Shown here: piece after piece, positions 1 through 64,000 of the stretch | Position numbering within the stretch: position 1 is the stretch's first letter | Layout: every line of letters begins with the position of its first letter | Assembly (NCBI GenBank): GCA_030427385.1 | Contig: JAUHWR010000001.1 | Location: forward strand, 434,001-498,000 | DNA length: 64,000 nt | From: Alphaproteobacteria bacterium | GTDB taxonomy: Bacteria; Pseudomonadota; Alphaproteobacteria; Micavibrionales; Micavibrionaceae | Direction of reading: 5' to 3' | The notes under the pieces: model-generated | What the model saw: the letters and a program-made list of their open reading frames with translations, nothing else | What the model was told of the DNA's origin: nothing | Database searches by the model: none | Position numbers and translations under genes: made by a program

Positions 1-2096
1 AAGACACCCGCCGCAATTGGCACACCCGCCGCGTTATATATGAACGCAAAGAACAGGTTTTGCCGGATATTATTCATGGTCGCCACAGACAGTTTACGCG
101 CGCGGACGATGCCTATCAGATCCCCCTTAAGCAAAGTCACACCCGCGCTTTCCATGGCCACGTCCGTTCCGGTTCCCATAGCAATGCCCACATCAGCGGC
201 GGCCAGCGCCGGAGCGTCATTGGTACCGTCTCCAGCCATAGCCACAATCTTGCCTTCGTCCTGTAACTTTTTAACAATTTTACTTTTATCCTCCGGCAGG
301 ACTTCTGCTTCCACTTCTTCGATCTTCAGCATTCTAGCGACCGCTTCCGCTGTGCGGCGGTTATCGCCGGTCAGCATGACGATGCGGATTCCTAGTTTAT
401 GCAGGGCATCAATAGCTTCCTTCGTGGTTTCCTTGATCGGATCGGCAATCGCCAGTATCCCGGCGGCTTTACCCTCCACAGCCATAAAGATTGCCGTTGC
501 ACCGTCCGCGCGCAACTCATCCGCCTGCGCCGATAATGCCTGAATATCCACGCCGCGCTCTTCCATCAGCATGACATTGCCGAGTGCCACAGCCCTACCC
601 TTAATGGTGCCGACTACGCCCTTGCCTGTCGGTGAATCAAAGTCATCCGCTTTTGCTAAATCCAGCCCCTTGTCCTTCGCTGCCATCACAATCGCATGAG
701 CCAGCGGGTGTTCGCTGCCCTGTTCCAACGATGCGGCCAGCATCAATAACTCATCCTCGCCGAAACCTTCGGCGGCAACAATTTTTGTCACGGTTGGCTT
801 GCCCTCGGTCAGAGTGCCGGTCTTGTCTACCACCAGCGTATCGACCTTTTCCATACGTTCCAGGCTTTCCGCGTTTTTAATCAACACGCCGCCTTGCGCG
901 CCTTTGCCGACTCCGACCATAATCGACATGGGCGTGGCCAGTCCCAAAGCGCAGGGACAGGCAATAATTAAAACGCTAACAGCCGCAATCAGAGCATAGG
1001 TAAAAGCCGGGGCCGGGCCGAAGACCATCCAGCAAATAAAGGCAATCACGGCAACCAGTATAACAGCTGGAACGAACCACGAGGCGACAAGGTCGGCCAT
1101 ACGCTGAATCGGCGCGCGGCTGCGCTGCGCTTCCGCCACCATCTGTACGATCTGCGAGAGCATCGTATCCTTGCCCACGCGCTCGGCCTTCATGACAAAG
1201 CTTCCGGTCTGGTTCATCGTGCCGCCGATCACTTTACTATCCTGCTCTTTTTTAACAGGCATGGATTCCCCGGTGACCATAGATTCATCAACCGCACTGC
1301 TGCCCTCGGTCACAATACCGTCCAGCGGCACTTTCTCGCCGGGCCGGACGCGGAGTAAATCGCCCGCCTTAACCTGATCGAGAGGCACATCTTCATCCTC
1401 GCCGTTTGCATTGATCCGGCGCGCGGTTTTTGGCGCTAGATCAAGCAGCGCACGAATAGCGCCGCCTGTCTGTTCGCGCGCCTTTAATTCCAAGAGCTGA
1501 CCGAGCAGAACAAGCACGACAATCACCGCTGCCGCTTCAAAATAAACGGCAACAGCGCCTTCATGTCCTTTGAACGTATCGGGAAATAAGCCGGGCGCTA
1601 CCGTAGCAATCACGCTGTAAACCCACGCTACACCTGTTCCCATCGCTATAAGAGTAAACATATTCAAATTGCGGCTTTTCAGGGATTGCCATCCGCGTTC
1701 AAAAAAGGGCCATCCTGCCCATAAAACAACCGGGGTGCCAAAAGCCAGCTGTATCCAGTTTGACAGGTGCGGCCCGGTGAAATGCAGGCCGAACACATGC
1801 GCGCCCATTTCTAAAAGGAAAACAGGGAGCGTTAAAACAAGACCGATCCAGAAGCGGCGGCGGAAATCCGTCAACTCGGGGTTTTCACCTTCTTCGCCCG
1901 TAATCGTTTCCGGCTCTAAAGCCATGCCGCAAATTGGACAATTGCCAGGGCCTTCCTGCCGGATTTCCGGGTGCATAGGACAGGTATAAATCACATTTGC
2001 GCCCGGCGGTGGCGTTTGCTGGTCTTTTTTCTTGTCCCCTCCGTGATGACAGCAAGAATGATTTTCAGCCTCGTGTTTATGCTGTTCATGTCCCAT
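1..2096 (-). CDS. copA: Cu+/Ag+-translocating P1B-type ATPase (3' end beyond window)
   Basis: Inner-membrane heavy-metal exporter that moves Cu+ or Ag+ out of the cytosol using ATP. About 698 codons are present and the C-terminus lies outside the window. The N-terminus is His/Cys rich and carries one heavy-metal-binding domain (Cys-Pro-Met-His ... Cys-Pro-Ile-Cys-Gly-Met, about residues 37-62). Membrane helices, the CPC ion-binding motif (about 380-382), the DKTGT phosphorylation loop (Asp about 424) and the GDGTND hinge follow. The start is the ATG at 2096. It overlaps the end of the upstream permease gene by 11 bp and has a GGAG Shine-Dalgarno, so translation is probably coupled. The CPC motif and metal-binding domain type indicate monovalent copper/silver rather than zinc. 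It is the last visible gene of the cus-type operon. Confidence 0.93.
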
Positions 2097-3423
2097 GAGA
2101 CTCTCCTTCGTTTTCTGTTGAGTAGTGTCTTAAAAATAACCGTTCCCCAGCGAATATAATTGCCATGCCCGCCAGCGCGACATAGATAACCAGCATATCG
2201 CTTTGCGCTTTCACGATCAGAAAGGCGCCCAATACAATCACATCGAGAATAATTGCCGTGATAAGAATGAAGGCATTGGCATTAATTTCTTTTCTTAGAT
2301 ATCGAAAGACACCCCAATGAATGGCAATATCCATGATGATATAAAAAATCGCTCCAAGCGAGGCAATCCGGCTAAGATCAAAAAACACCGTCAATAGCAT
2401 GGCCAACACAATCGTATAAACGAGTGTATGCTTTTGAATATCGCCCGGCATGCCGAAATGACTGTGCGGCACCAGCTTCATATCAGTGAGCATGGCCAGC
2501 ATTCGCGAGACAGCAAATACGCTTGCGATTACGCCGGAAACAGTGGCCACAATCGCAAATCCGACTGTAATCCATAAACCATATTGCCCGTAAGCAGGAC
2601 GCGCAGCTTCCGCCAATGCATAGTCTTTAGCCTGTACGATTTCATCAATCGTCAAATTCCCGCCAACGGCAAAAGTAACAAGCATATAAACGGCAATACA
2701 AATCCCAATAGAAATAATAATCGCCCGTCCCACATTTTGATGGGGATTTTTAATTTCACCGCCGCTGTTGGTGATGGTGGTAAAGCCCTTATAGGCCAAA
2801 ATGCCGAGCGCAACCGCCCCTAAAAAGCCACTGGCCGTTGTATTCTCAGGCACAACTGAAATGCTTTCAAAATCAAAGCCGGATGCCCAGAGGCCGCCAA
2901 CAGCCAATAGAGCCAGACCCCCGATTTTGATAAAAGCCATAAAGAATGAAAATGTCTGAATAAATTTGTTACCCAGAATATTCACGATAAAGGCAAAAAA
3001 TAAAAGCCCGACCCCAAGCGCCGGAACCAGCCAGCTGCCTTTTTCAACATCAAATAACTGAAGCGTGTATGTGCCAAAGGTTCGAGCAACAAGACTTTCA
3101 TTGATGACCATGGAAAAATACATCAGTAAGGCACAAGCTGCCGTCATTGTGCCTTTGCCGTAAGCCTTCTCCAAAAACATGGCGATGCCGCCAGCGGAGG
3201 GATAAGCATTCGACATTTTCACGTATGAATAAGCACTAAAACCCACAACCACGGCAGCCACTAAAAAGGCCAGCGGGAACCATTCCCGCGCCAGCTCTGC
3301 CACCTGTCCGGTCAGAGCAAAAATTCCTGCTCCAATCATAACGCCTGTGCCCATAGCTACGGCTCCGGTTAAAGTCAGGCTGTTTTCTTTATATTTGGCT
3401 GATCGGTCGTGATTATGATCCAT
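2086..3423 (-). CDS. APC-family amino acid permease-like transporter
   Basis: Polytopic inner-membrane protein of about 445 residues with roughly twelve hydrophobic segments. It has the glycine-rich first helix of the amino acid-polyamine-organocation superfamily ([15 protein letters not shown]). Substrate cannot be read from sequence. I chose the ATG at 3423 over an upstream GTG at 3453 because AGGAG lies at the right distance before the ATG and the preceding gene ends only 4 bp upstream. It sits inside the copper efflux operon between the outer-membrane factor and the Cu-ATPase. It may import or export an amino acid or related ligand involved in metal handling, but that is inference from position only. 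Confidence 0.85.
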
Positions 3424-3427
3424 TGTT

Positions 3428-4804
3428 TTATTCTCCTGCTTCTTTCCAGCCACCGCCCATGGCTTTGAATAATTCTATGCGCGCCGCCAGTGTTTCATAT
3501 CGCGCTCTTTCATATTGATCTTCGGACTCTAACAGAGTGCGCTGTGCATCCAAAACATCCTGAAAATCTATAACGCTTAAAGAATATTGTTGTTCGGCAA
3601 TATCGTAAGCTTTTCGCGCTTTAATCACAGCCTGTTTTAAGGCTTGCTCGCGTTCCTGTGTTTTTTGCACTTTGGTCATCGCGTTTTCAGCTTCCTGAAA
3701 CGCCACCAAAATCGTCTGCTGATAATTCTCTGCCAACTCTTTTTGACGAGCAGTCACGCGGTCCAGATTACCTTCCAAGCGCCCCCCTTGAAAAATCGGC
3801 GCAATAACTGATCCCGCCAAAGTCAAAGCAGAAGCCGATGGGTTCGCCGCCAGCAACAGGCTGGGGCCGATATTGACCGATGGATAAAATGCGGCCCGTG
3901 CCGCGCCAATATCGGCATTTGCGGCAATAAGCATTGCCTCCATATTTTTAACATCCGGCCTGCGCTCCAAAAGTGCGGCAGGTTGCAAAGCCGCCGGATC
4001 AGGCAGATAAAGAGCGTCTATGTTTTTACCACTCACATTAAAGCTCTGTGGCGGCTCACCAATCAGCACCGCCAGTGCGTTTTGTGCCAAGGACAGTTCC
4101 TGTTCTAATGCTGTGACAGCGGCCTTGGCTCTGGCCACTTGCGTTTCCTGACGTGTTATATCGAGTTGTGTTCGCGCCCCGGTTTGGAAACGCGCCTCGG
4201 CGACATCCAGTAAATCTTCTGTTGCGCGTAAGTTACCCTTGGCTATGCGCACACGCTCTTTCAAATTCAGGACATTGAAATAATTCTGCGCCACGTCCCC
4301 CATAATCACAAGCGCCAACGCATCATGCTGGTAGGCTGAGCTAAGGAGTTTGGTTTCTGCCGCGTTTACTTTTGCGCGGTTGGATCCAAATAAATCAAGT
4401 TCATAGGATATGCCGAAATCCGCCGTGTATTCAGGAATACCATTATTGCGCATATCGGTAATATTCATAGCTTGGGTTGAACCGCTCATATAGCTTGCTG
4501 TTACATCCGCCGAAGGTAAAAGCGCTGCACCTGAAACTTTTAAATCTGCACGTGCCTGTTCAATCCGTTGAAGAGAGGCTTGTAGATTGTTGTTATTCTC
4601 AAGGGCGCGTTGCATGAGGTCATTTAATTCTGCACTTTCAAACCCTGTCCACCAGTCGGCAGCGATTTCGGCATTTTGAATACTCTGCGCACTTCTCCAT
4701 GCAGGCGTTTCTATCATCGGCCTTTGATAATCGGGTGTCATAGAACATGCCGATAAAATCAGAAGCGATGTGGATATGAATGCAAATTTTCTAAAATTAG
4801 TCAT
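3428..4804 (-). CDS. Outer-membrane efflux lipoprotein (TolC/NodT family, CusC-like)
   Basis: 458 residues. The N-terminal lipoprotein signal ends in the lipobox LSAC (Cys about 20), so the mature protein is a lipid-anchored outer-membrane channel. Two outer-membrane-efflux repeats follow, with long amphipathic helices typical of the TolC/OprM trimeric tunnel, including an ALLERRPDV segment characteristic of NodT-type proteins. It would form the exit duct of the tripartite CusCBA-like pump with the adaptor and RND pump upstream in the operon. The start ATG is 16 bp after the preceding gene. The name cusC would fit by role, but family members are too alike to be sure of specificity. Confidence 0.9.
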   Translation of the reverse strand: MTNFRKFAFISTSLLILSACSMTPDYQRPMIETPAWRSAQSIQNAEIAADWWTGFESAELNDLMQRALENNNNLQASLQRIEQARADLKVSGAALLPSADVTASYMSGSTQAMNITDMRNNGIPEYTADFGISYELDLFGSNRAKVNAAETKLLSSAYQHDALALVIMGDVAQNYFNVLNLKERVRIAKGNLRATEDLLDVAEARFQTGARTQLDITRQETQVARAKAAVTALEQELSLAQNALAVLIGEPPQSFNVSGKNIDALYLPDPAALQPAALLERRPDVKNMEAMLIAANADIGAARAAFYPSVNIGPSLLLAANPSASALTLAGSVIAPIFQGGRLEGNLDRVTARQKELAENYQQTILVAFQEAENAMTKVQKTQEREQALKQAVIKARKAYDIAEQQYSLSVIDFQDVLDAQRTLLESEDQYERARYETLAARIELFKAMGGGWKEAGE

Positions 4805-4820
4805 ATTGGCTATCCTTTAT

Positions 4821-5393
4821 TTAATGCTCATGGCTACTGTGGTCATGATGGTCTGTAGAGGCTTCTGGCTCTTGTATTTCATGATGAGTTTCATGCGTTT
4901 CCTCTCCATGGCTGTGACTGCCGTGGCCGCCATCACCATGAATTTCAGGCATTCTCATCACGCCTGTGCCGTGGCGGTAAACAACTTCACCGCCTTTATA
5001 CCCTGTAACGACAAGCAAGACCGAGGCCAGCACAATAATCCCAACAAAGATGGGGCTAGCCGTTTTAGCACTGCGCTTTTTCCATCCAGCCCATACCGCC
5101 AAGGCTAAAAATATTCCGGCAGTCGGCAGCGCCCAGTTTTTATGATCCGTCATGGCGGCATGGGACGCGGCATCATGGCCAACTGAATTATACGCATCAA
5201 ATCCAGCGATCACTGTGCCAATAGTCAGAACAGCGCCAATCCATAAATTCCAGCGTGCGGCTATGAACAAATTTTCTTTTTTAAGGATACTTCCCAGCAA
5301 GTACAAAAGCGCCGAAACACTCAGTAAGCCAATCGTGAAATGCACAAATATCGGGTGGTAATTGGGGATAATCTCTATGTTCATGTCCATCAT
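4821..5393 (-). CDS. DUF2231-like membrane protein with His-rich tail
   Basis: 190-residue integral membrane protein with four hydrophobic segments. The N-terminus (HPIFVHFTIGLLSVSALL) matches the pattern of DUF2231-type proteins, and conserved His residues lie near the membrane. The last about 35 residues are packed with His, Glu and Asp, a likely metal-binding tail. Its stop-to-start distance from the RND pump is 3 bp, with an AAAGGA ribosome site, so it belongs to the same transcript. No enzymatic role is known for the family. A periplasmic copper-sensing or copper-buffering role is inferred from the tail and the context. Confidence 0.75.
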   Translation of the reverse strand: MMDMNIEIIPNYHPIFVHFTIGLLSVSALLYLLGSILKKENLFIAARWNLWIGAVLTIGTVIAGFDAYNSVGHDAASHAAMTDHKNWALPTAGIFLALAVWAGWKKRSAKTASPIFVGIIVLASVLLVVTGYKGGEVVYRHGTGVMRMPEIHGDGGHGSHSHGEETHETHHEIQEPEASTDHHDHSSHEH

Positions 5394-5396
5394 TGC

Positions 5397-8300
5397 TTAA
5401 GTCCTTTCTTCTTTCAAAGGTAATTTCAGTTTCCATTGCATATACACAGCATAGAGAACAGGGATCAGGATTAATGTCAGAACAAGTGTGCTGACCATCC
5501 CACCAACCATCGGCAGGGCAATACGGCGCATCACATCCGAACCCGGCCCGTCGGTGAGAAAAATCGGGATCAGGCCAAGAATAATGGTACTGACCGTCAT
5601 GAGTTTCGGGCGGAGCCTCTGAATTGCTCCATGGCGCACATTTTCAAGGAGTTTCTCGAACGTATCCGGCCAATGCTCGCGCATTTCATGATCAATATAA
5701 ATCAGCATAACGATAGCGGTTTCCACGGCAATACCGGCCAGTGCGATAAAGCCAACGGCCACAGCAACGGAAAGGTTGTATCCCGCCAGCCATAGCCACC
5801 ACACGCCGCCTATAATTCCAAATGGCACAGAGAGCATAATCAGGATCGTGCGATCCCACCGCCCAAAATGCAGATACAACAGCGTTAGAATAATGAGGAT
5901 CGTTGCTGGAACGGCTATTTTCAGGCGTTCATTGGCTTCCTGCATTTGCTCAAACTGACCGGAAAATTTCAGCGTATAGCCTTGCGGAAGATCTAGTGTT
6001 TTCAGAGCTTCTTTCAGATCAGCAATATAGGAGCCAATATCACGCCCCTCAATGTCAACAAATACCCAGCCATTAAGGCGGGCATCTTCAGATTTGATCA
6101 TGGACGGCCCTTCAGCAATGCGGATGTCCGCCAGGTCGGCAAGCGGAATATGCGCACCACTCGGAGCACTCACCAGAATATTATCCAGATCAGAGATATG
6201 CTCGCGATAGGGGCGGTCATAACGCAGCATAATCGGATAACGCTCTCGGCCTTCAACCGCCTCATCAAGCTGCATTCCGCCAAGTGCGGTCTGGATAACC
6301 TGCTGCACGGTTTTGAGAGCAATGCCGTAGCGTGCAAGCTCGCGGCGGTCAGGAATGATCTCAATATATTTTCCGCCGACAACCCGGTCGGCAATTGCGC
6401 TGCGTGTCCCCGGAACATCTTTAGCGCGCCCCTCAACATCTTTCGCAATGAGGTCGATTTCCTGTAAATCCGATCCGGCAATCTTGATGCCGACAGGAGT
6501 ACGAATACCCGTAGTTAGCATATCCAGGCGGATTTTAATCGGATAGCCCCAACTATCCATCATGCCCGGCAACCCAACACGCTTATTCAGATCGGCGATT
6601 AGTTTTTGCGGTGTCATGCCTTCGCGCCATTGATCGCGCGGTTTTAGTTCAATCCACGTTTCGATCATAGCTAAGGGTGCAGGGTCGGTCGCCGTGTCTG
6701 CACGTCCGGCCTTTCCAAAGACATGCTCGATTTCCGGAGCTTGCATCAACTGACGGTTCGTCACCTGCAATATCTCACGCGCTTTGGCCGGTGAAACACC
6801 CGGCAAGGTCATCGGCATATAGAGCAATCCGCCCTCATAAAGCGGCGGCATAAATTCACTGCCTAGCTTGGACGCCGGAAGCGCAGTAGAGATAAGCGCA
6901 GCCAGTGCCAGAACAATCGTTGTTTTACGCCATTTGAGCGTAGCATTCAAAAACGGCTTATAAAGCGCAATAAAGAAACGATTGATTGGATTTTCATCTT
7001 CGCGTTTGATCTTCCCGCGTATGAGCCAGAGCATCAGCACAGGCACGACCGTCACGGATAACAACGCCGCCGCCGCCATGGCATAGGTTTTGGTGAAAGC
7101 CAGCGGCGTAAACAATCTTTCTGATTGCCCGGTTAAAGCAAAGACAGGAAAGAAAGAAACGGTGATAATCAGCAATGAGAAAAACAATCCTGGCCCGACT
7201 TCTTTCGCCGCTTGTACCAATGCTTTTTGTTTATCTTCTGGTTTTGTGTCAGTGCCCATATCCGAGAGTTTTCTATGAGCATTTTCAACCATCACAATCG
7301 AGGCATCGACCATTGCGCCAATCGCAATCGCAATCCCGCCAAGCGACATAATATTCGCCGTAATACCTTGCGCGTTCATGATGATGAAGGCTGCAAGAAT
7401 GCCAAGCGGAATGGTAATAATCGCCACCAAAGCACTTCGCGCATGGAGAAGAAACAGGAAGGTAATCAGCGCGACCATCACGCTTTCTTCGATTAGCTTA
7501 TCTTTCAGATAATCAACAGAGCCTTCAATCAGCTCGCTACGGTCATAGACAACTTTCAGCTCCACACCTTCGGGCAAGCCCTGCCGCACGCTTTCCAGCC
7601 GTTCTTTGACATTGTGAATAACATCCAACGCATTCGCACCGGGTCGCATAACAACAATGCCACCCACGGCTTCACCTTCACCGTTCAGTTCGGTAATACC
7701 GCGCCGAATGGCCGGACCTTCAACAACATGGGCAATATCACCCACGGTAATTGGCGTACCGTCCGCAGTTTTCAAAACGGCCTGCGCCAGATCATCCGGC
7801 TTGTTCACATAGCCGTAGGAGCGGATAAGGTACTCCGTTTCCGCCATCTCTAATGTGCGTCCACCCGTTTCAGCATTTGCGCCGCGCACGGCCTCAATCA
7901 CTTTTTGCAACGGGATATCAAAGGCGCGAAGTTTATTCGGATCGACCCGCACCTGATATTCTTTGACAAACCCACCGACACTGGCAACTTCCGCAACGCC
8001 ATCAATCGTAGTCAGTTCAAAACGCACGAACCAGTCTTGCAAGCTTCTTAATTCAGAGAGATCATGCTGGCCTGTTTTATCAAACAGAGCATATTGAAAA
8101 ACCCAGCCCACACCTGTGGCATCAGGACCAAGTTCCGGCTCCACGCCTTCAGGTAGCAGCCCACGCGCTTGTGAAAGATATTCGAGCGTCCGGCTTCGCG
8201 CCCAGTACATATCAACATTGTCTTCAAAAATAATGTAAACGAAGGATGTGCCAAACATAGAAAAGCCGCGCACGACTTTGGTTTTTGGCAGTGAAAGCAT

Positions 8301-8558
8301 CTGCGTTGATAGCGGATATGTGACCTGATCTTCAATCACCTGCGGCGCTTGTCCCGGCCAGTCTGTACGAATAATAACTTGCGTATCTGATAGATCAGGA
8401 ATGGCATCGAGCGGAATTTTTGTGATTGACACCATACCAGCCGCCAGCAATACAAGCGCGCCCAGCATCACAAAAAATTTATTCGCCACAGACCAATCTA
8501 TAATTTTGGCTGCAAAGCTTTTAGACGGGTCGTGCATATGCTCTTGATTAGTGGACAT
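5397..8558 (-). CDS. cusA: Heavy-metal efflux RND pump (CusA/CzcA family)
   Basis: 1053 residues, full length for the HME-RND family. It is the inner-membrane, proton-driven pump of a CusCBA-type tripartite system that exports Cu+/Ag+ from the periplasm and cytosol. Visible features are the first helix after about residue 25, the two large periplasmic loops, the GAMVDASIVMVENAH segment in the transmembrane half, and a DMLTTGI segment that aligns with the Met-containing substrate site of E. coli CusA. Methionine-rich stretches favour monovalent copper/silver over the divalent-ion CzcA subgroup. The start overlaps the end of the adaptor gene by 11 bp, indicating translational coupling. Confidence 0.95.
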   Translation of the reverse strand: MSTNQEHMHDPSKSFAAKIIDWSVANKFFVMLGALVLLAAGMVSITKIPLDAIPDLSDTQVIIRTDWPGQAPQVIEDQVTYPLSTQMLSLPKTKVVRGFSMFGTSFVYIIFEDNVDMYWARSRTLEYLSQARGLLPEGVEPELGPDATGVGWVFQYALFDKTGQHDLSELRSLQDWFVRFELTTIDGVAEVASVGGFVKEYQVRVDPNKLRAFDIPLQKVIEAVRGANAETGGRTLEMAETEYLIRSYGYVNKPDDLAQAVLKTADGTPITVGDIAHVVEGPAIRRGITELNGEGEAVGGIVVMRPGANALDVIHNVKERLESVRQGLPEGVELKVVYDRSELIEGSVDYLKDKLIEESVMVALITFLFLLHARSALVAIITIPLGILAAFIIMNAQGITANIMSLGGIAIAIGAMVDASIVMVENAHRKLSDMGTDTKPEDKQKALVQAAKEVGPGLFFSLLIITVSFFPVFALTGQSERLFTPLAFTKTYAMAAAALLSVTVVPVLMLWLIRGKIKREDENPINRFFIALYKPFLNATLKWRKTTIVLALAALISTALPASKLGSEFMPPLYEGGLLYMPMTLPGVSPAKAREILQVTNRQLMQAPEIEHVFGKAGRADTATDPAPLAMIETWIELKPRDQWREGMTPQKLIADLNKRVGLPGMMDSWGYPIKIRLDMLTTGIRTPVGIKIAGSDLQEIDLIAKDVEGRAKDVPGTRSAIADRVVGGKYIEIIPDRRELARYGIALKTVQQVIQTALGGMQLDEAVEGRERYPIMLRYDRPYREHISDLDNILVSAPSGAHIPLADLADIRIAEGPSMIKSEDARLNGWVFVDIEGRDIGSYIADLKEALKTLDLPQGYTLKFSGQFEQMQEANERLKIAVPATILIILTLLYLHFGRWDRTILIMLSVPFGIIGGVWWLWLAGYNLSVAVAVGFIALAGIAVETAIVMLIYIDHEMREHWPDTFEKLLENVRHGAIQRLRPKLMTVSTIILGLIPIFLTDGPGSDVMRRIALPMVGGMVSTLVLTLILIPVLYAVYMQWKLKLPLKEERT

Positions 8559-9981
8559 GGCCTTTCCCTTCTTCTTTTGCGTTTTGTTCTGGCTGCATAT
8601 CTTTCATATCGCCACCGCCATGATCGTGTCCCATAGCTGCCATACCGCCTTTAAGATTGCTTTCGGCATCGAGCATAAATTGTCCTGACTGAACGATTGT
8701 CTGGCCGTGTGAAAGCCCTTGGGTGATCTCAGTTAAGCCGTCTGCCGTGATACCTACCTCCACCATCACGGGGCGGAAATAGCCATCGCCTAAATCCTCA
8801 ATCACATAAGCACCCATTTTGCCGTACAGCACGGCTTCACTCGGCACAGCCAAGCGAGATTGCGTGTCGGCACTAAAAGCTACATCAACATAGGTGTCCG
8901 GCTTTAATGCGCCTTCCGGATTGTCAAGGACAAGGCGCACGGGCACCGTCCGGCTTTTCGGGTCATTGACGGGATGAATAAAATCTATTGTCGTTTCATA
9001 CGCTTTGCCTGTTTCCGGCTCGGTAACAGTGGCAGGCGCGCCGACTTTAAGAAACTGAACATCCCGGATCGGAACATCGGCATTGACCCATACTGTTGAA
9101 AAATCCTGTAATTTTAAAACACTACCACCTTCATTTACATGTCCGCCTTTTCGAACATTCAGCATCGTAACTGTGCCATCTTCTGGGGCGTAAAACGGCG
9201 TTTCTTCAAAAAATTTGCCGCGCTCTTTTAATTCAGCAGTCGCCTTATCATCCATGCCGTAAAGCCGCAGCCTTTGCGTGGCGTTGCCCACACGTGAGCC
9301 AATCAGAAAATCTGACTGCGCATTCATCAAATCAGGGCTGTAGTAGGTAAAGAGAAGATCACCCTTTTTGACGGTATCGCCGAGCGCATCAACAGCGAGA
9401 TCGACAATCCAGCCCTTGGTACGCACATCAATCGCATATTCCAGCCGAGTGCTTGGCGCTATCGTACCAAAAGCACGAATATTTCGACCAAAATCGTGGT
9501 GGCTAACGCCGGAGGTTTTAACCCCCAGCGTTTGTATGTATGACGGATCAATCAAAAACGCGCCTTCCGGCTTGTCTTCGTGTCCTTCATGAGATTCAGC
9601 ACCATCATTTTTTGGCACAAGATGCATGCCGCAAATGGGGCAGTTATCGCCTTCTTTTCCCGTAATATGCGGGTGCATCGGGCAGATATAGACCTGCTGA
9701 ACATCAGCATCTTTTGCAGATGGTGCTGGGGAATGCATTTCATGATTGTGATTGTCATGACTTTGCCCAGCACCCATGTCCATTGCCTTATCCTCTATGG
9801 GAACAAGATGCATCCCGCAGATTGGGCAGTTATCACCTTCCATCCCTGTTTCTTCAGGATGCATTGGGCAATGATGAGTATGGGCCACTGCCTCGCTTTG
9901 TGGCGCAGTAGAGCCACTGTCTGCGGCCATAGTCACAGGCACGAAGGTAAATAAAATAAGGGTAAAAAATAAAACACGCAT
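8548..9981 (-). CDS. cusB: CusB-type periplasmic adaptor with two heavy-metal-binding domains
   Basis: 477-residue membrane-fusion protein linking the RND pump to the outer-membrane channel. A signal peptide (about 1-20) precedes two copies of the heavy-metal-binding domain, each Cys-Pro-Met-His ... Cys-Pro-Ile-Cys-Gly-Met-His (about residues 38-61 and 100-123), separated by a His/Met-rich linker. The HlyD-like barrel-sandwich and beta-barrel regions follow, and the C-terminus is again Met/His rich. Most adaptors carry none or one of these domains; two is a less common arrangement. It is the second gene of the operon and overlaps cusA by 11 bp. Confidence 0.93.
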   Translation of the reverse strand: MRVLFFTLILFTFVPVTMAADSGSTAPQSEAVAHTHHCPMHPEETGMEGDNCPICGMHLVPIEDKAMDMGAGQSHDNHNHEMHSPAPSAKDADVQQVYICPMHPHITGKEGDNCPICGMHLVPKNDGAESHEGHEDKPEGAFLIDPSYIQTLGVKTSGVSHHDFGRNIRAFGTIAPSTRLEYAIDVRTKGWIVDLAVDALGDTVKKGDLLFTYYSPDLMNAQSDFLIGSRVGNATQRLRLYGMDDKATAELKERGKFFEETPFYAPEDGTVTMLNVRKGGHVNEGGSVLKLQDFSTVWVNADVPIRDVQFLKVGAPATVTEPETGKAYETTIDFIHPVNDPKSRTVPVRLVLDNPEGALKPDTYVDVAFSADTQSRLAVPSEAVLYGKMGAYVIEDLGDGYFRPVMVEVGITADGLTEITQGLSHGQTIVQSGQFMLDAESNLKGGMAAMGHDHGGGDMKDMQPEQNAKEEGKGHVH

Positions 9982-10034
9982 AGCTAAAGCTCCTTTCTTT
10001 TAAGGCGTGAAAAACCATCAAGAAAAGAGCGTAT

Positions 10035-10436
10035 TTAGATGCGCAAACGCTGTGTTGTTAGATAAAGATCAGTGCTGTTGAGGTGAGGTGGACTATCGCC
10101 AAAGGGCGGTCCGCGAATAAAGTGACCGGACGTTAAAAGGAAATCATATTTGGCTGTAATGTCTGCCCAGACAAAATCAATATGATCAACGGATAGGTCG
10201 GGCTGGACTATATCGGCCTGAACACCGGGCTGAAACAAATCAACGCCCATACAGTCCAAAGCGAACATTGGGCCGCTTTTCTGGCTATCTTCTTGGGCGC
10301 CTTCACTTTGGTGACAGGGCTTCGGCTCAGCCGCCTGCGCAGATTCAAGCGGACAAAACGCCATAACACACGTCAAAACAGGCGTGAGCATCAAAAGCGT
10401 CATAAATCCAAGCATTATTCTGCGCATAGCGATCAT
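10035..10436 (-). CDS. Small exported protein leading the copper operon
   Basis: 133 residues with a hydrophobic N-terminal signal segment ending near an Ala-Gln-Ala-Ala cleavage-like site at about residue 35. The mature part holds two Cys and a few His, and ends with a conserved-looking Tyr-Leu-Thr-Thr-x-Arg-Leu-Arg-Ile tail. I know of similar short proteins of unknown function at the head of cusB clusters, but I cannot name a family. A second ATG three codons downstream is an equally possible start; neither has a clear ribosome-binding site. The gene lies 53 bp upstream of cusB on the same strand. A periplasmic copper-binding or sensing role is inference. Confidence 0.65.
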   Translation of the reverse strand: MIAMRRIMLGFMTLLMLTPVLTCVMAFCPLESAQAAEPKPCHQSEGAQEDSQKSGPMFALDCMGVDLFQPGVQADIVQPDLSVDHIDFVWADITAKYDFLLTSGHFIRGPPFGDSPPHLNSTDLYLTTQRLRI

Positions 10437-10450
10437 ATTACACTATTCGT

Positions 10451-10466
10451 TTAAAGAAGTCTTTAA
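10451..10466. promoter_or_regulatory. Candidate operator upstream of copper operon
   Basis: Perfect inverted repeat TTAAAGA-AG-TCTTTAA, 14 bp before the first gene of the copper operon and in the gap to the divergent HTH gene at 10589. Its position suits a regulator binding site. No metal-responsive regulator gene (CueR- or CopRS-type) is visible in the window, so the cognate protein is unknown. Confidence 0.4.
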
Positions 10467-10588
10467 GTTACTTTTCTATCCTTTCGCCGTATAAGTAGAA
10501 TATCCTTGATATCTCAACTTCTTATCTTGCTCCTTCATGCCACTTCCTTTAATTTCTCAAATATAATCTTTTTATCCGAAGGATTGCG

Positions 10589-10777
10589 ATGGCGGACGAA
10601 CCCGACATTATGACGATCCGTGAGGTGGCGGAATATCTGCGCCTGACGGAGAAAACGACATACCGCTTTGCGCTGGAAGGAAAAATTCCAGGGTTTAAAG
10701 TCGGTGCCGCTTGGCGTTTCCGACGCGAGGATATTGTGGACTGGACTATCCAGCAAAGCAGAAGGAATGTGGCCTGA
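10589..10777 (+). CDS. Excisionase-type helix-turn-helix protein
   Basis: 62-residue DNA-binding protein with the MerR/excisionase fold (MTIREVAEYLRLTEKTTYRF, then the basic wing VGAAWRFRREDI). The ribosome site GAAGGA lies just before the ATG. Its TGA overlaps the ATG of the following AAA ATPase gene (TGATG), so the two are translated together. Proteins of this fold act as directionality factors or small regulators. Here it probably controls the ATPase operon or is a remnant of a mobile-element switch. Confidence 0.85.
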   Translation: MADEPDIMTIREVAEYLRLTEKTTYRFALEGKIPGFKVGAAWRFRREDIVDWTIQQSRRNVA

Positions 10778-13140
10778 TGATGTTACAGAAAATCAATATA
10801 ATTGAAAGATTAGGAAAGTTTCAAAATTGCAGCGCAAATGATCCTTCCTGTCATTTCGAGCAATCAACGGTTATTTTCGCGCCAAACGGACACGGTAAAA
10901 CCACATTAACTGACATCATTCGTTCTCTTGCCGAGAAAGACCCTGATTACATTATCGGCAGAAAGCGCTTGGGCGAAACCGTTTCTCCAAAAGTCAGCAT
11001 CAGCATCAGTGGGCAGACCTATAATTTTGAAAATCAAACTTGGGGCAACACGCTTCCTTCAGATCGTATTCATATTTTTGATCCTGTCTATATCGCGGAA
11101 AATCTGTTTACGCAAACGATTACGGATCAACACCAGACTAAGCTCAGCAGAATTGTACTTGGGCAACAAGGTGTAAAACTGGCTAACGATCTGGAAGAGA
11201 AAAAACAACAGAAAACTGCCAAAGACACAGAATTAAAGCAAAAAAAACAGGCTTACACCCGAAGCCAACCCATGCTGAACGGTCAAGTTGTCGATATCGA
11301 CCGCTATTTACAAATAGCGGAGGGGCACTCATCCGAGGATATTGAAAACCAGATTCAGACCACAACCGCAGAAATTCAAACTTTCCAAAATTTGCAGGAA
11401 ATACAATCGCTGCCGTTAGCGACCAAACTAGATTTTACGGCCCCTGATCTTGACGCCTTGAAAAACGCATATAGCGAAAATATTGATGCCTCACATGAAG
11501 AAGCAAAGAAACGCGTTGATGAACATATTCAAAACCATCATGCAAAACCCGCAAACAGTGCGCACTTTATCAAGCAAGGCTTGGAACAGATAAAAGACGA
11601 TGCCTGCCCCCTCTGTAGTCAGTCGCTGACAGGAAGTGACGTGGCCGCACTTTTTGATGCTTACAGATCTTGTTTTGATGGTCTGTATGACGATTTTATT
11701 ACCACGCTCAAACAGGCCGGAGACCTTTTCCGCAACTGGAATATGGAAGCTCGGATCAATGCGCTGGGAACCGAATATCTGGCTTCGAAAGACCGCATTG
11801 AACCGTGGGAAAAACACATTGGTGAAATTTCTTATCCTGATATACCGCAACTTATAGCCGCCGCAAAAACGGAGCTGGAATCGGAATACAAACAAATTAC
11901 AGCAGAACTGTTACAGAAAGAGCAAAACCCACGGTCGGAAATTAATGAGACACTCTTTGATGCATTTATTGAAAAGATCAAGGCCATTACAGATGCAGTA
12001 ACATCCTACAATCAGGCGATTGATGACATGGCCCCTAAAATCGCAGCTCTAAGAGATGGTTTGGATACTGCGGATTTAGATACCCTACAACTAAAGCTGG
12101 AAGAATTGGACCTCATCAAAAAGCGTCTCACTGCAGATGAGGAAGCATTCTGTGCAGAATACCAGGCTCTGAAAGCAGAAGCGGAGCAGTTGGCACAAGA
12201 TGTTGAGACCTTAACAACGCAATTGGATCAGCACGCCAAATCCATTCTTGGTGATGACGCCAGTCCTCTCTTTGAATCCGATATAAACCAGGTCCTTGAA
12301 GATCTCGGTGCAGAATTCCGCATCAGAAAACTGGAAATCAAAATGGATGGCCGCAAGAAAACAGCATCCCAGACGATTTTTGCCCTTGAGATTCTTGGGC
12401 ATGCTGTAACGCTAAATGCGGCTAATCAAAATCAAACCGGCCAGCCCAATTTTAAAAACACCCTCAGCGAGGGAGATAAAGGAACACTGGCATTTGCCCT
12501 CTTTCTAACCTCTTTGAAAAACGATCCGTCCTTAAACAATGCACTTGTCGTTTTTGATGATCCGCTTTCCAGCATGGATGAGCACAGACGCTACAACACC
12601 TGCAAGAAGCTGGCGGAACTCTCCCAGCAGTGCGCACAGGTTATTACCCTGTCGCATAACAGGCATTTTGTTCTCCAAATGGAGGAAGTCTATAAAAAGA
12701 AAAACCTGACATCCCCCCGCTTTATCAAAATCCAGCGCAAAGCAACGAAAGATAGCGAGATTGTGGCTCTTGATATCGAAGAAGAAAGAAAAGAGCAGCA
12801 TCACAAAAACATTGATGATTTGAACACATATCTGACATCAGATCATAAGACCACGGCTGATATCCAGGACATGATCCGTGAAACGCTGGAGGTACATCTG
12901 AAGTTCAAATTTTATCTGTCGCTAAAAGGCAGAGGTCTCATTGGCCTTGGAACAATCGCAGACACTCTGCAAGAACTTGGAAAAATCACGGACACACAAT
13001 GTTCCCAAATTAAAGAACTGGCCGGGCTGTCAAATGACGCTCACCACGGGAATGTTCCCATGCCGGTTTCGGCAACCTTATCCCGGGATGAGATTTTGCC
13101 GGAGGTAAGAAATACGCTGGCACTATTGGAGCAGATTTAA
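10777..13140 (+). CDS. AAA_13/RloC-like ABC-type ATPase with zinc hook
   Basis: 787 residues from the ATG at 10777; an upstream in-frame start at 10711 would run through the HTH gene and is unlikely. The N-terminal Walker A (APNGHGKTT, 35-43) is followed by long coiled-coil arms containing a CPLC zinc-hook motif (277-280). The second ATPase half has the ABC signature LSEGDKG (563-569), Walker B Asp594-Asp595 and a switch His in TLSHNRH. This is the architecture of RloC/PrrC-type SMC-like ATPases. A C-terminal R-x3-E (701-705) and His756/757 recall the anticodon-nuclease triad, but the spacing is larger and nuclease activity is unproven. It is probably anti-phage, paired with the membrane protein downstream. 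Confidence 0.85.
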   Translation: MMLQKINIIERLGKFQNCSANDPSCHFEQSTVIFAPNGHGKTTLTDIIRSLAEKDPDYIIGRKRLGETVSPKVSISISGQTYNFENQTWGNTLPSDRIHIFDPVYIAENLFTQTITDQHQTKLSRIVLGQQGVKLANDLEEKKQQKTAKDTELKQKKQAYTRSQPMLNGQVVDIDRYLQIAEGHSSEDIENQIQTTTAEIQTFQNLQEIQSLPLATKLDFTAPDLDALKNAYSENIDASHEEAKKRVDEHIQNHHAKPANSAHFIKQGLEQIKDDACPLCSQSLTGSDVAALFDAYRSCFDGLYDDFITTLKQAGDLFRNWNMEARINALGTEYLASKDRIEPWEKHIGEISYPDIPQLIAAAKTELESEYKQITAELLQKEQNPRSEINETLFDAFIEKIKAITDAVTSYNQAIDDMAPKIAALRDGLDTADLDTLQLKLEELDLIKKRLTADEEAFCAEYQALKAEAEQLAQDVETLTTQLDQHAKSILGDDASPLFESDINQVLEDLGAEFRIRKLEIKMDGRKKTASQTIFALEILGHAVTLNAANQNQTGQPNFKNTLSEGDKGTLAFALFLTSLKNDPSLNNALVVFDDPLSSMDEHRRYNTCKKLAELSQQCAQVITLSHNRHFVLQMEEVYKKKNLTSPRFIKIQRKATKDSEIVALDIEEERKEQHHKNIDDLNTYLTSDHKTTADIQDMIRETLEVHLKFKFYLSLKGRGLIGLGTIADTLQELGKITDTQCSQIKELAGLSNDAHHGNVPMPVSATLSRDEILPEVRNTLALLEQI

Positions 13141-13142
13141 AT

Positions 13143-13721
13143 ATGGATAGCGCAACAGATTTTATAACACGAAGCATGGATATCATTGCAGCCTATGGAG
13201 CGGAGAACATTATCGCCGCCATGGCCATGCTTGTGGCGTTGTTCACCGGAATTTTTACCGCCTACCAAGCATTTCTGACACGCAAGCATAACCGCCTTTC
13301 AGTCAAACCAGACGTCACCACTTGGATAAACGAAGATAATGCCGGTGGTTATTATATCGTTCGTTGCGATGTCAAAAACAATGGCATTGGCCCGGCTATC
13401 ATCAGGGATTATTCAGTCTTTTACGAAGGCCACAAAATCGGCAGTAATGAAAATCGAAAAGCACTCGAAGCAGCGATTGAAGAAAAAATAGACGCCCAAG
13501 GCGGCATTATCAGAAAAAGCGTTGCCGTTTTTGGTAAGGATTACCCTTTTCCAGCCGGAGCAGAACACACTCTATTGGAGATACAAATCCCCACCGACAT
13601 GCAGTTTGATAAAAAACCATATCAGGATTTCGTCGATAAATTTGATGCGGATTTCACGTATGAGTGCATATACGGCAAGACATTTACGCATAGCACAAAA
13701 GACAGCAAGGATAAGAACTAA
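13143..13721 (+). CDS. Membrane-anchored protein paired with the AAA_13 ATPase
   Basis: 192 residues. One transmembrane segment (about 23-45) is followed by a charged stretch and a beta-rich soluble domain with the pattern VKNNGIGPAIIRDY. I do not recognise a named family. It starts 2 bp after the ATPase stop, with GGAG upstream, so the two form an operon. An ATPase plus a membrane-anchored partner is a common layout for abortive-infection systems. A membrane-effector or anchoring role is inference. The gene converges on the EcoRII-like endonuclease gene 50 bp away. Confidence 0.7.
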   Translation: MDSATDFITRSMDIIAAYGAENIIAAMAMLVALFTGIFTAYQAFLTRKHNRLSVKPDVTTWINEDNAGGYYIVRCDVKNNGIGPAIIRDYSVFYEGHKIGSNENRKALEAAIEEKIDAQGGIIRKSVAVFGKDYPFPAGAEHTLLEIQIPTDMQFDKKPYQDFVDKFDADFTYECIYGKTFTHSTKDSKDKN

Positions 13722-13771
13722 TGCCCATAGGAAACGGCGCGGGCAACTGAAGACCTCAGCACAATAAAAAC

Positions 13772-15010
13772 TCAATTTATCTGTTTTAAACGAACGCTCT
13801 CAATAAACTCAGACAAGGACATTAGCCATTCCTGCTGATCCGGTTTGAAAGTCTTGTGCAAAGCTTTTGGTAAAACAAGCTGAAGAGATTCTCTTTGCAT
13901 TTCCTGTGTTTGATTTTCAGAAATTCCCGGCTCCAAAGTGAGCAGGTGCTTGGTTCGAATGCGCCTTGCTTCAGTCAAAACCTGCCTCCATCTGTCCTTG
14001 CAAGTGGATTTTGATCCAAGCATGGTCAAACGTTCCGAAGAAAAACCCATGTCATGGTACTCTTCCTGTCCGGGAAACAAAAAGTCCGGTTTGCTTCGAT
14101 CTTCTGTTAATACACCACGGGCATATTGTATTTTTGTATGAATAAAAATTTCAGCCAAATGGTTTTCCAGAGCGAGTCCTGCCCGAGACTTTCTACGATT
14201 TTGCACACTAAGAGAGAATTTGAGGAAACCATCAACATCCGCCTCTCCTTCATCGTAAAAACCTTTTTCCAAACGATCTTCTACAATATGCCTTTCAAGA
14301 CGTCTGAAAAGATGTTCTTCATGATTAATCCACGCGAGCAACGCATCGTCTGGATCAGAAACCGGATCAATTCCCTGTATTGTTTCTCGGGCGAACGAGG
14401 AAAAAATATCTGTAGTCGGAAATGTTTTGCCGAACCGGGATAACATCAGATCAATGTAATCTGTTTCGGGTTCTTCAGGCTCCAGACCCAGCTCTTCGAG
14501 AATATAGCGAATAGCGAAGTCAGTATGTTCTGAGTGTTCAGTGATTCGGCCTTCAGCAAAAAGCGTTCCGGCACCTGGATTTTTTGGATCGGGAAGGTCT
14601 TCAAGACCGAAGAGCCATATGAGTTGGTTTTCCATGGTAGAAAATGCTTTGGTGGCAATCACCATGAGTGTTCCATCGGGCCGTGTAGCGATAAAAACCG
14701 GATCGGATTCCGACACCATAGATGAAACTGCTGTTCCTTTGAAATATAATCTGTATTCAGAGCGTGTCGGATGATCACGCCGTGCATCATACCAGGTAAC
14801 AAAACCTTCTTCCGTTATGCCTTCCTGCTCCTCTCCAAGCCACACAAATAATGCTTCAAAAGTCTTTGGTTCTTCAGTTCCAAGAAGCTTTTTAAGAATG
14901 TTCGTACCATTAAACTCATGCTGGTTTGACCGGTTTGTATCCGCTTCGACAGCACTGAGACGTTTTGCAACCACGCCATCAAAACATTTTCTTAAAAGGC
15001 CCTCGCTCAT
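13772..15010 (-). CDS. EcoRII-like type II restriction endonuclease
   Basis: 412 residues from the ATG at 15010, close to the size of EcoRII. The C-terminal half has the EcoRII-C nuclease pattern: GLALENHLAEIF, then a Pro-Asp-Phe, then KSTCKDRW and a KHLLTLEPGIS segment, consistent with a PD-(D/E)xK core. The N-terminal half fits the EcoRII effector-binding domain. I chose the start at 15010 because its ATG overlaps the Vsr stop (ATGA) and AAAGGA precedes it; an upstream extension to 15061 is possible. With the partner methylase it predicts cleavage at CCWGG-type sites lacking C5 methylation. Exact specificity is inferred from family only. Confidence 0.88.
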   Translation of the reverse strand: MSEGLLRKCFDGVVAKRLSAVEADTNRSNQHEFNGTNILKKLLGTEEPKTFEALFVWLGEEQEGITEEGFVTWYDARRDHPTRSEYRLYFKGTAVSSMVSESDPVFIATRPDGTLMVIATKAFSTMENQLIWLFGLEDLPDPKNPGAGTLFAEGRITEHSEHTDFAIRYILEELGLEPEEPETDYIDLMLSRFGKTFPTTDIFSSFARETIQGIDPVSDPDDALLAWINHEEHLFRRLERHIVEDRLEKGFYDEGEADVDGFLKFSLSVQNRRKSRAGLALENHLAEIFIHTKIQYARGVLTEDRSKPDFLFPGQEEYHDMGFSSERLTMLGSKSTCKDRWRQVLTEARRIRTKHLLTLEPGISENQTQEMQRESLQLVLPKALHKTFKPDQQEWLMSLSEFIESVRLKQIN

Positions 15011-15462
15011 GATTTTCCTTTTATCAACCCTTTTTTCTCCTGACCCTTGAGCCAGAAACAAGTCTGATCCAGAAGTTTTTCAGGGCTCATTTTACTTTTT
15101 CCTTTCAGCGCACATTCGTATATCTCAAGAACGCGCCACCCTCTCTGCGACAATTCTTCCCGGATTATTGTATCGCGATTCCTGTTACCCGATATCTTTT
15201 CTTTCCAAAAATCCTGCCTGCTTTGCGGCCATTTGAAAAGGTGACAATCATGGCCATGCCAGAAACAACCCTGCACTAGAATGACAGCGCCGTATTTCGG
15301 AAGCACAATATCCGGTTTTCCGGGAAGATCCTTCCTGTGCAAAGAATATCTATATCCCCTGCTGTGAAGGCCTTTTCTTACAAGAATCTCGGGCTTGGTA
15401 TTTTTGCCCCGGATCCCTGACATCATCCGGCTTCTTTTTTCAGGTAAAACAATATCAGCCAC
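15007..15462 (-). CDS. vsr: Very short patch repair endonuclease (Vsr)
   Basis: 151 residues from a GTG at 15462 ([20 protein letters not shown]), which matches the family's usual N-terminus; an ATG 26 codons upstream lies inside the methyltransferase gene. Vsr nicks T:G mismatches created by deamination of 5-methylcytosine in dcm-type sites and starts repair. Characteristic motifs seen are [30 protein letters not shown], and the Cys/His-rich HDC segment. It overlaps both neighbours (8 bp with the methylase, 4 bp with the endonuclease), so all three are one coupled unit. Confidence 0.93.
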
Positions 15463-16717
15463 TTGCAGAAATCTTTTCTTTCCGCGTGCTCTCGACCTCC
15501 TCAACAATAAAGGGTTGCATGTGCTTTGCAACAGCTTCAACCACAGGGACTACGACAGCATTGCCAAATTGCTTATAGGCTTGAGTATCTGACACAGGGA
15601 TCTTGAATTCAGATTGGCCAAAGCAATCAAATCCCATCAGACGGGCGCATTCCCTTGGGGTTAACCTGCGAGGATTTTTTTTGGAGCCACGTGATATTAA
15701 AATCTCCGAACCATCCTTGTAATAACGAGCTGATAATGTTCTTGCCACATCCTCTGGCGTACAGAGACCAAAGCCAAAACCGTTACCTTTGGCTCGGTGT
15801 TTTTCCGCATAATTCTGAAGATAACGCCACAAATGATCAGAAAGTACATATTTTTCTGAAACCTTGGCATTTGTTCCTTCTGTAAACGGCTCTTCAGCGT
15901 TCTCCGATCCGTTTTCAGGATGCAAGACAGATGCAAGAACAGGCCCGTTTTCAGCATCCGGAATGTAAAGGTCATCAAAAGAAAAATCACAATCTTCTCT
16001 AAAACCAGCAATAAAGATTCTCTCCCGGTTTTGGGGAACAAAAGATTTTCCATTAATCACCCTGTAATCAACATGATACCCCAGTTCTTCGGTAAGTGTG
16101 CGATAGATTACCTCGAGGGTCCGACCCTGATCATGACTAGCTAGATTCTTTACATTTTCCAGTAAAAAAGCTCTTGGTTTATGGTGTTCGATTATTCTTG
16201 CCACATCAAAGAACAGTGTACCTTGAGCATCGCAGCGAAATCCATGGAGCCTTCCCAAAGAGTTTTTCTTACTAACCCCGGCTATACTGAAAGGCTGGCA
16301 GGGAAAACCTGCCAACAGTACATCATGACGCGGGATATCTTCGGCCTCGATTTTTGTAATGTCTCCAGCTACATCATGATCGCAAGGGTAATTAGCCTTG
16401 TAGGTCATTTGCGCATATTTATCCCATTCACTGGTGAAGACACACTTGCCGCCAATCAGATCAAACCCCCTGCGGAGCCCGCCAATACCGGCAAACAGAT
16501 CAATGAAAGTAAAGCCGGGTTGGGCGTTACGTCTGTTTTTCTGCGCAACTCGTTCCTGTATGAGATTAATAATTCCCTTTTTAGGCATAGTTTCACCGCT
16601 TTCCCACCTGTAGAGAGTTCTCTCTGACACCCCGAGAATATCAACCAGTTCAGGAATAGTGAGGCCGGAGAGCGCACGGAGAGAGGCAAAATCATGATTT
16701 TGAACAGGGGTAAGCAT
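15455..16717 (-). CDS. C5-cytosine DNA methyltransferase with N-terminal HTH (M.EcoRII/Dcm type)
   Basis: 420 residues. A helix-turn-helix (about 18-45) precedes the methylase: motif [11 protein letters not shown] (71-80), the catalytic Pro-Cys (Cys140) in [14 protein letters not shown] (187-189), QNRERIFI, and a C-terminal RECARLMGF. It methylates cytosine C5 and protects host DNA from the EcoRII-like partner. In the SsoII/EcoRII group such an HTH extension binds the gene's own operator and controls both methylase and nuclease. The promoter at 16747-16774 and nearby palindromes fit that. It is first in the three-gene operon. Confidence 0.95.
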
Positions 16718-16746
16718 AGGAGAGTCTTTCTGGGTATTTTTTTGCC

Positions 16747-16774
16747 ATTATGACAGAATTATTTCCTTTATCAA
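16747..16774 (-). promoter_or_regulatory. Predicted sigma70 promoter for the methyltransferase operon
   Basis: On the minus strand TTGATA and CATAAT are separated by 16 bp, a near-consensus sigma70 promoter. It would start transcription about 25 bp before the methyltransferase ATG at 16717, leaving a short leader where the methylase's own HTH could bind. Confidence 0.55.
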
Positions 16775-16872
16775 GCCCGATGTTTCTGTTTCGTTCACAC
16801 TCTGTGAGTAAATATATGAAATATTTATTCCTTATGAAATCTTGAAATTATTAATATAGATTGCGAAAAGCC

Positions 16873-17077
16873 GTTCTGTCCGCCTTCAAAATAATTGACA
16901 GAACATGTAAACCAAATGGTGGTTTCGGTCGTTTTTTGCGTCAACTAAAATTTCCAAATAAATCAAAGGCTTGCTATGTCAAGGAAGTTGACAGCCCAGT
17001 CCGTTAACTACATGGATTAAACAAATAAAACAATGTGTTATCCAAAATCTGTCAAGTAACCGTGTCAACTAAGTTGA
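16873..17077. promoter_or_regulatory. Palindrome-rich AT-rich intergenic region
   Basis: The 317 bp between the methyltransferase and the next ORF (16718-17034) hold no gene but many short symmetries. These are GTTCTGTC/GACAGAAC (16873-16904, 16-nt centre), TGTCAA-GGAAG-TTGACA (16977-16993) and TCAACT-A-AGTTGA (17065-17077). GTCAA(C/G)TA-like units recur at 16940, 17051 and 17064. These could be operators for the HTH-methylase or part of a replication origin. The function is not established. Confidence 0.4.
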
Positions 17078-17523
17078 AAACCCTGACGCTAAAAAACTCC
17101 CGCGCGTTTCCCGCCCCTATAGGAAATGGTCCCACAGGACCCACGGCAATGTGCTCTGCGTATGCGTTCGGGCGGGCGCGTGGCCAGTGGATAAAACTGC
17201 GAAATTCCCTGGCTATCGCGGGCGAAGGAAGCGTTCATGTCCGCATGGATGAGATACCAACCATCACGATTTACTCACGCGGCCACCCATTGGAGACCAT
17301 CATCCTTGGCATGAACAAGCTGAACATGGGACAGATCGACGCTGCGCTGGAGATCTATGCTGGACAACACGGCACTGTTGTCGGAACGATCCTTGGCGTT
17401 ACGAATGATGCTGCCGTGTTTACACCCACGGAAAACTGGACGCGCGATCTGGGGTTTGAAGACAACACCGTTCATTTTGTTACGTGGGATGAGATCAAAT
17501 CATTACTCGGCATCGACCCCTGA
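17035..17523 (+). CDS. Hypothetical protein (uncertain start)
   Basis: Open frame of 162 codons. The second half, from the ATG at 17245 (MDEIPTITIYSRGHPLETII ...), looks like genuine protein, with a compact alternation of hydrophobic and charged residues and an acidic C-terminus. The first about 20 codons lie in the AT-rich palindromic region and are probably not translated. I recognise no family. A strong hairpin 38 bp after the stop supports a transcribed gene. It could equally be the tail of a gene broken when the restriction genes inserted. Confidence 0.45.
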   Translation: MLSKICQVTVSTKLKTLTLKNSRAFPAPIGNGPTGPTAMCSAYAFGRARGQWIKLRNSLAIAGEGSVHVRMDEIPTITIYSRGHPLETIILGMNKLNMGQIDAALEIYAGQHGTVVGTILGVTNDAAVFTPTENWTRDLGFEDNTVHFVTWDEIKSLLGIDP

Positions 17524-17560
17524 CCGAACGGGACGGGGTGCGTGGATCTGTATCCCACGC

Positions 17561-17580
17561 CCCCTCCCTTTAGGGAGGGG
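17561..17580 (+). terminator. Hairpin after hypothetical ORF
   Basis: Perfect 8-bp stem CCCCTCCC / GGGAGGGG with a TTTA loop, shortly downstream of the ORF ending at 17523. There is no T-run after it, so it is a hairpin of terminator type rather than a clear rho-independent terminator. Confidence 0.45.
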
Positions 17581-17593
17581 TGGAGAGAGTGAC

Positions 17594-17744
17594 ATCTGCT
17601 CATATGCCGTAAACCCATATGCATCAAGCCTTACAGACAGAAATGCAGACGGCAGATGCAGATATACCAGAATTTCTGCTCTGCGCGTAAGCCATTGTAT
17701 TAAAACAAAAGCAGATGTTACTGCCCGGCAGATCTGCCGCAGAT
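17594..17744. repeat. Iteron-like GCAGAT cluster, candidate origin
   Basis: Within 151 bp directly after the replication-protein gene, GCAGAT occurs on the plus strand at 17652, 17658, 17711, 17728 and 17739. It is inverted at 17594 and 17732, with a variant GCAGAC at 17645. The pair at 17727-17738 forms the palindrome GGCAGATCTGCC. Repeats next to a primase-helicase gene are typical of plasmid or satellite origins. This is inference, as no origin has been shown here. Confidence 0.45.
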
Positions 17745-19865
17745 TCATCTAACCTTTTCCTCATCATGATAAACCCATCTGTGTGCATTCTCGACCTGAC
17801 GCACACCGCCGGAGCCTTCATCTTTGTAATGCGTGGGCAGGACAGCAATGGCGGGCGCTATAATCTCGCCAGTATCTTCATCGATTTCATCCTGCCCCAA
17901 CTGCATGTTCTCAACCACCAGATAACCATATTTGCTACGCTCCGCCGTTTGCTTCGTTAGCGGGTGAGGGGTCTTCAGGCATTTGATATAGCCCTTACCC
18001 ATCAGAACGCTGATCCGCTTTTTAATGGTCGTCTGGCTGCCCAGCCCGTCTATGTCTTCATAGGCTTCGCTGAAGCTTTCAATCGTATAGAGCTTCTGGT
18101 CGAACTGCGCATCCTCCAGCAGGCGTTGCAGGATCTGGTCATGCTGGCGGTGGCGTTCGGATTTGAGCTTGTTGGAATAATCTTGCCGGATCAGCGGCTG
18201 CGTATCCGGATCGATCTCAACCCATTGACCAGCGCGTTTAACGACATGCATGTTCACAATGCCAGGGCCGTTACGGAGCTCAAAATGCAGCGAACGCACA
18301 TCTTCATTCTCATCGGGGCGAAATATCAGCATTCCGCTGGTATAATAACTGCGCAGCGAACTGGCGCCACTCAAAGCCTGAAACGGGTCATCCTTGAACA
18401 TGGCCTTGCTGATTTTTTTGGTGTGGTGGACGAGGATAATCCCGGCGCGCGGATTGATCATATCGCGCAGCATTTCAACGCGCTGCTGCAGGAAAAACAG
18501 CATAGCGTTATTGTCATTCTCGCCGAGATTGCCAAAATCCGGACCGCCGTCAAAGACATTACGGATAGGATCGATGACAATAATATCCGGCGGCGCGTCG
18601 GGAAACTTCTCATGGATCAGGTCTTTGATGATATCCAGCCCGTCATCATTCAGCAGCAGCTTTAATTGCGGCGTGATATGGATGTTCTGCCCGGCGTTGA
18701 GGATGGCGTCCTCAGACAGCCCCATTTTTTGCAGACGCTCGCGCAGATAATCATACTGGATTTCTGCCTGCAGCACGAAGACCCGCAGCGGCCTGGGCGG
18801 GGTAAATTTCAGGAATGGCTGCCCAGCGGCCATATGGGTCAACAGCGAGAGCGTAAAATCACTCTTGCCGGATTTGGGCGCGCCGCCAATCACCAGCATA
18901 CCTGAGGGTGTGAGCAGACGCGGGGCGATCAGATCATCCGGCATTGGGCTTTTATCTGCAATCAGCTCGGCCAGAGAGAAAGCTTCGTAGCACTGCAGAT
19001 GGATTTTTGATTTCGGAACGGTTTTCAAAAATTCCTTAATGTTAAGGCCATCCTGCACCGCATCGGCGGCATCCCATTTTTCCTGCTTATCGGCGGGCGG
19101 GATGATAACCCGCAGGCTTCTGGGCTTGATGGATTGCAGTCCGGTTTTCAGGCTCTCGACGTATCCTTGCCCGGCCTTGTCATTGTCTGGCCAGATGGTG
19201 ATATCCTTGCCAGCTAGTGGGCTGAAATCTGTTTTTGCAGGATCAAAATTGGCACCGCCTATAACGGTCGTGGCTGAGATGCCAAGATCAATGAGAACCT
19301 GAGCACATTTCTCGCCTTCGGTGATGATTATACGGTCGCTGGCGGCGATACCGCACAAGTTATAGAGCGGCCTGATCTCTGGCATTGCATGCTTACCGGT
19401 AATATGATCATAAGGCAGAAAAGACTTCCTGCCGTCTGCACCGTCTGTGCGTTTAACGGTGACCAGCTTTTTGCCGGATACATCCGTATATGCCCATTCC
19501 CTGCGCTCCAGTGATACTGACGGCGCAACCTGCGACATTCCCAGCCAGTCCGCGCAGGATCGCAACACCGCCGGAAAATCGCGCTGTATATCCAGCCCAT
19601 GCACCGCCGCCCACAGGTCGAAAATATCGCCGCCCTGACCGCTTTCAAAATCCTGCCACAACCCGGTCTTTTCACCGCTCATGGATACGCGCAAGCTCTG
19701 GCCTTTTTCACCCTGCAGATTGCCGATCTGGAATTCCTGCTTTAGCTGCCTGCCATTGGGAAATAAATGCCGCAACACTTCCGGCAACCGCGCCAGCAAC
19801 GCAGCCTTGATCTCATCCCGCGACGGTAATTCAGGATCGTTATAATCCAGTGTTTTTAGAGGCAT
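17745..19865 (-). CDS. TOPRIM-AAA replication protein (primase/helicase, RepA-like)
   Basis: 706 residues from the ATG at 19865 (AAGGAAGAT ribosome site); a longer frame to 19931 overlaps the upstream gene. The N-terminal part resembles a CHC2-type primase domain without its cysteines (GLWQDFESGQGGDIFDL, about 69-84). A TOPRIM core follows (TEGEK at 182-186; DNDKAG from 227). The AAA/RecA-like helicase domain has Walker A GAPKSGKS (328-335), a Walker B ending in VIDP and a conserved VHHTKK. Such proteins initiate and unwind replication of plasmids and satellites. It is the downstream gene of the element-1 module and lies beside the GCAGAT cluster. Confidence 0.88.
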   Translation of the reverse strand: MPLKTLDYNDPELPSRDEIKAALLARLPEVLRHLFPNGRQLKQEFQIGNLQGEKGQSLRVSMSGEKTGLWQDFESGQGGDIFDLWAAVHGLDIQRDFPAVLRSCADWLGMSQVAPSVSLERREWAYTDVSGKKLVTVKRTDGADGRKSFLPYDHITGKHAMPEIRPLYNLCGIAASDRIIITEGEKCAQVLIDLGISATTVIGGANFDPAKTDFSPLAGKDITIWPDNDKAGQGYVESLKTGLQSIKPRSLRVIIPPADKQEKWDAADAVQDGLNIKEFLKTVPKSKIHLQCYEAFSLAELIADKSPMPDDLIAPRLLTPSGMLVIGGAPKSGKSDFTLSLLTHMAAGQPFLKFTPPRPLRVFVLQAEIQYDYLRERLQKMGLSEDAILNAGQNIHITPQLKLLLNDDGLDIIKDLIHEKFPDAPPDIIVIDPIRNVFDGGPDFGNLGENDNNAMLFFLQQRVEMLRDMINPRAGIILVHHTKKISKAMFKDDPFQALSGASSLRSYYTSGMLIFRPDENEDVRSLHFELRNGPGIVNMHVVKRAGQWVEIDPDTQPLIRQDYSNKLKSERHRQHDQILQRLLEDAQFDQKLYTIESFSEAYEDIDGLGSQTTIKKRISVLMGKGYIKCLKTPHPLTKQTAERSKYGYLVVENMQLGQDEIDEDTGEIIAPAIAVLPTHYKDEGSGGVRQVENAHRWVYHDEEKVR

Positions 19866-19878
19866 AGTGGTATCTTCC

Positions 19879-20316
19879 TTAAAACTCTGGTTTGCGATTG
19901 GCGGTAAAAAAATTGGCCAGCTGCTTCTCATCTGCGATCATGACCGAGACTTCATAATCATCCGTCCAACGATCAGCCAGCATATTTGCCGGAACAAAAT
20001 CATCCATATGCGCTACAAGGATAATCCAGCCTGGTTTGCCGGGTTTTGGCAAACGCATATCGCGGATATCCTCAATCCGGTCATAAAGCCAGACAGGCCG
20101 TGGTGCGTTTTTGTATATACCGGCAGCATATTCAGGATAGCAGGCAATGATCAAAGTAGGCTCTTCCATCGGAGCAAACAAACTATCAGCAACGGGAACA
20201 GCTTTAATCTTGCCCTCATGGATAACGCCGAAAAGTTTTTTATCATCGCCAGCACAGGACAGATCAGGACTCACGCCCAGAATGTGGGCAGCTTTATTGA
20301 TTTTATCGACAATCAT
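19879..20316 (-). CDS. Hypothetical protein of element 1
   Basis: 145 residues from the ATG at 20316, preceded by GGGAG and overlapping the upstream HTH gene by 14 bp. It is soluble, with no signal or membrane segment and acidic patches. I do not recognise the family. The operon position between AlpA-like regulators and the TOPRIM-AAA protein suggests an accessory replication or regulatory role. Confidence 0.65.
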   Translation of the reverse strand: MIVDKINKAAHILGVSPDLSCAGDDKKLFGVIHEGKIKAVPVADSLFAPMEEPTLIIACYPEYAAGIYKNAPRPVWLYDRIEDIRDMRLPKPGKPGWIILVAHMDDFVPANMLADRWTDDYEVSVMIADEKQLANFFTANRKPEF

Positions 20317-20515
20317 TGTTTTCTCCCGTTTTTTGAGGCGGAAACTGGCGCATATCCTCAAAGGCTTCGATATCGTCACGCTTGTAAATTACACGCCCGC
20401 CGATTTTGTGGTATCGCGGCCCGGTACCCAGCCACCGCCAGCGTTCCAGAGTCCGTTTGGAGATCAGCCAGCGCTGAGCCAGCTCCTCCTGAGAGAAAAA
20501 CAACTGCGCACTCAT
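20303..20515 (-). CDS. AlpA/excisionase-like HTH protein
   Basis: 70 residues. The winged-helix excisionase pattern is clear: FSQEELAQRWLISKRTLERW, then GPRYHKIGGRVIYKRDDIEAF. Such proteins act as directionality factors or transcriptional switches in P4-like satellites and integrative elements. It overlaps the upstream HTH gene by 4 bp (ATGA) and the downstream gene by 14 bp, inside a tightly packed early operon. Confidence 0.85.
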   Translation of the reverse strand: MSAQLFFSQEELAQRWLISKRTLERWRWLGTGPRYHKIGGRVIYKRDDIEAFEDMRQFPPQKTGENNDCR

Positions 20516-20742
20516 TTCCGGCCTCCATTCTGCTCATCGAGCCACTGGAAGAAGGCCTGTTCATCAATCAGCACGCGGCGGCCTGCGCGGCGAATAACCT
20601 TGCTGAAGCCATTCTCCTCGGCATAAAAGACTAGGTGACGCAAACCACCAATGGGCGGCCAGCTGTGATGTTTCGGCCATTCGGTGAGCGGGATAAATCG
20701 CCGCTGCAATGCCTGAGGCGAAGTTTCGATAGTTTCGGACAT
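20512..20742 (-). CDS. Small HTH-like regulator of element 1
   Basis: 76 residues with a likely DNA-binding fold: FIPLTEWPKHHSWPPIGGLR, then VIRRAGRRVLIDEQAFFQWL, which resembles the wing and C-terminal helix of excisionase-type proteins. It ends with ATGA overlap into the next HTH gene. Two consecutive small HTH proteins suggest a genetic switch. The assignment is less secure than for its neighbour. Confidence 0.7.
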   Translation of the reverse strand: MSETIETSPQALQRRFIPLTEWPKHHSWPPIGGLRHLVFYAEENGFSKVIRRAGRRVLIDEQAFFQWLDEQNGGRK

Positions 20743-20865
20743 TTTGCTTTCTCCTTATCGGTAGGTGCCGGGCTGAATTGCACGGCATGGAGAAAGCCTG
20801 AACGGTTTTATAATGAAGGGATATGAGGCTAATTTAATCCGGCATGCCGGATTAAAAATAACCGG

Positions 20866-21471
20866 TCACAATAAATATGACTGATTGAGCTCGCGGATAA
20901 TCTCTTTGCGTTCCTCAATATCGGCCAGAGATATCTGTAAATTTCCAGTTTCATCGATCATACGAATAATCTGCTCGATATGGGAGGCATGCGCCTGGTG
21001 GTACGCTTTAAGAAAAGCGTCATGAGCCTTTTTATACCGCTTGGGGAAAGGCTGCTGGTTCTGGATCATCAGAATATAAGGAATAATTTCAGCCTTTTCC
21101 ATGAACGCGGCGCAGTGCAGATTGCCCTCATCTTTCGGCAGGCCATAGTTTTTATTCACCGCATAATAGGCATTCTTAATTTTCGTATCGCTAAGATCCA
21201 GCCATTCGCCCAGCGCCTGCATGACCTGATTAAAGCTGCTACCGTGCCCGACCATAAGCGCGGCCAGCAGACCGATCCGTTTATCCTGAACATAGGTTTT
21301 GGTCTTGGCCTTCAGATGATGAAGGGCCGCATCACACAACCAGTCGATATCAACATCATATTTCTTCTTCATGACATACGCCGTTGTTTTCAGGGACCGT
21401 ATAAATGAACCCAGATCATGGTCGCCGGATTCATAATCTGCTTTCAGTTTGTCAAATATTTGCGCTGTCAT
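20866..21471 (-). CDS. Hypothetical helical protein next to integrase
   Basis: 201 residues, mostly helical and charged, with no signal or membrane segment. It overlaps the integrase gene by 4 bp (ATGA), so it is co-expressed with it. No family recognised. Its location between integrase and the HTH genes suits an accessory or cargo gene of the element. Nothing in the sequence gives a function. Confidence 0.65.
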   Translation of the reverse strand: MTAQIFDKLKADYESGDHDLGSFIRSLKTTAYVMKKKYDVDIDWLCDAALHHLKAKTKTYVQDKRIGLLAALMVGHGSSFNQVMQALGEWLDLSDTKIKNAYYAVNKNYGLPKDEGNLHCAAFMEKAEIIPYILMIQNQQPFPKRYKKAHDAFLKAYHQAHASHIEQIIRMIDETGNLQISLADIEERKEIIRELNQSYLL

Positions 21472-22535
21472 TTTGCCTCCCCGAAAATTTTCTCGTTCAT
21501 GCTGGCAACAACTTGATGCGTGTGCGCCTCCGACAAATGTGCGTAGCGTTTCACCATCTGCAGCGTTTTATGCCCCAGCACTTCCGCAATCTCCGCCAGC
21601 GTTGCACCGTTCATCGCCAGATAGGATGCTGCGCTATGGCGCAGATCATGAAAACGGAAATCAGTGATTTTAGCGTTGATCAGCGCGTTCTCCCACGCAG
21701 TGCGGATATCAATCGGCTGGCATTTGGATTGGGATGGAAAAACATACTCGCATTTCTTATCCCGCTTTTTGTAATGCGCCTTCATAATCTGGTGCGCGTA
21801 ACCGGCCAGCGGAATGACACGCCGCTCCCCATTCTTGGTTTCATGTAAAATGATGGTGCCGCGCTCCAGATCAATATCTTTCCATTTCAGACCAACAATT
21901 TCCATCTTGCGCGCTCCGGTACTAAGCGCCATCACGACAATTTTGTATAAATGCGGGTTTTCACTGGCCTTGCAGGCTTTCAGTAGCTTTTTCCGCTCAT
22001 CATCCGACAAAAACCGCACCCGGCCGCGCGGCTGTTTCAGCTTTGATATCTTGCGCACAGGATGAATCTCCAGCCACTCCCAGTCATTGATCGCGATGGT
22101 GAACACGTGGCTGAGCGCCGTAACATAACGGTTGGCCGTTGTGGGTCCGCGCGTTCGCCCATATCTGCTTTTACTGCCGACAAATTTATTCCGCGCACTC
22201 ACAATCAAGGCGGGCGTGATATCCGCCAGCGCATAGGCACCAAGCTCCTGATCCCAGTAATCCAGATAGTTGGTTATATTTTTATTGCTGGCCTTCTTGT
22301 GGCTCAGAATTTCCTCGCGGTAACGTTTTATAGCATCGGACAGCGTGAATTTGCGTGCCTGGCTGGTTTTGAAATAACGGCCTTCCCGAATCGCCGCTTC
22401 CGTCTGCTGCACCCAGCGTTTCGCATCGGTCAGGCGCTCAAAGGTCGCAATTTCCTGCGGATGCCCTTTGATCCGTACTCTGGCGCGGTATGAAGCCGAG
22501 CCGTCACTCAATTCTCTTTTTTCGATCGTCGCCAT
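21468..22535 (-). CDS. Tyrosine-type site-specific integrase (element 1)
   Basis: 355 residues. An N-terminal arm-binding/SAM-like part precedes the catalytic domain, with Arg in STGARKMEIVGLKW, HDLRH, then GH and the nucleophile Tyr in KRYAHLS. It integrates and, with an HTH partner, excises the first element. The gene starts 264 bp from the internal tRNA-derived att copy at 22799. It differs from the DUF4102 integrase of element 2, so the two elements have separate origins. Confidence 0.93.
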   Translation of the reverse strand: MATIEKRELSDGSASYRARVRIKGHPQEIATFERLTDAKRWVQQTEAAIREGRYFKTSQARKFTLSDAIKRYREEILSHKKASNKNITNYLDYWDQELGAYALADITPALIVSARNKFVGSKSRYGRTRGPTTANRYVTALSHVFTIAINDWEWLEIHPVRKISKLKQPRGRVRFLSDDERKKLLKACKASENPHLYKIVVMALSTGARKMEIVGLKWKDIDLERGTIILHETKNGERRVIPLAGYAHQIMKAHYKKRDKKCEYVFPSQSKCQPIDIRTAWENALINAKITDFRFHDLRHSAASYLAMNGATLAEIAEVLGHKTLQMVKRYAHLSEAHTHQVVASMNEKIFGEAK

Positions 22536-22660
22536 AATTCAAAATAGAACAAAACAAGTACATTCATCAAGCCATCAATCACAACAGATTGCAACTCTTA
22601 TGCTTGTAACAGGAAAATATACAGTTGATACAGTAAATTAGCCTTTGCATACCAAGGCAT

Positions 22661-22731
22661 GGGACAATGAAAGGGACACTTTATCGTAAGTGATTGTGGC
22701 TATTTGTTTTCAACTGTCCCGTGAGTGTCCC
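22661..22731. repeat. GGGACA/TGTCCC repeats, candidate integrase arm sites
   Basis: GGGACA at 22661 and 22673 (12-bp period) and inverted TGTCCC at 22715 and 22726 (11-bp period), in the short gap between the element-1 integrase and the att repeat. Helically phased short repeats beside an att core are what arm-type binding sites of tyrosine recombinases look like. Assignment to this integrase is inference. Confidence 0.4.
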
Positions 22732-22746
22732 TTGGGGCTAAAAACA

Positions 22747-22770
22747 GAAAAGCGCCCTGCGGCGCTTTTC
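22747..22770 (-). terminator. Terminator beside the internal att copy
   Basis: Stem GAAAAGCGCC / GGCGCTTTTC with a CTGC loop. Read on the minus strand it is followed by a T-rich stretch. It sits about 30 bp from the truncated tRNA copy at the same side and distance as the terminator of the intact tRNA, so it is probably the earlier tRNA-fMet terminator, displaced by the second insertion. Confidence 0.6.
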
Positions 22771-22798
22771 ATGTAACTATTTGATTTGTTTATCAAAA

Positions 22799-22847
22799 AA
22801 TTGGTTGCGGGAGTAGGATTTGAACCTACGACCTTCAGGTTATGAGC
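22799..22847 (-). repeat. att copy: truncated 3' part of tRNA-fMet (49 bp)
   Basis: Identical over 49 bp to 33729-33777, which covers the tRNA 3' end through the anticodon loop. The homology ends at the anticodon-stem position, after which the sequence diverges, so this is not a functional tRNA. It marks the left end of element 2 and the junction with element 1. Confidence 0.93.
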
Positions 22848-22966
22848 GAAGTCAATATATGTTTTACCAAGTGTGCTAAATTACAATAAAACATTGTATT
22901 GACAGTATAATTTAATCATATTAGTTTAATGAAAACTTTTGAAGTTTAACCTTTTTTACGCTATTA

Positions 22967-22987
22967 GGTAGCCCCATGGTAGCCCCA
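22967..22987. repeat. Tandem GGTAGCCCCA pair (left end of element 2)
   Basis: GGTAGCCCCA at 22967 and 22978, an 11-bp period. The same pair occurs at the other end of element 2 (33665-33685). A single inverted TTGGGGCTA also lies at 22732. The pairing at both ends, close to the att cores, suggests arm-type binding sites for the element-2 integrase. Confidence 0.55.
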
Positions 22988-23006
22988 AATTTATTTAGGA
23001 CTTGTT

Positions 23007-23627
23007 ATGATCAAAGAAAATACATGGCTTGCAGACCTTGTAAAAGTATATGAACTTTTGGGGGGAGAGGCTAGATATAGTGATGTTTATGAAGAGGCTA
23101 GAAAGATAAGATTGGCAAGAGGGGCTAGTTGGACTAAGGAGGCTAAGGCCTCTATTCGACGAACTGTCGAAGATCATTCTGAAGACTCTAAAAACTATCG
23201 AGGAAAAGATGTTTTTTATAGTGTTAAGGGTTTGGGAAAAGGGGTCTGGGGTTTGCTGCCAGAGTATAGAGCGAGCATAAACGTAGAAACAAAAAATCAA
23301 AAAAACATTTATGAGGCGGGTATTGAAGGTATAGTTCAAGAACTACATTATTTAAAAAAAACTCGAGATCCAAGGCTGGTTCAAGCCAGAAAGATAAAGG
23401 ACGATTATAAATGTCAAGCTTGTGGTTATAAAAAAAAGGTGGCTGAAGATAAATACATTATTGAAGTGCACCATCTTAACCCTATAGGAAAATTAAGAGA
23501 TATTAATATAACAAGGATAGAAGAACTTATATGCTTATGTCCAAATTGTCACAGAATAGCACATTCTAATATGGACATTCCTCTTAGTATTAATGAAATA
23601 AAAGAAATGCTGAGCAATGGCAAATAA
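23007..23627 (+). CDS. HNH endonuclease with N-terminal winged-helix-like domain
   Basis: 206 residues. The N-terminal about 80 residues look like a winged-helix domain of the type fused to restriction-like nucleases (YELLGGEARYSDVYEEAR ...). The C-terminal HNH fold has a Cys-x2-Cys, an EVHHLNP core with the catalytic His, and CPNCHRIAH as the second zinc knuckle. It is predicted to cut DNA. It lies between att and the integrase gene and overlaps the latter by 11 bp, so the two are coupled. It may be a defence nuclease or assist mobility; the sequence does not decide. Confidence 0.85.
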   Translation: MIKENTWLADLVKVYELLGGEARYSDVYEEARKIRLARGASWTKEAKASIRRTVEDHSEDSKNYRGKDVFYSVKGLGKGVWGLLPEYRASINVETKNQKNIYEAGIEGIVQELHYLKKTRDPRLVQARKIKDDYKCQACGYKKKVAEDKYIIEVHHLNPIGKLRDINITRIEELICLCPNCHRIAHSNMDIPLSINEIKEMLSNGK

Positions 23628-24960
23628 TGTATTTTTAATTTCTCCGAACGATAAATTCAGCTTTACAAAGAAATCGCTCGATGGATTGCCATTGCCTCCA
23701 GAAGGTAAGCGATATTCATTCAAAGATGATAAAGAAAGAGGGCTTATAGTACGTGTAACAGCAAGCGGTCAAAAGACTTTCCAGCTTTATCAAAAATATC
23801 AAGGGCGGCCTGTCCGAGTTACTTTAGGTGTCTACCCCGATATGAGTATTGAAAATGCTCGTAAGGGAGCTTTAAAGGCAAAGGGAGAGCTCGCTGGAGG
23901 AAAAAATCCTAATGTTGAAAAAAATAAACTGAGACAGGAAGTTTCTCTTAAAGAGCTTTTTGTTTTGTATATGGATAGATACAGCAAAATAGAAAAAAAA
24001 TCATGGAAGTATGATGAACGAGAAATACAAAAGTTTTTGTCCCATTGGTTTAACCGTAAAATTTCTGATATCAGCAAATATGAGATCGGGACACTTCATT
24101 TAAAATTGCGTGAAACTAACGGTTTATATCAAGCAAACCGTATTCTTGAGCGTTTGAGGGCTTTGTATAATAAAGCGATAGAATGGGGGTGGGATGGTAC
24201 TAATCCAACCCAAGGTATTAAAAAATTTAAAGAGAAGAGTAGGGATCGTTACATTCGCCCCGAAGAGATGCCTTTATTCATGAATGCGCTCTCAATAGAA
24301 GAAAATGAGGTTGCGCGAGACTTTTTCTATATAGCTTTATTTTTAGGGGCGCGAAAAACAAATACGCTACAAATGAGGTGGGAACAAATTGACTGGCACA
24401 ATCTAACGTGGCGTATACCAGATACAAAAAATGGCGAGCCGGTCGTTGTCCCTTTAACAATGAAGGCGCAAGAGGTCTTAGAAAAACGTTTAAAGCAATC
24501 ACATGGCAATCCGTGGGTGTTTCCAAGTAAAACAAGCAAAGAAGGATATTTTAATGACCCTAAGAAAGCGTGGAACCGCGTAAGGCAACGCGCAACATTA
24601 GAGCTATGGAAGAAAAATCCTCATTATGCTGCATTGATTAATGACGTAGAGAAGACTTTGAATGAGAATAATAATTATAGCTTCACAGTCTCAAAGCTGT
24701 TTAATACAGTAATTGAAGAAGCTGAGAAACGTAAAATAGAGTTGCCTATAGGTTTAATGGATATACGGCTTCATGATATACGGCGAACATTTGGAAGCTG
24801 GCAAGCAATGTCTGGGGCTAGTTTACAGATTATAGGGAAATCCTTAGGTCATAAATCGCAGCAATCAACTCAGGTATATTCCCGACTAGATAATGATCCG
24901 GTTAAGGCCTCAATAGAAAAAGCAACCGCAGCAATGCTGCAATATGCCGAAGGTAAATAA
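23617..24960 (+). CDS. P4-type tyrosine integrase (DUF4102 N-terminus), element 2
   Basis: 447 residues. The N-terminal DUF4102-like DNA-binding domain (KRYSFKDDKERGLIVRVTAS ... VTLGVYPDMSIENAR) is typical of P4-family integrases that use tRNA 3' ends. The catalytic domain has Arg in LGARKTNTLQMRW, HDIRRTFGSW, LGHKSQQSTQ and the Tyr in VYSRLD. It recombines the tRNA-fMet att sites 22799-22847 and 33729-33777. It reads away from the left att, with the HNH gene in between. Confidence 0.94.
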   Translation: MANNVFLISPNDKFSFTKKSLDGLPLPPEGKRYSFKDDKERGLIVRVTASGQKTFQLYQKYQGRPVRVTLGVYPDMSIENARKGALKAKGELAGGKNPNVEKNKLRQEVSLKELFVLYMDRYSKIEKKSWKYDEREIQKFLSHWFNRKISDISKYEIGTLHLKLRETNGLYQANRILERLRALYNKAIEWGWDGTNPTQGIKKFKEKSRDRYIRPEEMPLFMNALSIEENEVARDFFYIALFLGARKTNTLQMRWEQIDWHNLTWRIPDTKNGEPVVVPLTMKAQEVLEKRLKQSHGNPWVFPSKTSKEGYFNDPKKAWNRVRQRATLELWKKNPHYAALINDVEKTLNENNNYSFTVSKLFNTVIEEAEKRKIELPIGLMDIRLHDIRRTFGSWQAMSGASLQIIGKSLGHKSQQSTQVYSRLDNDPVKASIEKATAAMLQYAEGK

Positions 24961-24963
24961 TAG

Positions 24964-25770
24964 ATGCCAGAAAGTATTTTGATTGATAAAGACGATTTGG
25001 AGGTAACTTACGAGAATGAAATTCTTAGGGGTAAAGAGCCAAGCGTGACTTTAAAAACAAAAGATAAGCCTATTTTAAATTACCCTACCAAAGACGGAAC
25101 ATTTGTTACATTTAGAGAGTCAAAGGCCGCTTTTGCACCGAAACCTGACGAATTCCAAAAATTGAGAAAAAAGATATTTCGTATTCTGGGTAAGAAATCC
25201 ACCCCAGAGTTTGATGATAGGCTTAGCTATCTCATCACTTTTTTACGAGAACAAATTTATATTAATGCAACTACACCTTCAGTTACCGCACGCCGCAAAG
25301 AATTATCTCGCTATAAAGACCTTATAAACAACATGATTAATTTCATGGAAAATGATCAATTCAATGATATTAGAGCTGATTTGAGATATGAAATTATGAA
25401 CAAAATGCATGAGACTAACTCAGAAGACGCGGTTTATACTTTATTTCAAAATGCACGGATTGTTGCAGATATGTGTGAATCTGCGTGTGAAAAAATAAAA
25501 GGCCAAAAGCGTACATTTACGCCTAATACTATGAGGAGAATTCTTGCTGAAGAGCTGGCAAGAGAGCTGGATAAAATGGGGAAGTCGCCAACAAAATACA
25601 GAAATGGAAATTATTTTAAAATTCTAAGAGCAACCTTAGAAATGACTCCGTGTACTGTTTATGGAGAAAGAATTTCAATCGGCATTCCTCAAGACTTATT
25701 TAAAATTGCGGGTGAGGCGATTGATACATATCCTAATAAAAAGCCTTATTCACTTTTAGATTTTGATTAA
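24964..25770 (+). CDS. Hypothetical protein downstream of integrase
   Basis: 268 residues, soluble and Lys/Glu rich, predicted mostly helical with a short beta-rich N-terminus. No signal, membrane segment or motif recognised. It starts 3 bp after the integrase stop and so is probably co-transcribed. Base composition is AT-rich like the rest of element 2. Confidence 0.7.
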   Translation: MPESILIDKDDLEVTYENEILRGKEPSVTLKTKDKPILNYPTKDGTFVTFRESKAAFAPKPDEFQKLRKKIFRILGKKSTPEFDDRLSYLITFLREQIYINATTPSVTARRKELSRYKDLINNMINFMENDQFNDIRADLRYEIMNKMHETNSEDAVYTLFQNARIVADMCESACEKIKGQKRTFTPNTMRRILAEELARELDKMGKSPTKYRNGNYFKILRATLEMTPCTVYGERISIGIPQDLFKIAGEAIDTYPNKKPYSLLDFD

Positions 25771-25791
25771 AAAATTTAAACTTAGTGGTTT

Positions 25792-27198
25792 CTATAATTT
25801 TTCCTTAGGAATAAAAGTTAACACTCTACGGGTGTCATTATCATTTTTATTATAATTATTCTCTGAAATTATTTCTTCGCCAACTTTAAAAAAGCCTATG
25901 AACCGCCCATCATTGTTTGAATGAAAATTTTTGCCGTTTTCATATTTGAAAATATAATAATCATCTGTACGTAGTGAACAATTTTTACGATTTTTACAAA
26001 CGCCATAGTTACCGATAGAATACTTCCCACCATTTGTATTATTACTACCTTTGATATCTAAATATACAATTTTTCCAGTATTTTCTTTCATAAAGGAATA
26101 GAATGCACCGCCTTTGTCATTCGTATAAATTGTTCCTTTGAGGCTAGGGTAGCCTTTGTTTCTTCCAATATTCGGTTGATATAAACTATCTTTTCTAATT
26201 CCCCATTCATCAAAGTCTTCTGGTTTTTCATTTTTCTTATTTTTATTTAATTTATTCACAATCTCTATTGTATCAGGGTCATCTTTAAAATTTGATAGTT
26301 CATCTTCAGTATATTTTTCAATTTTTAACATGTGAGCAACAATAGAATTGCCATATTTTTTAGTATTGTTTTCATTTGGAAATACATCCAATTCTTTTTT
26401 CTGATAACGTATATCCGTTAAACATTTCCATTCAGGTGCTGAAGAAATAAGCGCACAGCCAATTATGAATTTAGGAAAGATAGGTAATGCGGAGTAGGTG
26501 GCGGAGTATGCTGTCCCTATAACTTTATCTTCTAAAATAAAACTATACTTTATATTTTTTAATTTTTTATTTTTGCCATCAACTTCTTGTTTTTTAATTT
26601 CTAAAATTTTCTTAGTTGGTTTTTCCGGCATACTTAAGCGAGAAATATGGTTAAATTTTTTTGATGAGAAACGGTTTGCAGAAAAACCATACCACCTTAC
26701 ACTATGTATTTGGATCCAGTCTCTCGTGTTGCGTGCTCTTTGAGCTAAATCTTGAGTGGCGAGTCTATGAGAAAAATGTGCTTCAGGAAAATTTGGATTG
26801 GGAGAATATGATACAGGAATTTTGTAATGGTCTGTCATATTGCCACTCATGATTAATGAATGTATTTCAGGATTATATTTTAATATTTCAATAGCATTTT
26901 GAGCTTTCAAATCACTCTCAATTTTCTGTATGTGGTTAAGTTCCAGAAAAAAACACACATAATAAATTGCGTATGGAATAAATGGAATAATTAAGAAAAC
27001 TTTGGAAGTTTTTTTAGTCAAAATATCTATTAGAAAAGCCCCTGCAATTATATGGGGCATAAAACCTACCCAATAAGGAGCAGCAAACATCATCAATATT
27101 ACACCAGTAATAGGAAGCCACTGTAATAAAACCATTAAGGCAAAAGCTACACAGCACCACGTTGTTAGCCAATTAAATGGGTTTGAGATTATTTTCAT
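25792..27198 (-). CDS. Hypothetical membrane protein, element 2 cargo
   Basis: 468 residues. Three or four transmembrane segments lie in the first about 95 residues (LTTWCCVAFALMVLLQWL; PITGVILMMFAAPYWVGF; VFLIIPFIPYAIYYVCFF). A long Asn/Lys-rich soluble domain follows, with several Cys (ending region VCKNRKNCSLRTDDYYIF). No family recognised. It is the only gene in this part on the minus strand and is single, convergent with 24964-25770. A stand-alone membrane cargo gene in a satellite may serve exclusion or defence, but that is inference. Confidence 0.65.
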   Translation of the reverse strand: MKIISNPFNWLTTWCCVAFALMVLLQWLPITGVILMMFAAPYWVGFMPHIIAGAFLIDILTKKTSKVFLIIPFIPYAIYYVCFFLELNHIQKIESDLKAQNAIEILKYNPEIHSLIMSGNMTDHYKIPVSYSPNPNFPEAHFSHRLATQDLAQRARNTRDWIQIHSVRWYGFSANRFSSKKFNHISRLSMPEKPTKKILEIKKQEVDGKNKKLKNIKYSFILEDKVIGTAYSATYSALPIFPKFIIGCALISSAPEWKCLTDIRYQKKELDVFPNENNTKKYGNSIVAHMLKIEKYTEDELSNFKDDPDTIEIVNKLNKNKKNEKPEDFDEWGIRKDSLYQPNIGRNKGYPSLKGTIYTNDKGGAFYSFMKENTGKIVYLDIKGSNNTNGGKYSIGNYGVCKNRKNCSLRTDDYYIFKYENGKNFHSNNDGRFIGFFKVGEEIISENNYNKNDNDTRRVLTFIPKEKL

Positions 27199-27394
27199 TT
27201 GAAATGCTCATATAGCTTAATTTTGTTGAGTAGTAACATAATTAGTTATTAATTACAAAGTTCTAGGTTGGGTTCATTTACCTCTCCAAAAACTGCACAA
27301 CACTTGGAACCTATTTAGATTCGCCTAAAAATATTTCAATAACCTTAGAGCTAATGAGCGCTGTGTTCGTAGCATTAAATTTAAAAAGAGGTAA

Positions 27395-27595
27395 TTGAAA
27401 ATGAATTCAGTACTTTTAACAAAAGAAGACGTTTCTACGATACTTGGTGTATCGGTTGGAACTTTAGCCGTTTGGCGAACAACAAAACGCTATAACCTTC
27501 CTTACGTAAAAGCAGGGCGTTTAATTCGCTACCGCGAAGAAGATGTAAGGGCTTTCATCAACTCACGCATGCAGGGGGAGGGGGCTCATGTCTAA
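27395..27595 (+). CDS. AlpA/excisionase-like HTH protein, element 2
   Basis: 66 residues of the excisionase fold: LTKEDVSTILGVSVGTLAVW, then LPYVKAGRLIRYREEDVRAF. It is the first gene of the replication operon, with an AGAGG ribosome site, and overlaps the primase zinc-finger ORF by 8 bp. In P4-like satellites AlpA-type proteins couple excision and gene expression. The same role is likely here. Confidence 0.87.
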   Translation: MKMNSVLLTKEDVSTILGVSVGTLAVWRTTKRYNLPYVKAGRLIRYREEDVRAFINSRMQGEGAHV

Positions 27596-27887
27596 AATTC
27601 AGGAAATCAAAGGGTGCATTCCACCTGAAAACTATTACAACGAAAATCTAGCGGGGGCTTTTGGAAAACATACTGGCAACGGTTGGCATAAGTGGAATGG
27701 TCTTTGCCCCTTTCATGCCGACAAAAGAGCTGGCTCCCTCGTTATCAATAAGATGTCCGGTGCTTTTAAATGTTTCTCATGCGGTGTGAACGGTGGCGAC
27801 ATAATAGACTTTCACATGAAAGCCAACGGTTTGAGCTTTAAAGATGCCTTTAAAGAGTTGAGGGGAGAAGTTCAATGCGCGAAGTAA
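27588..27887 (+). CDS. CHC2 zinc-finger primase domain protein
   Basis: 99 residues containing only a CHC2-type primase zinc ribbon: CPFHADKRAGSL ... FKCFSCGVNGGDIIDFHMK, i.e. Cys, His, Cys, Cys ligands. Such domains recognise DNA for primer synthesis and are normally fused to the TOPRIM core. Here the TOPRIM/AAA part is in the next ORF, which overlaps by 13 bp, so the primase is split across two genes that probably act together. Confidence 0.88.
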   Translation: MSKIQEIKGCIPPENYYNENLAGAFGKHTGNGWHKWNGLCPFHADKRAGSLVINKMSGAFKCFSCGVNGGDIIDFHMKANGLSFKDAFKELRGEVQCAK

Positions 27888-29404
27888 TGAAATGGGATTA
27901 TAAAACAAAAGACGGTAACGTAGTTGGACACGTTATCCGCCTTGAATGTGAGAATGAACTTAGCGGCTCAAAATCTCGTAAACAAATCATACCTTACTTT
28001 AAAGAAAATGGTCAATCAGGCATTCCAGACAATTTGTCAAAGGAGCATCGGATTTACGGTTTAGACACTGTAAAAGATTTCTCCAAACCTATATTTATTG
28101 TCGAGGGTGAAAAATGTGCTCATGCCCTCTATGGGCTCGGTTATCAAGCGGTGACCAGTTTAGGAGGATGTGCTCAGGTGCATTTAGCCGATTGGTCATT
28201 CTTGCATCCGGCCAAGATAGTTTATCTCTTGCCTGATTATGATGTGGCAGGTGCTTCATATATGCAAACCGTTTATAACTCTATAAGGCAATTCCCTATA
28301 AGGCCTGACATAAAACTTATTGCATTCAAACAGCATCCAAAAGCCGATATATGCGATTACTTAAAAACGCTTATAGGAAAGAACGGTTGGAATGAACTGG
28401 ATAGTTTGCGCAATCATGCGGAACAAGAGAAGGTAAAGACAGCGTTTGAACAATATCAGACAGATAATGTCGAGGGCATTCCCGCGGCATGGACATTCAT
28501 TATTACAAAGCATAAACACAAGCTGATTTCTGCAAATGATTTTAAGAGTCTAAAGCTTCCCAAACGTAATATGCTTTTATTTCCGTGGTTACCAGAGGGC
28601 TCAATCAACATGATTTTTGCAGATCGAGGCATTGGCAAAACCTTTTTTGCTCTTTCTTGTGCCTTAGCATTGGTAAATGGTGATGAGTTTCTGTGTTATA
28701 AGGCTGAGAAATCCGTTCCTGTGCTTTACCTAGATGGTGAGATGCAGGCTACAGCGATACAAGAGCGGTTGCTTAAGTTATCAGGCGACGGGGAAACCAA
28801 AGCACCCCTGAGCCTTTATACGCCCGACTGTCAGGACAATGACTATACTCCAGATCTAGGCACTGTAGAAGGCCGCGAACAGATCAATGAGCTTATTGAG
28901 GCGGTTAATCCGAAAGTGATATTTATTGATAACATTTCGACCTTCGACCGCACGGGCAATGAAAACGAGGCCGAGTCATGGTCTCCTATTCAAGCTTGGG
29001 CTGTTCAGCACCGTAAGAAAGGGCGCTCTGTTGTCTTTATTCACCATGCGAACAAAGAGGGCAAGCAGCGCGGCAGCCATAAAAAAGAAGACGTTATGGA
29101 TGCTGTGATAAAACTTAAACGGCCTGAAGACTATATTCAGGGTGAGGGTGCAGCAAAAATCCTTGTTCAATATACTAAAGCGCGACATTTAAGCGGTGAA
29201 ATGGCGCAGGACATTGAGGCCACGCTTCATGATGAAGATGGCTCACTTAAATGGAGTTGGGAGCAAGGCGATATTTTGTATAGGCAAGCCGTTAAAATGA
29301 TGAAAGACGGGCTTTCATGCCGCGACATTGCCGAAGAGCTTTCTATAGGAAAGTCAACGGCAGGTCGTTGGAAATCAAAGGCTCAAAGCGAGGGGCTTCT
29401 ATAA
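27875..29404 (+). CDS. TOPRIM-AAA primase-helicase, element 2
   Basis: 509 residues. The TOPRIM motif has EGEK (77-80) and DYDVAG (121-126). The RecA/AAA-type ATPase has Walker A ADRGIGKT (249-256), a VIFIDNIS Walker B and an HHANKEGKQRG segment. The C-terminal helix-turn-helix (GLSCRDIAEELSIGKSTAGR) may bind the origin. With the CHC2 ORF it forms the element's autonomous replication enzyme, comparable to the primase-helicase of P4-like satellites and to the fused protein of element 1. Confidence 0.9.
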   Translation: MREVMKWDYKTKDGNVVGHVIRLECENELSGSKSRKQIIPYFKENGQSGIPDNLSKEHRIYGLDTVKDFSKPIFIVEGEKCAHALYGLGYQAVTSLGGCAQVHLADWSFLHPAKIVYLLPDYDVAGASYMQTVYNSIRQFPIRPDIKLIAFKQHPKADICDYLKTLIGKNGWNELDSLRNHAEQEKVKTAFEQYQTDNVEGIPAAWTFIITKHKHKLISANDFKSLKLPKRNMLLFPWLPEGSINMIFADRGIGKTFFALSCALALVNGDEFLCYKAEKSVPVLYLDGEMQATAIQERLLKLSGDGETKAPLSLYTPDCQDNDYTPDLGTVEGREQINELIEAVNPKVIFIDNISTFDRTGNENEAESWSPIQAWAVQHRKKGRSVVFIHHANKEGKQRGSHKKEDVMDAVIKLKRPEDYIQGEGAAKILVQYTKARHLSGEMAQDIEATLHDEDGSLKWSWEQGDILYRQAVKMMKDGLSCRDIAEELSIGKSTAGRWKSKAQSEGLL

Positions 29405-29428
29405 AGAATTCTATAAAATTTTAACCGT

Positions 29429-29468
29429 GTCCCACTGTCCCCCGCCTTAGGAGACGGGACGGTGGGAC
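29429..29468 (+). terminator. Long hairpin after the replication operon
   Basis: A 13-bp stem with one G-T pair: GTCCCACTGTCCC (29429-29441) pairs with GGGACGGTGGGAC (29456-29468). It is followed by a short CCTTTT. It suits a terminator for the alpA-primase operon. Because it is built from repeated TGTCCC/GGGAC units it could also be a protein binding site. Confidence 0.55.
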
Positions 29469-29501
29469 AGCCTTTTAACTTTAATAAGAAAGATAAAAAT
29501 C

Positions 29502-29873
29502 ATGTATTACGACGAATTAAAAGAAGCCGCAAAACAACCAGCTTTATTAACATCCCTTACAGGGGCTTTAAATCCAGCAGCAATCATCACTGCTTTAGCG
29601 GTAGGAGCTGTTGGAATAGCAATTATTGCTGTTATAAAGGCGCTAAAGAACTGTAACTATAGCGAAGATGATAATTTACTAGAGGTCGAATGTGATGGTG
29701 AGCAAGACTTTGAACTGTACAATGAACCGTTTCCAACCTTTGAATCCAACGGTTCAAATACGGTTGAAAAAATGAGTGATGAAGAACTCCATAAGGAGAT
29801 GATACGGCAAACCATGTCCGAATTAGGCAAAAGAAGCGCTGCAAAGAGAGCACTGAAACAAAAACAAATTTAG
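29502..29873 (+). CDS. Small membrane protein of element 2
   Basis: 123 residues. One strongly hydrophobic segment (about 25-46, PAAIITALAVGAVGIAIIAV) is followed by an acidic middle and a basic Lys/Arg/Gln-rich C-terminus. No family recognised. It stands alone after the hairpin and is convergent with the KAP NTPase gene, 7 bp apart. A single-helix membrane peptide near a KAP ATPase could be a partner or effector, but the opposite orientation makes joint expression uncertain. Confidence 0.6.
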   Translation: MYYDELKEAAKQPALLTSLTGALNPAAIITALAVGAVGIAIIAVIKALKNCNYSEDDNLLEVECDGEQDFELYNEPFPTFESNGSNTVEKMSDEELHKEMIRQTMSELGKRSAAKRALKQKQI

Positions 29874-29880
29874 AAAAAAC

Positions 29881-32800
29881 TTATTTATCTTTAGCATTGC
29901 TTATCTTTTTCTGGCCATATACGGATGGATAAGTTTCTTCTAAATACTTTTTAGGCTTACGCCCCTCTATTTTTTCACAAAGTTTCTTTTTGGTGTCATT
30001 ATCTAAATTTGATTTCATAAATTGTGTTAAAGATTGTTCTAAAAGTTGTTTAGTGCTGTCCTCACAGTCTTTTACGATTGACAGTATATCCTCACGTTTA
30101 AAAGATAGTAGGCAATCTAAAAGCTTAGCCTCGCTAGCTTCGAGGGCATTACACATTAAATGTCTAACGTAATTATCCTTTTCTTTTGCTGTGGTGGGCT
30201 TTTGAGCAAGAATTTGTTTTACTGTTTTTTGGGCAAGTCTTCTTGTATTTATTAAACCTTTCTGACTTACGGCTGTTAAATTTTCATGTAGTGTTCTGCA
30301 CCAATCTCCACGTGCTTTTTCTGGTATGGCATTAAATAAATCATCATAATCAACGTCTTCAACATACGTGTCTGTTGGAGTTTGTAGTTCTTGAATTATA
30401 AATTTTCGTAATGCTGTTTTGTAGTCATTAGTGTTAATCTGGAAGTCAGAAATATCAATGATTTCAAAAAATAATTCTAACGCATGTTCTGCCTTTGTTA
30501 GCGCATTGTCCCACTCGGATAACGGCATGTTTGAATATTCTTCTTGAATGCATGTGTAAAAAGCATCCCATCCGTCTGTTAAATATGGTTTTGAATCTGT
30601 AAGTAAGCCAACTGGTACTTCTGTTAATTCAACTTTCTTCAATGCGTCTTTATCAATGCATTGCGCATAGTTTTGTAAAAACACACCATATTCATTATCT
30701 AAGGTGCGTTTTAAATATTCATATTCTTTTAGGGCGGTAGCTAATGGTATTCTTGGCACTGTTTTGTTAGCTAGGGCTTCTTTGATAACTAAATCAACGA
30801 GTGGGTCCTTATTTGCTGATCCATGTCTGATCCAAGCAGAAATATTTAAATCTTTTCTAACATTGCTGCCGATTAATGCATATTGGTCACTATTTAAAAG
30901 AACTTCACCTTTGTTTATTTTTTGCAGCCAACTATGGCCTTTAGCCTGCTCCGCTTGCTGAGTACCTTGCTTTTGCTGATTGGTTTGTGGCAATTCTGCT
31001 GACATAGAGTGCTGTCGTAACAAAAAGATTAATTTAGGTAGTGCATCATCGTCATCAGATTCTTCCTCGTAGAACTCGGCCAACAATTTATAAAAATCAC
31101 CATTAGAAAATAATTCTTTTAGCTCTATATTTTTTCTCTCATCAGCCTCAACATGTAAGTAAATTTGATGTAGTCGCTCAATAAAAGCTTCCAAATCGTT
31201 TACATCTTCACATTTTCCTTGTGTAAGTTTTTTAATAACAGCATTTGCAGTTTTTATCCAATCACCATCTGTAACCAAGCTTTTATTGCGCATTAATTCT
31301 CCAAAGATTTCTTCGCAATTGGTCGGATTGCCGCGGATATGCTCAATGAGGTCGTTGTCTTCGCTGGATAAGTCGATATGGATATGGTCTAGTTTATTTA
31401 TGTGGATACCCGCTTGTTTACAGACGGATGCCATGCCTAAGGTGTAGCTACTTGTCTCTTTAGGCATATCGGACTTTTGTAGTAGTGCCTGAACATCAAT
31501 ATCAGAATTTCTTGAGTTTAGAGCATCATTAAGGGTGCCAACATACAACATGAAAGCTTTACCATCCTCAAAGCCAGCTTTCTCTTTGTCTAAAAATGGC
31601 TGCAAAGATTTTTCAAGAATATTGGAGGCTAAGCTTTCTAGTCGATCCTCTGAACATATATCTATGAAAGCAAAATAATCTCTATCTTTATCGTGCGCAT
31701 CAATAAGCATTGAAGATGATACCAGAGCATCAATAAGCTCATCTTTGATGTGCGTGGTTGCTTCACCATCATACTTTTCAAAAAGTATTTTGAAATTTAT
31801 AGCTACCTGATCTAGCTCTTCCTGTGCGATCCAGTCAGAAATTTTATTTTCCACCACTTCATTTATTCTGGATTCAAAACCTGGAGAGCCGGATAGCTTT
31901 ATTAGCTCTTCGGAATTATTAGAGCTTGCAGCTGAGGCAAGTTCATCATCAAGCAATAATTGAAAGGCGAGTTCGCTATCAACGTTGAAAAGTATTGCTG
32001 CTAAATGTTTCTCGTAGCTTTTGTCTTTAGAAATTTTATACAACTTGCTATGTAAGTTGTCGCGTTGCAGCTTTAAACTTGTAAGAATTCTTGGTTCTTT
32101 TTCAATATCTTCTCTTTGTGCAATATAGCAAGCCACCGTAACAATCGGTATTTTTCCTTTGTGCATGCAGTAAATACTGCTCAATTCATTAATAAATGTG
32201 ATAATACGCCGTGGAGTGAACTTTCTTTCAGTTTTTTCTAGATATGCATTTAAAACTAAATAGGCTCCATACATTTCTTCTGTCTTGGAAAACGTTGGGA
32301 GTGCCTCTTTAAATTTTTCATAAAAGAACTCTTTTGTATTTGACATCACTGGTGGTGAAACAAATAAAATTTCATTGAAAGTTTTTGAAAATAGCTCTTC
32401 TTTTTCAGGCGTCTTATTCTCTTGGTTTTTACTGCCATCGACATGGTTTCTGTCAAACGGCATAATTACAGTAATTGCTGTCTTTTCATCAGTGTTTTCA
32501 GAAAGTTCCTTTGAAAAGGAATTTCGGGCAAATATTGATCGTGCGATAGACCAGTATTCGCTCAGTTCATCCGAGGGGATGCGGTCGATATTATCTAAAA
32601 CTAATACCACGCGATTATTTTCATCTTGGATTAATTTCAAAATTTCATGAAATGTGTTTTGGAACTCAAAATCATTTGGATCAGTTTCCCTAATATGTTG
32701 TGTGATTTTTTGGTCTGCATATTGCTTAGACGTGATTAAAAGGGTTCTAGACAAAGCCATTCCATAAGTGATCATGTCCTTCTGAGACGATACCAAATTA

Positions 32801-33405
32801 TGTTTTCGGCATTTTACGGCTGCCACAATCAAGGTTGTGATTACAAAAAAGATCAAAACCAGCATTGGCATAGAGAGTATAAAGTCGACACTGTTAAGCT
32901 TGGTGTCTTTATATTGCTCCTTCGCCCAGAAATAGAAAATTGGTAAGAAAGGAAGCGATAGCAATATAAAAAAGCCATACAGGTCCAGAATAGGGTTGCT
33001 ATTCGTGGTGACATCCTTGGTTTTTGATGAAACCTTCTTTTCTATCTCGTTTAATTTAGAGCGCTGTTTCGGAAATTGTTCTTTAGCCCAGCAAATAAAA
33101 AATTCAAGAAAGGTTCTTCTAAATGCAGCTCCTTGTGACTTCCATATATCAAAAGTACAGAAGTGATAATTGATAGCCTCGCCGTTACTGGCCTTTGTTT
33201 TTAGCTTTTTTTGAGCAATATCAATTACTGTGGATTTTCCACTGCCCCATGAGCCATCAATGCCGATAGCACGATCTTTATCTTTAAATTCAATAATAGC
33301 TTGAGCAAGTGCTGTTGCGGTTCGACTGTGTCCACCACCACTGAACTTATCTTTGGATACAGGTTCGTCTAATAATATTATGCGCTTAAGCTTATCTTCT
33401 GGCAT
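29881..33405 (-). CDS. Large KAP-family P-loop NTPase
   Basis: 1174 residues. Walker A GSWGSGKST (51-59), two transmembrane segments inserted in the P-loop domain (about 142-161 and 174-197) and Walker B VVLVLDNIDR (266-275) define the KAP family, in which the membrane insertion is characteristic. The remaining about 800 residues are helical and acidic, with no recognised domain. KAP NTPases occur in phage exclusion (PifA) and in defence operons such as Qat, where they are thought to organise membrane-bound complexes. Here it is a lone gene beside the tRNA end of element 2, the usual place for cargo. Anti-phage function is inference. Confidence 0.88.
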   Translation of the reverse strand: MPEDKLKRIILLDEPVSKDKFSGGGHSRTATALAQAIIEFKDKDRAIGIDGSWGSGKSTVIDIAQKKLKTKASNGEAINYHFCTFDIWKSQGAAFRRTFLEFFICWAKEQFPKQRSKLNEIEKKVSSKTKDVTTNSNPILDLYGFFILLSLPFLPIFYFWAKEQYKDTKLNSVDFILSMPMLVLIFFVITTLIVAAVKCRKHNLVSSQKDMITYGMALSRTLLITSKQYADQKITQHIRETDPNDFEFQNTFHEILKLIQDENNRVVLVLDNIDRIPSDELSEYWSIARSIFARNSFSKELSENTDEKTAITVIMPFDRNHVDGSKNQENKTPEKEELFSKTFNEILFVSPPVMSNTKEFFYEKFKEALPTFSKTEEMYGAYLVLNAYLEKTERKFTPRRIITFINELSSIYCMHKGKIPIVTVACYIAQREDIEKEPRILTSLKLQRDNLHSKLYKISKDKSYEKHLAAILFNVDSELAFQLLLDDELASAASSNNSEELIKLSGSPGFESRINEVVENKISDWIAQEELDQVAINFKILFEKYDGEATTHIKDELIDALVSSSMLIDAHDKDRDYFAFIDICSEDRLESLASNILEKSLQPFLDKEKAGFEDGKAFMLYVGTLNDALNSRNSDIDVQALLQKSDMPKETSSYTLGMASVCKQAGIHINKLDHIHIDLSSEDNDLIEHIRGNPTNCEEIFGELMRNKSLVTDGDWIKTANAVIKKLTQGKCEDVNDLEAFIERLHQIYLHVEADERKNIELKELFSNGDFYKLLAEFYEEESDDDDALPKLIFLLRQHSMSAELPQTNQQKQGTQQAEQAKGHSWLQKINKGEVLLNSDQYALIGSNVRKDLNISAWIRHGSANKDPLVDLVIKEALANKTVPRIPLATALKEYEYLKRTLDNEYGVFLQNYAQCIDKDALKKVELTEVPVGLLTDSKPYLTDGWDAFYTCIQEEYSNMPLSEWDNALTKAEHALELFFEIIDISDFQINTNDYKTALRKFIIQELQTPTDTYVEDVDYDDLFNAIPEKARGDWCRTLHENLTAVSQKGLINTRRLAQKTVKQILAQKPTTAKEKDNYVRHLMCNALEASEAKLLDCLLSFKREDILSIVKDCEDSTKQLLEQSLTQFMKSNLDNDTKKKLCEKIEGRKPKKYLEETYPSVYGQKKISNAKDK

Positions 33406-33664
33406 TGTTAATTTCCGTCATAATTAAAAAACCTCTTACTCAGTCTTTTGGATAAAAATAAGAATTAATATTGTTGTAATAATTGTTACTTTTGCAAAAT
33501 ACATAGCGAAGTTAGCATGCTCAGTTCTAGTTTAGATAGTATTTTTGCATCTCAATTTATATAAAAAAAGCAATTAATTACTTCGCAAGCCTAATTGGTG
33601 GACTAATGAGATTACTATCACCTTGAGAAAGTCTTGCAAAGCTTGTGTGAAAATGGGGATTTTG

Positions 33665-33685
33665 GGTAGCCCCAAGGTAGCCCCA
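33665..33685. repeat. Tandem GGTAGCCCCA pair (right end of element 2)
   Basis: GGTAGCCCCA at 33665 and 33676, again with an 11-bp period and the same orientation as the left pair at 22967; the two blocks differ at one base. The 326 bp between the KAP gene and the tRNA hold only this pair, the terminator and AT-rich DNA without an ORF. Confidence 0.55.
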
Positions 33686-33690
33686 AGCCA

Positions 33691-33715
33691 AAATAAAAGC
33701 CGCTCGAAAGCGGCT
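33691..33715 (-). terminator. Rho-independent terminator of tRNA-fMet
   Basis: On the minus strand AGCCGCT-TTCG-AGCGGCT is followed by TTTATTT, 17 bp beyond the tRNA 3' end. The stable tetraloop and T-run make this a convincing terminator. It belongs to the element-2 end, since the tRNA 3' part was replaced at insertion. Confidence 0.75.
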
Positions 33716-33728
33716 AAGTCATTGAAAT

Positions 33729-33808
<80 letters not shown>

Positions 33809-33822
33809 ACGTTTGAGAGGGG

Positions 33823-33850
33823 AATATAACAGATAATTTTTGAAAAACAA
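33823..33850 (-). promoter_or_regulatory. Promoter of tRNA-fMet
   Basis: On the minus strand TTGTTT and TATATT are spaced by 16 bp, with a C-rich discriminator and about 14 bp to the tRNA 5' end. A GC-rich discriminator is typical of stable-RNA promoters under stringent control. Confidence 0.5.
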
Positions 33851-33982
33851 GGCTGTTTCACAGAAAATATAAAGAAACCTTGTGGCGCGGCGGGTAGATA
33901 TGTTTTTATACATGACAAATTGGCATGGGACAGGTAATAAGTAGCATGAAACACAACGGAATTTTAAAGTAAGTTATATGTT

Positions 33983-34690
33983 ATGAATTTGAGCCGTTTG
34001 ATAATATTGCTGGCGATTTATTTTGCACCGTTTACGGTACAGGCAAGTGATATTGAGATTCTTGATAAAACAAAAGTTGAAAGCTTATTTCAAAAAAAAT
34101 TAGGCTTTTTTCAACAGCTTATATCTGAAAACAGAATTGATGACCTGCAGGCGGCGGTGAAAGAGTTCACAAAGGACGATACGCTTATCTTGCTTGAATT
34201 TTCTTTGAAAATGCCGGGGCAGGAGGCATTACCTGCCAAAAAAGCATATTTTAATCGTGATCCATTTATTATGTTGATGAAAAATGCCACATATTTAGAC
34301 AAGGAAAGCTTTGAGATCAGTTATACTTTAGATAAATTTCAGCCCCAATATGGGGGGAGCGCCGCCATTATTTTTGACCGGGCAGAGGCAAAGGGACAAT
34401 TGACAGAAGCATTTAGCGGAGAATTATATCAATTTAATATGAGCCAAAAATGCCGAAATACCATTAGCGCCGATATCGACACGACTTTTAAGGTTGATAG
34501 CGTGTATTGCCGAATGGAAATTGATTATAGTCCAGTAAATGCCGCATCGGTAACTGAGGCGGCGGGGGGCGCACCAAATGATCCTGAAAAAAATAAAGCT
34601 GATATCCGAAATATTATGGGTGAAATCGAGGCGAAGAAAGAGCAGGAATTAAGTAATGAGAAAAGCGATGTCGCACCAGAGGCGCCATGA
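33983..34690 (+). CDS. Hypothetical exported protein
   Basis: 235 residues. The signal peptide (about 1-21, ending FTVQA) precedes a soluble, probably periplasmic domain with two Cys (SQKCRNT and SVYCRMEI) that could form a disulfide. The C-terminal 40 residues are charged and low complexity. No family recognised. It overlaps ribF by 4 bp (ATGA), so they share a transcript, but no functional link is evident. Confidence 0.7.
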   Translation: MNLSRLIILLAIYFAPFTVQASDIEILDKTKVESLFQKKLGFFQQLISENRIDDLQAAVKEFTKDDTLILLEFSLKMPGQEALPAKKAYFNRDPFIMLMKNATYLDKESFEISYTLDKFQPQYGGSAAIIFDRAEAKGQLTEAFSGELYQFNMSQKCRNTISADIDTTFKVDSVYCRMEIDYSPVNAASVTEAAGGAPNDPEKNKADIRNIMGEIEAKKEQELSNEKSDVAPEAP

Positions 34691-35622
34691 AATTAATTCA
34701 AAATCTTAATGATATTCCAAAAAGTGCCACCTCGCAGATTGTTGTGATAGGTAATTTTGATGGTTTGCATAAGGGGCATCGTGCCTTAATTGAGCGCGCA
34801 TCACATATTGCTAACGATCAGGGGCGAGAGGTTGTGCTTTTGACATTTGAGCCGCATCCGCGCATGTTATTTCGTCCGGATGACCCGCCCTTTAGGATGA
34901 CTCCATTTCATTTGAAAATGAAAAAAATTTCAGAATTGGGTATTAAAACAGTGATATCGCTGCCTTTTGATTGGAATTTTGCCAGTCAGAGCGCGGAAGA
35001 TTTTGTAAAGAATGTGCTAATCTCTGCGCTTGATGCGGCTCATATAGTTGTCGGTGAAGATTTTTGCTTTGGCCAATTACGAAAGGGAACACCGGACACA
35101 ATTAGATCATTTGGGATAGATGTAACCGGCGTTGCCCCCGTTTTATCCGATGAGCATGAAAAATTTTCATCCAGCATTATTCGGCAGAAGCTGCGGCAGG
35201 GGGATATCTCTGCGGCAAATAAGCTGCTTGGGTGGGAATGGGAAATTAACGGCGAAGTCATTAAAGGTGAACAAAGAGGGCGTGAATTAGGTTATCCCAC
35301 GGCGAATGTTGCCTTAAAGGATACGTTGCATCCGGCCTATGGGATATATGCCTGTTTTGTACAGATTGAGGGCGAGAAGGAATGGTTGCCATCTGCCACG
35401 AATATTGGCATTCGCCCCATGTTTGAGGTTCCTATCGGGCAGGTGGAGGCGCATATTCTCAATGGGTTTGACCGTGATATTTATGGCAAGATTTTACGAA
35501 TTAAGCCGGTTGTAAGATTAAGAGGCGAAGCTAAGTTTGACGGGCTTGATGCCTTATGTGTGCAGATTGAGACGGATTGTATAAACGCATTAAATATTTT
35601 AGATAAAAAAAGAGCCGCATAG
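34687..35622 (+). CDS. ribF: Bifunctional riboflavin kinase/FAD synthetase
   Basis: 311 residues, normal length. It converts riboflavin to FMN and FMN to FAD in the cytosol. The N-terminal nucleotidyltransferase has VVIGNFDGLHKGHRALI (about residues 19-35) and a later SSSIIRQKL. The C-terminal flavokinase domain has GYPTANV and the GIYACFV strand. It is downstream-coupled to the exported protein and ends in a hairpin terminator. No FMN riboswitch is seen upstream. Confidence 0.96.
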   Translation: MKLIQNLNDIPKSATSQIVVIGNFDGLHKGHRALIERASHIANDQGREVVLLTFEPHPRMLFRPDDPPFRMTPFHLKMKKISELGIKTVISLPFDWNFASQSAEDFVKNVLISALDAAHIVVGEDFCFGQLRKGTPDTIRSFGIDVTGVAPVLSDEHEKFSSSIIRQKLRQGDISAANKLLGWEWEINGEVIKGEQRGRELGYPTANVALKDTLHPAYGIYACFVQIEGEKEWLPSATNIGIRPMFEVPIGQVEAHILNGFDRDIYGKILRIKPVVRLRGEAKFDGLDALCVQIETDCINALNILDKKRAA

Positions 35623-35633
35623 TGCGGCTCTTT
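35609..35633 (+). terminator. ribF terminator overlapping the stop codon
   Basis: Perfect 11-bp stem AAAGAGCCGCA / TGCGGCTCTTT with a 3-nt loop that is the ribF stop codon TAG. A-rich on the left and T-rich on the right, it could serve both strands. Confidence 0.7.
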
Positions 35634-35655
35634 AAATATATACTGATTATTACTC

Positions 35656-36156
35656 TTAAGCGGCTAAATGGCGCGCTTCACTTTCGCCCATAATGTTTTT
35701 AATTTTTTCGCGTTGTTTATCATCCATTGGACGAACAGATACTAATACAGCGCCTTCATTCAGTTCACGCTCGTAAATTTCTGCATCATCTGGTGTGATG
35801 CCCGCACCAATTAATGCGCCGACAATGCCGCCGGAAACTGCGCCTGTTGCAAGTCCGGCCATGGTTGTGGCAAGCGTACCAACGGCGATCACGTTTAAAC
35901 CGGGAACGCCAATTACGCTAACGGTGGCAAGTGCGCCAAGAATGGTTCCCGCCAATCCACCGGCGGCGGCGCCTGCTGCGGCTGATTCACCGGTGACATT
36001 TTCATGGGCGTGGGGCGGGATCATGTTTTCACGTGTTTGCTCATGTGTGATTAAGCTGATTTGTTGTTCGACAACGCCAATTTTTTCAAGGCGCGTGATT
36101 GTATTTTCTGCTTGTTCGCGTGAACGAAAAGCGGCGGTGATAAGGTCTTGTGTCAT
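35656..36156 (-). CDS. Stress-type glycine-zipper protein (YflT/DUF1269-like)
   Basis: 166 residues from the ATG at 36156 (AAGGAAC before it); a longer frame to 36198 is less likely. The N-terminus MTQDLITAAFRSREQAENTI resembles general-stress YflT-like domains. The middle is a long Gly/Ala-rich hydrophobic stretch of glycine-zipper type (GAAAGGLAGTILGAL ... GAVSGGIVGALIGAG). The end has a short DDAEIYERELNEGAVLVSV domain. Its function in the cell is not known; membrane association and stress response are family-level inference. Confidence 0.7.
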   Translation of the reverse strand: MTQDLITAAFRSREQAENTITRLEKIGVVEQQISLITHEQTRENMIPPHAHENVTGESAAAGAAAGGLAGTILGALATVSVIGVPGLNVIAVGTLATTMAGLATGAVSGGIVGALIGAGITPDDAEIYERELNEGAVLVSVRPMDDKQREKIKNIMGESEARHLAA

Positions 36157-36217
36157 TTTATGTTCCTTTATGGTTGATTTGTATAGCCAACAAAGCACAT
36201 AAAGGAAAGTTCCGTCC

Positions 36218-37414
36218 CTATCGTAAATCCCAGATCAGATCAAACATACGCTCATGTTCCTTAATGGCATATCGATCAGTCATGCCGGCGATATAGTCCA
36301 CCACAATACGGCTTCGTACGTTCATATCATCCGGATCGCCGCTTTCATGCAGTCTTTCTTGCCAATTAATAGGAAACAGAGCAGGCTCATCGATAAACGC
36401 ATTGTAAAGATCGGAAACTATACGTGTAATTTTTTTGCGCATCCGCATGACGGTATAATGTGTATACATACGATCCCACAAGAACTTGCGTAATTCTTCA
36501 ACTTTTTGATGCATATCTTCAGAAAAGGCGATCATTTGTTGCGGGGCGTTTCTGATATCCTCTATGGATTGTGGGTTAAGGTTTTTTAACCTGGCGCGGC
36601 TTTCATTTAATACATCTTTCACCATCGCGCCAATCATATTGCGTATGATCTCTTGAACTAGAATTTTGTGCGGAATATTTGGCCATTGCTTTTGTGAATT
36701 GCGCAGCATTTCATTCAAAAGCGGGACGTCTTTTAAGTCTTCCAAAGTAAAGAATCCGGCTCTCAAGCCATCTTCAACATCATGGTTATTATAGGCAATA
36801 TCATCGGCAATTGCTGCACATTGCGCTTCGATTGATGCGTAGCTATCAAGGCGCAAATCTATTTCATTTTGAACCAGTTGCAGGGTTTCGGTCACGGGTT
36901 TGGTATAGGGGCCGTTATGTTTTACGACGCCTTCCAATGTTTCCCATGTCATATTTAATCCGTTCCATGCGGGGTACTTGCGCTCTAATACACTTAAGAC
37001 ACGAAGGGATTGATCATTATGATCAAATGACGTGTATTTTTTGTTGCATTCTTTCAGCGCGTCTTCGCCAACATGTGCAAAGGGGGCGTGCCCCAAATCA
37101 TGCGCCAAAGCGACTGCCTCCGCCAAATCCTCGTTTACAAATAACGCACGTGCCAATGACCGCGCAATTTGGGCAACTTCTAATGTATGGGTTAATCTTG
37201 TGCGGTAATGATCGCCCTCATGGTACACGAAAACTTGGGTTTTATATTTTAAGCGACGAAAAGCAGAGGCATGAATGATGCGATCACGGTCACGTTGAAA
37301 GGGCGTGCGCGTTTCGCTTTCCGGTTCGTCGTATAAACGCCCCTTTGATTGATCGGGACGGCAGGCATAATTCGCCAGCGGCAGAGCACAGTAATTATAA
37401 GCAAAATCAGACAT
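36218..37414 (-). CDS. dgt: dGTP triphosphohydrolase-like HD hydrolase
   Basis: 398 residues from the ATG at 37414, matching the family start (FAYNYCALPLANYACRPDQS); an ATG at 37450 would overlap erpA. It hydrolyses dNTPs, classically dGTP to deoxyguanosine and triphosphate. The HD metal site is clear: RTRLTHTLEVAQIAR and ALAHDLGHAPFAHVGE. The gene is divergent from erpA and close to xth, a conserved alphaproteobacterial neighbourhood. Confidence 0.93.
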   Translation of the reverse strand: MSDFAYNYCALPLANYACRPDQSKGRLYDEPESETRTPFQRDRDRIIHASAFRRLKYKTQVFVYHEGDHYRTRLTHTLEVAQIARSLARALFVNEDLAEAVALAHDLGHAPFAHVGEDALKECNKKYTSFDHNDQSLRVLSVLERKYPAWNGLNMTWETLEGVVKHNGPYTKPVTETLQLVQNEIDLRLDSYASIEAQCAAIADDIAYNNHDVEDGLRAGFFTLEDLKDVPLLNEMLRNSQKQWPNIPHKILVQEIIRNMIGAMVKDVLNESRARLKNLNPQSIEDIRNAPQQMIAFSEDMHQKVEELRKFLWDRMYTHYTVMRMRKKITRIVSDLYNAFIDEPALFPINWQERLHESGDPDDMNVRSRIVVDYIAGMTDRYAIKEHERMFDLIWDLR

Positions 37415-37448
37415 GACATTAAGTATAGGACACTCTATATTATAAGTC

Positions 37449-37769
37449 ATGCTGGAAATATTTGTTGACCAAAGCGCTATAGATAGAATTCAAGAGCTGC
37501 GTAAAAAACAGGCGGCTCCCGGATTGATGTTACGGATTACTGTTGATGGCGGGGGGTGCTCCGGCTTTCAATATCATTTATCTCTCTCCGAAGAGCAGGC
37601 GGCAGATGACCATGTATATAAGGAATGTGTGATTACCGATGATATCTCCCTTCCTTTGATTGCCGGATCAACAGTTGCGTTTGAACGCAGCTTGGTGGGC
37701 GCTGAGTTTAAAATAAACAATCCAAATGCGGTTATGGGGTGCGGATGTGGCACCAGTTTTTCAGTTTGA
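37449..37769 (+). CDS. erpA: Iron-sulfur cluster insertion protein (ErpA/IscA family)
   Basis: 106 residues. A-type carrier that receives Fe-S clusters and passes them to apo-enzymes. The three conserved cysteines are present: one in GGGCSGFQY (Cys about 37) and two in the C-terminal GCGCGTSF. It is full length for the family. ErpA rather than IscA is suggested by the dgt/xth neighbourhood, not by sequence alone. Confidence 0.9.
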   Translation: MLEIFVDQSAIDRIQELRKKQAAPGLMLRITVDGGGCSGFQYHLSLSEEQAADDHVYKECVITDDISLPLIAGSTVAFERSLVGAEFKINNPNAVMGCGCGTSFSV

Positions 37770-37824
37770 AATATATCACATATAGCCCTTGATCCCGCGC
37801 CCGTATCAATGTGATACTTTGCCC

Positions 37825-38592
37825 ATGAAATTTGCCTCATGGAATGTTAATTCAATCAAAGCACGTCAGGATATCGTCTTGCGCTGGCTGACAGAAACGC
37901 CCGTTGATGTCCTTATGATCCAAGAATTAAAGGGGATGGACTTTCCGCTATTGGAGCAATTCGAGGCGCTGGGTTATACGGTCACGGCGACGCCGCAAAA
38001 AACATATAATGGGGTGGCAACCCTTTCAAAACAACCGCTTACGCTTATTCACGATCAATTACCGGGCTTTGAAGATGATGTGCAGGCGCGTTATCAGGAA
38101 ATGGAGATTGCGGGATATCGCGTTATTAATATTTATGCGCCGAATGGCAATCCCGTAGATACCGAGAAATACCCCTATAAATTAAAATGGATGATGCATT
38201 TATATGAGCGCCTCAAATCATTACGAGAGGAGGGGATAGACTTTCTGATCTGTGGTGATTTTAACATTATCCCCGAAGAGCGCGATTGCTATGATCCTAA
38301 TGTATGGCGTGATGATGCTTTGTTTAAGCTTGAATCACGTGATGCACTGCGAAAAATAATTTATCTTGGCCTGGTGGATGCATTCAGGGCCTTTAATCAA
38401 AATGACCATCAATATACGTTTTGGGATTATCAGGGGGGATCTTTCCCCGCCAACAAAGGCATCCGAATTGACCATTTTTTGGTTTCGCCAAAGATAGCGG
38501 ATTCAATGTTATCGTGTGAAATTGATGCCATGCCGCGTGGATGGGAACGCCCATCGGATCATACCCCCATCATTTTTGAGGTTAGGACCTAA
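37825..38592 (+). CDS. xth: Exodeoxyribonuclease III (AP endonuclease)
   Basis: 255 residues from the ATG at 37825 (MKFASWNVNSIKAR); an upstream frame to 37789 has no family match. Cuts at abasic sites and degrades 3' ends in base excision repair. Motifs are WNVNSIKAR, the metal-binding IQELKG, NIYAPNG, CGDFNI and the catalytic SDHTPIIFE. It lies 55 bp after erpA on the same strand. Confidence 0.95.
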   Translation: MKFASWNVNSIKARQDIVLRWLTETPVDVLMIQELKGMDFPLLEQFEALGYTVTATPQKTYNGVATLSKQPLTLIHDQLPGFEDDVQARYQEMEIAGYRVINIYAPNGNPVDTEKYPYKLKWMMHLYERLKSLREEGIDFLICGDFNIIPEERDCYDPNVWRDDALFKLESRDALRKIIYLGLVDAFRAFNQNDHQYTFWDYQGGSFPANKGIRIDHFLVSPKIADSMLSCEIDAMPRGWERPSDHTPIIFEVRT

Positions 38593-38664
38593 ATTAGGTG
38601 CTGACCAAAGCATAAAACTCGTGCTAAACTTACGAAAATTAATTTCAAGTGGATTGTGTTATCA

Positions 38665-39609
38665 ATGTTTAAAAAATTACTTCTTCCCGCCCTAGCGCTC
38701 CTTTCTTTGGGGGCTTGCTCAACATTCATGGAAAGCCGTGAAACCGTGGCAAAGCGAATCGCTTATCCTGCCTTTATGTTGGAACGTCAAATTCCGGCGG
38801 GTGATTTTAACCTGATGGCATGGGAACGTGTCCGTAAGAAGGGTTCGTCTGCGAATATTTACATTGAAGGGGACGGCTTATCTTGGATTTCACCGTCACA
38901 GCGCTCACTTGATCCAACACCCAAAAATCCTGTCGCTCTGAATTTGGCGGCAATGGATAAATCTCCCAATGTGATTTATCTGGCAAGACCATGCCAGTAT
39001 AGCGGTAATGAAATTTGGCGAGATGCCCTACCTAAATATAACGGCGAAGGGTTCTGCCCCAGCAAATACTGGACAGATTCCCGCTATGCCCCTGAAGTTA
39101 TTAAGTCTATGAGCATTGCATTGGATGAAATCAAACGTCGTCACCAAATTTCAGAATTCCATTTGATCGGATTCTCTGGCGGTGCAATCGTTGCGGCGCT
39201 TTTGGCGGCGGATCGTCCTGATGTAAAATCATTCCGCAGTGTTGCCGGAAATATGGATACAGATGCCTTTACATCCGTCCATGAGGTCAGCCCGCTGACG
39301 GGGTCTTTAAATCCGGTTGATCGCGCTGCCGAATTAAGATTTATTCCCCAGCATCATTATGTTGGCGGCGAAGATGAAGTTATTCCGCCCGCAATTTTCA
39401 GCAGCTATGAACAAGCCGTATCCCCAAGTCAGTGTTTGGCGGTCAGCTTTGTGCCTGATGTTGGTCATGAATATGGCTGGGTGGATAAATGGCCTGAATT
39501 GTTGAAGCGCCCACTTGGTTGCTCCGGTCGTTTAGAGCCTGTCGATCCGATGGAGTTTACCGCCCCGCCGCAAGAATTTATCGATGCCGGCAAAGGTAAA
39601 GTCTTTTAA
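38665..39609 (+). CDS. Alpha/beta-hydrolase-like lipoprotein
   Basis: 314 residues from the ATG at 38665; a GTG three codons earlier is possible. The lipoprotein signal ends LGAC (Cys about 18), so the protein is membrane anchored. A GFSGG nucleophile elbow (in HLIGFSGGAIVAALLAA) and a late Asp and His (DEVIPP, DVGHEYGW) suggest an alpha/beta hydrolase with a Ser-Asp-His triad. The substrate is unknown. It is followed by DUF484 with a 1-bp overlap. Confidence 0.75.
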   Translation: MFKKLLLPALALLSLGACSTFMESRETVAKRIAYPAFMLERQIPAGDFNLMAWERVRKKGSSANIYIEGDGLSWISPSQRSLDPTPKNPVALNLAAMDKSPNVIYLARPCQYSGNEIWRDALPKYNGEGFCPSKYWTDSRYAPEVIKSMSIALDEIKRRHQISEFHLIGFSGGAIVAALLAADRPDVKSFRSVAGNMDTDAFTSVHEVSPLTGSLNPVDRAAELRFIPQHHYVGGEDEVIPPAIFSSYEQAVSPSQCLAVSFVPDVGHEYGWVDKWPELLKRPLGCSGRLEPVDPMEFTAPPQEFIDAGKGKVF

Positions 39610-40319
39610 TGTCAGACTCTGAAGTGAACAACATTATGGAGAAAAACGAGATTTCGGTTGAAGATGTCAGAGAATTTCTGAAATCGAACCCCCGTTTTTT
39701 AAATGATTACCCCGATATTATTGATCTGATTTTGCCCGCTAAAGGTAAAAAAGAAAAAGGGATCGCCGATTTTCAGGCATATATGATTGAACGTTTGAAA
39801 GCGGACAAGCAACAGGTTATGGGCACGGCGCAGGAATTGGTGGAAACCGCCCGCTCGAACATGAATAACCAGCAACGTATCCACAATGCGGTATTGCGCG
39901 TTCTGGAAGCGCGCAGTTTCGAGGAATTTATCAATATCATTACCATGGATCTGGCAACCATGTTGGATACGGATATGTCAGTTTTGGTCGTTGAGGCCGG
40001 ATCGAGTGGTATTCCGCATATCCGCACCACCGGCATTCGTCTTATTCCTGAAGGCACGGTAACAACATGGATGGGTGACAAAAATTACCTGCTTGAATCC
40101 GATATTCATGGTATTGAGGCGATTTACGGCGGCGGTGCAACCTTAATCCGCTCTCAAGCCATGCTACGCGTTGATATTTCTATGAATACGCCGCCTGCTA
40201 TTTTGGCATTCGGTAGCCGTGATCCGCATATGTTTCAACAAGGGCAGGCAACTGATCAAGTTACATTTTTGGCAAGAGTGGTTGAGCGCGCTTTTCGCAC
40301 GTGGCTGGAGCTTCCTTAA
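39609..40319 (+). CDS. DUF484 family protein
   Basis: 236 residues matching the DUF484 layout: an N-terminal helical part (VREFLKSNPRFLNDYPDIIDLI, then FQAYMIERLK) and a GAF-like C-terminal domain. Biochemical role unproven. In many proteobacteria it sits beside xerC; here no xerC follows. Its start overlaps the stop of the upstream lipoprotein gene. Confidence 0.85.
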   Translation: MSDSEVNNIMEKNEISVEDVREFLKSNPRFLNDYPDIIDLILPAKGKKEKGIADFQAYMIERLKADKQQVMGTAQELVETARSNMNNQQRIHNAVLRVLEARSFEEFINIITMDLATMLDTDMSVLVVEAGSSGIPHIRTTGIRLIPEGTVTTWMGDKNYLLESDIHGIEAIYGGGATLIRSQAMLRVDISMNTPPAILAFGSRDPHMFQQGQATDQVTFLARVVERAFRTWLELP

Positions 40320-40549
40320 ATATCGAACATTTTCTTCAGCCAGCTTTTTGGCAAAATAAGAAATAGGCTAGCGCGTACAAGAATCCAGCAGGGTAGTAGT
40401 AAAACAATATAAAAAAGCGCAACCCAGATCCAATATGTCATGTCGCCATCATTTTGGATTTCCATTAAACTAAACATTTTCTCATAGTTAAAAATATCCA
40501 GAAAATGAAAGGGCTCTGTTTTTTCGATAATTTCTTGTTCTTTATTCAT
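40316..40549 (-). CDS. Small membrane protein downstream of parC
   Basis: 77 residues with one long hydrophobic segment (about 40-65, YWIWVALFYIVLLLPCWILV) and charged ends. It has AGGAACA before the ATG and follows parC by 11 bp on the same strand, which supports it as a real co-transcribed gene. It converges with DUF484, with a 4-bp overlap. Function unknown. Confidence 0.55.
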   Translation of the reverse strand: MNKEQEIIEKTEPFHFLDIFNYEKMFSLMEIQNDGDMTYWIWVALFYIVLLLPCWILVRASLFLILPKSWLKKMFDI

Positions 40550-40560
40550 TCACATTGTTC

Positions 40561-42786
40561 CTAAAACTTATTATTCCGTGGAAAGCCATTCGGCGGTAAA
40601 CGTCCGGCAGAGGCGCGTTTGCCAAGCCATGGACGAATATCATCCACTTTGTGAACGCCGTTACCCTTATTATATGTGAAACCGCTTTCCATGTGAAAGC
40701 TTTTTGCATCGGATAGGCCGCCATCTTTATATTTTTGTAAAATTACGCCTTTACCTTTGCCCATCTCCGGCAATTCGGACATATCAAAAACCAACATTTT
40801 ACGGTTATCGCCGATCACAGCGATGGTGTCATCCTGCTCGGAAATTGGAACGCATAGGCAGGCTTCCGCTTTGCCCGAAACATTCAATGTTTGAACTCCC
40901 GCGCGGCGGTTACTGATTAGATCTTTGGCGGGCAAGATAAACCCATGTCCGGCAGTAGAGGCAATCAGGCGCTTTTCGTCAGATTTATGAACAAACAGCG
41001 TCACAATATCCGCATCATTCTCCAAATCAATCATCAGCCGCACCGGCTCCCCGAAGCCGCGACCGGGCGGTAATTTAGAGCCATCCAAAGTATAAAAACG
41101 CCCATTTGTCGCGAGCAGCAAAATCTTATCAGTTGTTTGCGCTTCTAAAACAAATCCCTCGCGGTCACCTTCTTTATATTTGACGTCTTTGGCATTTAAA
41201 TTATGCCCCTTCATCGCACGGATCCACCCTTGTGCGGAGCAAATGATTGTAATCGGCTCTTTCTCAACCATGGCCTGTTCCAATTCCGCCAGATTGGTGT
41301 CTTCAGGCGTATCACCAATTTCGGTGCGCCTTTTACCCAGCGGTGTGCTTTCAGAAAAATCAGTGGCGATTTCCTGAATTTGCTTTTTTATCATCGTCCA
41401 TTGGCGAGCTTCGGATTTCAGAAGTTTTTCAAGCTCGTCTTTTTCTTTTTCTAGTGCGTCATGCTCGGTGCGAAGTTCCATTTCCTCTAATTTACGCAAA
41501 TTACGCAGACGCATATTAAGAATGGCTTCCGCCTGTACTTCTGTTAGAGAAAACGTTTTGATTAAGGAGGCTTTCGGATCATCATCTTCGCGGATAATGC
41601 GTATGACCTCATCAATATTCAGATAAACAATCAAATAACCCGCCAAAATTTCCAAACGGTGAATGACTTTATCCAAACGGAAGGCGCTACGGCGGATTAA
41701 TACTTCCTGACGATGATTTAACCAGGCGCGTAGAACTTCTTTCAAATTCATGACACGTGGCACTTTGCCGCCGTCCAAAACATTCATATTCATGGAAAAA
41801 CGCGTTTCCAGATCGGAGTTTTTAAACAAGGCCTCCATTAAAAGCGCGGCGTCCACATTGCGGCTTTTGGGGGTGATCACTACGCGTATATCTTCGGCGC
41901 TCTCATCAATGACATCATCTAAAATGGCAATTTTGCGATCGACCACCAAACTATCCAGCTTTTCCATCAAGCGGGATTTTGGTACGCCATAGGGTATTTC
42001 AGTGACAATAATGCGGTACATGCCGCCCTTAATCTCTTCCACTTCCCAACGTGCGCGCAGACGGAATGAGCCTTTGCCGGTCGCATAGGATTGCGCCATG
42101 CTCTCCGCGCTTTCAACCAAAATACCGCCGGTGGGGAAATCGGGGCCTTTGACAATCTTACATAGCGCCGCATTATCGGGGTCTTCTTCCAACATTAATA
42201 ACATTGCGGCACACAGCTCTGCGACGTTATGCGGGGGGATATTGGTCGCCATGCCCACGGCAATCCCGCTGGATCCATTGGCAAGTAAATGCGGGAAATT
42301 GGCGGGCAGAACAATCGGCTCACTCTCGGAGCCATCATAAGTTTCGCGGAAATCAACGGCGTTTTCTTTAATGCCTTCCAACAGGCGAATCGCAACGGCG
42401 GTTAGACGGGCTTCGGTGTAACGCATCGCGGCGGGGTTATCGCCGTCAATATTGCCGAAATTTCCCTGCCCATCAACAAGCGGATAACGCACCGCAAAAT
42501 CTTGTGCCAAACGCACCATGGCATCATATACGGCCGTATCGCCATGCGGGTGGTATTTACCAATCACGTCACCGACAACCCGCGCGGATTTCTTCGGGGA
42601 ATTTTCCGGATTCAGCCGTAATTCATGCATCGCATAAAGCAGGCGGCGATGCACAGGTTTTAACCCATCGCGCACATCCGGTAAAGCACGACCGGTAATC
42701 GTTGATAACGCATAAGATAAATAACGTTGCGATATAATTTCGGACAACGGCTGTTCAATGATACTATGCGCTAAAATTTCTGACAT
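40561..42786 (-). CDS. parC: DNA topoisomerase IV subunit A
   Basis: 741 residues, typical ParC size. With ParE it decatenates replicated chromosomes. The breakage-reunion domain has [36 protein letters not shown] and the catalytic Tyr in AMRYTEARL. The C-terminal beta-pinwheel is shorter than in GyrA and lacks a clear GyrA-box, favouring ParC. Confidence 0.94.
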
Positions 42787-42930
42787 GTTATATTTCTAGC
42801 GGGAAATAGGCGCTGAGCCAAGGGTTTATTATATTTTCATCATGGTAAAATCCGGTTTTTTTTATCAGTGTAATATGCAGCTCATAATTCAATTAGTTAT
42901 AATTAGGAATAATTTAACAGTAACAACATT

Positions 42931-43668
42931 CTAATTTTGACTTATTATTATTGAAAAATCACGTCGCGCCTCCGGCACGCCTTTTGTATGTTGGGCGAAT
43001 GCCCATTTTTCTAAAAACGCGCCCGTCATATGCAGCCCCTTTACAATTTCCTCCTCATCTTCTGGCCCGCCATTGGGTTTCAGGAAGGCGGGCAGGGGGA
43101 GAAGTTTGTCTTTATATGGCTCGCCGGCGCTATAGCTTACGGCGCATCCTGTTTTCGGACTGATGTAACCCAATTCCTGTGCGCTGCCGCCGCCGGCGCA
43201 TCTGGTGAGATCGAGTGAAAATCCCAACTCACGCAGAAGGGCGATTTCCCACTTCACGTAAGCCGCGCCCCATGCCGCGATCTCATCCGCGCCAAATGCC
43301 ATGATCGTAAGTAATGCAAGCGTGGTGTGATATAAGTCGGGGTGCGCCTCACGCTCAGGCAGGCTTTCACTTAAAAGGGACGTCAGCGCCTTTAAGGCCG
43401 CCATTTTTTGGCGATCTTCCATGATCATTGCGGCAAATTGCTGCTCCAGTTCTAACTTATAAGTACCAAGCTGGTCATCAATTTTGGCATGCCAGTCGCC
43501 ATGTAATAAATTGCCGATCTCTAGCAACGGACGCTTAGACGCGGAATGTGCGCCATGTACATATCCCGCGTGAAGGCCGCGCGTTTCTGTAAACAGCTTT
43601 AGCACCGCCGCGCCCTCACCGTGGGGCAAAACATGTAAGACAATGCCTTGATCTGTCCAATTTTCCAT
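42931..43668 (-). CDS. recO: DNA repair protein RecO
   Basis: 245 residues. It mediates RecA loading at gaps in the RecFOR pathway. The N-terminal OB-fold begins WTDQGIVLHVLPHGEGAAVL, and a C-terminal helical domain with GFSLDLTRC and a possible zinc-site Cys pair follows. It is divergent from the dehydrogenase at 43683 and 144 bp upstream of parC. Confidence 0.93.
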   Translation of the reverse strand: MENWTDQGIVLHVLPHGEGAAVLKLFTETRGLHAGYVHGAHSASKRPLLEIGNLLHGDWHAKIDDQLGTYKLELEQQFAAMIMEDRQKMAALKALTSLLSESLPEREAHPDLYHTTLALLTIMAFGADEIAAWGAAYVKWEIALLRELGFSLDLTRCAGGGSAQELGYISPKTGCAVSYSAGEPYKDKLLPLPAFLKPNGGPEDEEEIVKGLHMTGAFLEKWAFAQHTKGVPEARRDFSIIISQN

Positions 43669-43682
43669 GTTTTGATCATGGC

Positions 43683-44684
43683 ATGACAGAGATCAAAATA
43701 GAAGATTTGAAAGTGCTTTGCGAAAAAGTGCTCACAGCAAAGGGCTTTCGCACACAAGATACGTCGATTATTGTTGATCATTTGATGGAAAACCAATGCT
43801 CCGGTAAGGCGTCGCACGGCATGGTGCGTCTACCCGAGATTATCCGAACAATTAACAAACATGGTCTATCGGTTAGCGATCCCAAAATTTGTTATGATCA
43901 AGGAAATATCGCGGTGATAGATGCCTGCGGGCAGATTGGTGTTGTTGCGGGTAAGTATGCTACCGATCAAAGCATTTCCCGCGCTAAAGAACACGGTCTT
44001 GCCATGGTGGGAATCCGGAATTATATCGGGACCAGTGGAAGTATGGCTTATTATTTACGGCGACTTGCCCATGAAGGCTTAATCGCTATTATGGGCTGTA
44101 ATTCGGTGGCAATGGTTGCGCCGCCCGCAGGAAAGCAGCGCGTAATCGGCACAAACCCGATTGGAATTGCCGTGCCGGGTCAGGATGAGGACGCATTAAT
44201 TGCTGATCTTGCTACTTCCGCGATTGCATATGGCAAAATCATGGTGATGAATGATCAAGGTGAGGATGTGCCGGAAGGTGTCATGATTGATCAAGATGGT
44301 AATCCCTCCATAAATCCCAAAGATGCTTATGAGGGGGCAATATTACCGTTAGCAGGGCATAAGGGATTTGCCTTAGGTTTAATGGTGGAATTATTAGCAG
44401 GGCCGTTAATGGGGGCTAAAGCGATTAAGCAGAATGATTATGACGGGGACGGATTATTTATCATTGCGATCAATCCCCATCATTTTGGTAATAAGGATTA
44501 TTACAGTCAAGTCTCGGTAGCTTTAAAGGAAATCATAGACTCACGGCCGCGTGCGGGTTATGAGTGTGTCTCAATCGCGGGGCAGAGATCTGAAGATTTT
44601 TTAAAACAAACCAATAAATCCGGAATCGTAAATGTTGCAGAAAAGACGTTGCGAGACATTCGGGCGTTAATCGGAGCGAATTAA
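43683..44684 (+). CDS. Malate/L-lactate dehydrogenase family oxidoreductase
   Basis: 333 residues of the NAD(P)-dependent Ldh2/MDH2 family: ENQCSGKASHGMVRLPEI (with the catalytic His), GTNPIGIAVPG and LPLAGHKGFALGLMVELL. It oxidises 2-hydroxyacids or reduces the corresponding ketoacids. The actual substrate may be malate, lactate, ureidoglycolate or another hydroxyacid. It starts a three-gene run with two histidine phosphatases. Confidence 0.88.
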   Translation: MTEIKIEDLKVLCEKVLTAKGFRTQDTSIIVDHLMENQCSGKASHGMVRLPEIIRTINKHGLSVSDPKICYDQGNIAVIDACGQIGVVAGKYATDQSISRAKEHGLAMVGIRNYIGTSGSMAYYLRRLAHEGLIAIMGCNSVAMVAPPAGKQRVIGTNPIGIAVPGQDEDALIADLATSAIAYGKIMVMNDQGEDVPEGVMIDQDGNPSINPKDAYEGAILPLAGHKGFALGLMVELLAGPLMGAKAIKQNDYDGDGLFIIAINPHHFGNKDYYSQVSVALKEIIDSRPRAGYECVSIAGQRSEDFLKQTNKSGIVNVAEKTLRDIRALIGAN

Positions 44685-44685
44685 T

Positions 44686-45324
44686 ATGCTACCAGCCAAA
44701 TCGTTTTATATGATCCGCCACGGGCAAACCGAGCATAATATTGCAAGTATTGCTGCGGGCGGAGAAACGGATAGCGCTTTGACCGAAGAAGGACGTTTGC
44801 AGCCGCAATTACTGGCGCCGTACTTAAAAAATTTGGAAATCAAGCCATCTAAAATATTTCATTCCTCGATGCAACGCGCCCGTCATACGGCGGAATTTTT
44901 AAACAAGCATCTGAATCTGGAATTAGAAGAAGTTCATGACTTACGTGAACATGAGATCGGTGATTGGGCGGGGCAACCTTGGGAGGTGATTGGCCCAAAA
45001 ATTACTAAACATGTTACGCCGCCCAATGGCGAATCTTCCATGCAATTTGTTGCGCGTATTCAGGCGGCGATCACGTATTGTCTGGAACAAACAGAGGGGC
45101 CGCCAATGATGGTTTGTCATGGCGGTGTTTTTTTTGGATTGGGTGTGATGTATGATGTATATGACAGCATCACACATATTAATAATTGCCAATTACATTA
45201 CTTCCAGCCATATAATCATCATCCGTATTTCCCTTGGAAAATTAATCAATTTGTTACAAACGGAGATGTTTTTGAAGCAGAGGACACACCATTTTGCGCC
45301 ACAAAATTAGAGAAAAAACCATGA
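44686..45324 (+). CDS. Histidine phosphatase family protein 1
   Basis: 212 residues. The phosphoglycerate-mutase-like fold has the RHG catalytic His in YMIRHGQTEHN (about residues 8-18), Arg in HSSMQRARHTAEFL and the second His in MVCHGG. Likely a phosphatase on a small phosphorylated metabolite. It begins 1 bp after the dehydrogenase. Confidence 0.85.
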   Translation: MLPAKSFYMIRHGQTEHNIASIAAGGETDSALTEEGRLQPQLLAPYLKNLEIKPSKIFHSSMQRARHTAEFLNKHLNLELEEVHDLREHEIGDWAGQPWEVIGPKITKHVTPPNGESSMQFVARIQAAITYCLEQTEGPPMMVCHGGVFFGLGVMYDVYDSITHINNCQLHYFQPYNHHPYFPWKINQFVTNGDVFEAEDTPFCATKLEKKP

Positions 45325-45938
45325 TTGAACGACATGTCCCCATTAAACATTTTTACATGCTGCGGCATGGTGAGAGCGTTGCAAACGCAGAGCGAATGTA
45401 TTCCGGACAAATTGATACGCCTTTAACAAAGACAGGTATTTTGCAGGCTGATATAGCAGCCAGAGTTGCAAGCAAACTACAAATGCCGCCTAAAATTGCC
45501 ATCCATAGCCACTTGCAACGAGCAAAATTTACAGCCGCGCCTTTCGCGCATAAGCTAGGTTTGGACATGATTGAGATCCCTGAGTGGGCAGAGCAACATT
45601 ATGGTGATTGGCAAGGGATTTTGCATGAGGAGGTAAGGCATCTTCGTGATGCAGGGATTGATCCGCCAAACGGAGAGCGCAATGAGGATTTTATTACACG
45701 CATTTCCAATGTCTTGAAGATTACATTACAAAAGTATGAAAGCCCCTTGATTGTATGTCATGGTGGCTGTTTTCGGGCGGTATCAAATTATTTTGGAGGC
45801 ACGGTGCGTGGTTCTAAAAATGCAACATTATATGAATTTGTGCCGGCGGAAAATATAGGAGGGGGATTCCCTTGGGTCGTGTTTCAATATGATTCGGAAA
45901 ACGGGCATCGAAAACAAGTCGATGATTTTAATTTCTGA
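45321..45938 (+). CDS. Histidine phosphatase family protein 2
   Basis: 205 residues from the ATG at 45321, which overlaps the previous stop (ATGA); a TTG at 45294 would extend it. It has YMLRHGESVANAERM, SHLQRAKFTAAPF and IVCHGGCFRA, all catalytic positions of the family. It is a close paralogue of the preceding gene, probably by tandem duplication. The substrate is unknown. Confidence 0.85.
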   Translation: MIERHVPIKHFYMLRHGESVANAERMYSGQIDTPLTKTGILQADIAARVASKLQMPPKIAIHSHLQRAKFTAAPFAHKLGLDMIEIPEWAEQHYGDWQGILHEEVRHLRDAGIDPPNGERNEDFITRISNVLKITLQKYESPLIVCHGGCFRAVSNYFGGTVRGSKNATLYEFVPAENIGGGFPWVVFQYDSENGHRKQVDDFNF

Positions 45939-45956
45939 GCTTAATAGAAGGTATTT

Positions 45957-46517
45957 TTACCAACTACGGACATCGCCGGTATCAACATGCACGAAGTCAC
46001 TTTTGGGATAATATCCAACGCCGCCAACACTTAAATCCTGTGCCAAATGTTTAAGACGTCCTGTTGAATAGCCAGGGATTTGTATATCGGCCGCTTGACC
46101 TTTCATATGGTAGGAATTTTTGGCAACCCCTGAGCTGGCGCGACGTAGCATCGCATTTGTTTTTGGACTGCGATATCCGGATAAAATTTGAATGGGCGCG
46201 TTCTGATGACTACGAACCTGAAGCGATGCCAAGATATCAATCAGCTTTGGATCCATTCTGTAAACATCGTTCGTTCTAAAATCACGCATGAAGCCGTTAA
46301 TTTTTCGCAAAGCATCAGGAAGGTAGCGATTACCAATGCGATAAACACCTTGGAACTTTTCGTTAGTATGTGCGTTGACTAAATGAACCTTGTATTGAGG
46401 GATAGATAGACGACTTGCACTTGCGACCCCTGGGATTGTCGCGATAAGCCCCCCTGCGGCTATTCCTTTTAATAATGTGCGTCTAGATGTGTCTTCAATA
46501 TCAATTAAATCGGTCAT
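45957..46517 (-). CDS. DUF882/MepK-like peptidoglycan endopeptidase
   Basis: 186 residues with a twin-arginine-like signal (SRRTLLKGIAAGGLIA, about residues 11-26). The domain has the YcbK/M15 zinc peptidase pattern: LSGYRSPKTNAML, SYHMKGQAADIQIPG (His, Asp ligands) and the late HVDTG. It follows the L,D-transpeptidase gene as mepK follows ldtD in E. coli, where MepK cuts 3-3 cross-links. The same role is likely. Confidence 0.88.
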   Translation of the reverse strand: MTDLIDIEDTSRRTLLKGIAAGGLIATIPGVASASRLSIPQYKVHLVNAHTNEKFQGVYRIGNRYLPDALRKINGFMRDFRTNDVYRMDPKLIDILASLQVRSHQNAPIQILSGYRSPKTNAMLRRASSGVAKNSYHMKGQAADIQIPGYSTGRLKHLAQDLSVGGVGYYPKSDFVHVDTGDVRSW

Positions 46518-46597
46518 TTTCGTTTATCCGCTGTGTCTGCTTTTTTTCTTATGATACTTAAGAATAATTAAAGAATGTTAATTATATCATAAAATGC

Positions 46598-48196
46598 TTA
46601 AAGATTGTCTGCAAGTGTTGTCCTGTTCTTTTCAGAGAAAAAGTTAAAAATAGGTAATTTTTTTTGATTATATAATTCGGAAACCAACAGAGTATCCCAC
46701 CCATAATTGTCTGGCCCGTATGTTAAACTGCCATCTTCATTGATCCAAATTGTTAGATAAAGAAGATAAACCGGGATCTTTTGCTGCGCAGCAACATCCG
46801 CCATTTTACCACGCGTAAGCATATGTTCGGTGTAATTGTCGTCCCAGTTTGAATTAGGTGCGAGAATAAAATCAGCTAATTCTTTCGGGTTTTTAACGCG
46901 CACACAACCCGAGCTGACCGCACGATCAGAGGAGCGGAAATATTCAGGTGAAGACGTATCATGTAGATAAATATTATATTGATTCGGCATTAAAATCCGA
47001 ATATTGCCAAGGGGGTTTGTCGGGCCGGGGCCTTGTACCATTTGGAAATTGACCAGTTCGTTGTCTTGAACGCTTGCCCAATCAATTTGTGCGGGATCAA
47101 TACTCATCCAACCATCTTCGGTCTTTGTTTTTATATCAATGCCTTTTGGCGCAAGTGCCATAGGGTCTTCACGCAGCAGCGGAAGGTAATCTTCTCTTTT
47201 AATTGTTTTGGGGACCGTCCATGTAGGATTATATCGCACACCAGTTATTGTCGATGTAAAGCTAAGAGTTGGGCGTTTTTTACGACCCACAATGACCGGC
47301 ATCTCCAATTCGGTATTACCATTTTCAATCGCCCATAACGTTTGGGAGGGGATATTTACAAGCACGTATTTATTTGGTTTATGTGGATCCAACCATCGCA
47401 AACGTTCCATGTTCGCAATGATTTGATGCACTTTATCACGCGGTGTTTTATTCATAAAAGCGATGGTCTGCGGGCCAACAATACCATCCGCTTTAAGGTT
47501 GTTATCCTGTTGGAAATGAATCACGGCCTGCACTAATTCATCATCATAAACATTTTCCTGCCATCCTTCGGCGCTCACATTTAAAAATTTGCGCAGAAGA
47601 GGCACAAATTCCTGATGCACTGATCCCGGTCTTAACAGCTTGGTTTCGGTCAAAACCAAAGGCGTATGTTCCTGATAAGGGCTTTGACTAATTTTAATAA
47701 GGGTTTCTTTTAATTTCGCATAAAGCGGGCCTTGCGGCTCCAAGCTTTTAAAGAAAGCCTGTAGATCAGTATTGTTTTTAACTTGTTCCAATAACCATGT
47801 TTGATCAATAGCGCTACGCCAATATCTGGAATCTTGTTCGATGGCTTTTGCGCTAACCCGCATGCCGGTCATATCGCGCACATATCTCAGGTAAGCATCA
47901 CTGATCATGGTATCGAAAAAGCGCGGTGCAATATTGCGCTGACTTGCTAAATAATTCTGGATATCATCCAAGTGATAATTTTCGGGGTTCAGGCCGTGCT
48001 GCCATGAATTTTGTAGTGTTTCGAGTAAGGTTTGCGCATTTCTGCTTGGGCGTCCTCGGCCATCCATCCACAGAGTTTCTATGGACTGGGTTTGATAGTA
48101 ATTATCAATCAGGGAGCTATATTTCAAACCATCAATCGCATAGGCCGGCGGCGTGATGAGTGATATAGCTAAGCAAATCGCGGACAGGAATCTCAT
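46598..48196 (-). CDS. L,D-transpeptidase (YcbB/LdtD-like)
   Basis: 532 residues from the ATG at 48196, which gives a clean signal peptide (MRFLSAICLAISLITPPAYA); a frame from 48241 is possible. It forms 3-3 peptidoglycan cross-links in the periplasm. The N-terminal scaffold and a peptidoglycan-binding helix set (AVIHFQQDNNLKADGIVG) precede the YkuD catalytic domain, with His in YLHDTSS and Cys in SSGCVRVKNP. It is paired with the MepK-like gene downstream. Confidence 0.92.
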   Translation of the reverse strand: MRFLSAICLAISLITPPAYAIDGLKYSSLIDNYYQTQSIETLWMDGRGRPSRNAQTLLETLQNSWQHGLNPENYHLDDIQNYLASQRNIAPRFFDTMISDAYLRYVRDMTGMRVSAKAIEQDSRYWRSAIDQTWLLEQVKNNTDLQAFFKSLEPQGPLYAKLKETLIKISQSPYQEHTPLVLTETKLLRPGSVHQEFVPLLRKFLNVSAEGWQENVYDDELVQAVIHFQQDNNLKADGIVGPQTIAFMNKTPRDKVHQIIANMERLRWLDPHKPNKYVLVNIPSQTLWAIENGNTELEMPVIVGRKKRPTLSFTSTITGVRYNPTWTVPKTIKREDYLPLLREDPMALAPKGIDIKTKTEDGWMSIDPAQIDWASVQDNELVNFQMVQGPGPTNPLGNIRILMPNQYNIYLHDTSSPEYFRSSDRAVSSGCVRVKNPKELADFILAPNSNWDDNYTEHMLTRGKMADVAAQQKIPVYLLYLTIWINEDGSLTYGPDNYGWDTLLVSELYNQKKLPIFNFFSEKNRTTLADNL

Positions 48197-48262
48197 TAAA
48201 TTAGTAGTATCAGAGTTTAAAATATATGAGAAGCGTAACATGCTTTATTGGCCGCGAAAATG

Positions 48263-48838
48263 TTATGACGCACTAAGCTCACTTGTCGCCGGGTAGGGGA
48301 TGGAAAGATTATTGATATTGTCCAATTCCTCTTTAAAGCCAGAAGGTCCTGTCATGGCCAGAGCACGCCCCGCTTTTTCCAATTTTTTGCAAAATTCGAT
48401 ATAATCATGATTATAAAAGGAAACATTTTCTGTGCCAATAATGGGTGATGTAAATTTGTTATCGTGTCTTTGCCCCGTCAGGAGCGCAAATAAAAATTTA
48501 TAACCATCCTCCTCGGGCTCTTTGTCATAGCCATTGTTACGTGCCCATTCATCGGGACTTGCGTCTCTAAACATAATTTTAATGCCATATAAAAAAAGAT
48601 AGAAAACATCTTCTTTATAATGTGCTTCTGCGGCTGGATTTGCGACCGAATGGTTTTTCTTTTCGGCAGCGGCGGCAAAAGATAAAACGTTTGATCCTTC
48701 CTCGCATTGCGCTTTATAAAAAGTGGGTTTTATCTCTGAGATTAGACTAGACAAATCGTCAAAGCCCTTTGCCATGCCCTGTATAAAAGGGGGCTTGCCA
48801 GCTTTTATTTCGGTCAGGATGCGATCATTTAAAAACAT
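48263..48838 (-). CDS. Hypothetical protein
   Basis: 191 residues, soluble, no signal or membrane segment, mixed helices. No family recognised. It lies alone between ilvD and the L,D-transpeptidase on the same strand, with gaps of 36 and 66 bp, so it could be in either transcript. Confidence 0.6.
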   Translation of the reverse strand: MFLNDRILTEIKAGKPPFIQGMAKGFDDLSSLISEIKPTFYKAQCEEGSNVLSFAAAAEKKNHSVANPAAEAHYKEDVFYLFLYGIKIMFRDASPDEWARNNGYDKEPEEDGYKFLFALLTGQRHDNKFTSPIIGTENVSFYNHDYIEFCKKLEKAGRALAMTGPSGFKEELDNINNLSIPYPATSELSAS

Positions 48839-48874
48839 AATATAGTATATAATGAATGTTAATTTTTATGTCAA

Positions 48875-50596
48875 TTACAAATCCATATAGGTGTGGCTTT
48901 CTTTGCCGCCGCCAGGATGGGTGACCGCGCCTTTTTCTGCGGTGCCGACCAGTTGGGCATATTTCCACAGCGCGCCGGATTGGTAATTTGTCTCACGTGG
49001 CTTCCAGCTTTTTTTACGCGTGGCCAATTCGTCATCTGATAATTTCACATCCATCGTGCCGTTTTCGGCATCAATGACAATGATGTCCCCGTCTTTTAAC
49101 AGACCGATCGGGCCGCCGACTGCGGCTTCGGGGCCAACATGACCAATACAGAAACCACGTGTTCCGCCGGAAAATCTACCATCGGTAATCAGCGCGACTT
49201 TGCCGCCTGTTCCTTGACCATATAACGCGCCGGTCGTGGAGAGCATTTCACGCATACCGGGGCCGCCCTTGGGGCCTTCATAACGAATAACTAAAACATC
49301 ACCTTCTTTATATTCGCGCTTTAATACGGCGCTTAGGCAGGCTTCTTCGCTGTCAAAACAACGGGCGGGCCCTTCAAATTTTAAGGTTGGCAGACCGGCA
49401 ATTTTCACAATTGCGCCTTCGGGGCATAAATTTCCTTTTAATCCCACAACTCCGCCGGTGGCATGAATGGGCTTTTCAATGGGGAAGACAACATCCTGAT
49501 TTTCGGGGAATTTAACATCACGGTAATTCTCACCTAAAGTTTTGCCGGTGACCGTGATGCAATCTTCATGCAGATAGCCGCCCTTCATTAATTCGCGAAT
49601 AACCACGCCAACGCCGCCGATTTCATATAAATCTTTGGCAACATATTTACCGCCGGGTTTTAAATTGGCGATGTAAGGTACTTTTTTGAAAATATCGGCA
49701 ACAGCATGTAAGTCAAAATCAATTCCCGCTTCATGGGCTATGGCAGGTAAATGCAGTGCTGCATTGGTTGATCCGCCGGTTGCCGCCACAATCATCGCTG
49801 CATTTTCCAATGATTTTCTGGTCACAATATCACGTGGGCGAATATTTTTCTCAATCAAATTCATGACGGTTTGACCGGAGGCAAAGCCATATTCATCGCG
49901 TGTTTCATAAACCGCCGGTGCGCCTGCAGATTCGGGCAGGGCAAGGCCGATGGCTTCGGAAACGCATGCCATGGTATTGGCGGTAAATTGACCGCCGCAC
50001 GCGCCCGCACACGGACAGGCAACGGATTCCATTTCCTTCAAATCGGCATCACTAAATTCACCGGTGGCATGTTTTCCCACGCCTTCAAAGACATCAATAA
50101 TTGTGACATCTTCACCGCGGAAGTTCCCGGGCAATATTGACCCGCCATACATAAAGACAGATGGGCAATTCAAACGCACCATCACCATCATCATCCCGGG
50201 TAAGGATTTGTCACAACCTGCAAGCCCCACAAGGCCATCATAGCAATGACCCCGCATAGTTAGTTCAACCGAATCTGCAATCGCTTCTCGGCTCACCAGA
50301 GAGGAACGCATGCCCTCATGACCCATGGCAATCCCGTCGGTGACGGTAATGGTGGTGAATTCACGCGGTGTGCCACACGCGTCTTTGACCCCGCGCTTAA
50401 CGGATTGCGCTTGTCTTTGTAGCATAATGTTACATGGCGCGGCCTCATTCCAACAGGTGGCAACACCAACCAAAGGCTGGGCGATCTCAACATCCCCCAA
50501 TTCCATGGCGCGCAGCATGGCGCGGTGAGGGGCGGATTGCGGGCCAACAGTGACGTGTCGAGAGGGAAGCTTGTCTTTATTCCATGTTTTTGTCAT
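48875..50596 (-). CDS. ilvD: Dihydroxy-acid dehydratase
   Basis: 573 residues. Fe-S enzyme that dehydrates dihydroxy acids to 2-keto acids in valine and isoleucine synthesis. The cluster cysteines are seen in [14 protein letters not shown] and [17 protein letters not shown] conserved C-terminal [19 protein letters not shown] follows. It is divergent from lpxA. No other ilv gene is in the window. Confidence 0.96.
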
Positions 50597-50701
50597 GCGG
50601 ATAATAAACTACATTTATAACGGTGAGACAAGTCTCAGAATGAAATGCTTCGCAATAAAGCGTGACTTGAGAAAGTCATGTAATTATTACAATACTTTAA
50701 A

Positions 50702-51490
50702 ATGACACAAATACACCCAACCGCCGTTATCGACCCAAAAGCCGAGATTGACCCTTCTTGTTCAATCGGGCCATTTTGCGTCATTGGGGCGAATGTAACA
50801 CTTCATAAAAATGTCACCCTTAAGGCGCATGTCATTATGGACGGGCACACAAGTGTTGGGGAGAATACCACGATTTTTCCCTTTGCATCCATTGGCGGCG
50901 CGCCGCAGGATTTGAAATATAAAGGCGAGCCATCGCAGCTGATTATTGGCAAAAATAATATGATCCGCGAATATGTGACCATGAATCCCGGCACCGAGGA
51001 TGGCGGCATGAAAACTGTGGTCGGGAATAATTGCCTGTTTATGATGAGCGCGCATATCGCCCATGATTGCCACTTGGGGGATCATATCGTGATGGCCAAT
51101 CACGCAACGTTGGCGGGGCATGTCACGGTGGGGGATCATGTCTGGTTTGGCGGGCTGTCCGCTGTATTGCAATATGTGCGTATTGGCTCCTATGCCGTCA
51201 TTGGTGGCATGGCGGGCGTGGAAAATGATGTTATTCCCTTTGGCCGCGTTAAAGGCGAGCGCGGCTCCCTCGCTGGCTTAAACTTAATCCGCATGGAGCG
51301 TTTAGGTCTGGAAAAATCCCAAATTAAAACCCTGCAACGCGCCTATAACCAGCTCTTCGGGGATGAAGGCACCATGGATGGGCGGATCGAGGCGGTCGCC
51401 GAAGATTTCGGTGATGACCCCTATATTGCCCAAATCATCGAATTTGCGCGGTCAAAAGATAAATATCCTTTGTGCTCACCAAAGAAGTGA
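50702..51490 (+). CDS. lpxA: UDP-N-acetylglucosamine acyltransferase
   Basis: 262 residues. First enzyme of lipid A synthesis. The left-handed beta-helix hexapeptide repeats run from residue 4 (HPTAVIDPKAEIDPSCSIGP). The catalytic His is in MSAHIAHDCHLGDH (about 120-133). A C-terminal helical domain is present. It is followed by lpxI. Confidence 0.96.
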   Translation: MTQIHPTAVIDPKAEIDPSCSIGPFCVIGANVTLHKNVTLKAHVIMDGHTSVGENTTIFPFASIGGAPQDLKYKGEPSQLIIGKNNMIREYVTMNPGTEDGGMKTVVGNNCLFMMSAHIAHDCHLGDHIVMANHATLAGHVTVGDHVWFGGLSAVLQYVRIGSYAVIGGMAGVENDVIPFGRVKGERGSLAGLNLIRMERLGLEKSQIKTLQRAYNQLFGDEGTMDGRIEAVAEDFGDDPYIAQIIEFARSKDKYPLCSPKK

Positions 51491-51535
51491 TTCTCATTAT
51501 CTGTTATTTTACGGGTTTCTGATAATATATTAACT

Positions 51536-52375
51536 ATGGTTCAAAATTCTCTCTCTCTTAAGAATATCAAATCCCTCGGCATCATCGCCGGTGGCGGCTC
51601 CCTTCCGGAGCGTTTGCTTCATTCCTGTGATAGACGCGGAATTGAAGTATTTATTATTGGGCTGGAGGGACAGACGGATCGTAATTTAATGGCGGGGCGT
51701 AAGCATCTCTGGACGCGCATGGGCGCGGCGGGGCAGATTATGCAGACCTTAAAGGCGCACCAAATTCGCGATGTTGTTATGATTGGCTCGGTTAGTCGCC
51801 CATCCTTTGCAGAACTGAAACCGGATTGGAAAACGGCTGCTTTTCTTATGAAGCTCGGCATCAAGGCATTGGGGGATGATGGTCTGCTTTCCGCCATTCG
51901 CGGCCTGCTCGAAAAAGAAGGCTTTACGGTGCATAGCGTACAAGATTTTGCCGAAGATTTGCTCGCCCCCGTTGGCGCTGTTGGAAAATATAGCCCGGAG
52001 GAATCCGATCAGGAAGATATTAAGCGTGGTCTGGAGGTTGCGCGTGCCATTGGCGCGCTGGATGTCGGTCAGGCGGTGGTTATCCAAGAAGGACTGGTTT
52101 TGGGCATGGAGGCCATTGAAGGCACAGACGCGCTGATCAATCGGTGCGGCGAAATTAAACGCGGCGGGCGCGGGCCAATTTTGGTGAAGCTCTGTAAGCC
52201 ACAACAAGATACCAGTCTGGACATGCCAACCATTGGGCCAATGACCGTGGAGCATGCCGCCTTTCGCGGCTTTCGCGGCATTATCTTTCAAGCGGGAAAA
52301 ACTTTGCTGATTGACCCCCAAGAAGTCGCCCAAAATGCCGATGCGGCAAAAATGTTTGTGTATGGCGTGGAATAG
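51536..52375 (+). CDS. lpxI: UDP-2,3-diacylglucosamine pyrophosphatase LpxI
   Basis: 279 residues of the LpxI (DUF1009) family, which replaces LpxH in many alphaproteobacteria. N-terminal LGIIAGGGSLPERLL, then VVMIGSVSRPSF and a C-terminal domain with GPMTVEHAA. It hydrolyses UDP-diacylglucosamine to lipid X and is 45 bp after lpxA. The usual lpxB is not next. Confidence 0.92.
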   Translation: MVQNSLSLKNIKSLGIIAGGGSLPERLLHSCDRRGIEVFIIGLEGQTDRNLMAGRKHLWTRMGAAGQIMQTLKAHQIRDVVMIGSVSRPSFAELKPDWKTAAFLMKLGIKALGDDGLLSAIRGLLEKEGFTVHSVQDFAEDLLAPVGAVGKYSPEESDQEDIKRGLEVARAIGALDVGQAVVIQEGLVLGMEAIEGTDALINRCGEIKRGGRGPILVKLCKPQQDTSLDMPTIGPMTVEHAAFRGFRGIIFQAGKTLLIDPQEVAQNADAAKMFVYGVE

Positions 52376-52433
52376 GCTTGATTTTAGAAAGTCTTTTTGA
52401 TTATAAGGACTTTCAAAATGAGGGGGGTATAAT

Positions 52434-52724
52434 ATGCAAAACTATACGTTAACTTTACGCGAATCTGAAGAGAACATTGAGAAGGTCATAAGCGTAATGG
52501 ATTCGGCCATTAGTATATTATTTGCACAGGCTAATGAAGGCAGGTATTCTTGTACAATTGGTGAAGGTGAGATTGAATTTTCACAACAAGTAAAAGTGCC
52601 GCCTCAGGTAGATATACACCAAGCTGCGGCTTCAATTCGGCGTAATTTACCTTACACTGTAGAGTTAGATAAAAACGATGAAAAAGATCCCACAATCACA
52701 CTTACGCCACTTGGCGGTGTTTAG
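52434..52724 (+). CDS. Small hypothetical protein
   Basis: 96 residues with no signal or membrane segment, acidic, a plausible alpha/beta fold, preceded by a GAGGGGG-rich leader. No family recognised. It sits between lpxI and hom; the hairpin GAAAGTC/GACTTTC (52387-52414) upstream may end the lpx transcript. Confidence 0.55.
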   Translation: MQNYTLTLRESEENIEKVISVMDSAISILFAQANEGRYSCTIGEGEIEFSQQVKVPPQVDIHQAAASIRRNLPYTVELDKNDEKDPTITLTPLGGV

Positions 52725-52789
52725 GATATATGCACGATGTTGCGAAATATTCGCTTTCCCTCCTACGTTCTTCACGCTAAAACACTCAT

Positions 52790-53785
52790 ATGATAGACAC
52801 ATTTAAAATTGGCATTGCGGGGCTTGGAACAGTCGGATGCGGCGTGATCGAGATCTTGCAAAATCATAAGGATATGATCAAAGCGCGCGCGGGGCGCGAG
52901 ATTGAGATTGTCGCGGTCAGTGCGCGCAGCCAAAAAGATCGGGGCATTGATATGTCCGCTTATGATTGGTGCGAAAAATCAGCCGCCTTGGCGGATCATG
53001 AACAGATTGATTGCGTTGTGGAATTAATGGGCGGCGATGACGGTCCCGCCAAAACTTTGGTGCAAAGTACGCTTGAAAGTGGCAAGCATGTTGTCACAGC
53101 TAATAAAGCATTATTAGCGCATCACGGATATGATTTTGCCATCATCGCCGAGCAGCAGCGCGCAGGTATCGGCTATGAAGCGGCCATCGCGGGCGGCATA
53201 CCGGTTGTTAAAGCCTTAAGAGAGGGGCTTGCCGCCAATCAAATAACCGCCATTTCGGGTATCTTAAACGGCACATGTAATTATATTTTGTCCACCATGG
53301 AAGATACAGGCAGAGATTTCGATGATGTTTTAGCAGAGGCGCAAAGCCTTGGTTATGCTGAAACTCCGCCCGATCTGGATATTGACGGAATCGATGCGGC
53401 GCATAAATTATGCTTATTGTCTGCGCTCGGTTTTGGGGTAAAGCCTGATTTTGATCGTCTGTCCATTGAAGGCATTCGCAATGTAACCGCCGCCGATATT
53501 CAAACAGCTAAGAATAAAGATCAGGTTATTCGCCTGATTGGGAAAGCCACGAAAGAGGGCGCCGTTATGAAGCCGGAATATATTCCTGTATCATCACCTT
53601 TAGCCGCCATTAAAAGTGCTCAAAACGCGGTCTTGATCTCCGCTGATCCTGTTGGCGATATTTTCCTAACCGGCGCAGGGGCAGGGCGGGGTCCCACGGC
53701 ATCGGCTGTGGTGGCGGACATCATTGATTTGGCACGGGGAAATATTCGCCCGGTCTTTGGGATATCTGCTTTAAATTTAAAATAG
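52790..53785 (+). CDS. hom: Homoserine dehydrogenase (without ACT domain)
   Basis: 331 residues. NAD(P)-binding GIAGLGTVGCGVIEIL at the N-terminus, then VVTANKALLAHHG, GILNGTCNYILSTME, and the catalytic DIDGIDAAHKLCLLSALGFG. Reduces aspartate semialdehyde to homoserine. It ends shortly after RGPTASAVVADIIDLARG, so the C-terminal ACT domain (about 100 residues in typical enzymes) that binds threonine is missing. It is likely insensitive to threonine feedback. No frameshift is seen. Confidence 0.9.
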   Translation: MIDTFKIGIAGLGTVGCGVIEILQNHKDMIKARAGREIEIVAVSARSQKDRGIDMSAYDWCEKSAALADHEQIDCVVELMGGDDGPAKTLVQSTLESGKHVVTANKALLAHHGYDFAIIAEQQRAGIGYEAAIAGGIPVVKALREGLAANQITAISGILNGTCNYILSTMEDTGRDFDDVLAEAQSLGYAETPPDLDIDGIDAAHKLCLLSALGFGVKPDFDRLSIEGIRNVTAADIQTAKNKDQVIRLIGKATKEGAVMKPEYIPVSSPLAAIKSAQNAVLISADPVGDIFLTGAGAGRGPTASAVVADIIDLARGNIRPVFGISALNLK

Positions 53786-54568
53786 ATGATCTAAGTTTAA
53801 GAAGTACAACGCAAAGAGTTGAAATATAATTATATGGGCAACGTAAATTTCTAGAGTATTCCGTCCCATAAATTGTAAGCTCCCCGTAATTATAGATCCA
53901 CATTTTTGTGTTAAATTGGGGTAATTTTCTTTTGTAAAAAAAGCGTATAAATATATTCTAACAAAGAAGGTGCCAACTGCCATAAATGCAAATTCATATA
54001 TATTAAAATTAAACGTAAGTTGCATCATCAAAATAAATGAAAAGTAGGCAAATAACATAAAGTTAAAAACAATATTATCATTTCCCTTACGTTTTTTGAT
54101 CTCATCTTTATGTCTAACCATATATCCAAACATAGCTGTAAGCAGTCCTAATGTTCCATATTCTGTAATGGCCATAGTCGGCAGGATAAGAAGAAATAGC
54201 GATCCTGATAATAACCATAAATAGGCGTTGTTTTTTAAACATATGGTCATAACCGGGTCTATAAGTAGGCGAATTAATATAATTGTGACTAGGGCATTAA
54301 GGGGTAAAATAGCTATCCCTGTAATGGCATCTAACAAGATTAAAATCACTGCTCCTCCCCATAATTTTACAGGAATGTCACGTCCCGAGGCATGGCCCAC
54401 CAAATAGAACCAGACAGGAAAACCTATACGACCTAAGGCTCTTAACCATAATTCTTCGGGGAAGAAATAATAACCGAGATGGTCGATAACCATAATAATT
54501 ACAGCGAATGACTTAAGTAAGTCATAAGATGTAATATTAGATGAATATACTTTAGGAATTGCTGACAT
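53777..54568 (-). CDS. TraX-family membrane protein 1
   Basis: 263 residues with about eight hydrophobic segments. The TraX family pattern (ITSYDLLKSFAVIIMVIDHLGYYFF, cut here for length, and RIGFPVWFYLVGHA) is clear. TraX acetylates F-pilin; chromosomal members are of unknown role, and no pilin or conjugation genes are nearby. It is a paralogue of the next gene upstream, overlapping it by 17 bp, and overlaps hom's end by 9 bp on the opposite strand. Confidence 0.82.
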   Translation of the reverse strand: MSAIPKVYSSNITSYDLLKSFAVIIMVIDHLGYYFFPEELWLRALGRIGFPVWFYLVGHASGRDIPVKLWGGAVILILLDAITGIAILPLNALVTIILIRLLIDPVMTICLKNNAYLWLLSGSLFLLILPTMAITEYGTLGLLTAMFGYMVRHKDEIKKRKGNDNIVFNFMLFAYFSFILMMQLTFNFNIYEFAFMAVGTFFVRIYLYAFFTKENYPNLTQKCGSIITGSLQFMGRNTLEIYVAHIIIFQLFALYFLNLDHLF

Positions 54569-55340
54569 AATTTATTATAAGCAAAAATAGTAAAAGATGA
54601 AGAACATATATTTCCAGCGTGCGGCGTCCCATTATAAATAACGGATATTTTATCACGGTCTTTAATGTGCCATCTGATTTAAATTCCATCGGTTGAAATT
54701 GCATCAATGAAATGCTGAGGCATATCAGCATAATAAACATAAATGCGACATTCATGATTTCAAATTGATGAAATTCATACCACATTCCCAATGTATAGAC
54801 CGTGGCTGTTAACATCGAAAAGCCATAAATATGAAGGGGAGATAAGTTTTTGAGATTATTTTTATGACGCGCGATATAGCCGCACATTGCAAATAGAAAA
54901 CCAAGAGATCCATACTCCAGAATAAACATCGAGGGGATAGCAATAATGGCGCAGATGGTCAAAATACCGAATAATTTTTCAAAATCCTGTGTTGCTCGCA
55001 CCATCACATAATCCAGCAGGGCACGTATTAGCAGAAACGTAAAAATAATATTGAGAGGAAGAGCGCCATAGCCGTTTTGCATGTAAACGCTCCCTACCAA
55101 AAGGATTGTCCCCCATATCCAGAGCCTTAATTCCGATCTTTTATGAAGGGCGTAACCGATCAAAAAAAACCATACGGGCGCGGAAAGCCGGCCAATTAAA
55201 CGTAATTCCTGTATATCCTCATAGAAAAAATAGCCAATATGATCCACAAACATCGTTATTAAAGCGAATGTTTTTAACAAATCATACGATGTTATATTCT
55301 GTGAGATATCGCTGCGGAAAATATTAACGCGGAAGGTCAT
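54552..55340 (-). CDS. TraX-family membrane protein 2
   Basis: 262 residues, similar throughout to its neighbour: NITSYDLLKTFALITMFVDH, APVWFFLIGYA and a C-terminal RRTLEIYVLHLLLF. Multi-pass inner-membrane protein, possibly an acetyltransferase acting on surface proteins or glycans. It begins 11 bp downstream of priA's stop, same strand. The pair arose by tandem duplication. Confidence 0.82.
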   Translation of the reverse strand: MTFRVNIFRSDISQNITSYDLLKTFALITMFVDHIGYFFYEDIQELRLIGRLSAPVWFFLIGYALHKRSELRLWIWGTILLVGSVYMQNGYGALPLNIIFTFLLIRALLDYVMVRATQDFEKLFGILTICAIIAIPSMFILEYGSLGFLFAMCGYIARHKNNLKNLSPLHIYGFSMLTATVYTLGMWYEFHQFEIMNVAFMFIMLICLSISLMQFQPMEFKSDGTLKTVIKYPLFIMGRRTLEIYVLHLLLFLLIINYVSNS

Positions 55341-55351
55341 GGACTATATTT

Positions 55352-57553
55352 CTATAAAAAGCTTTGGGGGTCAATATCAACTGTCACTCGAACGGGGTTG
55401 GGGATCTCAACATGATTGAGCCAGTGTTTAAGCGTTTTTTGAATGTGCAGGTTTTTATCCGCAATTACCAATAAACGAAAGCGGTATTTATCACGCAAAC
55501 GTGACAAAGGCGCGGGGGCGGGGCCTAGTACTTGTAAAGCCTTATTATCAGGCGCGGCCATGGCAATTTGTCTGGCAGTATGAACAGTTTGTGCCTCGTT
55601 TGCACCGCTGACGATGAGGGAGGCAAGGCGGCTGAAGGGCGGCATGTGTCCATGTTGGCGCGCCTCGGCTTCTGCTTTTAAAAATTGATCGCGCGCCCCC
55701 GCCGCCAGTGCTTGGATAACCGGATTGTCCGGCATCCATGTTTGGATAAAAACTTGTCCGGCTTGCTGGTCTTCTTTGGCCTCACGTCCGGCGCGTCCTG
55801 CGACTTGATGCAATAAATGATATGTTTTTTCCATGGCGCGCAGATCGCCCCCCTCTAATCCCAAATCGGCATCAACAACCCCGACACAGGTCAGTTTGGG
55901 AAAGTGGTGACCTTTGGCAATAATCTGTGTGCCAATAATGATGTCAACTTCATTATTTCTAATGCGATCAAGGGTTTGTTGCAGGGATCCTGTATCTTCA
56001 TTTAAATCGCTGGCAAGAACTTCGATACGATTATTAGGAAAGTATTCCTTAACCTCTTCTGCTATTCTCTCAACCCCGGGGCCGCATGGCGCAAGGCTGT
56101 CATGCTCGCCGCAATTGGAGCACGTATCGATCATTTTATTTTGATGCCCACAGTGATGACATAACAGCACATTTTTAAATTTATGCATCGTTAACCAAGC
56201 AGAGCAGCTGGGGCATTCATATCGATGTCCGCAAGAACGGCATAGTGTGAGCGGCGCATATCCGCGCCTGTTAAGGAATAATAACCCCTGTTCGTTTTTA
56301 CTCAAGGAGTATTCCAAAGCGCCTTTCAGTGGCTCTGAAATAAAATGCTGTGCGCCATCTGGTTTGTGGACTTTCATATCAACAATATGAATATCGGGCA
56401 TATGGGCATCACCGAAACGTTGCGGAATTTTTAAATGATGATAGCGTCCCTCCCAAGCATTGATCATCGTTTCCAAAGATGGGGTCGCAGAAACGAGGCA
56501 TATAGGAATATTTTCCAAATGCGCGCGATACACCGCCATGTCCCGCGCATGGTAAATTACCTGATCCTCTTGTTTATAGGCGGGGTCGTGCTCCTCATCA
56601 ATAATGATTAATCCAAGTGCCTGATAGGGGAGGAATAGGGCAGAGCGCGCACCCACAATGACTTTTGTTTCCCCGCAAGCTACGCCGCGCCATGTTTTTC
56701 TGCGCTGTGCAGGTGTAAGTGCGGAGTGCCATAAAGCAGGCGCGCAGCCGAAGCGTTTTTTAAATCGGTCAAGAAATGCATTTGAAAGGGCAATTTCAGG
56801 AAGCAGTATAAGCACTTGTTTTTCTTGTTTTAATACCTCTGCAACGGCCTCAAAATAAACTTCGGTTTTCCCTGATCCTGTCACCCCGTCAAGCAAAGCG
56901 CATGAGTAGGATTTTTTTCTTATGCTGTTGATTAATGCCTGCGCGGCGTCATTCTGTTCTTTGGATAATCCATAACTCGCCAAAGTTGGATTGGGATGGG
57001 AGCAAGGCGCAGGGGATATCATAGTCACCTGCTCAAGAATATCATGTTTAACCAGTGTCTTAATCGGGCTGGCGGTAATGCCCAGAGCATGTGTAATTTG
57101 CGCCGCGCTACGTGGTTGTTTTCTATCAAGCAGCGTTAAGATATCTGCGCCTACGGCGGAAACGTCCTCTTTCTTTTCTTTAATTTGGTATCCGGTTATT
57201 CCTTTTTCCGGCTCAAATGCGCTGGGCGCGGACAAACTCATTTTTAAAACGGCGCCCAAGGGGGAAAGGGTATATGATGCCACGCGCTCTATAAATTCGA
57301 TATGTGTGCGGGGAAGGGGCGGTAGATCATAAATATCCAAAATTTCTTTCAACTTTTTGGTATCTGATGCCGGTTCATGCCCCCAGACAACGCCGAAAAC
57401 TTTCCTATTATTCAACGGTATCTGCACATATGTGCCAATTTCCGGCACAGCACAGCGTTCTGGCAAAGCATAGCTATAGGCCTTTTCGATAAAAGTCGCC
57501 GGTAAAACCGAAACGACTTTCCGCTCTTGCAAAAAAAAGTCAGGGGTGGTCAT
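55352..57553 (-). CDS. priA: Primosomal replication protein N' (PriA helicase)
   Basis: 733 residues, usual size. Restarts stalled forks by loading the replisome. N-terminal DNA-binding part, Walker A DGVTGSGKTEVYFE, DEEHDPAYKQ box, and the paired zinc fingers CRSCGHRYECPSCS and CHHCGHQNKMIDTCSNCG between helicase lobes. First gene of a run with the two TraX genes and divergent from fsa. Confidence 0.95.
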   Translation of the reverse strand: MTTPDFFLQERKVVSVLPATFIEKAYSYALPERCAVPEIGTYVQIPLNNRKVFGVVWGHEPASDTKKLKEILDIYDLPPLPRTHIEFIERVASYTLSPLGAVLKMSLSAPSAFEPEKGITGYQIKEKKEDVSAVGADILTLLDRKQPRSAAQITHALGITASPIKTLVKHDILEQVTMISPAPCSHPNPTLASYGLSKEQNDAAQALINSIRKKSYSCALLDGVTGSGKTEVYFEAVAEVLKQEKQVLILLPEIALSNAFLDRFKKRFGCAPALWHSALTPAQRRKTWRGVACGETKVIVGARSALFLPYQALGLIIIDEEHDPAYKQEDQVIYHARDMAVYRAHLENIPICLVSATPSLETMINAWEGRYHHLKIPQRFGDAHMPDIHIVDMKVHKPDGAQHFISEPLKGALEYSLSKNEQGLLFLNRRGYAPLTLCRSCGHRYECPSCSAWLTMHKFKNVLLCHHCGHQNKMIDTCSNCGEHDSLAPCGPGVERIAEEVKEYFPNNRIEVLASDLNEDTGSLQQTLDRIRNNEVDIIIGTQIIAKGHHFPKLTCVGVVDADLGLEGGDLRAMEKTYHLLHQVAGRAGREAKEDQQAGQVFIQTWMPDNPVIQALAAGARDQFLKAEAEARQHGHMPPFSRLASLIVSGANEAQTVHTARQIAMAAPDNKALQVLGPAPAPLSRLRDKYRFRLLVIADKNLHIQKTLKHWLNHVEIPNPVRVTVDIDPQSFL

Positions 57554-57588
57554 ATACAGCAGAATAACGAAAGAATAAGGACAAACCT

Positions 57589-58242
57589 ATGAAATTTTTT
57601 GCGGATACATCCAATATTGACGATATCAAAGATCTTGATGGCTTGGGACTTTTGGACGGCGTAACCACCAATCCAAGCATTATTGCCAAGAGCGGGCGCG
57701 AATTTATCCCCTTAATCGAAGAGATTTGCAAAATTGTGACCGGTCCTGTCAGCGCGGAAGTCGCGGCAACTGATTATGAAACCATGATAAAGGAAGGCGA
57801 AAAGCTAGCAGGGCTTGCCGATAATATTGCTGTCAAAGTTCCCTTAACCGAGGCGGGACTTCGCGTATGTAAGGCTCTCTCCGATAATGGAACTATGGTG
57901 AATGTAACACTTTGTTTTACATCCGGTCAGGCGCTATTGGCAGCAAAAGCAGGTGCCACGTTTATTTCCCCCTTTGTTGGTCGCCTTGATGATTTATGCC
58001 AAAGCGGAATGGAATTAATTGAGGATATCGTCGGTATCTATGATAATTACGGGTTTGAAACCGAGGTGCTGGTCGCATCCGTGCGTAATCCGATGCATAT
58101 CATCGATAGTGCACGTATCGGCGCGGACGTTGTCACATGCCCCCCATCTGTTATAAAACAGCTTTATAATCACCCTTTAACTGATAAAGGTTTGGCGGCA
58201 TTTGTTGAAGATTGGAAAAAAACGGGTCAAAGTATTTTATAA
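57589..58242 (+). CDS. fsa: Transaldolase/fructose-6-phosphate aldolase (TalC/Fsa)
   Basis: 217 residues, the short transaldolase type. Schiff-base Lys in NIAVKVPLT (about residue 84), [14 protein letters not shown] at the N-terminus and [11 protein letters not shown]. Acts in pentose-phosphate or fructose-6-phosphate interconversion. In many alphaproteobacteria fsa neighbours priA, as here. Whether it is a transaldolase or an aldolase cannot be told from sequence. Confidence 0.92.
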
Positions 58243-58302
58243 GTTCAACTTTAGGCTATTTTTTGATATAATTGCTGTTCAATTTTAGAATGTACATAAA
58301 AT

Positions 58303-58503
58303 ATGGATGATGAAGAGCAGCTTCGTGAAATTCTGATAGAGCGCGAAGAAGAACATAGAGATTTGGATGAGACAATTTCCCGGTTGATGGAAACCCCGCC
58401 GGTTAATTTCCTGCAATTACAACGTTTGAAAAAACGTAAATTACAGCTTAAAGATGAAATCTCTAAACTCAAGAGCTCGCTTTTGCCGGATATTATTGCA
58501 TGA
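58303..58503 (+). CDS. YdcH/DUF465 small protein
   Basis: 66 residues, almost entirely charged helical coiled coil ([40 protein letters not shown]). Matches YdcH, a small protein of unknown function often beside purE in alphaproteobacteria. Overlaps purE by 4 bp (ATGA). Confidence 0.85.
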
Positions 58504-58988
58504 ATGACGCCTCTCCCCTCATCTCCATCATTATGGGCTCGCAATCGGATTGGCCAACATTTCAACATGCGGCGGATATATTGGATGCTTTAAACGTCTC
58601 TTATGAAACGCGGATTGTGTCGGCGCATCGCACGCCGGATCGTATGGTTGAGTTTGCTAAAAAGGCAAAGGCGCGTGGAATTAAAGTCATTATAGCCGGC
58701 GCAGGCGGCGCGGCGCATTTGCCGGGAATGGTCGCCAGCATGACTACGCTTCCAGTGTTAGGAGTTCCGATCGAAAGTAAAGCTCTGAAGGGGATGGATA
58801 GTTTATTATCCATCGTACAAATGCCGGGGGGGATCCCCGTCGGTACATTGGCCATTGGAACTGCGGGTGCCAAAAATGCGGCGCTTTTGGCGGCCGCTAT
58901 TTTGGGGTTAAGCCATGAAGATATTGCCTCATCTTTAGAAAAATGGCGGCAGGAACTAACGGACAGCGTTGCTGACTGTCCCGTTTAA
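58500..58988 (+). CDS. purE: N5-carboxyaminoimidazole ribonucleotide mutase
   Basis: 162 residues, class I PurE. Converts N5-CAIR to CAIR in purine synthesis. Motifs [25 protein letters not shown] (catalytic His), [13 protein letters not shown]. The gene that usually follows, purK (N5-CAIR synthetase), is absent here; a RimK-like gene lies downstream on the other strand, with a 4-bp overlap. Confidence 0.95.
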
Positions 58989-59956
58989 TTGGTGGAAACG
59001 ACCTGCGCCGGAATATCAATATCACCTGTATTTAGTACTTCTTTTTGAGCCGATATTCCAAGGCGTCTTTGCATCGCCTCAAAAATGGTGCGCGGAATAT
59101 TCTCTCCCGTGGCTTGTTCTAACCCTTTAAATCCGGGGAATGTGTTCGCCTCGCAAATGGTATATCCTTCTTCAGAGAATAATAAATCCACGCCGGAAAC
59201 ATCGATGTTCAAAATTTCCGATGTACGAATCGCCAGATCAATTGCTTCGGCATCTGGCTCAAATAATTGGACTGATCCGCCCTTGGAGTAATTTGCTTTA
59301 AAATCGCCTTCTTTGGCGCGGCGTTCCATGGCGGCAACCACATGCCCATCCACAACAAATAGACGTAAATCACGACCTTTGCTGAAGGAAATAAATTTCT
59401 GGAAGATAAGCTGTATATTCGGATTGGTTTCTTCGATCAAATTCATCAAATCTGAGAACGCATTTTGATGCTCAATTAAGAATACGCCTGACCCGTTCGA
59501 TCCCAGGCGCGTTTTTACCACAACCGGAAAGCCTACGGTCTCTTCTACCAATTTTAAATCAACGGGGAATTTGGCAAGAAGGGTGGTCGGTGTCGGTAAT
59601 CCCGCCCGCGCCAAAATTTGATGCGTATGCAGCTTATCCCCAACCTTTTCAATGGTTTGTTCCGGATTAAAGACAGGCACGCCTTGCTGGCGTAATTGGC
59701 GTATAACCGCAAAGGAGAAAAAATTTCGGTCATTTTCTGAAAGATAGGGCAGTACAAAATCAGGCAACTTTTTATGCTGCCCATTGACCAGAATTGAATC
59801 CTTATGTTCATCACTGATCAACAGGTCAAACTCCTGTGGGCGGATAACTTCAATATTAATGCCCATTTTCGGGGCTTCCGCAATCATGCGTCGCACTTCA
59901 AATGCCAGATCAACAGAAGATTCAATGTCTTCTCCGTATAAAATCCACACGTTCAT
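58985..59956 (-). CDS. RimK-like ATP-grasp ligase
   Basis: 323 residues. ATP-grasp fold with [17 protein letters not shown], a Lys/Arg-rich acceptor region and the Mg-binding [18 protein letters not shown] near the end. RimK-type enzymes ligate amino acids such as glutamate to proteins or small substrates; this one's substrate is unknown. It ends convergently on purE. A hairpin (59966-59983) precedes its start. Confidence 0.82.
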
Positions 59957-59965
59957 AGCTTAACA

Positions 59966-59983
59966 CAGAGCCTTCCGGCTCTG
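59966..59983 (-). terminator. Hairpin between degP and the ATP-grasp gene
   Basis: CAGAGCC-TTCC-GGCTCTG, 7-bp perfect stem. On the minus strand it lies after degP and just before the ATP-grasp start; with no strong T-run, it may be a terminator for hflK-hflC-degP or a leader structure. Confidence 0.45.
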
Positions 59984-60043
59984 CCTTTCTTATCTGTTAT
60001 TATAGTTGGTAGCTTATCATAGTTTGAAATATCGCAGATAATC

Positions 60044-61585
60044 TTACTTAGATGTCTTTGATTTTTCGTCCTTTTTGCTAAGTTTTATGGCTGTAAAACG
60101 GACGCTTCCTTGGTTATTCAAAAGAAGCAACACGGATCCTTTTCCATCTTTTTCTGCTTGTGCAATCGCCGTGGAGACATCCTTCAAAGATTCCACTTTT
60201 TTCTGGTTAATTTCCACAACAATATCGCCTGGCATTAAGCCTTTTTCCGCCGCTTCTGACAGATTATCAACCTGAGTGATAACAAGACCTTCGACAGAGT
60301 CCGGCACAGCATATTGCTCACGCGTCAGTTTTGACATGGGTGACAGGCTGATCCCTAACTCTGATACTTTTTCATCTTTCACGCTTGGGGGTACATTGTC
60401 ATTTGCGGCATTGTCGATTAATCCATCTTCTTCCGCTTTTTCCAACTCACCAACACTCACGGATTTTGTTATTTTTTCTCCGTTGCGCCAAATGACGATG
60501 GGAACTTCTGTGTCAATTTTGGTTTCCGCAACAATGCGGGGAAGTTGGCGCATTTCATCTACGCGCTGGTTATTAAATTCAACAATCACATCGCCTGCTT
60601 GTAACTCGGCTTTGCCTGCCGGGCTGTTCTCATTCACACTGGCAACCAAGGCGCCATGCGCCGAGTCCATTGATAGGCTTTCGGCAATTTCATCAGTAAC
60701 GGTTTGGATTTTTACGCCAAGCCAGCCGCGACGTGTGCGACCATATTCAATGATTTGCTTAATCACCGGATCCGCAAGAGAGGAGGGGATAGCAAATCCA
60801 ATCCCTACAGAGCCGCCGGAGGGAGAGAATATAGCGGTATTAATGCCAATCACTTCGCCCTGAAGGTTAAACATTGGGCCACCTGAATTTCCTCTATTGA
60901 TCGAGGCATCGGTTTGGATGAAGTCATCATAAGGCCCGGAATTAATATCACGCTGCCTTGCGGAAACAATTCCCGCTGTGACGGTGCCGCCCAAACCAAA
61001 CGGATTGCCGATGGCAACAACCCAGTCACCAACGCGCATAACATCACTGTCGCCAAATTTAACGGCATGTAGCTTTTTCTTTGTATTGACTTTTAATACA
61101 GCGATGTCGGTTTTATCATCCATGCCAATCACATCGGCGGTTAATGTCGTGTCATCATGCAATGTCACGCGCACTTCTTCGGCATCGCGAATAACGTGGT
61201 TATTGGTGATGATATATCCGTTTTCGGCATCAATGATAAATCCTGATCCCAAAGAAGCCGGCGGTATTTGCGGTGTATTCTGTCCGCCGCGGCGATTTAA
61301 AAATTCTTCAAAAAAATCTTCAAAAGGAGAGCCGGGGGGAAGCTGTGGTAATTCCGGCAGATCTTCGCGTGCCTCAACTTTTTGAGTGGAGGAAATATTG
61401 ACAACAGAAGGCAAAAGTATTTCTGCCAGATCGGCAAAACTCTCCGGTGCATGATTTTTTATAATGGCATTATTGGCATTTTCATCTTTTCTACCAAATA
61501 ACTGGGCATTGGCAGGTCCTGATATAGCTACAAACAGCATAGAAAGCGAGAGGGCAGACGATAAGAACAAATTATTTGTGCGCAT
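60044..61585 (-). CDS. degP: DegP/HtrA-type periplasmic serine protease
   Basis: 513 residues from the ATG at 61585, 9 bp after AAAGG; an ATG at 61594 lies too close to that site. Signal peptide about 1-28, then the trypsin-like domain: His in TNNHVIRDAEEV, Asp in DKTDIAVLKV and Ser in NRGNSGGPMFN. Two PDZ domains follow (about 300-380 and 410-500). Degrades and refolds misfolded envelope proteins. Last gene of hflK-hflC-degP. Confidence 0.94.
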   Translation of the reverse strand: MRTNNLFLSSALSLSMLFVAISGPANAQLFGRKDENANNAIIKNHAPESFADLAEILLPSVVNISSTQKVEAREDLPELPQLPPGSPFEDFFEEFLNRRGGQNTPQIPPASLGSGFIIDAENGYIITNNHVIRDAEEVRVTLHDDTTLTADVIGMDDKTDIAVLKVNTKKKLHAVKFGDSDVMRVGDWVVAIGNPFGLGGTVTAGIVSARQRDINSGPYDDFIQTDASINRGNSGGPMFNLQGEVIGINTAIFSPSGGSVGIGFAIPSSLADPVIKQIIEYGRTRRGWLGVKIQTVTDEIAESLSMDSAHGALVASVNENSPAGKAELQAGDVIVEFNNQRVDEMRQLPRIVAETKIDTEVPIVIWRNGEKITKSVSVGELEKAEEDGLIDNAANDNVPPSVKDEKVSELGISLSPMSKLTREQYAVPDSVEGLVITQVDNLSEAAEKGLMPGDIVVEINQKKVESLKDVSTAIAQAEKDGKGSVLLLLNNQGSVRFTAIKLSKKDEKSKTSK

Positions 61586-61637
61586 AAGAGACATCCTTTT
61601 CTAAAATGTATAAAGCTAAAATAATATATTTAGCAGG

Positions 61638-62633
61638 CTAGTCAACACTACCGAAATAGTCAAAGAATTCACTGTTCGGATTGATGACCAATGTGGTTTC
61701 AGGATTCGCCAAGGCATTTTTATAGGCCTCAGTAGAGCGATAGAAAGAATAGAATTCTTTATCTTGATTGAAAGCTTTGGCATATGTCTGGATGGCTGTT
61801 TTATCGCCTTCACCGCGAATGATCTCTGCATCACGACGCGCTTCTGCCAATAAAACATCACGTTCCTTATTTGCTGTTGAACGAATTTCAAGAGAACGCT
61901 CCTCGCCTTTGGCGCGTGTCTCTGTGGCGCGTTCTTGCAATTCTGAAATCATGCGTCGTACCGTGGATGTTCTCAAGTCAGAGGTTAAGTCGGCGCGAAC
62001 AATGCGCACATCGACAATCTTAATACCCAATTGGTCGGCCTGTGTTTTTCTGTTCACTCGCATCATAATATTATTCATGACAGTTGTTCTCTCCGATGAG
62101 AGCAATTCTTTCAGGCTGGTTTTACCAAGAACGGTTCTGGTGGCATCATTTAAAATATTTTCCAAACGGCTATTCGCCTGATCAATCGTGCGTAGTGTTT
62201 TCAGGAATTGCAGAGGATCAATAATGTTATAACGAGCAAAGGTATCAACAATAATCGGCTCACCGCTAACATTCTGTAGGGTGCCATCATCATCCGCATT
62301 TTCACTTTGGTCTGTTTCAGACTCGTCATCGCTATTTCTTACGCTGCCATCATTGTTGATGTTCATGCTGGCGCTGGCAATAACTACCTGTGCAGAGGGG
62401 GGATCAACGGACAAAATGCGACGATCAAAATAACGAACGGTATGAATAAAGGGGATTTTGAAATGAATGCCGGGTTTTTTAATGAAGCTGCTCGGATCAT
62501 TTTCATTCCCGTCAGGGCGACCTAAAAATAACAAAATGGCTTGCTGGCGTTGATCAACGATGTAAAACGCTTGGGTCGCTGCAATAATTAAGGCTGCCAG
62601 GACAACAAATAGAATAGTAAATTTGGTTTGCAT
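61638..62633 (-). CDS. hflC: HflC (SPFH-domain FtsH modulator)
   Basis: 331 residues. N-terminal transmembrane anchor (about 5-25), then SPFH domain (VDQRQQAILLFLGRP, FHFKIPFIHTVRYFDRRIL-type segment) and a C-terminal coiled coil. With HflK it forms the large membrane complex that controls FtsH. An acidic low-complexity insertion of about 39 residues (about 86-124) splits the SPFH domain. Begins 2 bp after hflK. Confidence 0.93.
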   Translation of the reverse strand: MQTKFTILFVVLAALIIAATQAFYIVDQRQQAILLFLGRPDGNENDPSSFIKKPGIHFKIPFIHTVRYFDRRILSVDPPSAQVVIASASMNINNDGSVRNSDDESETDQSENADDDGTLQNVSGEPIIVDTFARYNIIDPLQFLKTLRTIDQANSRLENILNDATRTVLGKTSLKELLSSERTTVMNNIMMRVNRKTQADQLGIKIVDVRIVRADLTSDLRTSTVRRMISELQERATETRAKGEERSLEIRSTANKERDVLLAEARRDAEIIRGEGDKTAIQTYAKAFNQDKEFYSFYRSTEAYKNALANPETTLVINPNSEFFDYFGSVD

Positions 62634-62635
62634 CG

Positions 62636-63814
62636 TTACTTCTTCGCTTGTGTTTGATTTTGTTTAGTCAGTTCATTTAAAGACAGATAGGGGACAGTGC
62701 CTTGCCCGCCTCCAGTTGCTTGCTTATCCAGAATAATTTTATTCGCGTTTTTAAGCACATTTTCCATGGTCTCCAGATAAATACGTTTTTTCGTGACGTC
62801 TTCACCGGTGCGATAGGCTTCAAGGACGGAATTAAAACGATCCGCATCACCTGTGGCTTGCGCCACTTTCGATTCTTTATAGGCCTGCGCCTGTTGTTTC
62901 ATCTGAATCGCTTCACCACGCGCCTTTGGCAAAATATCTTCGCGATAGGCCTGTGCTTGGTTTTGAATATCCTCGGCATCCTGTTTTGCGGATTGTACAT
63001 CCTGGAATGCATTTTGAACTTCGGGGTGAACTTCGGCTTTTTCAATCAGTATTTGTGAAATATTGACGCCGGAATTGTAATCATCCAGATTTTTCTGAAT
63101 GATTTCTTTCGTGCGAGCACCAATTTCATCACGGGCGCGGGTAATGATCGGGAACATGTTATTTTGACCGACCACTTCACGAATGGCACTTTCGGCAACT
63201 TTCTTAATGGTATTTTCCTGATCTTCTATATTAAACAGGAAATCTTCGGCGGAATGGATATTCCATAGAACCACTAAATCGACATCCACAATATTACGAT
63301 CAGATGTCAGCATTAAGCTCTCTTCCGGAATATCGCGCTTAGCCCCTGTGGATCTGCCGGACGTAAAGCGTGAAGACATGCCACCATCTGAATAGCCAAT
63401 GCTCAAACGTCTGAATTCTTCTACATTTAAAACGGTGTTTTTTTCAATGGGCCACGGGAATCGGTAGCCGATACCTTCTTGTAATTGCGTACGGTTATAT
63501 TGACCAAAACGCTGAATAACCGCCTGTTCACCGGGCTGCACTATAAATAATCCCGTTGCCAGCCACAGCAGAACTAGAACAATAAATCCCAGTAGGAATA
63601 CTTTTCCGCCGCCAAAGCCTGTCGGCATAAAATCATTCATATTTTCACGCGCTCTGCGGATGATATCATCAAAATCCGGCGGTTCCCCGCCTGAGCCGCG
63701 CCCGCCGCCGCTTTGCTTCCAAGGGCCGCGATCAGGGGTATTATTATTTCCTGCATTCCCCCACGGATTGCGCCGCTTTTTTCCGTTATCACCAGAATTA
63801 TCGTCCCAAGCCAT
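62636..63814 (-). CDS. hflK: HflK (SPFH-domain FtsH modulator)
   Basis: 392 residues. A Gly/Asn/Pro-rich cytoplasmic N-terminus (about 1-65), one transmembrane segment (VFLLGFIVLVLLWLATGLF), then the SPFH domain (VQPGEQAVIQRFGQY ... DIPEESLMLTSDRNIVDVD) and coiled coil. Partner of HflC. First gene of the operon, divergent from the partial gene at the right edge. Confidence 0.95.
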   Translation of the reverse strand: MAWDDNSGDNGKKRRNPWGNAGNNNTPDRGPWKQSGGGRGSGGEPPDFDDIIRRARENMNDFMPTGFGGGKVFLLGFIVLVLLWLATGLFIVQPGEQAVIQRFGQYNRTQLQEGIGYRFPWPIEKNTVLNVEEFRRLSIGYSDGGMSSRFTSGRSTGAKRDIPEESLMLTSDRNIVDVDLVVLWNIHSAEDFLFNIEDQENTIKKVAESAIREVVGQNNMFPIITRARDEIGARTKEIIQKNLDDYNSGVNISQILIEKAEVHPEVQNAFQDVQSAKQDAEDIQNQAQAYREDILPKARGEAIQMKQQAQAYKESKVAQATGDADRFNSVLEAYRTGEDVTKKRIYLETMENVLKNANKIILDKQATGGGQGTVPYLSLNELTKQNQTQAKK

Positions 63815-63889
63815 TTCTTTTCTTTCGATGTCCCGTTATATGAAGTATTTAAGGTAACATATCGAAACCACGAAGAAAGGCAAGAGAAG

Positions 63890-64000
63890 TTGGTCAATAA
63901 GGATGATATTTTTGAGGCATTAAAACCGCTCGGCTTAACACCCGATGATATTGGCGGTCTGCATATCACCGACTTCGGGCAGGTGCAATTTACCATTGAG
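63890..64000 (+). CDS. Mrp/ApbC-like P-loop ATPase, N-terminus only
   Basis: The window ends 37 codons in. From a TTG at 63890 the frame reads VNKDDIFEALKPLG, then GLHITDFGQVQFTIE, which resembles the N-terminal Mrp (DUF59-like) domain; an Mrp Fe-S carrier gene next to hflK would be usual in alphaproteobacteria. There is no in-frame ATG. Confidence 0.5.
   Translation, partial: MVNKDDIFEALKPLGLTPDDIGGLHITDFGQVQFTIE

What the first reader, a model, noticed from the sequence alone, without database searches (positions are those of the whole stretch)
29881..33405. Lone giant KAP NTPase as satellite cargo
The 1174-residue KAP protein has a complete P-loop with two membrane helices and about 800 unassigned residues. 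KAP NTPases in known defence systems (QatA, PifA) come with partners or are smaller. This one is alone beside the tRNA, in the position where satellites carry anti-phage genes. The C-terminal domain may be a new sensor or effector.
Basis: partly seen in the sequence, partly recalled or inferred. Interest (0 to 1): 0.6.

Follow-up and report, generated by a model that had tools for sequence, protein, structure and literature searches.

The report
Tmn-like KAP defence gene in element
A small mobile element parked at a tRNA gene carries, in an exchangeable slot where its relatives carry other anti-virus genes, a single large membrane-anchored ATPase that is most likely an anti-phage defence protein of the same general kind as the known Tmn system.

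Summary
Window 29881-33405, minus strand, encodes an intact 1174-residue KAP NTPase with a complete P-loop and two membrane helices between Walker A and Walker B. It stands alone, 327 bp from the 3' end of tRNA-Met. It lies in a 10.93-kb integrative element bounded by 53-nt direct repeats of that tRNA's 3' end, with an integrase and primase-helicase but no detected capsid, terminase or relaxase gene.

Seven same-family genomes (window included) have tRNA-Met elements sharing integrase or replication genes. The tRNA-side gene differs each time: KAP, Dsr1-type SIR2, DUF4297-nSTAND3, PifA-like KAP plus VRR nuclease, cll/beta/capP, DUF262/NsnA-like, and one unknown. DNA homology stops on both sides of it. 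This is a cargo slot that mostly holds defence genes. Large KAP homologues elsewhere are patchy, often on plasmids, prophages and islands, some beside Gabija, SIR2-HerA or PD-Lambda-1.

The claim that a lone KAP is without precedent fails: Tmn is a KAP NTPase with two membrane segments and proven anti-phage activity. I could not obtain a Tmn sequence, so membership is untested. The C-terminal 750 residues form a HEAT-like helical solenoid without a specific fold match. Best reading: membrane-anchored, STAND-like single-gene defence. "Satellite" remains unproven.

The parts
29881..33405 (-). KAP-family P-loop NTPase, 1174 aa, single-gene cargo
   Evidence: ORF; Pfam KAP_NTPase 1.8e-13; full-length homologues
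33232..33255 (-). Walker A, residues 51-58 (GSWGSGKS)
   Evidence: invariant G-x-x-G-x-GKS core in alignment A3
32815..32991 (-). two membrane segments, residues 139-157 and 179-197, inserted between Walker A and B
   Evidence: hydropathy, helices in model, present in homologues
32581..32616 (-). Walker B region, residues 264-275 (DNIDR signature)
29884..32133 (-). C-terminal all-helical solenoid, residues 425-1174
   Evidence: AlphaFold2 model of this part alone, mean pLDDT 81.4
33725..33777 (.). attachment-site copy at the tRNA (overlaps the 3' part of tRNA-Met)
   Evidence: 53-nt direct repeat
22795..22847 (.). distal attachment-site copy; far end of the 10.93-kb element
   Evidence: 53-nt direct repeat, 98%
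33732..33808 (-). tRNA-Met (CAT), integration target
   Evidence: ARAGORN, Rfam tRNA 64.8 bits
33662..33686 (.). paired GGTAGCCCC repeats, putative integrase arm-type sites at the tRNA end
   Evidence: also near both ends in L059 and at the tRNA end in L063
22964..22988 (.). paired GGTAGCCCC repeats, putative integrase arm-type sites at the distal end
23007..23627 (+). HNH endonuclease-like protein, 206 aa
   Evidence: PHROGs HNH 8.8e-10
23617..24960 (+). tyrosine integrase, 447 aa
   Evidence: PHROG integrase 1.3e-55; 76% identical homologue in sibling element of G089
24964..25770 (+). hypothetical protein, 268 aa, chassis gene
   Evidence: homologue in the same place in L059
25792..27198 (-). 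AT-rich (31% GC) protein of 468 aa with an N-terminal hydrophobic stretch; possible second cargo
   Evidence: no counterpart in L059; no family match; GC
27401..27595 (+). small AlpA/excisionase-like HTH protein, 64 aa (inferred from sequence)
   Evidence: sequence; 81% DNA match and homologous reading frame in L153
27588..27887 (+). DnaG-type zinc-ribbon protein
   Evidence: Pfam Zn_ribbon_DnaG 3.9e-15
27875..29404 (+). Toprim/AAA_25 primase-helicase, 509 aa
   Evidence: Pfam AAA_25 3.2e-25, PHROG primase/helicase 5.5e-25
29502..29873 (+). small membrane protein, 123 aa, chassis gene flanking the cargo slot
   Evidence: homologues 66% (L063) and 36% (L059) in the same place

Best explanation
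A single-gene, inner-membrane-anchored anti-phage defence protein carried as exchangeable cargo by a tRNA-Met integrative element. Shown: intact KAP NTPase with two membrane segments inserted in the NTPase domain; a C-terminal 750-residue helical solenoid in the model; lone and convergent to the element's replication genes; location in a slot whose other occupants are mostly recognised defence genes; patchy homologues, many of them mobile or beside defence genes. Inferred: the NTPase works like a STAND/RdrA-type switch. In the resting cell the protein sits at the membrane in a closed state. The solenoid (or DNA/protein binding by it) senses a phage component, ATP binding drives ring formation through the KAP domain, and the membrane-embedded part then stops infection, either by blocking DNA entry or replication at the membrane or by permeabilising it and aborting infection. 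The element gains by protecting its host, and possibly itself or a helper, from competing phages.
For: Cargo slot: blastn against sibling elements matches on both sides of the KAP gene and not within it (L063: 28907-29842 at 76% and 33665-33808 at 83%; L059: 28481-29469 at 71% and 33665-33816 at 81%). Slot occupants are Dsr1 (7.5e-94), DUF4297/LmuA-nSTAND3 (4.6e-14 and 6e-08), PifA-like KAP (3.6e-22) + VRR_NUC, cll/beta/capP (1.1e-51, 1.2e-46, 2.2e-30), DUF262/NsnA-like (3.5e-54). A second, different element, in Micavibrio sp. UBA6212, has the same layout at tRNA-Gly with a KAP homologue next to the tRNA. Homologue neighbours: Gabija GajA/GajB 2.6e-270/4.2e-242 and type I RM; SIR2/HerA 1.7e-220/1.3e-296, PD-Lambda-1 5.6e-222, PDC-S06 7.8e-236; prophages L010 and L018 and L021. 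Rare: 4 of 104 family genomes, 2 of 385 class genomes. NTPase model closest to RdrA of RADAR (Z 14.9, 293 aligned, rmsd 6.6), also Orc/Cdc6 (Z about 14), Apaf-1 and Avs3 (Z 11.6-11.7). KAP relatives act in defence: Tmn (PMC11846954); QatA binds DNA and assembles as a heptamer or octamer (PMC13279940).
Against: No experiment. PADLOC profiles match only the first ~130 residues, at family level (PifA 1.6e-11, QatA 1e-6). One slot occupant (786 aa in L061) matches nothing. RdrA-like Z values are shared with many AAA+/ORC proteins, so they show fold, not function. Two of eight homologues found in the genome collections (L032, L033) show no evident mobile or defence neighbour. Membrane topology and oligomerisation are only predicted. 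QatA is dispensable for part of Qat activity, so KAP NTPases are not always effectors.
Confidence: 0.72

Rival explanations
1. The KAP protein serves the element itself: it excludes a second copy or competitor of the same element, or regulates or interferes with a helper phage, rather than defending the host broadly.
For: It lies inside the element next to the attachment site. Tandem integration at this tRNA does occur: a second integrative element with its own integrase and EcoRII-like restriction gene abuts it. PifA-type KAP proteins are plasmid-borne exclusion proteins (own knowledge).
Against: Slot occupants of sibling elements are unrelated defence families, which fits general cargo better than a conserved element function. 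Homologues sit on plasmids, prophages and islands with quite different backbones.
Confidence: 0.15
2. It is a non-defensive membrane scaffold or ATPase, a fitness or housekeeping gene, that happens to be mobile.
For: KAP NTPases as a family also have cellular roles in animals (own knowledge); two chromosomal homologues (L032, L033) lack defence neighbours.
Against: Patchy distribution, repeated pairing with defence genes, swap with Dsr1 and other defence genes in the same slot.
Confidence: 0.08
3. The element is not a phage satellite but a plain integrative element that never travels in virions, or is a decaying remnant. The KAP gene may still be defensive. (This rival concerns the carrier, so it is compatible with the best explanation.)
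For: No capsid, terminase, relaxase or P4 psu/sid genes among its proteins. No match to the primase-helicase in sequenced phages beyond generic similarity. The one viral contig with a close integrase (L153) is a Mu-like phage lying next to another copy of the element.
Against: All ORFs are intact. Sizes are tightly clustered at 9.1-10.9 kb, as expected if a capsid limits them. The gene set int, HTH, primase-helicase, cargo resembles P4 and PICI satellites.
Confidence: 0.4

Closest known systems
Tmn (TmnA), single-gene KAP NTPase defence system (Gao et al. 2020; PMC11846954)
   Same: KAP-family P-loop NTPase with two membrane segments; one gene; anti-phage activity shown in E. coli.
   Different: No Tmn sequence could be fetched, so identity and C-terminal homology are unknown; host is an alphaproteobacterium; cargo of a tRNA-Met element.
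QatABCD (QatA)
   Same: [quoted passage not shown] PADLOC QatA profile matches residues 46-111 (1.1e-06).
   Different: QatA profiles are about 600 positions long and the protein works with QatB, QatC, QatD; no such partner gene stands beside the window gene.
PifA (F plasmid)
   Same: KAP-like NTPase that excludes a phage; best PADLOC profile for this protein (1.6e-11, residues 12-144).
   Different: PifA profile is 720 positions and only the first ~140 match; the window protein has a far longer C-terminal solenoid.
RdrA of RADAR
   Same: Best structural match of the NTPase domain (Z 14.9, 293 residues, rmsd 6.6); large NTPase plus helical C-terminal part.
   Different: RdrA acts with the deaminase RdrB and has no reported membrane insertion of this kind (own knowledge); no deaminase gene here.
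Defence hotspots of P4-like satellites and P2-like phages (PMC9122126, PMC8628076)
   Same: Small integrative elements with an exchangeable segment between conserved genes that holds diverse defence genes.
   Different: No psu, sid or delta genes found; primase-helicase is of AAA_25/Toprim type; slot lies between the replication genes and the tRNA, while the integrase is at the far end; several single cargo genes are larger (3.5-4.2 kb) than the 2.6-kb average P4 hotspot.

Membership tests
KAP P-loop NTPase family | KAP NTPase domain above Pfam gathering score | tested here: met
   PF07693 50.8 bits, cut-off 20, residues 30-412
[quoted passage not shown]
   segments 139-157 and 179-197 between Walker A (51-58) and Walker B (264-275); shared by homologues
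Tmn | single KAP NTPase gene with two membrane segments and no partner | tested here: met
   definition from PMC11846954
Tmn | sequence homology over the full length with a validated Tmn protein or the DefenseFinder Tmn profile | not testable with these tools
   no Tmn sequence or profile could be reached; two E. coli searches with relatives found KAP genes in only 8 of 5426 genomes, none identifiable as Tmn
Tmn | blocks phage infection | not testable with these tools
   needs bench test
QatABCD | QatB, QatC (QueC-like) and QatD (TatD-like) genes in the operon | tested here: not met
   no such neighbour; gene is monocistronic and convergent with its neighbour
QatABCD | QatA equivalog score | tested here: not met
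   NCBIfam QatA 23.9 bits against cut-off 600
PifA | PifA profile matched over its length | tested here: not met
   only profile positions 7-140 of 720 matched
P4-like satellites | psu, sid, delta, epsilon and alpha homologues with an integrase (PMC8628076) | tested here: not met
   integrase present; none of the others found by Pfam or PHROGs scans of the element proteins. The short 27401-27595 ORF (possible AlpA-like) was not scanned
Phage satellite (general) | packaging in capsids of a helper phage | not testable with these tools
   no virion data; no packaging gene seen
Integrative element with defence cargo slot | attachment-site direct repeats, integrase, conserved backbone, variable cargo at one place | tested here: met

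The most novel reading that the evidence does not exclude
The element belongs to an undescribed family of phage-satellite-like elements in a Micavibrio-type alphaproteobacterial lineage. It has a cassette-like defence slot at the tRNA end that usually takes one large STAND-, SIR2- or KAP-type gene at a time, and the KAP protein is a membrane-anchored sensor-effector in which a HEAT-like solenoid detects phage through a mechanism not yet described for any KAP system.
Probability: 0.3. Interest if true: 0.7.

Novelty: new variant of a known kind. Interest (0 to 1): 0.52.

Why it matters
If right, the tRNA-proximal slot of this element family is a finding aid for defence genes in a lineage labelled after predatory Micavibrio: each sibling element carries a different gene there, and at least one occupant (786 aa in L061) has no known family. 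It also gives a set of about 20 lone, membrane-anchored KAP proteins of 1074-1246 residues spread over alpha- and gammaproteobacteria and a Firmicute plasmid, on which the unsolved mechanism of Tmn-type defence (where the sensor is, what the membrane part does) can be studied by comparison.

Tried and rejected
Tmn reference sequence: Gao 2020 and Aravind 2004 are not held; E. coli searches with two gammaproteobacterial KAP genes gave only IncHI2-type and a few island copies; an Enterobacteriaceae genome search needed a handle I did not have. No phage record in INPHARED encodes a relative of the window KAP or of the L021 KAP. No PDB sequence match. Helper-phage idea from viral contig L153 (integrase 80% identical): its other end carries MuA/MuB-like genes (read from the ORFs), so it is a Mu-like prophage beside another element copy, not evidence of a helper. 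Empty-site comparison with the one same-genus genome failed: its homologous contig has no tRNA-Met in that place. Fold searches with the C-terminal solenoid return only generic helical repeats (Foldseek best E 7.8e-4 to a karyopherin, VIA Z at most 7.6), so no fold-based function was assigned. Promoter- and terminator-like matches were at chance level.
Full report
THE OBSERVATION. The ORF at 29881-33405 lies on the minus strand, starts with ATG, encodes 1174 residues and has no internal stop. Pfam's KAP_NTPase model matches residues 30-412 at E 1.8e-13. Walker A is GSWGSGKS (51-58) and the Walker B stretch reads VVLVLDNIDR. Two hydrophobic segments (139-157, 179-197) lie between the motifs, the arrangement for which the KAP family was first described (title of Aravind et al. 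2004, cited in PMC11846954). No partner is present: the next gene on the other side (29502-29873, plus) is convergent and ends 7 bp away, and the 327 bp to the 3' end of tRNA-Met hold no conserved ORF.

THE ELEMENT. The 3' end of tRNA-Met (33732-33808, minus) is duplicated as a 53-nt direct repeat at 22795-22847 and 33725-33777, spacing 10,930 bp. Inside each end lies a pair of GGTAGCCCC repeats (22964-22988 and 33662-33686), which I read as integrase arm sites (inference; the same paired motif recurs near both ends of the sibling element in L059 and at the tRNA end in L063). The element holds an HNH protein, a tyrosine integrase, a conserved 268-aa protein, an AT-rich 468-aa protein, a small HTH protein that looks like AlpA or an excisionase (read from the sequence), a DnaG-type zinc ribbon, a Toprim/AAA_25 primase-helicase, a 123-aa membrane protein and the KAP gene. 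GC is 0.368 against 0.449 for the host side. No capsid, terminase, relaxase or P4-type psu/sid/delta gene was seen.

THE SLOT. I searched 104 genomes of the same family for the integrase and the primase-helicase and read the loci. Elements at tRNA-Met that share integrase or replication genes, with the gene that sits between the replication genes and the tRNA, are: the window, KAP; L059 (G089; integrase 76%, primase 69%), a 1280-aa SIR2 protein matching Dsr1 at 7.5e-94; L063 (G034; primase 81%, integrase not on the contig), a 1388-aa DUF4297/LmuA-like plus nSTAND3 protein (4.6e-14; nSTAND3 6e-08); L066 (G058), cll/beta/capP (1.1e-51, 1.2e-46, 2.2e-30); L070 (G081), a 757-aa PifA-like KAP (3.6e-22; Pfam KAP 6.6e-25) with a VRR_NUC protein; L167 (G088), a DUF262/NsnA-like 898-aa protein (3.5e-54) plus a 565-aa protein with a weak pAgo-profile match (8.8e-11); L061 (G009), a 786-aa protein with no match. 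So six of seven occupants, counting the window's own KAP, match defence families. Attachment-site copies are found at both ends in L059, L061, L066 and L070, giving elements of 9.4-10.4 kb.

THE SWAP IS VISIBLE IN THE DNA. blastn of the window element against L063 matches 28907-29842 (76%) and then only 33665-33808 (83%). Against L059 it matches 28481-29469 (71%) and then 33665-33816 (81%). Nothing matches in between. The KAP gene is therefore exactly the segment that has been exchanged. A different element in Micavibrio sp. UBA6212 shows the same layout at tRNA-Gly: the tRNA 3' end is repeated over at least 40 exact nt 9.1 kb away, a KAP homologue lies next to the tRNA and the integrase at the far end. 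In viral contig L014 a tRNA-Met 3' fragment and GGGGCTACC repeats also stand directly before a KAP homologue.

HOMOLOGUES. The gene is rare: 4 of 104 genomes of the family, 2 of 385 of the class, 4 of 398 of the phylum at the limits used (counts include the own genome). The nearest relatives are in Rhizobium plasmids, Shimia and viral contigs (31-35% over the full length), not in the same family (19-22%); the tree groups the window with those at 100/100, so the gene has moved between lineages. Nineteen large KAP proteins of 1074-1246 aa, from alpha- and gammaproteobacteria and a Thermaerobacter plasmid, keep Walker A, DN[IL]DR and one or two detectable membrane segments. Neighbours include GajA/GajB plus type I RM (L030), SIR2-HerA and an integrase (L019), PD-Lambda-1 between transposition genes and a recombinase (L026), PDC-S06 (L027), an MkoC-like gene (L025), prophage genes (L010, L018, L021). 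Caution: the viral and plasmid collections are biased to mobile DNA. Among eight copies taken from genome collections, five have an integrase or recombinase in the fetched region and two (L032, L033) show neither mobile nor defence genes.

STRUCTURE. AlphaFold2 with eight sequences gave mean pLDDT 73.6: an NTPase domain with inserted membrane helices, followed by an all-helical part. The closest solved structures for residues 9-462 are RdrA of RADAR (Z 14.9, 293 residues, rmsd 6.6) and Orc/Cdc6 proteins (Z about 14), then BrxC, Apaf-1 and Avs3 (Z 11.6-12.0). These share a fold; this does not prove function. The C-terminal 750 residues modelled alone reach pLDDT 81.4 and form a helical solenoid; matches are generic karyopherin/HEAT-type proteins (Foldseek best E 7.8e-4; VIA best Z 7.6, in the range expected for any helical repeat).

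WHAT IT MOST LIKELY IS AND DOES. A single-gene anti-phage defence protein at the inner membrane, working as a STAND-like switch: solenoid senses, KAP domain binds ATP and assembles, membrane part executes. The defence role is supported by slot, neighbours and family; the sensing, assembly and membrane steps are inferred. Support by analogy: Tmn, a KAP NTPase with two membrane segments, blocks T2, P1 and other phages, and a single mutation in a phage DNA-modification gene lets phages escape it (PMC11846954); purified QatA binds DNA and forms hepta- or octamers (PMC13279940).

KNOWN OR NEW. Whether the window protein is a Tmn by sequence could not be tested. What appears undescribed in the papers I could search is the element family with its defence slot; as a kind it resembles the P4 and P2 hotspots (PMC9122126, PMC8628076) with a different backbone and slot position. 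I rate it a new variant of a known kind.

Noticed in passing
window 1-22847 and G000:C1:427237-427284: A third copy of the tRNA-Met 3' end lies about 6.8 kb left of the window, so a second integrative element of about 29.6 kb (integrase at 21468-22535, minus) sits in tandem with the KAP element at the same tRNA.
   Followed up: partly
window 2086-9981: The tandem element carries an RND-type efflux set (AcrB-family pump, CusB/HlyD-like adaptor with heavy-metal-binding domain, outer-membrane protein) and an amino-acid permease.
   Followed up: partly
window 10711-16717: The tandem element also carries an AAA_13 ATPase matching the PADLOC candidate PDC-S06 (2e-93) with a 192-aa companion, and an EcoRII-like restriction enzyme with a C5 cytosine methylase.
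   Followed up: partly
window 25792-27198: AT-rich (31% GC) 468-aa ORF with an N-terminal hydrophobic stretch, on the minus strand between the integrase and primase blocks; absent from the sibling element L059; no family match. Possible second cargo gene.
   Followed up: no
L061 12943-15303: 786-aa protein without any family match in the same tRNA-side cargo slot; candidate unknown defence gene.
   Followed up: partly
L153 (IMGVR_UViG_3300036767_001243) and L173: Viral contig of 37 kb combines a Mu-like phage (MuA/MuB-like and tail genes) with an integrase 80% identical to that of the KAP element and its HTH gene; probably a Mu-like prophage inserted next to another copy of the element.
   Followed up: partly
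L023 4034-7267 (IncHI2 plasmids): A 1077-aa lone KAP gene is nearly identical in about 130 enterobacterial plasmid records, chiefly Enterobacter, in several of them interrupted by IS3 elements.
   Followed up: no
L026 4992-9849: On Yersinia ruckeri plasmids a KAP gene is directly followed by a PD-Lambda-1 gene between Tn7-like transposition genes and recombinases.
   Followed up: no
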